This document shows, in pieces, positions 1 through 24,674 of a stretch of DNA of 24,674 bases. Position 1 is the stretch's first letter; the number at the start of each line of letters is the position of its first letter. Under the pieces are notes generated by a model that searched no databases, had not been told where the DNA came from, and saw only the letters and a list, made by a program, of their open reading frames with translations. This DNA is from a virus. The DNA lies in IMG/VR virus record IMGVR_UViG_3300005588_000093, positions 1-24,674 of that record; one strand, given 5' to 3'. Position numbers and translations under genes: made by a program.

Positions 1-1170
1 TTGAAAGTTGAAACTCGTCGATCGGAAAAAGCCGAAAAGGGAGGAGACGCGAAAGACGACTCCGCAACGAAAACGGTCGAGAATGAAAAGAAGAAAACCG
101 CCGCCGTTGATGCGGAAACAAAGAAGAGAATCGCCTCTCTTCAAAATGAACAAGCAATCCTCCAGGCCCAAGCGGACGGAGCGTCCGCGAAACAAATTGA
201 GTTCATAAAGAGACGACAAGAACTCGACGATGAGGCGAGAGAGATTGATCAAATTAAAAATGAAGAGGAGCGAGAACTCGCCCTTGAAAATATGAGGATA
301 AAAGAAGAGGAACTCACGACGGAAAAACTCGAGGGAGTTGAAAGACGCCGTGAACTCGAGGCGGAAATTCGAGAGGGAGATCTTGAGATCGCCGAAGAAC
401 TCGACGCCCTCGACAAAGAGAATCGAACGGCGAAAGACGCCGAAGAACTCGAGGCATTGAGAGCGTCCTTATTGACGAAAAAAGAGGCGAGAGACGCCGT
501 TCAAAGAGATAAACTCAAAAAGGATATTGCGACTCGAAATCAATTCTTAAAAGATGAAATCAAACACGGAAAAGCCGTCGCGAATATCAATAAATTTTTA
601 CAATCCGAAGAGGTCAAAGGAGTTGAACAAGGAACCGCTCAACTCGTCAAACTTCAAAATTCGAAAAACAATACTTTAAAAGGAATCGGAAAAGCCGCGG
701 CCGTGACTCAAATCACGCTCGACACGGCGAAAGGCGCGATGAGTGCTTATTCCGGATTCGCGACGATTCCGATTGTCGGAGTCGCGCTCGGGATCGCCGC
801 CGCGGCCGGAGTTATTGCTTATGGGGCCGAACAAATTGGATCGGTTCTTTCGGCGAATCGTGGTGGTATGGTTCCGCGAAACCTGGGAATCCCGGGACAA
901 GATTCCGTTTCGGCGTCATTGACTCCGGGAGAGTTGATTGTCCCCGAACAAAACTTCGACGAGGTTGTGAACTCCGTCGCGGATTCAAGACGAGGAAACA
1001 ACGACGGAGGCGGAACTCAAGGAACCGCCGGGGCCGTTGGTTCTTCAAATGTTTTTAATATAAACGGGGACGTCCTGGCCGACGAAGTATTCATCGACCG
1101 ACTTATCGACGGACTCAACGAGGCGGTCGAAGAACGAAACGCGACCTTGTCCGCGACGGCCCTCGTATAA
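1..1170 (+). CDS. Tail tape measure protein, C-terminal part (5'-truncated by window edge)
   Basis: The visible 389 residues are the C-terminal end of a tape measure protein, which sets tail length and is ejected with DNA. Residues ~5-215 are a highly charged coiled coil rich in E, K, R and A. Residues ~225-285 are a hydrophobic Ala/Gly segment. Next comes the typical tape-measure signature, a GGMVPR segment followed by DSVSASLTPGELIVPE at ~303-318. The reading frame is open to base 1, and the TTG there is most likely not the true start; the gene continues upstream. Tape measures are usually far longer. It is followed 9 bases later by a distal-tail-like gene, the normal siphovirus order. Family call is from motif recognition; confidence is high. 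Confidence 0.9.
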   Translation: MKVETRRSEKAEKGGDAKDDSATKTVENEKKKTAAVDAETKKRIASLQNEQAILQAQADGASAKQIEFIKRRQELDDEAREIDQIKNEEERELALENMRIKEEELTTEKLEGVERRRELEAEIREGDLEIAEELDALDKENRTAKDAEELEALRASLLTKKEARDAVQRDKLKKDIATRNQFLKDEIKHGKAVANINKFLQSEEVKGVEQGTAQLVKLQNSKNNTLKGIGKAAAVTQITLDTAKGAMSAYSGFATIPIVGVALGIAAAAGVIAYGAEQIGSVLSANRGGMVPRNLGIPGQDSVSASLTPGELIVPEQNFDEVVNSVADSRRGNNDGGGTQGTAGAVGSSNVFNINGDVLADEVFIDRLIDGLNEAVEERNATLSATALV

Positions 1171-1179
1171 GGAGAGAGA

Positions 1180-1758
1180 ATGAGTTTTCCAATCCCGAAA
1201 ATACAATGGGGAAATACAACGGTTTCGGGAGTGACTTCTCTCGGGGCGAACGATATCAATTTCATTGCGGACACTTCAAGTCTTAAGCTTGGAATGACGA
1301 TTGATGATCCCGAGTTCCCGGAAGGGACAACGATTATCACGATCAACGCGAATCAAATATTTTTATCAAACAACGCGACGGCCTCAAGTTCGGGGCCTCG
1401 ATCATTTTTGTTTGAGTTCTTGTTTCGATATCCTTCAATTATTGACGACGGAGAACAACTCCTCCCAAAACGGAGAGTGAGAACCGCGATATCCGGAGTT
1501 GATCAAGTCTCGGTTGATCATATAAAATACGAGAGAGAAGTTGAGTTCGGACACTTGACCGAAGATGAAATCGACACTTTAAAGAATGATTTTTTTCGAG
1601 ATCATGCAATTTATGGTTTTGAATTTTTATTCTTTCCGGATCAAAACACAACGGAAAGTTTTTTATATGAACTTATGAAAGGGAAATTCGAACCGGAAAG
1701 ACTCGGGAACTCCGACAAATTCAGTTTCAAAACAACTTTTAAAAGGATTGAATTTTAA
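1180..1758 (+). CDS. Putative distal tail (Dit-like) protein
   Basis: A 192-residue protein directly behind the tape measure, with RBS AAGGAGAGA just before ATG. Residues ~14-78 look like a small beta-domain seen in phage virion proteins (pattern GM.I.D..P.GT.I..I, then LS.NATAS). The rest (FRYPSIIDDGEQLLPKRR onward) resembles the globular part of a distal tail protein, rich in aromatic and charged residues. Position between tape measure and hub is the usual place for Dit, which joins tail tube to baseplate. The stop shares a base with the next ATG (TAATG), so translation is probably coupled. The Dit assignment rests mainly on gene order; sequence alone gives only 'tail protein'. Confidence 0.6.
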   Translation: MSFPIPKIQWGNTTVSGVTSLGANDINFIADTSSLKLGMTIDDPEFPEGTTIITINANQIFLSNNATASSSGPRSFLFEFLFRYPSIIDDGEQLLPKRRVRTAISGVDQVSVDHIKYEREVEFGHLTEDEIDTLKNDFFRDHAIYGFEFLFFPDQNTTESFLYELMKGKFEPERLGNSDKFSFKTTFKRIEF

Positions 1759-3599
1759 TGACAACTTATATCGATGAGGTTGAATCAAAAAAGAAGTTCG
1801 TCGGGAACGTTATAATCCTTTTAAAAGGAGAATATTTTTCAATCCGTCAACCGGACTCGGGACTTGTCGTTCCCGTGAACAACAACGGTTCCGTGATTTC
1901 ACTCACGGTCAATCCTTCAAAGGTTGATCTCAAAAAAGCGAATACGACAATCAATTCATATTCATTTCGAATCAATGATAAAAACCTCGTAATATCTCAA
2001 CTTTTAAAGGACAACTCGAAACTCCTTATTGATGAGGAGGTTCGAATCTTTTTAGGGAGAACCGGAGTCTCAATGGACTTCGCGGATTATTTTGAACTCC
2101 CGACCGTGAAAGTTAAAAAATTGAAACACGCCGATATTTCATTCAACTTTTCGGCGGTTGATTCAATCGATCGAATGAACAAAGATTTTTTCTCAATTTC
2201 AACAACTCTTCAAGCGAATATTTTGAACAATACAACGACGTTTCAACTTGGAGACGTCGAGAACTTTCCGGACGCCGGATTCGGTTTTCTTGATGAGGAG
2301 TTCGTTTCTTGGACGGGGCGAGACGTTGGACTCAATCAAATTTCGGGCGTTGTTCGCGGCGAGTTTGGAACGGTTCCGGCGGCCCATGATTTCGGGACTC
2401 AATTTTTCAACGTTGACGAGGTTGAGGAAAATCCGATCACGGCGTTGTTGCAATTCTTGACGTCAACGGGAACCGCAACGAACGGGCCTTATGACGTTTT
2501 ATCCGATGGCCTGGCCATTGATCAAGGATTGATTGACGTCGCGGAAATGGAGGGAATAAGGGACGATTTTTTCACTCTCCAAACCTTTAATTTTAAGATG
2601 TATAACACCGGAAACGCTCTCAAGTTCTTCGAAAAGGAAGTTCTCGGGGCGACGAATACTCGTTTTATTGTGAACGAGAATCAAAAAATCTCCCTGGCCG
2701 TATTGGATCAAGCCGGATTTGATGAGGGATCGGACAATCCTCTCGGAGAAACTTCGATTTCGAAATATCCGAAATGGGACGTGAACGTCAAAAACGTTGT
2801 TTCATCAATTCAAATCGAATACGACTTCAATGACGGGACAAATAAATATGAACAAATAAAAACGTTCACAACGGCCCTCGATGAGAACGACACCGTGATC
2901 GTCGAAAAACCTTTGAAGATAAAATATAAAGCAATCCGGGAGAGTCTCGGAGGAAATGCAATTGTTCAAGAGATCGGACAAAGATATCTCGCGAGATTCG
3001 AAACACCGACTCCCGAAATCCAGGTTCGCTCTCATATCGACAAATCACTTTTAAACGTCGGAGATAAGGTTCTCTTGACCTCTTCTCAAATCCCGAACGC
3101 GTCGGGTTCTTTGACCTTCGCGGACACTCTTGAAGTAATCTCAAGGGCCCTCAATCATATAACCGGGGACGTGACCTTCAAACTTCAATATACTTCATAC
3201 GCCGGGATTCGCGGAGCTTATATCGCCCCTTGTACTTCGATTGTCGGAGTTCAATCTCAACAAGCGTTTGAATTTCCGGCCGGACGTGCGGCGGAATACG
3301 AGATCGGATGGAAAGTCCGGTTGTGGGATATGACGGTCGAGGTTGATTATGGAGGGGAACTCTTCGTTGTCGGAGCTTATACGGGCGACGGAGTGAGAAC
3401 GATTGTTGATATTGACGTCGCGAATGATATAATTTTCATCGACTCGCCTTTCACAACGATATTGAATGACACCGACTTCGCGATCCGGTTCGCGACTTAT
3501 GACGAAGTGAACTCGAGTCAAAAAAAGTTCGCCTTTGTTGGTGAAACAACCGGAGGCGACTTCGACGACGGAGCGTCCGCCTATAAAATAGGACTTTAA
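1758..3599 (+). CDS. Putative central tail hub / tail-associated protein
   Basis: A 613-residue protein whose start overlaps the previous stop by one base. Around residues 195-245 it carries the minor-tail pattern 'SGVVRGEFGTVPAAH.FGT.FF', followed by 'ENPITALLQFLTSTG' and 'YDVLSDGLAIDQGLIDV'. That arrangement, an RG..GT..A.H segment and then NP...LL..L, is shared by siphovirus tail hub (baseplate/tail tip) proteins. The C-terminal ~130 residues are beta-rich, with YDEVNSSQKKFAFVG near the end. It is expected to sit at the tail tip between distal tail protein and fibre, which agrees with the gene order. I see no peptidase active site. Function is inferred from family resemblance and position. 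Confidence 0.65.
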   Translation: MTTYIDEVESKKKFVGNVIILLKGEYFSIRQPDSGLVVPVNNNGSVISLTVNPSKVDLKKANTTINSYSFRINDKNLVISQLLKDNSKLLIDEEVRIFLGRTGVSMDFADYFELPTVKVKKLKHADISFNFSAVDSIDRMNKDFFSISTTLQANILNNTTTFQLGDVENFPDAGFGFLDEEFVSWTGRDVGLNQISGVVRGEFGTVPAAHDFGTQFFNVDEVEENPITALLQFLTSTGTATNGPYDVLSDGLAIDQGLIDVAEMEGIRDDFFTLQTFNFKMYNTGNALKFFEKEVLGATNTRFIVNENQKISLAVLDQAGFDEGSDNPLGETSISKYPKWDVNVKNVVSSIQIEYDFNDGTNKYEQIKTFTTALDENDTVIVEKPLKIKYKAIRESLGGNAIVQEIGQRYLARFETPTPEIQVRSHIDKSLLNVGDKVLLTSSQIPNASGSLTFADTLEVISRALNHITGDVTFKLQYTSYAGIRGAYIAPCTSIVGVQSQQAFEFPAGRAAEYEIGWKVRLWDMTVEVDYGGELFVVGAYTGDGVRTIVDIDVANDIIFIDSPFTTILNDTDFAIRFATYDEVNSSQKKFAFVGETTGGDFDDGASAYKIGL

Positions 3600-3610
3600 G
3601 GAGAATATAT

Positions 3611-5323
3611 ATGGCTTTTAATCCACTTGATCCAAGCGAAACGGAGTTCAAAGCTCCGATTGATGAAACACTTATGGAGAAAATTCGAACGAACTTCGAC
3701 GATCACGAATCGAGGATCGGAGGAGGAGGAGGCGGCGGCGGCGGCGCGATTCAATTTAAAGTGAACGGCGGTCTTGTCAAACTCGCCTCGCTCCTTGGAT
3801 CAAATCCGGAGTATGGAGAAAAGCTCGACGGGGCCCATGTTACGGCCGGACAATCTTTCACTCGAGTTCGCGCTTATCTTAAAAAGAACGGCGACAACGG
3901 ATCGACAAGGTTTGATTTGAGGAGACACTTGAGAGTCAATCATCCGATCACTTTTATAAACCCTCAACTCGATCGACTTATTCAATCGGTCGGGAGACTC
4001 GGTTCTCCTCTCGCGACTCAAGCCGTGACGAAAAGAACTCCTCAAATTTCAACTCAACTTATAAATCGCGCGAAAGGATCTCAAACAATCGAATCGTGTA
4101 TAAACCTTGGAGACGGAACCGTTCGATATAATATCACGGGAGGAGTTGTCCTTGATGCGGATTGGATTGTCGGAAAAAAAGTCAAAATCGCGTCAATGGC
4201 GAACGGCGGAAATAACGGGGAGTTCACAATTGTCGAATCGAATCCGGAAGGATATCCGGCGATTATCGTCACGAACGGTTCGGGAGTTGATGAAACCGGG
4301 GCGACCGGATCTCTCAATCTTCAAATGTTCGAATATGTATTCACGAACCCGATTGACGTTCAAGGATTCAAGATCGGAGAGATCGCTCGATTCGCCTCTC
4401 ATGCGAACGGAAACAATAACGGAGATCTCGAAATCATTCGATTGAATGACGGCGGAAATAATTTAATTGTTTATAATAACACGGCCGGAGCGGACGCGGA
4501 CGGGGCCCCTTCGGGAACGTGCGATTCTCTTCGTATGGTATATACTTTCGCCGCCCCGGTTGACGACACGGCCTATATAATTGGAGAGTTCGCTTTTTTT
4601 ACTGGCCATACTTCCGGGAATAATAACGGCGATTTTGAAGTTCGAGAAGTGAACGAGGCCGGAAATAATTTGATCGTGACGAACTCAAACACGTTGACCG
4701 TTCAAGGCGGTTCCGGAGGAACGGCGAATTGTCCGCGTTGGATTTATGCGGTCAACACCGATCCGACTCCGGATATTGACGTCGGAGACAACGTTGTTTT
4801 TTCCGGAATGAGTTCGGGCGCGAATGACGGACAATTTGAAGTGAAAGAACTCAATCGTTTCGCCCTCAATAATATAATTGTTTATAATACGGCCGGAGTC
4901 ACTCAAGGCGGCGCGGCCGGACAAGTTGAATCGGAGAGAGTTGTCGTCGGTTTCGACGTCGATCATTCGGCCGATTATGATATCACTCGTTCATTCGCGC
5001 TTTTAAAAGGGTTCGTCAATGGAGGAAACAACGGATCTTTCGAGGTTGTTGAAACGAATCGAGGAGGAGGAGCGGCGACGAATATCGTTGTTCTTAATAC
5101 GGCCGCCGTCGAGGAAGATATCCCGATCGGTCACGTTGACCTTGAAACGAGATCCTTATTCAACGAACCTCTCCCGGAAATCCCAACCGGAGAGGACGTC
5201 GTTTTCGCCGGAGCGTCCGCCGTATTCAATGCGGCGACGGTTGAAACCGATGCAATGATCACTCTTGATATATTAGAACTTCCGGACGGACTTCCGGAGG
5301 ACTTCTCGGTTGATTTAAGTTAA
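3611..5323 (+). CDS. Putative tail fibre / adhesin with five tandem ~68-aa repeats
   Basis: A 570-residue protein with RBS AAGGAGAA ahead of ATG. An N-terminal ~36-residue segment probably anchors it to the tail. It is followed by nine consecutive glycines (residues 37-45) forming a hinge, then a domain to about residue 165. Five repeats follow, with the conserved Gly of the N-N-G or N-D-G turn at residues 203, 271, 340, 407 and 475. The repeat consensus is roughly 'G..V.F.S..NG.NNGDFEV.E.N..GNN.IV.N.AG....G..G'. A short acidic tail ends the protein. Position after the tail hub and the repeat architecture suggest a receptor-binding or carbohydrate-binding fibre. No peptidase or lyase motif is visible. 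The name is inference; the repeats are seen directly. Confidence 0.6.
   Translation: MAFNPLDPSETEFKAPIDETLMEKIRTNFDDHESRIGGGGGGGGGAIQFKVNGGLVKLASLLGSNPEYGEKLDGAHVTAGQSFTRVRAYLKKNGDNGSTRFDLRRHLRVNHPITFINPQLDRLIQSVGRLGSPLATQAVTKRTPQISTQLINRAKGSQTIESCINLGDGTVRYNITGGVVLDADWIVGKKVKIASMANGGNNGEFTIVESNPEGYPAIIVTNGSGVDETGATGSLNLQMFEYVFTNPIDVQGFKIGEIARFASHANGNNNGDLEIIRLNDGGNNLIVYNNTAGADADGAPSGTCDSLRMVYTFAAPVDDTAYIIGEFAFFTGHTSGNNNGDFEVREVNEAGNNLIVTNSNTLTVQGGSGGTANCPRWIYAVNTDPTPDIDVGDNVVFSGMSSGANDGQFEVKELNRFALNNIIVYNTAGVTQGGAAGQVESERVVVGFDVDHSADYDITRSFALLKGFVNGGNNGSFEVVETNRGGGAATNIVVLNTAAVEEDIPIGHVDLETRSLFNEPLPEIPTGEDVVFAGASAVFNAATVETDAMITLDILELPDGLPEDFSVDLS
3719..3745 (+). repeat. GGA/GGC triplet run encoding nine glycines
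   Basis: Nine glycine codons in a row, four GGA followed by five GGC, lie inside the adhesin gene at residues 37-45. As a triplet repeat, slippage would change hinge length without shifting frame. It separates the presumed tail-anchoring N-terminus from the distal domains. Confidence 0.85.
4103..5140 (+). repeat. Five diverged tandem repeats (~204 bp unit) in adhesin gene
   Basis: At protein level the units recur every 67-69 residues (residues ~165-510). Each has a beta-strand, a Gly-Asn-Asn-Gly turn, a 'FEV.E.N' strand and an 'N.I.V.N.AG' strand. Nucleotide identity between units is modest, with shared stretches such as 'aataacgg.ga.tt' and 'ttgtttataataacacggcc'. The repeats are therefore old rather than freshly duplicated. 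Confidence 0.8.
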
Positions 5324-5344
5324 ACTTTTTAAAGGAGAAAAAAT

Positions 5345-5824
5345 ATGACAACACTTGCAAGCTCATCCCTTCCGGTTCCCGAACAAGTAATCGTCGGAAC
5401 GGGTTCTTATACGATCCCGGTCAATCGATATGCTTATGCGAATTTAACAAGCACCGTCACTTGGGCCGGACAAGATGCCTCGAATTTGAACGTGAATAGT
5501 TTGATGAGTCTCGGGACGTCCTCAACCGCGAATAAGGGAGGTCAATGGCTTGTCGCCGGAAACACTCTTTCAACCTCGAACTCCTTTCCAACGGATCAAA
5601 TGACTTATGCCGGAAACGTCGGAGCGACCGGGGGACAATATGCTTATGCGAGAGTCCTTATAAATGGGACTGATAATTGCGCAAGTTGGGCCGGTTGTTC
5701 AAGTTTCAATCGAGGAACCTCAACAAGTACGGTCTTAAGATCAACCGGGGCCGCCGGATGGAGCGCGTCTCTTTATAGAATACCGAAGGGGAACCTTCCA
5801 AGCGGCGCGGCCGAAGGAGAATAA
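5345..5824 (+). CDS. Small Gly/Ser/Thr-rich putative virion (fibre-tip) protein
   Basis: A 159-residue protein with RBS AAAGGAGAAAAAAT before ATG. It is low in charge and rich in S, T, G, A and N. Motifs include 'YAYANLTSTVTWAG' and a C-terminal 'WSASLYRIPKGNLPSGAAEGE', a pattern I associate with small tail-fibre or tail-tip proteins. It follows the repeat adhesin by 21 bases in the same operon, so it may cap or assist that fibre. No signal peptide or enzyme motif is seen. The product is uncertain beyond 'virion-associated'. Confidence 0.5.
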   Translation: MTTLASSSLPVPEQVIVGTGSYTIPVNRYAYANLTSTVTWAGQDASNLNVNSLMSLGTSSTANKGGQWLVAGNTLSTSNSFPTDQMTYAGNVGATGGQYAYARVLINGTDNCASWAGCSSFNRGTSTSTVLRSTGAAGWSASLYRIPKGNLPSGAAEGE

Positions 5825-5826
5825 AA

Positions 5827-6237
5827 ATGTTCAAACTTGAAGTAATAAAACTAAATGATGAGATTGAAAATATTTATAATATGAATATTGATGAGGATGA
5901 TTTTATTCGTTTCATTCCCGGTCAATATGGAGTCGCAAAAGAGAACGTGAAAGTTTTCACAATGGACGACTCGAAAAAAGATGAGCTTGAGGCTTATCTT
6001 AAATTGGGGCCCGAGTATATGCTCGAACTCGGAGAGTCGGGAAAAATTAAAGTGATAAAAGTCACGGAGGTTTTGAATGAAACAACTCAAGCGATCGAGG
6101 AGTCAATTGAATTGATGGCCGAATACGTTGGGACTCTTATTCAATGGCCATATATTGAAAACCTAGCAAAAGACAAAAAAGGGAACTTCATTCATTTTGA
6201 AGGACTCGAGTTTTTGGGGAACGGTCACGAATTATGA
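5827..6237 (+). CDS. Hypothetical acidic protein
   Basis: I do not recognise this 136-residue acidic protein. Its RBS (GAAGGAGAATAA) lies inside the end of the preceding fibre-like gene, and its TGA stop overlaps the next ATG (ATGA), so it belongs to a coupled operon. It looks soluble with mixed alpha/beta character, having no TM segment and no cysteines. Sitting just after fibre genes, it could be a fibre assembly factor, but nothing in the sequence shows that. Confidence 0.6.
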   Translation: MFKLEVIKLNDEIENIYNMNIDEDDFIRFIPGQYGVAKENVKVFTMDDSKKDELEAYLKLGPEYMLELGESGKIKVIKVTEVLNETTQAIEESIELMAEYVGTLIQWPYIENLAKDKKGNFIHFEGLEFLGNGHEL

Positions 6238-6692
6238 TCGCGATAAAATATCTCCAAGGGATCGCCTTTCAATGGCCGGAGAAAATCCGAACGGGAGTTG
6301 ATTCCCTCCCTCAATTCTTTGATGAGATAATCACTCAAGGAGTTTACGATCAATTGATTCTCGATAATCAAGCGGCGTTTGATGCTTATAAATTGGAGAA
6401 CGAAACAACTTCGGAGACGGGAAAGTTTCAAGTCCTTCGTGATTTTTGGCAAAAAAAAGCGGACGAACTCGCGGTTGAAAATATCGGAAAAGGAATCACG
6501 GCCGCCGGAAAATCGAAAGAAGTCGCGGACGCTTTTCGCGACGTCGTATATTATTTGAACGCGAACACTCCGACGGAGGCGTTGAACTCACTCGCCGCAA
6601 TCACTCCGATCACGACGTTCCTTGAACAATCAACGATCGATTCTCTTTCGGCGGATTTTGTTTCATTGATAGGAGAGTTATGGCCTCAATAA
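6234..6692 (+). CDS. Hypothetical helical protein
   Basis: A 152-residue, mostly helical, soluble-looking protein that I do not recognise. It starts in an ATGA overlap with the previous gene and its end overlaps the next gene by 13 bases. The first part contains 'FQWPEKIRTGVDSLPQFFDEII' and the second is Ala/Leu-rich helix. It shares operon and spacing with the preceding gene, so the two are probably made together. No motif points to a function. Confidence 0.55.
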   Translation: MIAIKYLQGIAFQWPEKIRTGVDSLPQFFDEIITQGVYDQLILDNQAAFDAYKLENETTSETGKFQVLRDFWQKKADELAVENIGKGITAAGKSKEVADAFRDVVYYLNANTPTEALNSLAAITPITTFLEQSTIDSLSADFVSLIGELWPQ

Positions 6693-6889
6693 AAAACGAA
6701 ATTAAATACGCGCTTTATATTTTAACTCTCGGAATCTCGTTGACCGTTTATGCTCATCAAAACTTCGCAACAAAAACCGAAGTGAGAGAGACTCGGGATA
6801 TTATAAAAACCGAAGTGAAAGATCTTAAAAGAACGTTGAGAATAATTGATAAACGGATTTATGAAATTCATAAATTCTTAAAACCATAA
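6680..6889 (+). CDS. Small TM plus coiled-coil protein, holin-like candidate
   Basis: A 69-residue protein with one hydrophobic segment at ~9-25 (YALYILTLGISLTVYA) followed by a charged heptad-like helix (~33-66). The layout of one TM and one coiled coil recalls small phage membrane proteins such as XhlA-type haemolysins or holin accessories, though XhlA has the reverse order. The start overlaps the preceding gene, with GGAGAGTT just upstream as RBS. It opens a run of four membrane or exported proteins, which supports a lysis role. That is inference from topology only. Confidence 0.5.
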   Translation: MASIKNEIKYALYILTLGISLTVYAHQNFATKTEVRETRDIIKTEVKDLKRTLRIIDKRIYEIHKFLKP

Positions 6890-6901
6890 AGGAGAATTGA
6901 T

Positions 6902-7144
6902 ATGACTGAATTAAAAAAGGAAGTTGAGATCGGAAGTGAACTTGATTTTGAAGTTAAACTCGAGGACGGAAAAGCGATCATCGGTCTTGAACACGAAGGA
7001 TCTCTCGGATTCGCAAAAGTTGAGGTCGGAGTTGACGCCGTGAAACTTGTTGATAAGTTGACGGATCTTATTCCGGGCGAAATGGACGACGCGATTCTTG
7101 ATAATTGGGTCGCGAATCTTCTCGCGAAGAAAACGAACCCATAA
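6902..7144 (+). CDS. Hypothetical small acidic protein
   Basis: An 80-residue protein with RBS AAAGGAGAATTGAT before ATG. The first half is beta-like (DFEVKLEDGKAIIGLEHEG) and the second is helical (KLVDKLTDLIPGEMDDAIL). I know proteins of this general look only as unnamed phage genes. It sits inside the membrane-protein cluster, and its TAA shares a base with the next ATG. No TM segment or catalytic motif is present. Confidence 0.55.
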   Translation: MTELKKEVEIGSELDFEVKLEDGKAIIGLEHEGSLGFAKVEVGVDAVKLVDKLTDLIPGEMDDAILDNWVANLLAKKTNP

Positions 7145-7434
7145 TGAAAAGGGTTATTGAATATTCGAGAAGATTATTCGAGGCCATACGAGGGCGACTC
7201 ATAAAGTTCGCCCTCCTTAAAATTTTCGGTCGAGTGATCGGCGGATTTTGGGGTTTTATTGCGACGGAAGTTCTCGGAAGGATAATCGATAAGATTATAA
7301 AGCCCGGTTATAAATGGGCCGTTCGGAAATTATACGTCGCATATCAAAAAACGAAGTTCAAGAAAAAAGCCGTCAAGGTTGAGGAGGCGAAAAATGAAAA
7401 TGATTTTGATAATTCTTTCGACGATCTCCCTTAG
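7144..7434 (+). CDS. Small basic membrane protein, holin candidate
   Basis: The ATG at 7144 is preferred over an upstream GTG-type extension because it forms a TAATG overlap with the previous gene. The 96-residue protein has a basic N-terminus, a hydrophobic region at ~21-50 with Gly-rich stretches (FGRVIGGFWGFIATEVLG), and a Lys-rich then acidic tail. Length, topology and its place just before a lipoprotein and a TM/coiled-coil protein fit a holin or other late membrane protein. The endolysin is not adjacent but on the other strand at 10614-11288. The role is unproven. Confidence 0.5.
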   Translation: MKRVIEYSRRLFEAIRGRLIKFALLKIFGRVIGGFWGFIATEVLGRIIDKIIKPGYKWAVRKLYVAYQKTKFKKKAVKVEEAKNENDFDNSFDDLP

Positions 7435-7747
7435 TTCTTGTCAAAATATTCCGATAATGAAGGAACCGATCGAACGTTGTGGGATTTTTCTCGAACAACT
7501 TGGAGAGGACACGTTCACGGGAAAATGCCGTTGTCATTTATATGAGATCACGCCGGATAATATCGGAAGGATTTCGGAGAGTGTCGATCACTCCTTGAAA
7601 TATTGCGATCGTTTTGTCGCCTTTAAGGCGTCCGGATCTTGGACGGAACTTCGAACATGGTTCGAGGATCTTATGTTCTTATATAATCAAAACAAAAAGA
7701 AAATCAAAAAGGCCGAAAAGAAGGCCAGGAAAAAGGCCAGGAAATGA
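7394..7747 (+). CDS. Lipoprotein, candidate outer spanin
   Basis: A 117-residue protein. The chosen ATG (7394) leads directly into a short signal peptide ending in the lipobox LSSC at residues ~13-16, predicting cleavage before Cys and lipidation. Four more cysteines at ~28-64 (RCGIF, CRCH, YCDRF) could form disulphides. The C-terminus is strikingly basic (~12 Lys and Arg in 17 residues), built from a tandem AAGGCCAGGAAA-type repeat. It overlaps the upstream gene by 41 bases and the downstream gene by ATGA. With the next protein it could form a two-component spanin bridging the envelope. Lipoprotein is well supported; spanin is inference. Confidence 0.6.
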   Translation: MKMILIILSTISLSSCQNIPIMKEPIERCGIFLEQLGEDTFTGKCRCHLYEITPDNIGRISESVDHSLKYCDRFVAFKASGSWTELRTWFEDLMFLYNQNKKKIKKAEKKARKKARK

Positions 7748-8316
7748 AGGCCGAAACGATTGTCTCGTTGATGATCGTTCCTCTCGTTTGGATCGTATAT
7801 CTTTTATTGAAAGACAAGATTGAAAAGTCCGAGGCCGTGACTCTCCGCGAGACAAATTTTCTCCGAACCGAACTTCAATTTTTGAATCAAAAACAAATCA
7901 ATCTCCTTGAAACCTTCGTGAATAAGTTCGCATCGTGGGAAAATAAGCTCAAGGACGTCGTTTCCGATATCAATGAAGGGAAAGATCCCTCTCAATCATT
8001 GGAGTGTTTTGAGGGCGAATCCGAGCGTCTCCGGGATTACTTTTCGACGTCGATTGATCTTGTTAAAAATGAAATGAAAAGACTTGAAAAAGTTGTCCGG
8101 ACACGGGAGAATAAATCAATTCACGGGAACGGGGACTTGACCTCAACAATTGAAAGAGAGATATCCCATCAAAAAGATTTGATCGCGAAGTTTCACGAAA
8201 TTTTGAGATCGATGAATTTTAAAAACAAATCTCTTGAGAGGATGATCGGACTCAATCAAAGGAAAATCGCCGCTCTCGAGAAAAATGTTTCATTCGGAAA
8301 AATATCAATAAAATAG
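7744..8316 (+). CDS. N-terminal TM protein with long coiled coil, candidate inner spanin
   Basis: A 190-residue protein starting in an ATGA overlap with the lipoprotein gene. Residues ~5-22 form one TM helix (IVSLMIVPLVWIVYLLL). The remainder, residues ~25-180, is charged and helical with coiled-coil character. An inner-membrane anchor plus periplasmic coiled coil is the layout of an i-spanin, though i-spanins are often shorter and usually precede the lipoprotein rather than follow it. Alternatively it could be a structural or superinfection-exclusion membrane protein. Topology is seen; the role is inferred from the neighbour. Confidence 0.5.
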   Translation: MKAETIVSLMIVPLVWIVYLLLKDKIEKSEAVTLRETNFLRTELQFLNQKQINLLETFVNKFASWENKLKDVVSDINEGKDPSQSLECFEGESERLRDYFSTSIDLVKNEMKRLEKVVRTRENKSIHGNGDLTSTIEREISHQKDLIAKFHEILRSMNFKNKSLERMIGLNQRKIAALEKNVSFGKISIK

Positions 8317-8366
8317 GCCCTCCCTGGCCCCGTGAATCATCCGTGATAATATAAGGATATCAGTTT

Positions 8367-8639
8367 ATGACACCAAAAAGAAGAGAACTCATAATGAAAG
8401 TCGCGGACGACGATCTCCGTTGTTTTCCAATACTGCACAAAATTGATCGGTTTGTTCACGCGGACAAGATCCTCGAATATTTCGTCAAGGAAAAGATCAC
8501 GGGGAAACGATTTTATGATGATTTTTATTTAAGAAAATTCAAATTGTCATGGTTGAGCATGGGAAAATGGGCCGTAATGAAACTTCAAAAAGAAAAACAT
8601 TATCGCCCGATTATCGCCGGGAAGGATTTTCGAGTTTAA
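8367..8639 (+). CDS. Hypothetical basic protein, last gene of rightward late block
   Basis: I do not recognise this 90-residue basic protein. RBS AAGGA lies about 10 bases before ATG. It has many Lys, Arg, Phe and Tyr residues and two Cys-free helical stretches. Its TAA stop overlaps by four bases with the stop of the convergent leftward gene, so the two transcription units collide with no spacer and no recognisable terminator. The 50-base gap before it holds a GGCC-ctccct-GGCC inverted repeat and a small ATCA/TGAT hairpin, neither followed by a T run. Confidence 0.5.
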   Translation: MTPKRRELIMKVADDDLRCFPILHKIDRFVHADKILEYFVKEKITGKRFYDDFYLRKFKLSWLSMGKWAVMKLQKEKHYRPIIAGKDFRV

Positions 8640-8953
8640 CAAAAAGAATTGAGTTCTCTTGATAATTGGAGGCGATCTTGATGGGCCTCATAATCCGAAT
8701 CGTCACAATCTTGAATCTCTTTGACGAGAAAATCGATCGCGGTTTCGTCGTGTTTTTCGTGTCCATTATCATCGAAAATTCTCTCGATCTCCTCTTGAGA
8801 ATATGAGTGTTTTTCCATAAGGAACACGGCCAGGCCTCGAACAATAATATCGTTTTTATATTCAAGTTTTTTTTCCGCATTGGAACACTTGAAACAAAGG
8901 CCGGAGGCGACAAGGAAATCAATTGATGAGCATTTCGAACAAGGTTTTTTCAT
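8636..8953 (-). CDS. CxxC zinc-ribbon-like small protein
   Basis: A 105-residue protein starting at the ATG at 8953; a TTG two codons upstream is less likely. The N-terminus has paired cysteines CSKC and CFKC spaced by 12 residues, a small zinc-ribbon pattern, followed by an acidic helical region. The start lacks a well-spaced Shine-Dalgarno. A TATAAC hexamer on the same strand lies six bases upstream, so a leaderless start is possible. It is the last gene of the leftward block and converges with the rightward block. It may be a DNA- or protein-binding accessory; no family is recognised. Confidence 0.55.
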   Translation of the reverse strand: MKKPCSKCSSIDFLVASGLCFKCSNAEKKLEYKNDIIVRGLAVFLMEKHSYSQEEIERIFDDNGHEKHDETAIDFLVKEIQDCDDSDYEAHQDRLQLSRELNSFC

Positions 8954-8973
8954 CCTCAAGTTATAACACGACC

Positions 8974-8989
8974 AGGCCTGGCCAGGCCT
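8974..8989. repeat. Perfect 16-bp palindrome AGGCCTGGCCAGGCCT
   Basis: The sequence equals its own reverse complement. Together with the two bases before it, it packs three CCWGG and three GGCC sites into 18 bases. It lies in the 49-base gap just upstream of the leftward CxxC gene, about where a -35 element for that gene would be. Flanking CTCAAG (8955-8960) and CTTGAG (8988-8993) form an outer inverted repeat. Confidence 0.85.
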
Positions 8990-9002
8990 TGAGTTGTAAA
9001 AT

Positions 9003-9356
9003 TTATATATATTCTTTTAAGTTGTCTTTAACATGAGCAAGATCATAAGCAACAAAACCGCGACCGCCTTGATTATTGATATCATCGAGAAACTCCCTTT
9101 GAGACGGGCGCGTCCTCGCTTGTTCGTTTTTCTTGACCTCAATCGCGAGGAACTTTCCGTCCGGTAATATTCCAAGTATATCGGAAACACCGTTTCGATC
9201 CCATTTTGATTTCGAACGGAAACGTTTTCCGCTTGGATCATAAACACCGCCGGAGTTGTTTCTCCAGGCCGTTATTTTTTTGAATCTTAAAAACTCGAGA
9301 ATTGAGTTTTGAATTTCGTTTTCAGATAAGGGACGTCCGATTCCTTTCAAGCTCAC
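9003..9356 (-). CDS. VRR-NUC domain nuclease
   Basis: A 117-residue protein starting at GTG (9356) with RBS GAGGAGA six bases upstream. The length fits stand-alone phage VRR-NUC proteins. Motifs in order: E14 and an N-terminal helix, then 'GVSDILGILPDGKFLAIEVKK', in which D59 and the E73-x-K75 pair form the PD-(D/E)xK-type active site, then 'TRPSQREFLDDINNQGGRGFVA', which is the family's C-terminal conserved helix and strand. Members act as structure-specific or Holliday-junction-type endonucleases, so a role in resolving replication or recombination intermediates is likely. Its start overlaps the end of the exonuclease gene by 35 bases, so the two are co-translated. Confidence 0.88.
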   Translation of the reverse strand: MSLKGIGRPLSENEIQNSILEFLRFKKITAWRNNSGGVYDPSGKRFRSKSKWDRNGVSDILGILPDGKFLAIEVKKNEQARTRPSQREFLDDINNQGGRGFVAYDLAHVKDNLKEYI

Positions 9357-9906
9357 GAAGTCTCCTCAATATTCGCTCCATTGCGATTCGATCACTCTTC
9401 GCATTGTGATGATTCAATTTTATCGAAAAATGCTCGGAAAGGGAATCAAGAGACGTTGATTTCGGAATCGGAAAACCTCGTTTTCGGAGGTCAACGGCGA
9501 TCGTGTCGGTCGATAAGTTCATATCGTCGCGAAAGAATTGATGAAAATAATCAAACTCTTCGAAGTGATAATGAAAGTCCATTTTTAAAAAGGCGAAATC
9601 GAAGTGATAAAAACCCTCTTTATTGTATGGCCTGGAATGACAAAGAAAATAAAACGGTTCCTTCGGGATAAACTCGATAAGGCGTTCGAGAGTTTCCTTC
9701 CTTGGAGGAAATTTCATGGCCAGGCCTTTGCGAATCCGATGAATCTTGAACGCCTCCTCGCTCCATTTATAAGGACGAGAAGTGAGTTCAAGTTCGGCCA
9801 GGGTTTCCAGGGTTTCGAAATCCAAGATCCCGAAAGATCCCGTGATCCAATCGTCTTGACTCGGATTGAGTCCGGTTGTTTCAAGGTCGCATGAGAGAAT
9901 CTTCAT
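9322..9906 (-). CDS. DEDDh 3'-5' exonuclease (DnaQ-like)
   Basis: A 194-residue protein. ATG 9906 is chosen because it begins MKILSCDLETTGL, with Exo I acidic residues D7 and E9 at the usual place, and lies one base after the upstream TGA; a start at 9927 would add 7 residues. Exo II is seen as 'CHSRPYNKEGFYHFDFAFL', with an insertion compared with the usual short motif. Exo III is 'HHNAKSDRIAMERIL', an HxAxxD pattern giving the DEDDh class. The 'EEAFKIHRI' segment is also typical. Such enzymes degrade DNA or RNA 3'-5' for proofreading or end trimming. It is one of two in this operon. Confidence 0.87.
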   Translation of the reverse strand: MKILSCDLETTGLNPSQDDWITGSFGILDFETLETLAELELTSRPYKWSEEAFKIHRIRKGLAMKFPPRKETLERLIEFIPKEPFYFLCHSRPYNKEGFYHFDFAFLKMDFHYHFEEFDYFHQFFRDDMNLSTDTIAVDLRKRGFPIPKSTSLDSLSEHFSIKLNHHNAKSDRIAMERILRRLRELERNRTSLI

Positions 9907-9907
9907 T

Positions 9908-10126
9908 TCACTCGAAATCTCTCGCATCAAACCAGGCCGAAGTGTATTTTCCCGGAGCGGTTTGAATCCCGACTCGTTTGAATCCTTCGCGATCCTCAAT
10001 GAACTCGACTTCCTGGCCCTTGAAGGACTCGAGGAGAGTTCCCTTATTATGTTCGAGATTTGTTTTGACGTTCACTTTCGTTCGAACGTGCGGTTTCGTC
10101 ACTCCGTTATTGTTATTTTTTGCCAT
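9908..10126 (-). CDS. Hypothetical small beta-rich protein
   Basis: A 72-residue protein with a strong RBS, AAAGGAGAAAAGCA, before ATG. After a polar Asn-rich N-terminus (MAKNNNN) the sequence is beta-like with charged residues and ends 'GKYTSAWFDARDFE'. I do not recognise a family; the pattern might be a small SH3-like or nucleic-acid-binding fold, but that is a guess. It is immediately upstream of the exonuclease, one base apart, so it is probably co-translated with it. Confidence 0.6.
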   Translation of the reverse strand: MAKNNNNGVTKPHVRTKVNVKTNLEHNKGTLLESFKGQEVEFIEDREGFKRVGIQTAPGKYTSAWFDARDFE

Positions 10127-10138
10127 TGCTTTTCTCCT

Positions 10139-10402
10139 TTATAAAATTATTCCCGAGTTTTTTTGAGATTGATCATGTAGTTTCACAATTTCCCGGAGAG
10201 TTTTCACTTCATAAACGGCGGCGTTGAACTCAATTATAAACTTCTCAATCGCCTCGACGAGAACTTTCGTGTCAACGATTTCCGGAATCGTCATATCGGG
10301 CGGCGGATTTTGAACGAGGTGTTGTTGACCTTGCAAAAATTGAAGTAATATCGCGACCGGATTGTCGTCTATTTTCTTTTTATTCGGATCTTGTTGAGAC
10401 AC
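10139..10402 (-). CDS. Hypothetical small helical protein
   Basis: An 87-residue protein starting at GTG 10402; AAGGAG eight bases upstream decides the start. It has a polar N-terminus, a Gln-rich helix (ILLQFLQGQQHL), a Pro-rich linker, then a heptad-like helix ('VLVEAIEKFIIEFNAAVYEVKTLREIV'). It may oligomerise through this helix. It overlaps the preceding gene by 34 bases. No function can be read from the sequence. Confidence 0.55.
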   Translation of the reverse strand: MSQQDPNKKKIDDNPVAILLQFLQGQQHLVQNPPPDMTIPEIVDTKVLVEAIEKFIIEFNAAVYEVKTLREIVKLHDQSQKNSGIIL

Positions 10403-10614
10403 TTTTTGAACTCCTTTTTGATTTCGTTGAACAATCCTCGAGACTCACGTTTCAATTTCCATTGATGAAAACCGAGAGTCCCTTCAATTGCAATTATATA
10501 TTTTTTATCGTGACGATGATTGAGGTTATTGAAGAAAACTTCTCCCTCCGTTTTTCCCCAACAATCGCGAACGAATTGTTTGACGTCCTCGTCTCTTTGA
10601 TCAAGCGTTTCCAT
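10369..10614 (-). CDS. Hypothetical small basic protein
   Basis: An 81-residue protein. ATG 10614 is preferred over an ATG nine codons upstream because it forms a TAATG overlap with the endolysin stop and has AAGGG seven bases ahead. It is charged, with a central 'KKYIIAIEGTLGFHQWKLK' strand-like stretch and a Lys/Arg-rich C-terminus. It lies directly downstream of the endolysin gene. I see no TM helix, so it is not an obvious holin or antiholin. Function unknown. Confidence 0.5.
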   Translation of the reverse strand: METLDQRDEDVKQFVRDCWGKTEGEVFFNNLNHRHDKKYIIAIEGTLGFHQWKLKRESRGLFNEIKKEFKKCLNKIRIKRK

Positions 10615-11288
10615 TATAGGGCCCTTATCATCTTGATCCAAAAATCGGCCATCTTTCGAACTCCGAAATCCTCTTCGTCTAAAAATTGGGCCGTGTCCTC
10701 CGTTTGATAATCGCCGAAGAACGGTTCGAATAACATGGCCATGACTCCGCGTTTTTCCGCCTCAAAAACAAAGGTTGATCCGCGATCATTTTTCTTGAGA
10801 GCTTTTATCCCTCGAACTCCTTTATATTCACGACGTTTCACAATATCAAATTGAGTTGAAAATCCGTCGATCATAAGATTCGCATAATTCGCGGTTTTGT
10901 CCGCTCCGTGTTTGATGAGCATTTCACAACCTCTCGCCTCCGGAACTCCGGCCGCATTGAAATGAAACTCAATCGCGAGATCAATCTTATCTTTTTCGAG
11001 TTGTTTCGCGAGAGTTCTCATCGCGCTCGAATAAGATCCCTCCTCTCGAAGATATTTGAAAACTTGTTTCCCGTTTGGAATCATTTCGGCGTTGATGATA
11101 TCAACGATCCGACGATTCAATTGAAACTCTCTTTGATTGTTATAAGTTCTCATTCCCCATTTGTTCGGCGTATGGCCTGGGATGATCGCGACTCTCCGGA
11201 TTTCGGATTGAGGTTGTTGAATGACGTCGTCGATTTGATCCGGAGTCGTTGACGGAGTTCTCTCTCTTTTTTTAAAGCATTTAAACAT
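10614..11288 (-). CDS. Endolysin, N-acetylmuramoyl-L-alanine amidase (Amidase_3 type)
   Basis: A 224-residue protein with RBS AAGGGGA before ATG. The Amidase_3 zinc site is visible: His39 in 'AIIPGHT', Glu54 in 'NNQREF', His109 in 'AIEFHFNA', and catalytic Glu188 in 'LFEPFFGD'. The first ~30 residues are polar and unstructured with no signal peptide or SAR helix, so release should need a holin. No cell-wall-binding domain is evident. It would cut the amide bond between N-acetylmuramate and L-alanine at the end of infection. Oddly, it lies within the leftward operon of replication and recombination genes, right after the methyltransferase, and not near the membrane-protein cluster at 6680-8316. 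Confidence 0.9.
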   Translation of the reverse strand: MFKCFKKRERTPSTTPDQIDDVIQQPQSEIRRVAIIPGHTPNKWGMRTYNNQREFQLNRRIVDIINAEMIPNGKQVFKYLREEGSYSSAMRTLAKQLEKDKIDLAIEFHFNAAGVPEARGCEMLIKHGADKTANYANLMIDGFSTQFDIVKRREYKGVRGIKALKKNDRGSTFVFEAEKRGVMAMLFEPFFGDYQTEDTAQFLDEEDFGVRKMADFWIKMIRAL

Positions 11289-12174
11289 TTTTGATTCCCC
11301 TTAATATGGTTTCAATCACCTTGACCGTGACCGCGTTTCCGATTTGTTTATATCTTTGATTGTCCGAGACTCCCTCCGTCCAACCGGGAGGAAAGGATTG
11401 AAGAACTTCGGCCTCTTCGGGAGTGAGTTCTCGGAGAGTTCCCTTATCATCAACGAAAGTTTTCGAGGATTGTCCCGAACAAGCCCATCCTCCCGTGAGA
11501 GTGTTCGCTTTTCCGTCGCGATATTCTCGATCTTGATAATATTTTCCGTTCTCGTTTTGTTTCCAAGTGTCGAGAACGGTTCCGTCGGGTTTCGGAGTCC
11601 TTCCGGACTTCGACCAACGAACGAGAGAATGATTTCGAACTCCTCGATCCCATAAGTCTTTCGTTTCGATATCCCAATTGAACCAATAAAGTCGATCTCT
11701 CATTTGAGGCGTGATGAAATCCGAACAAATTCTCATCGGTTGAACTCCAAGAACTTCGGAAATCGTGTCTCGATCCTCTTCGCTCATTGAGGCGACGTTC
11801 TCAAGGAGAAAATATTTCGGTTTTTTCACTCGAACAATATGAGCGAAGGCATAAAACAAATTCGAACGAGATCCCTTGAGGCCCTTTCGGTTCTTTGTTT
11901 GGATTGATAAATCTTGACAAGGAGATCCGGCGAACAAAAAATCAACTCTCGGGAGACAACCGATTCGAAAATCGTTCGGTTCTCCGTTCTCATCAAAAAC
12001 ATAAGACGAAATATCTCCGATATTCTTTGAGTGATTATGAGGAAAGTTCTTCAAATAAGTTTCGATTGAGGACTTGTTGATCTCGCTCCAATAAGAACAA
12101 AACGCCGAAGGGAAAACTCTTTTCATTGCGAGAGAGAATCCTCCGACTCCCGTGAATAAATCTCCATAATTCAT
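11281..12174 (-). CDS. DNA cytosine-5 methyltransferase
   Basis: A 297-residue protein with a full set of C5-MTase motifs. Motif I is DLFTGVGGFSLA (5-16). Motif IV is GSPCQDLS with catalytic Cys86. Motif VI is ENV (125-127), motif VIII QMRDRLYW (157-164), motif IX ELTPEEAEVLQSFP and motif X RYKQIGNAVTV. The target-recognition region (~168-240) is short. Motifs IV-VIII (DLSIQ...RKGL, LLENVASM..ED...IS..L) recall the Dnmt3-like branch. It methylates the phage's own DNA at an unknown site, probably to evade restriction; GGCC or CCWGG are candidates from genome composition. It starts in an ATGA overlap with the upstream exonuclease and overlaps the endolysin start by eight bases. Confidence 0.93.
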   Translation of the reverse strand: MNYGDLFTGVGGFSLAMKRVFPSAFCSYWSEINKSSIETYLKNFPHNHSKNIGDISSYVFDENGEPNDFRIGCLPRVDFLFAGSPCQDLSIQTKNRKGLKGSRSNLFYAFAHIVRVKKPKYFLLENVASMSEEDRDTISEVLGVQPMRICSDFITPQMRDRLYWFNWDIETKDLWDRGVRNHSLVRWSKSGRTPKPDGTVLDTWKQNENGKYYQDREYRDGKANTLTGGWACSGQSSKTFVDDKGTLRELTPEEAEVLQSFPPGWTEGVSDNQRYKQIGNAVTVKVIETILRGIKNV

Positions 12175-12893
12175 AGATCAATCACCTTCGTTTGAAAGTT
12201 TAAAGGATTCAAAAACGATGCGAGTTGATTTTTTCTCATTTCACGAAACCAAACTTTTTCGTCGCCGTTCCAATAAAACCCGGCGTCCTTCGCTTTTTGT
12301 CTCCCGTCATAAGAAACTTGAGCGAGAACTTTCACTCGAGGAGAATCCGCGTTGTCGATTATAGTATTGATATCGTACTTGGAAAGAACTTGGAGCATTG
12401 TGAGAACGTCGGTCACGGCCCGATGGGCGAAAGGATTGACGAACCCATGACAAGCGGCCAGGTATATAAGGGAACGAGATCTCATCGTCGAGGGATAATC
12501 AATATCCGTTTGAGTGTCGATCCAATTTCGTTCCCAGGCCGGAGAGGTCACGTCCATTTTTTGACGAGTGATAAAATGATTCAAGATCGGCTTGTCAAAT
12601 TGGTTCCCATTATGGCCGACAACTCGATCCGCTTTAATTAAAAGAGAATGAAGTCTCGAGATCGCCTCGCTTGGAATGAGTCCGTGATTCATTATCATAT
12701 CATTATTGATCCCGGTATATTCCGAGGCCTGGGAGTGAACTCCTTGTTCTTCATTGACGAGAAGATTCTCAATTTCGAGAGGCGTGTTCGTGTCGGTTTC
12801 CCATAAAACCGCGCCGATTTCGGTCACGATTGTTTTGTCCTTTGACGTGTCGAAACTCGATCCGGTTTCGATATCAACTCCGAGTATTTTCAT
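12171..12893 (-). CDS. DEDDh exonuclease with C-terminal DUF5710-like domain
   Basis: A 240-residue protein with RBS AAGGAGATAAAAT before ATG. Exo I is 'GVDIETGSS' (D7, E9), Exo II 'GHNGNQFDKPIL' and Exo III 'HRAVTDVLTML' (HxAxxD), giving a DEDDh exonuclease over about residues 1-180. The last ~45 residues, 'VKVLAQVSYDGRQKAKDAGFYWNGDEKVWF', match the small DUF5710-like module often fused to phage and plasmid DNA enzymes. The likely role is 3'-5' degradation or end processing in replication or recombination, next to the SF2 helicase. The domain names come from recall of the family patterns. Confidence 0.88.
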   Translation of the reverse strand: MKILGVDIETGSSFDTSKDKTIVTEIGAVLWETDTNTPLEIENLLVNEEQGVHSQASEYTGINNDMIMNHGLIPSEAISRLHSLLIKADRVVGHNGNQFDKPILNHFITRQKMDVTSPAWERNWIDTQTDIDYPSTMRSRSLIYLAACHGFVNPFAHRAVTDVLTMLQVLSKYDINTIIDNADSPRVKVLAQVSYDGRQKAKDAGFYWNGDEKVWFREMRKNQLASFLNPLNFQTKVIDL

Positions 12894-12907
12894 ATTTTAT
12901 CTCCTTA

Positions 12908-14434
12908 TTAGTAAAAACGTTTTGTCACGTTCGTCCATTTCCCATCGCGTTCGATCTTAATTTTGACCGGACACCGTTTATAAATTGATTGTTCTTCGAC
13001 AAATTGCTTATGAGCATAAGTCCCAATTTTTATATAATCGATATATGTATTCAATAAAGTCATATAAGTAATTTTGAGACACTTATTCCCGGCCCTTGAA
13101 ACATAATCATCCTCGATCGTCCATTGCATAAGTTTGATCGTGTCCTCTTTTTTTAATTTGTTATTGAAGGTATGATTCCCGGCGGTTGTTGTGAGTTTCT
13201 TTGTCCGATCAACGGGTTTCGTCTCCTCCTTATAAAGTTCATAAGCGCAATTTTTACAATGAGACGCCGGGAGAAAAATAAAATGTTCACAACTCGGACA
13301 AATAATCGCCTTTTTTTCCGCCTTGTTCGCCTTTGATTTTGGATCATTGACGACGGGATTGTTCGGATGGCCCAACGCCTCGACAACTTCTCCGTAATCG
13401 AGAAACAAACAATCTTTTTTCCCAGGAAATAAGCGAAGTCCTCGTCCGCATAATTGAACATATAAGACGGGAGATCTCATCGGCCTCATGTTCACGATCG
13501 CGTGAATCGCGTCGTAATCATAGCCCTCCGAAACCATTGTGACGGAAGTTATATGACGAACGGAACCTTTTTCAAACTCGTCGATATTGAGTTTTTGTTC
13601 GCCCTTTTTAAGTTTGGAATGAATAATTGTCGCCGCCTCATACTTCGAGATTTCCTCTTGAACGAGTTCCGCGTGTTCAATACAAGTACAACTCCAAACG
13701 ATTTTATTTCGTCCGGAGAGTCGAGGGAGAGCGTCCGCGACTTGAAGTTTTATTTTCTCTTGATCCTTGGAGAGTTTTTCAACGTCTTTTTGAACGAAGT
13801 CTCCTTTCCTTTTCCGAAGTTTGGACGTGTCGAATCCTTCCTTTGTTGATTGAAAGATCGGATCGACAATAAATCCGGCGGCGATCATTTCCTTGAGAGT
13901 CTTTCGATAGGTGATTCGTTTGATCTCTTTGTCCTGGCCGAAGATATAACCTCCGGAGGCCGTGAAAGGAGTCGCCGTGAATCGAACGATCTTGAGGTTC
14001 GGATTCTTTTCCCGAAGTCTTAATATAAAGTTTTGATAAACGAGAGAATTTTCCGCATTATGGGCCTCGTCAATTATCAATAAATGAAGGAAGGGAGTTG
14101 TTTTTTCAACCGTATTGATCGAGGCGACCGTGATCTCGTTTCCGTCGTCATAATCTCCAAGTGATCCGCAATAAAGACCGATATTCTCATCGTCGATCGC
14201 GCCGATCAATTTGTCTCGCGTTTGAGTAACGAGTTTCACTTGATTGACGAGAACCATTGACTTGAGAACACGCCCTCCGAGTTTCATTTTCTCGAGAGAT
14301 TTTTTCAACAATAAAGTGAAAATGATTGTCTTTCCCGATGCGGTCGGGAGAACAATGAGAACGTCATTCTCTTTTCGAATTGAGTTCCAAGTTGTTTCGA
14401 TGCAATCGGCTTGATATGGCCTGGCCGTAATCAT
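12908..14434 (-). CDS. SF2 DEAH-type helicase
   Basis: A 508-residue protein starting in an ATGA overlap with the upstream gene. Helicase motifs in order: Q-like 'RPYQAD' (5-10), Walker A PTASGKT (30-36), DEAH (121-124), FTATPF (151-156), and motif VI 'QLCGRGLRLFPGK' around 326-338. A four-cysteine knuckle (CPSC...CKNC, ~375-395) follows, then a ~100-residue C-terminal domain. This is the layout of phage RecG/UvsW-like or type III restriction-like helicases that remodel branched DNA during replication and recombination. No restriction nuclease domain is present, so it is not a restriction subunit on this evidence. Confidence 0.9.
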   Translation of the reverse strand: MITARPYQADCIETTWNSIRKENDVLIVLPTASGKTIIFTLLLKKSLEKMKLGGRVLKSMVLVNQVKLVTQTRDKLIGAIDDENIGLYCGSLGDYDDGNEITVASINTVEKTTPFLHLLIIDEAHNAENSLVYQNFILRLREKNPNLKIVRFTATPFTASGGYIFGQDKEIKRITYRKTLKEMIAAGFIVDPIFQSTKEGFDTSKLRKRKGDFVQKDVEKLSKDQEKIKLQVADALPRLSGRNKIVWSCTCIEHAELVQEEISKYEAATIIHSKLKKGEQKLNIDEFEKGSVRHITSVTMVSEGYDYDAIHAIVNMRPMRSPVLYVQLCGRGLRLFPGKKDCLFLDYGEVVEALGHPNNPVVNDPKSKANKAEKKAIICPSCEHFIFLPASHCKNCAYELYKEETKPVDRTKKLTTTAGNHTFNNKLKKEDTIKLMQWTIEDDYVSRAGNKCLKITYMTLLNTYIDYIKIGTYAHKQFVEEQSIYKRCPVKIKIERDGKWTNVTKRFY

Positions 14435-14766
14435 TGAAGAGTTTCTCCAAGAACAACGCGTTTCATCTTCGCGACTTCGTTGAGAAGTCCCTTTTTCGTC
14501 TCTTGACTCATTGTCGGATAAACGATCTCCATTGAAAGAGATTCGATTGTCCCGATGAGAGTTCTTGTTTCCATTTTATGAAATCCCTCTCTCATCGCCT
14601 TTGATCTTTCCTCAAGGTTTGATTGAAGGTGTTTAAAAAAGAGAACGAACGCGAGAAGAAAAACAACGAGAAAATAATTTTTCGGCGTTGGATCGAAGGT
14701 CGCGAAAGAGAGAACGATCACGGCGTCGAAAATCAAACTCCATTTGTTTTCCTTGATATATCTCAT
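14431..14766 (-). CDS. Small two-TM membrane protein
   Basis: A 111-residue protein with two hydrophobic helices at ~9-24 (WSLIFDAVIVLSFATF) and ~31-45 (YFLVVFLLAFVLFF) forming a hairpin, followed by a charged helical cytoplasmic-like tail. It starts and ends in ATGA overlaps, tightly within the early-looking operon upstream of the helicase. Possible roles are membrane anchoring of the replication complex, superinfection exclusion or a holin partner for the downstream endolysin. Nothing in the sequence decides between them. Confidence 0.6.
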   Translation of the reverse strand: MRYIKENKWSLIFDAVIVLSFATFDPTPKNYFLVVFLLAFVLFFKHLQSNLEERSKAMREGFHKMETRTLIGTIESLSMEIVYPTMSQETKKGLLNEVAKMKRVVLGETLQ

Positions 14767-14960
14767 TTTTTCTTTCCAGTATTCTTTGAATTATTTTCAT
14801 TAAATTTCCCCATTTTGATTATCGAATCAACTTGAAAAAGCTCCGACGCGCTCATGTTCGCGACTTGTTTCTTGATTTCCAGGGTTTCTTTTTCAAGTAA
14901 TCCCTTTTCGGTCATAAGTTCGACAAGACAATCTCCGATTGACTTCATTGGTGTTTTCAT
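14763..14960 (-). CDS. Hypothetical small helical protein
   Basis: A 65-residue helical protein with RBS AGGAGAAGAT before ATG. It is Lys/Glu/Met-rich with a basic Asn/Lys tail, and no TM segment or cysteine motif apart from a single Cys. Start and end are ATGA overlaps with its neighbours. I do not recognise it; it might be a small regulatory or binding partner. Confidence 0.55.
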   Translation of the reverse strand: MKTPMKSIGDCLVELMTEKGLLEKETLEIKKQVANMSASELFQVDSIIKMGKFNENNSKNTGKKK

Positions 14961-15226
14961 ATCTCTTCTCCTAGTTTGACAATATAGTCTTTATTCATCG
15001 CCGGATCGGTTTCAACTTCAATTGAGACAACGGATCTCTTTAAACTTGGAAGTCCCGAAAGAACTTTTTTCGTTTGAAAGTTATACGCGATCAATGAGAT
15101 ATTTTTCCCGGGCGAGAGATAAGTCGGTTCCTCGCGAAAGACGAGTTCGCCTTTCCGCTTTTCATAAATTTTCATCCAATCGTTCGGAGTGACTTCGACT
15201 CTTTTATATATTTTGGTTTTATTCAC
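14957..15226 (-). CDS. Hypothetical small beta-rich protein (GTG start)
   Basis: An 89-residue protein starting at GTG 15226. That start is preferred because AAGGGG stands six bases ahead, matching the RBS used by other genes here. An in-frame TTG at 15304 would extend the gene through the terminator hairpin at 15244-15265 and is less likely. The protein is charged with alternating strands, beginning 'NKTKIYKRVEVTPNDWMKIY'. No family is recognised. It is the first gene after the internal terminator, so its expression probably depends on read-through. Confidence 0.6.
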   Translation of the reverse strand: MNKTKIYKRVEVTPNDWMKIYEKRKGELVFREEPTYLSPGKNISLIAYNFQTKKVLSGLPSLKRSVVSIEVETDPAMNKDYIVKLGEEI

Positions 15227-15243
15227 AATTTTCCCCTTGAAAT

Positions 15244-15265
15244 AAAAAGCCCCTTGAGGTGGGGC
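15244..15265 (-). terminator. Intrinsic terminator inside the leftward operon
   Basis: On the minus strand the order is GCCCC, loop ACCTCAA, GGGGC, then TTTTT and ATT. This is a five-base GC stem with a U-tract, a classic Rho-independent terminator. It lies after the DUF669 gene and directly before the RBS of the next gene, so it should limit transcription into the helicase and methyltransferase genes unless antitermination or read-through occurs. Confidence 0.75.
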
Positions 15266-15274
15266 CAGGCCTGG
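15265..15274. repeat. CCAGGCCTGG palindrome beside the terminator
   Basis: A perfect 10-bp palindrome holding two CCWGG and one GGCC. It abuts the 5' arm of the leftward terminator and a second small hairpin (GGACT/AGTCC, 15273-15289). It is one of two places, with 8974-8989, where such sites cluster in a non-coding gap. Confidence 0.6.
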
Positions 15275-15359
15275 ACTTATAACGAGTCCAATCTCCGGGG
15301 ACAAGGTTGTTCGAAATTCCGGCGTCTCCTCCCGTTTTATGAATCTCTTTTATATAATC

Positions 15360-15794
15360 CTAATCAAAGGGCGTCGATTCCGGTTGAGAACCTTCGGCGA
15401 CGTAATCGTTTGGACAAGCTGAAAAGCCCGTGACGCGATTTTTCTCGCCATACGAGTCGGTTTTCACGGTCAATTTAACCATTGTCTCCAGGCCGACAAG
15501 TGCTTGTTCGTCGTTGAATAATCCCGGAGATCCTCCGGCGGCGACGATCATTGACTTGATTCGTCCGAGTCCAATTTGAACGGCCTCGGGATTGTCGTTC
15601 TTAATATTGAACATTTCCCAAAACTTTCGACCGTTTTGATTCTCGTCCGTGACCGTGAATTGACAATCAATCATAAGGCCTCCGTTCTTTGTCTCTTTAA
15701 GTTCGGCCGTTTCAACCGCCGCTCGATAAGTCCCGGCCGGAATACAACCGCCGTTCGACTCCTCAACTTCATTTAAGTCAAAATTAAAACTCAT
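15360..15794 (-). CDS. DUF669-family phage protein, likely ssDNA-binding
   Basis: A 144-residue protein with RBS AAAAAGGAGCATCAAA before ATG. The pattern 'MSFNFDLNEVE...IPAGTYRAAVETAELKETKNGGLMI' with later 'IGLGRIKSMIVAAGG' is characteristic of DUF669 phage proteins. These are usually found beside a Sak4/AAA-type recombinase, as here, where the start overlaps the Sak4-like stop (ATGA). Members are thought to be beta-barrel single-strand DNA-binding proteins; the binding role is inferred from context. Its TAG stop is followed by 133 non-coding bases with a terminator. Confidence 0.85.
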   Translation of the reverse strand: MSFNFDLNEVEESNGGCIPAGTYRAAVETAELKETKNGGLMIDCQFTVTDENQNGRKFWEMFNIKNDNPEAVQIGLGRIKSMIVAAGGSPGLFNDEQALVGLETMVKLTVKTDSYGEKNRVTGFSACPNDYVAEGSQPESTPFD

Positions 15795-16543
15795 TTTGAT
15801 GCTCCTTTTTGTTTGGTTGTTTCTTGATTTGAGTTCAAGATTTTATTGATAATATGATTCATATTCGGATCTTCGAATTGTTTAAGTTTCCCGGAACGAT
15901 CTCCGGCGATCGCCTTGTCATAAGTTGACGTGACGAGTTTTCGAATTTCCTTTCCTTCGTCGTTCATAAATTTTCGATATTGAAAAACCTCATCGACTAG
16001 GGCCGGAACTCTTTGAGAGATCTTTCCGTTGAGATCAACTCCGACAAATCTCCGTGAGAGATCATCTTTGTCCGCGACTTCGAGGGCCAGGAATAAAACA
16101 TTGTAAGGCTTATAGTCTCTCATTTGTTTAACGAGATCCGTTATTTTATCGGAATAATCGCCCCATAATCTCAATGAATCTTTCGCGTCCGGATATTTTT
16201 TCTTCATTGATTCAACGAGGCATTGACCGACCTCCGTGAGAGAATCAATCACAATCCACTTATATTTTTTCTTCATTTCGTCTTTCGACAAAACGTTCGT
16301 GAATAAATGAATGAGCTTTTCGAATCGCATATCCCGACTCATTGGAACGTTGTTCTTGTCAACCGTACAATCATAAACGTCGATGATCTCATCTTGAAGA
16401 GATAAAAGTCCGTTTTCCATATTGACGATGAGAGTTTTTCCGGGAAGTGTTTTCGCGAGAGAAGTCTTTCCGATTTTTGGTTGACCGTAAACGAGCGCAA
16501 CAATGCGCGCATCTTGTTTGATCTTTTTCGTGTCCGTAAACAT
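15791..16543 (-). CDS. Sak4-like RecA-fold ATPase (AAA_24), ssDNA annealing/recombination
   Basis: A 250-residue protein. ATG 16543 is chosen because AAGGGGAAAATAAT precedes it; an in-frame ATG ten codons earlier lacks such a site. Walker A is GQPKIGKT (20-27), the Walker B strand is 'KWIVIDS' near ~115-120, and 'LFLALEVADKDDL' resembles the later sensor region. Length and gene partner (DUF669 protein) fit Sak4-type single-strand annealing proteins, which act with an SSB in phage homologous recombination. It is the first gene of the leftward block, just beyond the divergent control region. Confidence 0.85.
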   Translation of the reverse strand: MFTDTKKIKQDARIVALVYGQPKIGKTSLAKTLPGKTLIVNMENGLLSLQDEIIDVYDCTVDKNNVPMSRDMRFEKLIHLFTNVLSKDEMKKKYKWIVIDSLTEVGQCLVESMKKKYPDAKDSLRLWGDYSDKITDLVKQMRDYKPYNVLFLALEVADKDDLSRRFVGVDLNGKISQRVPALVDEVFQYRKFMNDEGKEIRKLVTSTYDKAIAGDRSGKLKQFEDPNMNHIINKILNSNQETTKQKGASK

Positions 16544-16555
16544 ATTATTTTCCCC

Positions 16556-16584
16556 TTGATTGATTGAAGGCATTGAACTATTAT
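16556..16584 (+). promoter_or_regulatory. Predicted rightward promoter for Cro-like and primase genes
   Basis: TTGATT (16556-16561) and TATTAT (16579-16584) are spaced by 17 bases, matching sigma70-type -35 and -10 at 4/6 and 5/6. The predicted start (~16591) lies next to the palindrome at 16593-16604. Confidence 0.5.
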
Positions 16585-16600
16585 CTCAAAACATTGTCAA
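16572..16600 (-). promoter_or_regulatory. Predicted leftward promoter for Sak4 operon
   Basis: On the minus strand a perfect TTGACA (16600-16595) is followed after 17 bases by TTCAAT (16577-16572), a weaker -10 at 4/6. The palindrome at 16593-16604 covers the -35 box, so repressor binding would block it. Confidence 0.5.
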
Positions 16601-16604
16601 CAAT
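16593..16604. promoter_or_regulatory. Operator candidate ATTGT-CA-ACAAT
   Basis: A perfect inverted repeat with five-base arms and a two-base centre, located between divergently transcribed genes. It overlaps the leftward -35 and the predicted rightward transcription start. Position beside a Cro-like gene makes it the natural binding site for that protein. A second palindrome with the same arms is at 22408-22421. Confidence 0.6.
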
Positions 16605-16624
16605 AAAAAAAGGGACTCAACTCA

Positions 16625-16837
16625 ATGAAACTTCATAAATACTTGAAAGACACCGGAATCACGATCGCTCGTTTCGCGAGATCATGCGATATAAATGAAA
16701 ATACAATGAACACTTATGTTCACGAAAAAGCGGAACCTAGTCTCAAAAATGCTTTAACAATTGAAGAACAATCTCACGGAGCGATTACATTGAAAGAACT
16801 CATCCTTGAGAGAACCGAAAAGAACTCTCAAGAATAA
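16625..16837 (+). CDS. Cro-like helix-turn-helix regulator
   Basis: A 70-residue protein with RBS AAAGGGA before ATG. The sequence 'LKDTGITIARFARSCDINENTMNTYVHEKAEPSLKNALTIEEQSHGAITLKEL' fits a small Cro/YdaS-type HTH, with the recognition helix around residues 24-34. It has no dimerisation or cleavage domain of a CI-type repressor. Position at a divergent promoter and a palindrome just upstream suggest that it represses its own and the leftward early promoter. It lies 26 bases before the primase gene, so both are probably on one transcript. Confidence 0.78.
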   Translation: MKLHKYLKDTGITIARFARSCDINENTMNTYVHEKAEPSLKNALTIEEQSHGAITLKELILERTEKNSQE

Positions 16838-16863
16838 GTCTTGAACAAAAAGGGGAAAACTTT

Positions 16864-19011
16864 ATGTTCGAGAAATACTATAACGAATATTTTGAAAAAG
16901 ATCTAATTGTCATCCCATTGAGGGGAAAGATTCCCGTTCTTAAAAATTGGAGTCTCTTCGCGAAAACGCGTCCGAGCGAACTTCTCCTCGACTCATGGGA
17001 AAATAAATATAAAAGATTCAATATCGGTTTGATATGCGGCGAACTCTCCGGAGTGATCGCGATTGATATTGACAAAGAAGAGGCATTGAAAAAAGTCCCT
17101 CTTTCCCCGGTCACTAAAAAAGGGAAAAAAGGAGAGACGAGATTCTTTCGATATAATGGAGAAGTGAATTTCAAGCGTCACGATCTCGGGATTGAACTCT
17201 TGTCCAATGGAAATCAAACCGTCCTCCCTCCGTCGATTCATCCGGAGACAAAGGAGGCTTATGTTTGGAACGGACAATTCGATCTCTTGAGTTTTGATAT
17301 TGAAGATCTCCCGATTCTCGATCCCGATTGGTTGAGAGAGATCGGAATGATCCCGGTTGATAAACAAGTTTCATCCGGAAGGCATAATCGACTTATTGAA
17401 ATTTGTTCGGCCATGTTCGCGAGAGGAGAAGATCCAACGGCGATCGCGAACGAGTTGATTCGATATGACGAGGAGAATCACTCTCCGGCGTATTTTACGG
17501 ACGACTCCGAAGCTCATGGCGGAAAGGGATTCAATTCAGCTTTAAAGATGATCGCCTCCGTTTCGGAAACAATAACGAGAAGAGGAGGGGACGTCTCTCC
17601 CAAAAAGTTCGAAATCGTATTCGGCGAAAAGGAAGTCGAAAAAGCAATCGAAGAGAACGAGAAAAAAGAACAAATGAAAGAGGTTATATATCCGGAACCT
17701 CCGGGAATGATCAAAGAGATTCAAGATCATATTCTTTCGATATCTCATAAGCCTCGAGATAAGTTCGCCCTGGCCGGAGCGTTGGGACTCATAGGAACTC
17801 TCCTTTCAAATAAGGTCAAGTTTCACGAATCGACTCCGAACTTATATCAATTATTGATCGCGGAGTCGGGAGAGGGGAAAGACGTTCCGCTCAAGGCCCC
17901 GAAAGAATTATTGATCGAGGCCGGATTGTTGCAATACGTCGGGCTTGAATCATATCGAGGGGACAAATCCGTCGTGAAAAAATTTGAATCCCAACGGGAA
18001 CGAGTTGACACGCTGGACGAAGTGTCAAAACTTTTCCGCTCGATCAACTCAAAATCAAACACGTTTCAATCAAATATCGCGGAGACTCTCACGGAGATAT
18101 GGAACTCCTCATCGAAGTTGTTTATGGGCCATACGACGGCCGAAGGAACGACGGGTATGGTTTTCAAGCCGTGTCTCTCTATAATGGGCGCGACGACTCC
18201 GAACTCGTTCTCCGAGACGTTCTCGAGTTCAAACTTGATGCAAGGATTCGGAGGTCGATTTGTTTATATATTTGATGATCGGAGAGTCAAGCTCAAGAGA
18301 GTGAGACGAAAGAAGTCTCCCGAAAACGTCCTGGACTTTATAGAGTATTGGGGAACGCGGAACGTCGAGATCGAGAACGTCGATATTTCAAAGACCGCAA
18401 CGTTTCATCTTGACTTGTCTCAAAAAAATCCTCAAACCGTTCAACTCAAAGATCTCGAGTGTCCGGAACCGATTGACCTTCCGATTCAAGAGGAGGCGGA
18501 AAAATTACTTGATAAGGCGAGTCAATATTTCGACGAATATCGTTATCATTGCGAGGAAATGATCATCCCGATTGTTCTTCGAGCATATCAACAAATCGAG
18601 AAGATAATGATTATAAGCGCGATCGCGACGGCCTGGGAGGAAAAGGGAGTCATAAATCCGGCCCCGATGATAAAAGCGTCGGACGTTCAATTCGCGTGGG
18701 AATACGTTGAGGCGACAATCAAATCGACGGCTATCTTTTTCGGAAGGAACTTGATACAATCTAGTTTCCAACGAGACGCCCAAAAAGTCTTAAAGGTTCT
18801 TCGAGGTTTCCCGAAAGGATTATCGAAAAAGGATCTCACTTATAAGTTGAGAAACTCGTTTAAGGCGAATCAACTCTATAATAAGCGCGACGGGATTATC
18901 ACTTCCTTATGCGAGGACGGACGACTCAAGGAGTTCAAGGTCAAACCCGACGAGGGGAAAGGCGGAACGGGGACAACTCTTTTCGTCTTAAACAAGGATC
19001 TTGATAATTAA
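16864..19011 (+). CDS. Prim-pol / DUF3987-like primase-helicase fusion
   Basis: A 715-residue protein with RBS AAAAAGGGGAAAACTTT before ATG. Residues ~1-160 form a bifunctional primase/polymerase (AEP) domain: 'GLICGELSGVIAIDIDKEE' with D68 and D70 as metal ligands, and 'GIELLSNGNQTVLPPSIHPET' as motif III. After a linker, residues ~280-560 form a DUF3987-like ATPase domain with P-loop 'AESGEGKD' (~332-339) and 'DTLDEVSKLF' (~382-391) as a likely Walker B. The P-loop ends GKD rather than GK(S/T). The C-terminal part is helical with a possible winged helix. It would prime and unwind DNA in replication; no separate polymerase is visible in the window. Confidence 0.85.
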   Translation: MFEKYYNEYFEKDLIVIPLRGKIPVLKNWSLFAKTRPSELLLDSWENKYKRFNIGLICGELSGVIAIDIDKEEALKKVPLSPVTKKGKKGETRFFRYNGEVNFKRHDLGIELLSNGNQTVLPPSIHPETKEAYVWNGQFDLLSFDIEDLPILDPDWLREIGMIPVDKQVSSGRHNRLIEICSAMFARGEDPTAIANELIRYDEENHSPAYFTDDSEAHGGKGFNSALKMIASVSETITRRGGDVSPKKFEIVFGEKEVEKAIEENEKKEQMKEVIYPEPPGMIKEIQDHILSISHKPRDKFALAGALGLIGTLLSNKVKFHESTPNLYQLLIAESGEGKDVPLKAPKELLIEAGLLQYVGLESYRGDKSVVKKFESQRERVDTLDEVSKLFRSINSKSNTFQSNIAETLTEIWNSSSKLFMGHTTAEGTTGMVFKPCLSIMGATTPNSFSETFSSSNLMQGFGGRFVYIFDDRRVKLKRVRRKKSPENVLDFIEYWGTRNVEIENVDISKTATFHLDLSQKNPQTVQLKDLECPEPIDLPIQEEAEKLLDKASQYFDEYRYHCEEMIIPIVLRAYQQIEKIMIISAIATAWEEKGVINPAPMIKASDVQFAWEYVEATIKSTAIFFGRNLIQSSFQRDAQKVLKVLRGFPKGLSKKDLTYKLRNSFKANQLYNKRDGIITSLCEDGRLKEFKVKPDEGKGGTGTTLFVLNKDLDN

Positions 19012-19070
19012 AATTCTTAATATCTCAATGTTCAATTCTTATCATCTTGAAGGGTTTCTTCGGTTCTCCC

Positions 19071-19126
19071 TATATGGTATATATACGTTTATATATGTAT
19101 TATATAAATATATTAGTTTTTTAAGA
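19071..19126. repeat. AT-rich TA-step tract
   Basis: About 56 bases that are nearly all A and T (TATATGGTATATATACG... through TATATAAATATATTAG and a T run). It stands out against the mid-40s percent GC neighbourhood. It could be a DNA-unwinding element or simply a promoter-rich spacer. Confidence 0.65.
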
Positions 19127-19252
19127 ACTATAAGAACAAGCATTGAGTCAAGAGAATTTTCTCAATCAAAACAAGAGGTTCCAATTTTGGAGGGTTTCAT
19201 TTTCAAAAAGGAAAGTTCCAAGGAAACTCCGCTATGACGCGAAGAGAATTGA

Positions 19253-19276
19253 GGAGAGTTTCACGGAGAGTTTCAC
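19253..19276. repeat. Tandem 12-bp direct repeat GGAGAGTTTCAC
   Basis: Two exact adjacent copies at 19253-19264 and 19265-19276. Related GTTTC cores occur at ~19052 and ~19192, and reverse-complement forms occur at 19221-19230 (AGGAAACTCC) and 19286-19291 (TGAAAC). The last lies inside a CGAAA/TTTCG inverted repeat (19281-19296). The pattern resembles iterons bound by a replication protein. Confidence 0.7.
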
Positions 19277-19321
19277 TTTTCGAAATGAAACTTTCGAGTA
19301 TATAAAAAATAAGGAGGACTT

Positions 19322-19567
19322 ATGACGGACGACAAATATTTGAGATTGAAAAGATTATTGAAATCGAAAGGGATTCACGACGTCGTTCTCAATATCGAAA
19401 CACCGACAACCGATGCTCCATATATATCGGGAACCGTTCATCCGGTTCGAACTCCCGTCCATACGGGAGAGATTATATTGAAGTTGTCCTATAAGGTTCG
19501 TCCGGACGATATGAGAGCGGTTGATCATGCTCTCACGATATTGAAGGAACTCAAGGAGATCGAATGA
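19322..19567 (+). CDS. Hypothetical small protein
   Basis: I do not recognise this 81-residue protein. The RBS is the strongest in the window (AAGGAGGACTT before ATG). The N-terminus is basic and helical (YLRLKRLLKSKGIHD), the middle is beta-like with His and Pro (GTVHPVRTPVHTGEIILKL), and the C-terminus is helical (DDMRAVDHALTILKELKEIE). It is the first gene after the presumed origin and leads into the block of virion-like genes. Confidence 0.6.
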   Translation: MTDDKYLRLKRLLKSKGIHDVVLNIETPTTDAPYISGTVHPVRTPVHTGEIILKLSYKVRPDDMRAVDHALTILKELKEIE

Positions 19568-19586
19568 TTTTCCGAGAAGTTCAATG

Positions 19587-19592
19587 TATAAT
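19587..19592 (+). promoter_or_regulatory. Possible -10 element (TATAAT) before accessory virion genes
   Basis: A perfect TATAAT preceded by TG stands in the 56-base gap before the gene at 19624. No good -35 is seen at 16-18 bases, so an activator or a phage-modified polymerase would be needed if it is a promoter. Confidence 0.3.
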
Positions 19593-19623
19593 TTTATTGA
19601 TGAAACAAATAAGGAAAAATTAA

Positions 19624-20013
19624 ATGAGTTTTGATAAGCCGGATTGTTTTTTCCGAGAGGAACAAGTTTGGAACTCCGTTTATGATCACGGAAAACAAAT
19701 CATCCGGACTCAAACTCGAAACAAGTGTATTCCGAAGATCGAAAGGATTCAAGTTTCCGATAAGGATTCCGAAGAGTCTTTCGTCTTTCCAAAAAATATA
19801 ACGGCGTTTTCAATTCGCGACTCCGGAAACTCTCGAATGAGATATTCCTATGAGACGGGAGAAGTTGAGAACGTTTCGGGAAACTTTTTGGAGTTCGGGC
19901 CGTACGCGATTTATAAGGAGAGTGAATTGAATCGAAAAGATTTTGACGATCTCACTCTTTATTTTTCAAGCTCGAAAGACAATAGAATCATTGAAGTTAT
20001 TTATTGGACTTAA
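19624..20013 (+). CDS. Hypothetical protein, possible virion accessory
   Basis: A 129-residue protein with AAGGA 9-10 bases before ATG. The second half is strongly beta (AFSIRDSGNSRMRYSYETG, then 'FGPYAIYKESEL', then 'DLTLYFSSSKDNRIIEVIYWT'). A C-terminal 'N..IEV.YWT' ending recurs in small phage structural proteins of unknown role. It sits at the front of a run of beta-rich proteins leading to the terminase. No enzyme motif is seen; virion role is an inference. Confidence 0.5.
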   Translation: MSFDKPDCFFREEQVWNSVYDHGKQIIRTQTRNKCIPKIERIQVSDKDSEESFVFPKNITAFSIRDSGNSRMRYSYETGEVENVSGNFLEFGPYAIYKESELNRKDFDDLTLYFSSSKDNRIIEVIYWT

Positions 20014-20025
20014 AAGGGAGAGTTT

Positions 20026-20622
20026 ATGAGTCACGAAAGAGAAACATTTCCAATCTTGGAAAACATTGAAAACGAAAAAGGAGAAGTTGTTCATAGGTTG
20101 AACGAAGGTGATCGTCCCGTTGCGGATGATCTCACAACTAAAAAGAACGGCCTCATCGGTTTTTCATTTAAAGATAAGGACGGGAGAGTTGTTCTCCCTC
20201 AACTAAATAACGAAGGCGCGATCACGGTTTCATTTGACGCCGGAACGACAATTCGAGGACGAGGCGCGGACGTTGACGGAGACAAGGCCGCGAAGATGGT
20301 TCTTGTTGACTTGACGTTGACCGCCGATCGAACTTATTCGAAATTATCCGCTCAAGGATCTTGTTTCCGAGACACGGAGTTCGAGGTTGTTTTGATTGAT
20401 GATTCCGCCGGATCTCCGGTTGAGACTCTCCTTGAAGAGTTTTTGACGGGGCCTGGACAATTCACAACGAAGTCGGGACTTGAAATCGACGAGTTTAATA
20501 CAACCGGATTCTCGGGAGTTGTAAAATTACAACTTCGCGCGATAAACTTGAATCGAGAATCAAAAACAATCGGTTCGATGAGTGTCAACGAGATAATCGC
20601 GAACACAACTCCAAACCCATAA
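20026..20622 (+). CDS. Hypothetical beta-rich protein, probable virion accessory
   Basis: A 198-residue protein with RBS AAGGGAGAGTTT before ATG. A polar N-terminus precedes a long beta-rich body (TVSFDAGTTIRGRGADVDG, 'MVLVDLTLTADRTYSKLSA', 'FSGVVKLQLRAINL'). It resembles a jelly-roll or head-decoration style protein, but I cannot name a family. Its position 12 bases after one beta-rich gene and 11 before another suggests a shared complex or co-assembly. Confidence 0.5.
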   Translation: MSHERETFPILENIENEKGEVVHRLNEGDRPVADDLTTKKNGLIGFSFKDKDGRVVLPQLNNEGAITVSFDAGTTIRGRGADVDGDKAAKMVLVDLTLTADRTYSKLSAQGSCFRDTEFEVVLIDDSAGSPVETLLEEFLTGPGQFTTKSGLEIDEFNTTGFSGVVKLQLRAINLNRESKTIGSMSVNEIIANTTPNP

Positions 20623-20633
20623 GGAAATGAAAG

Positions 20634-20945
20634 ATGAGTCATAATCTCCCCGAGTTTTCAGATAAGGCCTCCGACGGCGGCGTCAATAAAATTTTGACCG
20701 TCGCGGCCGGAGCGATCGAGGAACTCATTGTTGTCGGAACCGAAGTTCAATTCGAAAGAGAATACGTTTCTTTCGAGGCCCTCGACACCGGAATGAAATG
20801 GGGATATTCCGGAGATCCGGGAGGACAAATATTCAATTGCTATAAGTCGCAATTTTTTATCCTTCCTTTCGGCCCCGGGACTCGGATCTTTTTCTTAAAC
20901 ACGAAGGGAACTCCCGTCGATATTGCAATCGCGGAGGTTTCTTAA
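20634..20945 (+). CDS. Hypothetical small beta-sandwich-like protein
   Basis: A 103-residue protein with AAGGAAATGAAAG before ATG. It alternates strands ('KILTVAAGAIEELIVVGTEVQF', 'YVSFEALDTGMKWGYSG', 'QFFILPFGPGTRIFFLNTKG', 'DIAIAEVS'), a pattern seen in small phage fibre or decoration proteins. Its TAA is followed without spacer by the next ATG, so the two are probably translated together. Exact role unknown. Confidence 0.5.
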   Translation: MSHNLPEFSDKASDGGVNKILTVAAGAIEELIVVGTEVQFEREYVSFEALDTGMKWGYSGDPGGQIFNCYKSQFFILPFGPGTRIFFLNTKGTPVDIAIAEVS

Positions 20946-21470
20946 ATGGGCGCGCCGTTCACTTATCCCGTTTCATTCTCTCTCCCGTTCGAATCCGAAC
21001 CGGATCGTTTGAACGGGTTTGTTTCAAAGAACGCTCAAGACGCGATCGAAGAGGCCCTCGCTCTCGCGATTCAAAACGATCGATTCCTTGTCCTCGCGAA
21101 TTATGGAGGGAACGCGAACAACGGGAGAATCCTTGAGTTTTATCCTGGCCTTGATTCACAAGAGGCCCCCATTGTATTCGGGGCCGGAGGCGCGGCGGTT
21201 ATTGCAATCACGGCGGCGACAACCGCGAACTCATCGAACGCGGAGATTTCATTTTATGACGTTGCCGCCGATCCGAATTTGAACTCGCCTCTTTATACTC
21301 TCGATATGAACGGACAAAAAACGAAAACGGATATCGGTTTTCTCGGAACTCCCGGAGTTCCGGCGATCCCTCTTTTCCCAATGCCTCCAAGCGGAGAACT
21401 CGCGGTCAAGGTTTCGTCGTCGAGTATTCAAAAACCTCATCTTCAAATTGTTTTTAGTTCGAGCTTATAA
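20946..21470 (+). CDS. Putative virion fibre-type protein
   Basis: A 174-residue protein beginning directly after the preceding stop. Residues ~25-40 (GFVSKNAQDAIEEAL) match the 'S.N.QDAIEE' motif often found near the N-terminus or neck of phage fibre and structural proteins. The rest is Ala/Thr/Ser-rich and beta-like, ending 'LQIVFSSSL'. It fits a head or tail fibre component. No receptor-binding or enzyme domain is visible. Confidence 0.5.
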   Translation: MGAPFTYPVSFSLPFESEPDRLNGFVSKNAQDAIEEALALAIQNDRFLVLANYGGNANNGRILEFYPGLDSQEAPIVFGAGGAAVIAITAATTANSSNAEISFYDVAADPNLNSPLYTLDMNGQKTKTDIGFLGTPGVPAIPLFPMPPSGELAVKVSSSSIQKPHLQIVFSSSL

Positions 21471-21479
21471 GGAAAGATT

Positions 21480-22130
21480 ATGATTATAAAAAACTTATTG
21501 AATCCCGGATCACCTCAAACGTTTGGAGGAGTTCAAATCGACGGAGACGAATCTTATTCAATCGCCGCGAGTGAACTCAAAGGATTTCAACTTGATGAGA
21601 AACTTTCAAACGCGTTGACAAGCGATCCTCCGACCGCATCGATCGACGACGTGACCGGATCGGACGGTCTTGAAATACTTCTCGACTCATCAAACGAACC
21701 AACAATCACGGCCCCTTTCGCATCGAAAACGGTTGACGGGAAAAAGATCTTTCGAAGAAAACACGGAATCACTCAAGATTGTCCGGTCGGAAACACGACT
21801 TTCGAGTTCGTCGTTCCTTATGATCTCGTAAAAATAAACGAACTTGAAGTCGTCAACGGCCAGGCCGGAGACACGGTTGATCTTGTTGTTCACGACACTC
21901 CTCAAGGCCATATTCAAATGAGCATGGGCGTTCCTCCGGGATCGATTACTCCGAGCGCGCCATTGAATCAATTCGGTTTTGACGTCGCCCTTCCGGACGG
22001 ATTCTTTCACGACGAATCTCAATACGACGCCGATCTCATCAAGGATATGAAAATCGTTGTGACTTATAAAAACAACGGAAGTGAAACTTTTAAAAACGGA
22101 ATGAATATTGTTTATCACGAATTGAAATAA
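21480..22130 (+). CDS. Hypothetical beta-rich protein, probable virion accessory
   Basis: A 216-residue protein with AAGGAAAGATT before ATG. It has an N-terminal extended stretch (NPGSPQTFGGVQIDGDE), a central 'VDGKKIFRRKHGI' turn, and a beta-rich second half ending 'DMKIVVTYKNNG', then 'MNIVYHELK'. I do not recognise it. It ends the cluster of five likely accessory virion genes, ten bases before the two-TM gene. Confidence 0.5.
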   Translation: MIIKNLLNPGSPQTFGGVQIDGDESYSIAASELKGFQLDEKLSNALTSDPPTASIDDVTGSDGLEILLDSSNEPTITAPFASKTVDGKKIFRRKHGITQDCPVGNTTFEFVVPYDLVKINELEVVNGQAGDTVDLVVHDTPQGHIQMSMGVPPGSITPSAPLNQFGFDVALPDGFFHDESQYDADLIKDMKIVVTYKNNGSETFKNGMNIVYHELK

Positions 22131-22140
22131 AGGATTGAAC

Positions 22141-22401
22141 ATGGCCATCAAGAAAACAACAAAGATCGTGACCTTCGGGATTATCCCTTTGATGATTATT
22201 GGAGTTCTCATATATGACGTTTTCGCAATAAGCGAAGGCGGAACGGAGGCCTCAATCTCAAGTCTCTTGATCTCATGGTCTTATAAAATGCCTTTTTTGA
22301 CTTGGAGTCTTGGATTCTTTCCGGGAGTCCTTGTCGGTCATTTATTTTGGAGAATGAAAGGAAACAAGGACACGATCGAGCTTGATGTAAAAGCAAAATA
22401 A
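22141..22401 (+). CDS. Small two-TM membrane protein, holin-like candidate
   Basis: An 86-residue protein. ATG 22141 with AAAGGATTGAAC upstream is preferred to the TTG at 22135. TM1 is at ~10-27 (IVTFGIIPLMIIGVLIYD) and TM2 at ~50-68 (FLTWSLGFFPGVLVGHLFW), joined by a loop with 'GGTEASIS'. Proteins with this 'GG..A.IS ... G.L.GHLFW' look occur near phage terminases and are sometimes called holins. With other candidates at 6680 and 7144 the true holin is undecided. Confidence 0.55.
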   Translation: MAIKKTTKIVTFGIIPLMIIGVLIYDVFAISEGGTEASISSLLISWSYKMPFLTWSLGFFPGVLVGHLFWRMKGNKDTIELDVKAK

Positions 22402-22407
22402 TCCGAT

Positions 22408-22421
22408 ATTGTCCGGACAAT
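22408..22421. promoter_or_regulatory. Perfect palindrome ATTGTCCGGACAAT before terminase
   Basis: A 14-bp perfect palindrome sharing the arms ATTGT/ACAAT with the operator at 16593-16604, here with a four-base CCGG centre instead of two. It covers the predicted -35 box of the terminase promoter. It may be an operator; it could alternatively act as a weak hairpin before TTCTTTT. Confidence 0.5.
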
Positions 22422-22437
22422 TCTTTTCATATACAAT
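22409..22437 (+). promoter_or_regulatory. Predicted terminase promoter
   Basis: TTGTCC (22409-22414) and TACAAT (22432-22437) are spaced by 17 bases. The predicted transcription start, seven bases after the -10, coincides with the terminase ATG at 22444. There is no recognisable Shine-Dalgarno, so the mRNA may be leaderless. Confidence 0.5.
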
Positions 22438-22443
22438 TGAAGT

Positions 22444-22986
22444 ATGAAAGAAGAGAAGAAAAACAAATTGACGGACAAGCAAAAAGCGTTTTGTCGCGAG
22501 TATCTTGTTGATTTCAATGGAACTCGAGCGGCGACCGCCGCCGGATATACTGAAAAGTCGGCCCGAGTTCAAGCGGCCAAAATGCTAACAAAAGGAAACA
22601 TTCAAGACGAGATCAAACGTCTCGCCGATGATCTCAATAAGACTCACGGAAATTCAATTGAAAGAATCATTCTCGAATTGCAATTGATCGCGTTCGGCGA
22701 TTATCAAGACCTTGTTGTTTGGGACGAACACGGAGTCAAGTCATGGGTTCCCTCTTCGGAACTCGGAGACAAATCAAGACTCGTTCAAGAGATCTCGGAG
22801 ACGACAACTCAACACGGCGGATCTCGTAAAATAAAAACATACGATAAGGTTCGGGCCCTTGAAATGCTCGGGCGATATCATAAGATTTTCACGGATAAGG
22901 TTGAACACTCGAACCCGGACGGGACTCTCGCTCCGATCGTGAATATCGTTATTCCGTCCAATGGGCGAGAGGCGAAAGATGAATGA
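22444..22986 (+). CDS. terS: Terminase small subunit
   Basis: A 180-residue protein with the Terminase_2 signature. The N-terminus 'LTDKQKAFCREYLVDFNGTRAATAAGY' is the HTH DNA-binding region, 'SARVQAAKML' follows, and the C-terminus has 'RALEMLGRYHKIFTDKVE', the typical oligomerisation and tail part. It would bind pac or cos DNA and deliver it to the large subunit. The start is fixed by family length. It has a promoter at its ATG but no clear RBS. It overlaps the next gene by ATGA. Confidence 0.9.
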   Translation: MKEEKKNKLTDKQKAFCREYLVDFNGTRAATAAGYTEKSARVQAAKMLTKGNIQDEIKRLADDLNKTHGNSIERIILELQLIAFGDYQDLVVWDEHGVKSWVPSSELGDKSRLVQEISETTTQHGGSRKIKTYDKVRALEMLGRYHKIFTDKVEHSNPDGTLAPIVNIVIPSNGREAKDE

Positions 22987-23234
22987 CAAAAAAGAAAATA
23001 GACGCCGCCGGGTTTTGTATAACGTGCGGACTTCGAAAGGGAATACATAAGGTCGCGAACGATTCATTGAAAAGGATCGAAGAACTCGAAAAGGAAATCG
23101 AGGACGCGACAACAATCAACGCGGATCTCGCGAAACAAAACGAACGAATTGAGAGAGAGGGAAATAAACTCAATGGCGAAAACCAACAACTCCGGAAAGA
23201 GTTCAAAGAACTCTCCGAATCAAAAAGTTTATAA
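22983..23234 (+). CDS. CxxC plus coiled-coil small protein between terminase subunits
   Basis: An 83-residue protein starting in an ATGA overlap with terS and overlapping the start of terL by 62 bases. The N-terminus contains CITC (12-15), a single CxxC pair that could bind metal by dimerising. From about residue 25 onward it is a coiled coil (RIEELEKEIEDATTINADLAKQNERIEREGNKLNGENQQL). It may be a terminase or packaging accessory, but no family is recognised. Both overlaps argue for coordinated synthesis with TerS and TerL. Confidence 0.65.
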   Translation: MTKKKIDAAGFCITCGLRKGIHKVANDSLKRIEELEKEIEDATTINADLAKQNERIEREGNKLNGENQQLRKEFKELSESKSL

Positions 23235-24639
23235 TATAAGTCCCCAGGCCGGGCCTCAAACTTCGTTCCTTGAGAGCGAGGCGGATATTGTTATATATGG
23301 AGGGGCCGCCGGAGGGGGGAAAACTTATGCGATCCTCCTCGACTTCCTTCGACACTATGAGAACCCGAAGGCCGGGGGAGTTTATTTCCGGCGAACATAT
23401 ACTCAAATTCGAAACGAAGGCGGCTTATGGGACACGGCCGACGAAGTCTTTCGAAAGGTCGGAGCGGTTCCGAAAGAAGTTTCCTCTCAATGGGTTTTCC
23501 CGTCGGGCGCGGCGATCAAGATGGCCCATCTTCAATACGAGAAAAACGTTTATGATTATCAAGGTTCTCAAATCCCTGTAATTTATTTCGATGAGTTGAC
23601 TCATTTCACGGAGAAACAATTCTTTTATCTTATGAGTCGGAACCGATCAACGTCGGGAATCCGTCCTTATATGAGGGCGACAACAAACCCGGACGTTGAT
23701 TCCTGGGTTCGAGAGTTTATTGATTATTGGATCGACGAAGAGGGATTTCCAATCGAAGAACACGGAGGACAAATCCGTTTCTTTTATCGAGTCGAGGGGC
23801 GTCTTTATTGGGACTCTTCGAAAGAATCTTTGATGAGTCGTTTTCCAAAACTCGCCGAACTCGCCGAACCGAAATCCGTCACGTTCATTCCTTCGAAGGT
23901 CACGGACAATCAAATCTTATTGAAAAAAGATCCTAGTTATATGGCGAACCTCCTCGCTCAATCCGCCGTTGAAAGGGCGAGACTCCTTGACGGAAATTGG
24001 AATATAAGACCGACGGCCGGAAACGTATTCAAACGATTTTGGTTCGAAGAGGTTGAGGCGACTCCTCCTCTCGTTGAGATTGTTCGTTGTTGGGATCGAG
24101 CGGCGACGGAATACAATGAAGGCGACTCGGGCGATCCGGATTATACGGTCGGATTCAAACTCGGGAAAGATGCGAACGGTTTCTTTTATATCCTCGATAT
24201 AATTCAAGAACGTTTATCGGCCCATAAGGTTGAGGCCTTGATCTTGAACACGGCGAAACAAGACGGAGTCGGAGTCAAGGTCAAAGGATTCCAAGATCCC
24301 GGAGGGGCCGGAAAGAATGAGATCGAAAACTTTATTCGATTACTTTCGGGATTTGACGTCGTGTCGGAGAAGATCTCCGTTGATAAGATCACGGCCTCGA
24401 AAGGCGCGTCCGCTCAATCGGAGGCCGGAAATATAAAGGTTCTTTCATCGTGTCGCAATAAAGAGGCGTTTTATAATGAGGCGGAAAACTTTCCGGACGC
24501 GAATCACGATGATATTATCGACGGATTCACGGGCGCGTTCAATTGCTTGACCGCCGGAAACGTTGGAACTTTTACGGATGATATGGGACAATATGAAGAA
24601 AACGATTCCTTGACGGATTTCGAAACAATGGATTGGTGA
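23173..24639 (+). CDS. terL: Terminase large subunit
   Basis: A 488-residue protein. ATG 23173 is preferred to the in-frame TTG at 23149; upstream GAGAGAGAGG may serve as RBS. ATPase: Walker A GGAAGGGKT (43-51) and Walker B 'VIYFDE' with D140 and E141. Nuclease (RNase H-like): 'RCWDRAAT' supplies the first Asp, 'KGFQDPGGAGKNE' the middle part, and 'HDDIIDGFTGAF' the last acidic pair. Length is usual for the family. It cuts concatemers and drives ATP-dependent packaging with TerS and portal. The start of the gene overlaps the coiled-coil gene. Strong call. Confidence 0.95.
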   Translation: MAKTNNSGKSSKNSPNQKVYNISPQAGPQTSFLESEADIVIYGGAAGGGKTYAILLDFLRHYENPKAGGVYFRRTYTQIRNEGGLWDTADEVFRKVGAVPKEVSSQWVFPSGAAIKMAHLQYEKNVYDYQGSQIPVIYFDELTHFTEKQFFYLMSRNRSTSGIRPYMRATTNPDVDSWVREFIDYWIDEEGFPIEEHGGQIRFFYRVEGRLYWDSSKESLMSRFPKLAELAEPKSVTFIPSKVTDNQILLKKDPSYMANLLAQSAVERARLLDGNWNIRPTAGNVFKRFWFEEVEATPPLVEIVRCWDRAATEYNEGDSGDPDYTVGFKLGKDANGFFYILDIIQERLSAHKVEALILNTAKQDGVGVKVKGFQDPGGAGKNEIENFIRLLSGFDVVSEKISVDKITASKGASAQSEAGNIKVLSSCRNKEAFYNEAENFPDANHDDIIDGFTGAFNCLTAGNVGTFTDDMGQYEENDSLTDFETMDW

Positions 24640-24644
24640 TAAAA

Positions 24645-24674
24645 ATGGGAATACTTGACGGATTATTCGGGAAA
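24645..24674 (+). CDS. Start of next gene (probable portal protein), truncated by window end
   Basis: Ten codons (MGILDGLFGK) are visible, five bases after the terminase stop. 'MG(I/L)LD.LFG' is a common opening of phage portal proteins, and the portal usually follows the large terminase. With only ten residues the call rests mostly on position. Confidence 0.4.
   Translation, partial: MGILDGLFGK

Follow-up and report, generated by a model that had tools for sequence, protein, structure and literature searches.

A candidate iteron origin of replication directly downstream of the PrimPol gene of an uncultured tailed phage

A 310-base noncoding gap behind the PrimPol gene of an uncultured tailed phage contained clustered copies of a short motif next to the most AT-rich DNA of the genome. 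Judged from sequence, this gap is probably (about 0.72) an iteron origin read by the PrimPol winged helix and working like the PICI/SaPI rep-ori arrangement and the pRN1 replicon. PrimPol would bind the repeats, the AT tract would melt, and replication would start at the gap. For most environmental tailed phages, no replication origin is known.

The window, meaning the whole stretch of DNA analyzed, is the 24,674-bp virus record IMGVR_UViG_3300005588_000093. Record IMGVR_UViG_3300027845_000007 represents the same phage, with 2 differences across the window, and carries a 99-bp end repeat indicating a circular genome of 35,054 bp (the complete genome below). The gene map of the window is that of a tailed phage, with structural genes on the plus strand. 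An early block on the minus strand (8636 to 16573) encodes a VRR nuclease, exonucleases, a cytosine methylase, an SF2-type helicase, a DUF669 protein, and a Sak4-like ATPase; the HTH and PrimPol genes follow on the plus strand, then the gap, and then more plus-strand genes as far as the terminase. The features are as follows.

15360 to 15794, minus strand: DUF669 protein, SSB-like by PHROG
15791 to 16573, minus strand: Sak4-like AAA_24 ATPase, divergent, in a replication block common to relatives
16625 to 16837, plus strand: HTH protein of the Cro/CI type (HTH_26), directly upstream of PrimPol; possible replication repressor
16864 to 19011, plus strand: presumed initiator, 715 aa, with PrimPol (PF09250), DUF3987 ATPase, and predicted C-terminal winged helix
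19012 to 19321, no strand: candidate replication origin, the longest noncoding gap of the window
19012 to 19158, no strand: left hairpin region, nested and imperfect, surrounding the AT tract; bounds approximate
19048 to 19061, plus strand: iteron-like site 1, TGAAGGGTTTCTTC, the sole site left of the AT tract among the six
19071 to 19127, no strand: AT tract, presumed DNA-unwinding element
19180 to 19300, no strand: right imperfect hairpin region, formed by sites of opposite orientation; bounds approximate
19188 to 19201, plus strand: iteron-like site 2, TGGAGGGTTTCATT
19220 to 19233, minus strand: iteron-like site 3, AGCGGAGTTTCCTT, reverse orientation
19252 to 19265, plus strand: iteron-like site 4, containing the first tandem copy of GGAGAGTTTCAC (19253 to 19264)
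19264 to 19277, plus strand: iteron-like site 5, containing the second tandem copy of GGAGAGTTTCAC (19265 to 19276)
19284 to 19297, minus strand: iteron-like site 6, TCGAAAGTTTCATT, reverse orientation
19322 to 19567, plus strand: gene after the gap, 81 aa, without a family match

The original prediction had described this gap as the only long noncoding one, directly behind the prim-pol gene, and both points held in the window: the PrimPol stop is at 19011, and the runner-up intergenic gap measures 56 bp in a manual gene list. For the complete genome, the ranking hinges on an 84-aa minus-strand ORF that has no family match: counted as a gene, it leaves the gap longest, ahead of one of 142 bp; if it is not counted, a 393-bp stretch (L025, the same phage, 8591 to 8983) is longer. 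A terminator-like hairpin opens the latter stretch, and the ORFs bordering it are on the minus strand and include a NikA-like one. Behind the hairpin, at L025 8591 to 9175 and amid plus-strand genes, lie the 84-aa ORF and a 63-aa minus-strand protein whose mobilization domain is NikA-like (PF21983, E = 1e-7, above the cutoff). Gene calls in the scripted analyses followed simple longest-ORF rules.

The AT-rich tract and the repeats claimed for the gap were also recovered. The 50 bp at 19078 are 90% A+T, the maximum of the genome, and the most AT-rich 50-, 100-, 150-, and 310-bp segments of the complete genome all lie in or overlap the gap. The GGAGAGTTTCAC tandem is exact (19253 to 19276) and had no equivalent in 1,000 dinucleotide shuffles of the gap; one further exact period-12 tandem was found, in coding sequence at 7721. 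A tandem repeat of AAGGCCAGGAAA was noted at 7709 to 7752, where a small ORF has a lysine-rich 3' end. GTTTC/GAAAC cores occur in both orientations, as predicted, with four on the plus strand and two on the minus strand; six is the genome maximum per 310-bp segment (mean, 1.7) and is reached by 0.9% of segments. Allowing at most one mismatch, AGAGTTTC has 7 copies in the gap, one left and six right of the AT tract, and as many were found in 2 of 200 shuffles. The best 9-mer of the gap has 4 copies (equalled in 5/200 shuffles). The 9-mer count alone is not unique, as the 5 copies in the 450-bp stretch around the gap are reached by 3.2% of 156 other segments (top count, 6). Five or more 9-mer copies together with a 60-bp stretch of GC ≤0.2 were found in 2 of 462 genome segments, both at the gap. 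The repeats are weaker than those of relatives L058 and L101.

Nested inverted repeats had likewise been predicted, and the observation as a whole is real. RNA folding of 19012 to 19330 was stronger than in all 100 shuffles (z = −3.25), as was DNA folding of the gap (z = −2.75), but the longest exact inverted repeat is chance-like (478/1,000 shuffles). With folding corrected for GC, 2 of 566 genome segments were as extreme on the plus strand, one of them overlapping the gap, and 39 of 566 on the minus strand. The gap's only two GTG/CAC triplets sit in the two GGAGAGTTTCAC tandem copies, and the gap repeats could serve as primer start sites too; an excess of GTG/CAC as a primase signature was not general, being clear only in G018 and L139 among 12 elements counted. 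Between the window and L003, 22 differences were found over 10.2 kb, with none in the gap; none occurred anywhere from 18668 to 20836, and the absence of polymorphisms in the gap is therefore uninformative.

The 715-aa protein contains PF09250 prim-pol (residues 8 to 144) and DUF3987 (428 to 494) domains; excerpts of PMC5862659 describe DUF3987 as a predicted helicase between primase and winged helix. Its sequence had no matches to PDB chains (E up to 1). A structure model (mean pLDDT, 82) matched, in Foldseek, pRN1 ORF904 structures over the prim-pol part and MCM-type AAA+ proteins, with low global TM-scores. The last 115 residues modeled alone (pLDDT, 85) form helices followed by a two-strand wing, and their weak Foldseek matches (E of 0.016 and up) were mostly winged-helix regulators, with some methyltransferases. 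The C terminus is accordingly predicted to be a winged helix. A stand-alone 123-aa protein encoded at L116 265 to 636 (G010) is 65% identical over 88 residues (E = 1e-36) to residues 607 to 694, the winged-helix part, of the PrimPol that its own contig encodes. By its sequence, this protein is possibly a regulator or competitor at the origin.

Conservation of the repeats in related phages, named as a check in the original prediction, was seen in two of the four relatives of at least 50% identity with downstream DNA (L133 and G018) and not in the others (L036 and L137). L133 (59 to 61% identical) has 428 bp between PrimPol and the next ATG, or 383 bp to a TTG start. This stretch includes an AT tract, and of its 7 AAGTTTCCC-like sites (0/200 shuffles), 2 lie to the left of the tract and 5 to the right; the core AGTTTC is common to these sites and the window. 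In G018 (57 to 58% identical, with a 127-bp end repeat), the 302-bp gap combines a hairpin and an AT tract with 7 ATAAGTGT-like sites (0/200 shuffles), of which 6 lie to the right of the tract. In the window, L133, and G018, the next genes after the gap have no significant mutual similarity, and PrimPol is the constant neighbor. L036 (56%) and L137 (50%) carry genes immediately after PrimPol and no such gap; a comparable element was not found in the 9.7-kb contig of L036, and the 10-kb contig of L137 yielded no more than a weak candidate, close to the opposite end of PrimPol. The L037 contig (40%) stops 103 bp past the PrimPol gene, and the contig of an 87% relative, L143, ends within PrimPol. 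In G018, the next gene apparently uses GGAGAGTTTCA as its ribosome-binding site and start, and the letters of the window tandem may therefore partly reflect something besides initiator binding.

The 81-aa protein encoded after the gap was not found in the records of eight relatives, which shows little by itself, and had no similarity to the next gene of L036. A phage DNA similarity search with the window returned nothing informative, and a pattern scan of genome contigs gave 51 matches, none of them relatives. Readings of the gap as an att site, a known RNA, or a tRNA were rejected: no integrase was present among 23 different window proteins scanned with Pfam, and the window had no Rfam matches at the gathering threshold and no tRNA genes.

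Iterons with an AT tract were more common 3' of related PrimPol genes than after other genes, which supports the predicted origin. A PrimPol alignment supplied the best 80 of 271 relatives; grouped at 60% identity together with the window and eight annotated phages, these gave 42 clusters, 40 of them with usable downstream DNA. A locus passed if the 450 bp around and after the PrimPol stop held at least 5 copies of a 9-mer and a 60-bp stretch at least 0.15 under the locus GC; this test was designed after the first elements had been noticed by eye. In this first set (from the best 80 of 271 relatives), 10/40 clusters passed, compared to 6/192 regions downstream of other large ORFs (P = 3e-5), and 9/39 compared to 5/167 without the window (P = 1e-4); upstream of PrimPol, 2/38 passed (control upstream, 13/188). 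Among 31 later loci tested, two without downstream DNA and eight duplicates were removed to leave 21 clusters. Dropped ahead of this later test, as the same phage or already used, were L132, L002, L024, L001, L003, L135, L138, and L159 to L162; L134, L136, and L143 were dropped for missing downstream DNA, L176 was also left out, and G018 entered as L155. Four of these 21 clusters passed, compared to 7/123 controls (P = 0.056); they include L133, which had come to attention before the test was run. Pooled without the window, both sets (the first from the best 80 of 271) gave 13/60 against 12/290 (P = 3e-5). The clusters that failed numbered 30/40 in the first set (from the best 80 of 271 relatives) and 17/21 in the later one. 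G018 fails, its repeats standing out only at the 8-mer level.

The motif varies by phage, with ACTCGTCAA in L058, AAACCCGTA in L115, TTTTTACCC in L071, GTGTAATG in L039, GTGTTAGC in L041, and GAGCTTAGC in L040. Two dense arrays were also observed. In G010, TGACCGTGA-like 9-mers recur as 24 direct copies over 450 bp around 28726, and L068 has 20 direct GCAGACCTG-like copies within 450 bp around 2701, soon after the PrimPol stop; GC is not low at the L068 array, which is possibly a coding repeat.

Two-sided iteron sets were clear in the CRP-901-like cluster of Roseobacter phages, where a cassette spanning 262 to 297 bp lies 3' of PrimPol in 14 of 22 loci (motif list compiled after an earlier repeat count of loci). 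One strand carries its first iterons (TTTATTGCA or TTTATGGCA, for example), and an AT tract (GC, 0.08 to 0.15) and reversed iterons come next. Distances from the PrimPol stop were 13, 576, 706, 706, 781, 1,327, 1,327, 1,377, 1,488, 1,535, 1,577, 1,577, 3,927, and 3,927 bp. The loci without a scored cassette were L104, cut by the contig end; L113 and L114, bearing a variant motif in 9 copies; L078, L080, L085, and L087, with at most about 1.1 kb of downstream DNA; and L075, lacking a cassette in the 4.9 kb downstream of PrimPol. Between two iteron-type groups, PrimPol differs most in the C-terminal 96 residues (identity, 0.64 between types; 0.77 and 0.87 within), with other parts at 0.78 to 0.85 between and 0.79 to 0.91 within. 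Five of 10 fixed differences fall in these 96 residues (binomial P = 0.0045, confounded by shared ancestry), including those at 709, 712, and 713 at a putative helix of the winged helix; three more at the PrimPol start were excluded as start-site artifacts. This covariation and the predicted winged helix are indirect signs that PrimPol may bind the iterons. CRP-901 gp06 (OQ401623.1 1614 to 1892; L177 615 to 893), annotated as a hypothetical protein, coincides with the cassette (record positions 1622 to 1886) and is probably not a gene. Nothing relevant was found in a literature search on the CRP-901 replication origin.

GC skew, another check named at the outset, neither supports nor excludes the gap as the origin. 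Detrended skew turns at 16996 and 8685, near gene-orientation switches, and four-fold-site skew of plus-strand genes was 0.040 on one arm and 0.043 on the other. An origin in the divergent 51-bp gap at 16574 to 16624, near the skew minimum, was considered and rejected, as the skew turns there close to a gene-orientation switch.

The gap might instead be the promoter/operator of the following genes; the AT tract would then be promoter DNA, and the repeats would be operators for the small HTH protein or for some other regulator. The next gene has a strong ribosome-binding site (AAGGAGG precedes its start at 19322), one weak sigma-70-like match lies at 19017 to 19045, an HTH gene lies upstream, and GGAGAG-type letters precede start codons in relatives too. 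This reading is nonetheless unlikely: promoter-like sites are not clearly enriched in 16300 to 19700 (9, versus a shuffle mean of 6.1), the next genes are dissimilar in L133 and G018 whereas PrimPol is constant, and the CRP-901-like cassette sits 13 to 3,927 bp from PrimPol. A promoter may coexist with an origin in the gap.

That the gap is a pRN1-type stem-loop origin, with a large hairpin as the signal and the repeats as by-products of its arms, appears improbable. The gap does fold, beyond all shuffles, into two large imperfect hairpins, and pRN1 requires a stem-loop of ~100 nucleotides after its PrimPol gene (excerpts of PMC4234260). A hairpin, however, would need neither the exact tandem pair nor the iterons that, in relatives, lie mostly on the same strand to one side of the AT tract, and the longest exact inverted repeat is chance-like; the single large iteron-free stem-loop of pRN1 was not found. 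The mixed picture among the nearest relatives (L036 and L137 without a gap) would suit a degenerate AT-rich spacer or remnant with no replication role, a reading made very improbable by the repeat, AT, and folding statistics and by the recurrence of the element beside PrimPol.

Under the preferred reading, an iteron origin, several PrimPol molecules would bind the GAGAGTTTCA iterons via the C-terminal winged helix. The MCM-like AAA+/DUF3987 domain would assemble on the site and melt the adjoining AT tract, the N-terminal prim-pol domain would synthesize the first primers on the single strands exposed in this way, and other phage and host proteins would then take part in building the forks. The upstream HTH protein probably limits initiator expression, and the HTH gene, the PrimPol gene, and the gap would therefore form one replicon unit. 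Tentatively, and at somewhat under even odds, DUF3987 PrimPol phages share a portable replicon consisting of an HTH repressor, a winged-helix PrimPol, and a matched iteron-AT-iteron cassette movable kilobases downstream. If true, a large group of tailed phages would follow the pRN1 plan as well. Looking 3' of PrimPol for iterons around an AT tract would yield testable origins for many uncultured phages and for the isolated Roseobacter phages CRP-901 and CRP-902.

Known systems were compared from excerpts of the cited articles. In the full-text literature searched (most subscription journals lying outside it), an iteron origin of DUF3987 PrimPol phages was not described, DUF3987 and iterons never appeared together, and PrimPol, iterons, and phage appeared together only in PMC7581432. 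According to excerpts of PMC4234260, the crenarchaeal plasmid pRN1 depends on genes for a repressor and a PrimPol and on a stem-loop that lies directly after them and works when moved; its authors propose the same arrangement for phage BIP-1. The window resembles pRN1 orf56-orf904-origin in its order of possible repressor, PrimPol-helicase-winged helix, and noncoding element just downstream (essential in pRN1; PMC4234260): an HTH_26 gene, which may encode a repressor, lies upstream of PrimPol, the ORF904 structures match the prim-pol fold, and prim-pol, helicase, and C-terminal winged helix are predicted in one protein, with a different helicase type. Unlike the iteron-free stem-loop and SF3 helicase of pRN1 (PMC4234260), the window has iterons and an AT tract, with DUF3987 and MCM-like Foldseek matches. 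Phage P4 alpha protein (PMC4234260) likewise joins primase and helicase in an initiator whose winged helix binds repeats of the origin. The P4 primase is of the TOPRIM type. NrS-1 phage PrimPol has a C-terminal helicase domain and primes at short defined sequences including GTGA and GTGG, whereas the excerpts of PMC8718748 do not mention an iteron origin.

As in iteron origins, the window has clustered copies of a short motif in noncoding DNA and an adjacent AT-rich tract, for which unwinding is presumed. For SCCmec Cch2/CCPol-MP, the excerpts of PMC7581432 describe direct repeats that come after the helicase operon and are recognized by the C-terminal domain of the helicase, which binds them, and a primase that favors start sites at the putative origin; these are separate proteins of a chromosomal cassette, whereas the window encodes one PrimPol-helicase fusion in a phage. 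PICI/SaPI elements have primase and initiator genes, sometimes fused, with an iteron origin directly after; in Escherichia coli PICIs two iteron sets flank an AT-rich region, and in SaPI Rep the C-terminal domain recognizes the origin (excerpts of PMC6092414 and PMC7581432). The candidate origin of the window also lies directly downstream of a primase-helicase gene. The PICI/SaPI initiators belong to other helicase families, in contrast to the DUF3987 PrimPol of a full tailed phage, and the window repeats are few, degenerate, and mostly on one side of the AT tract. A PrimPol-linked origin of this kind would tie phage replication to the pRN1 and PICI replicons.
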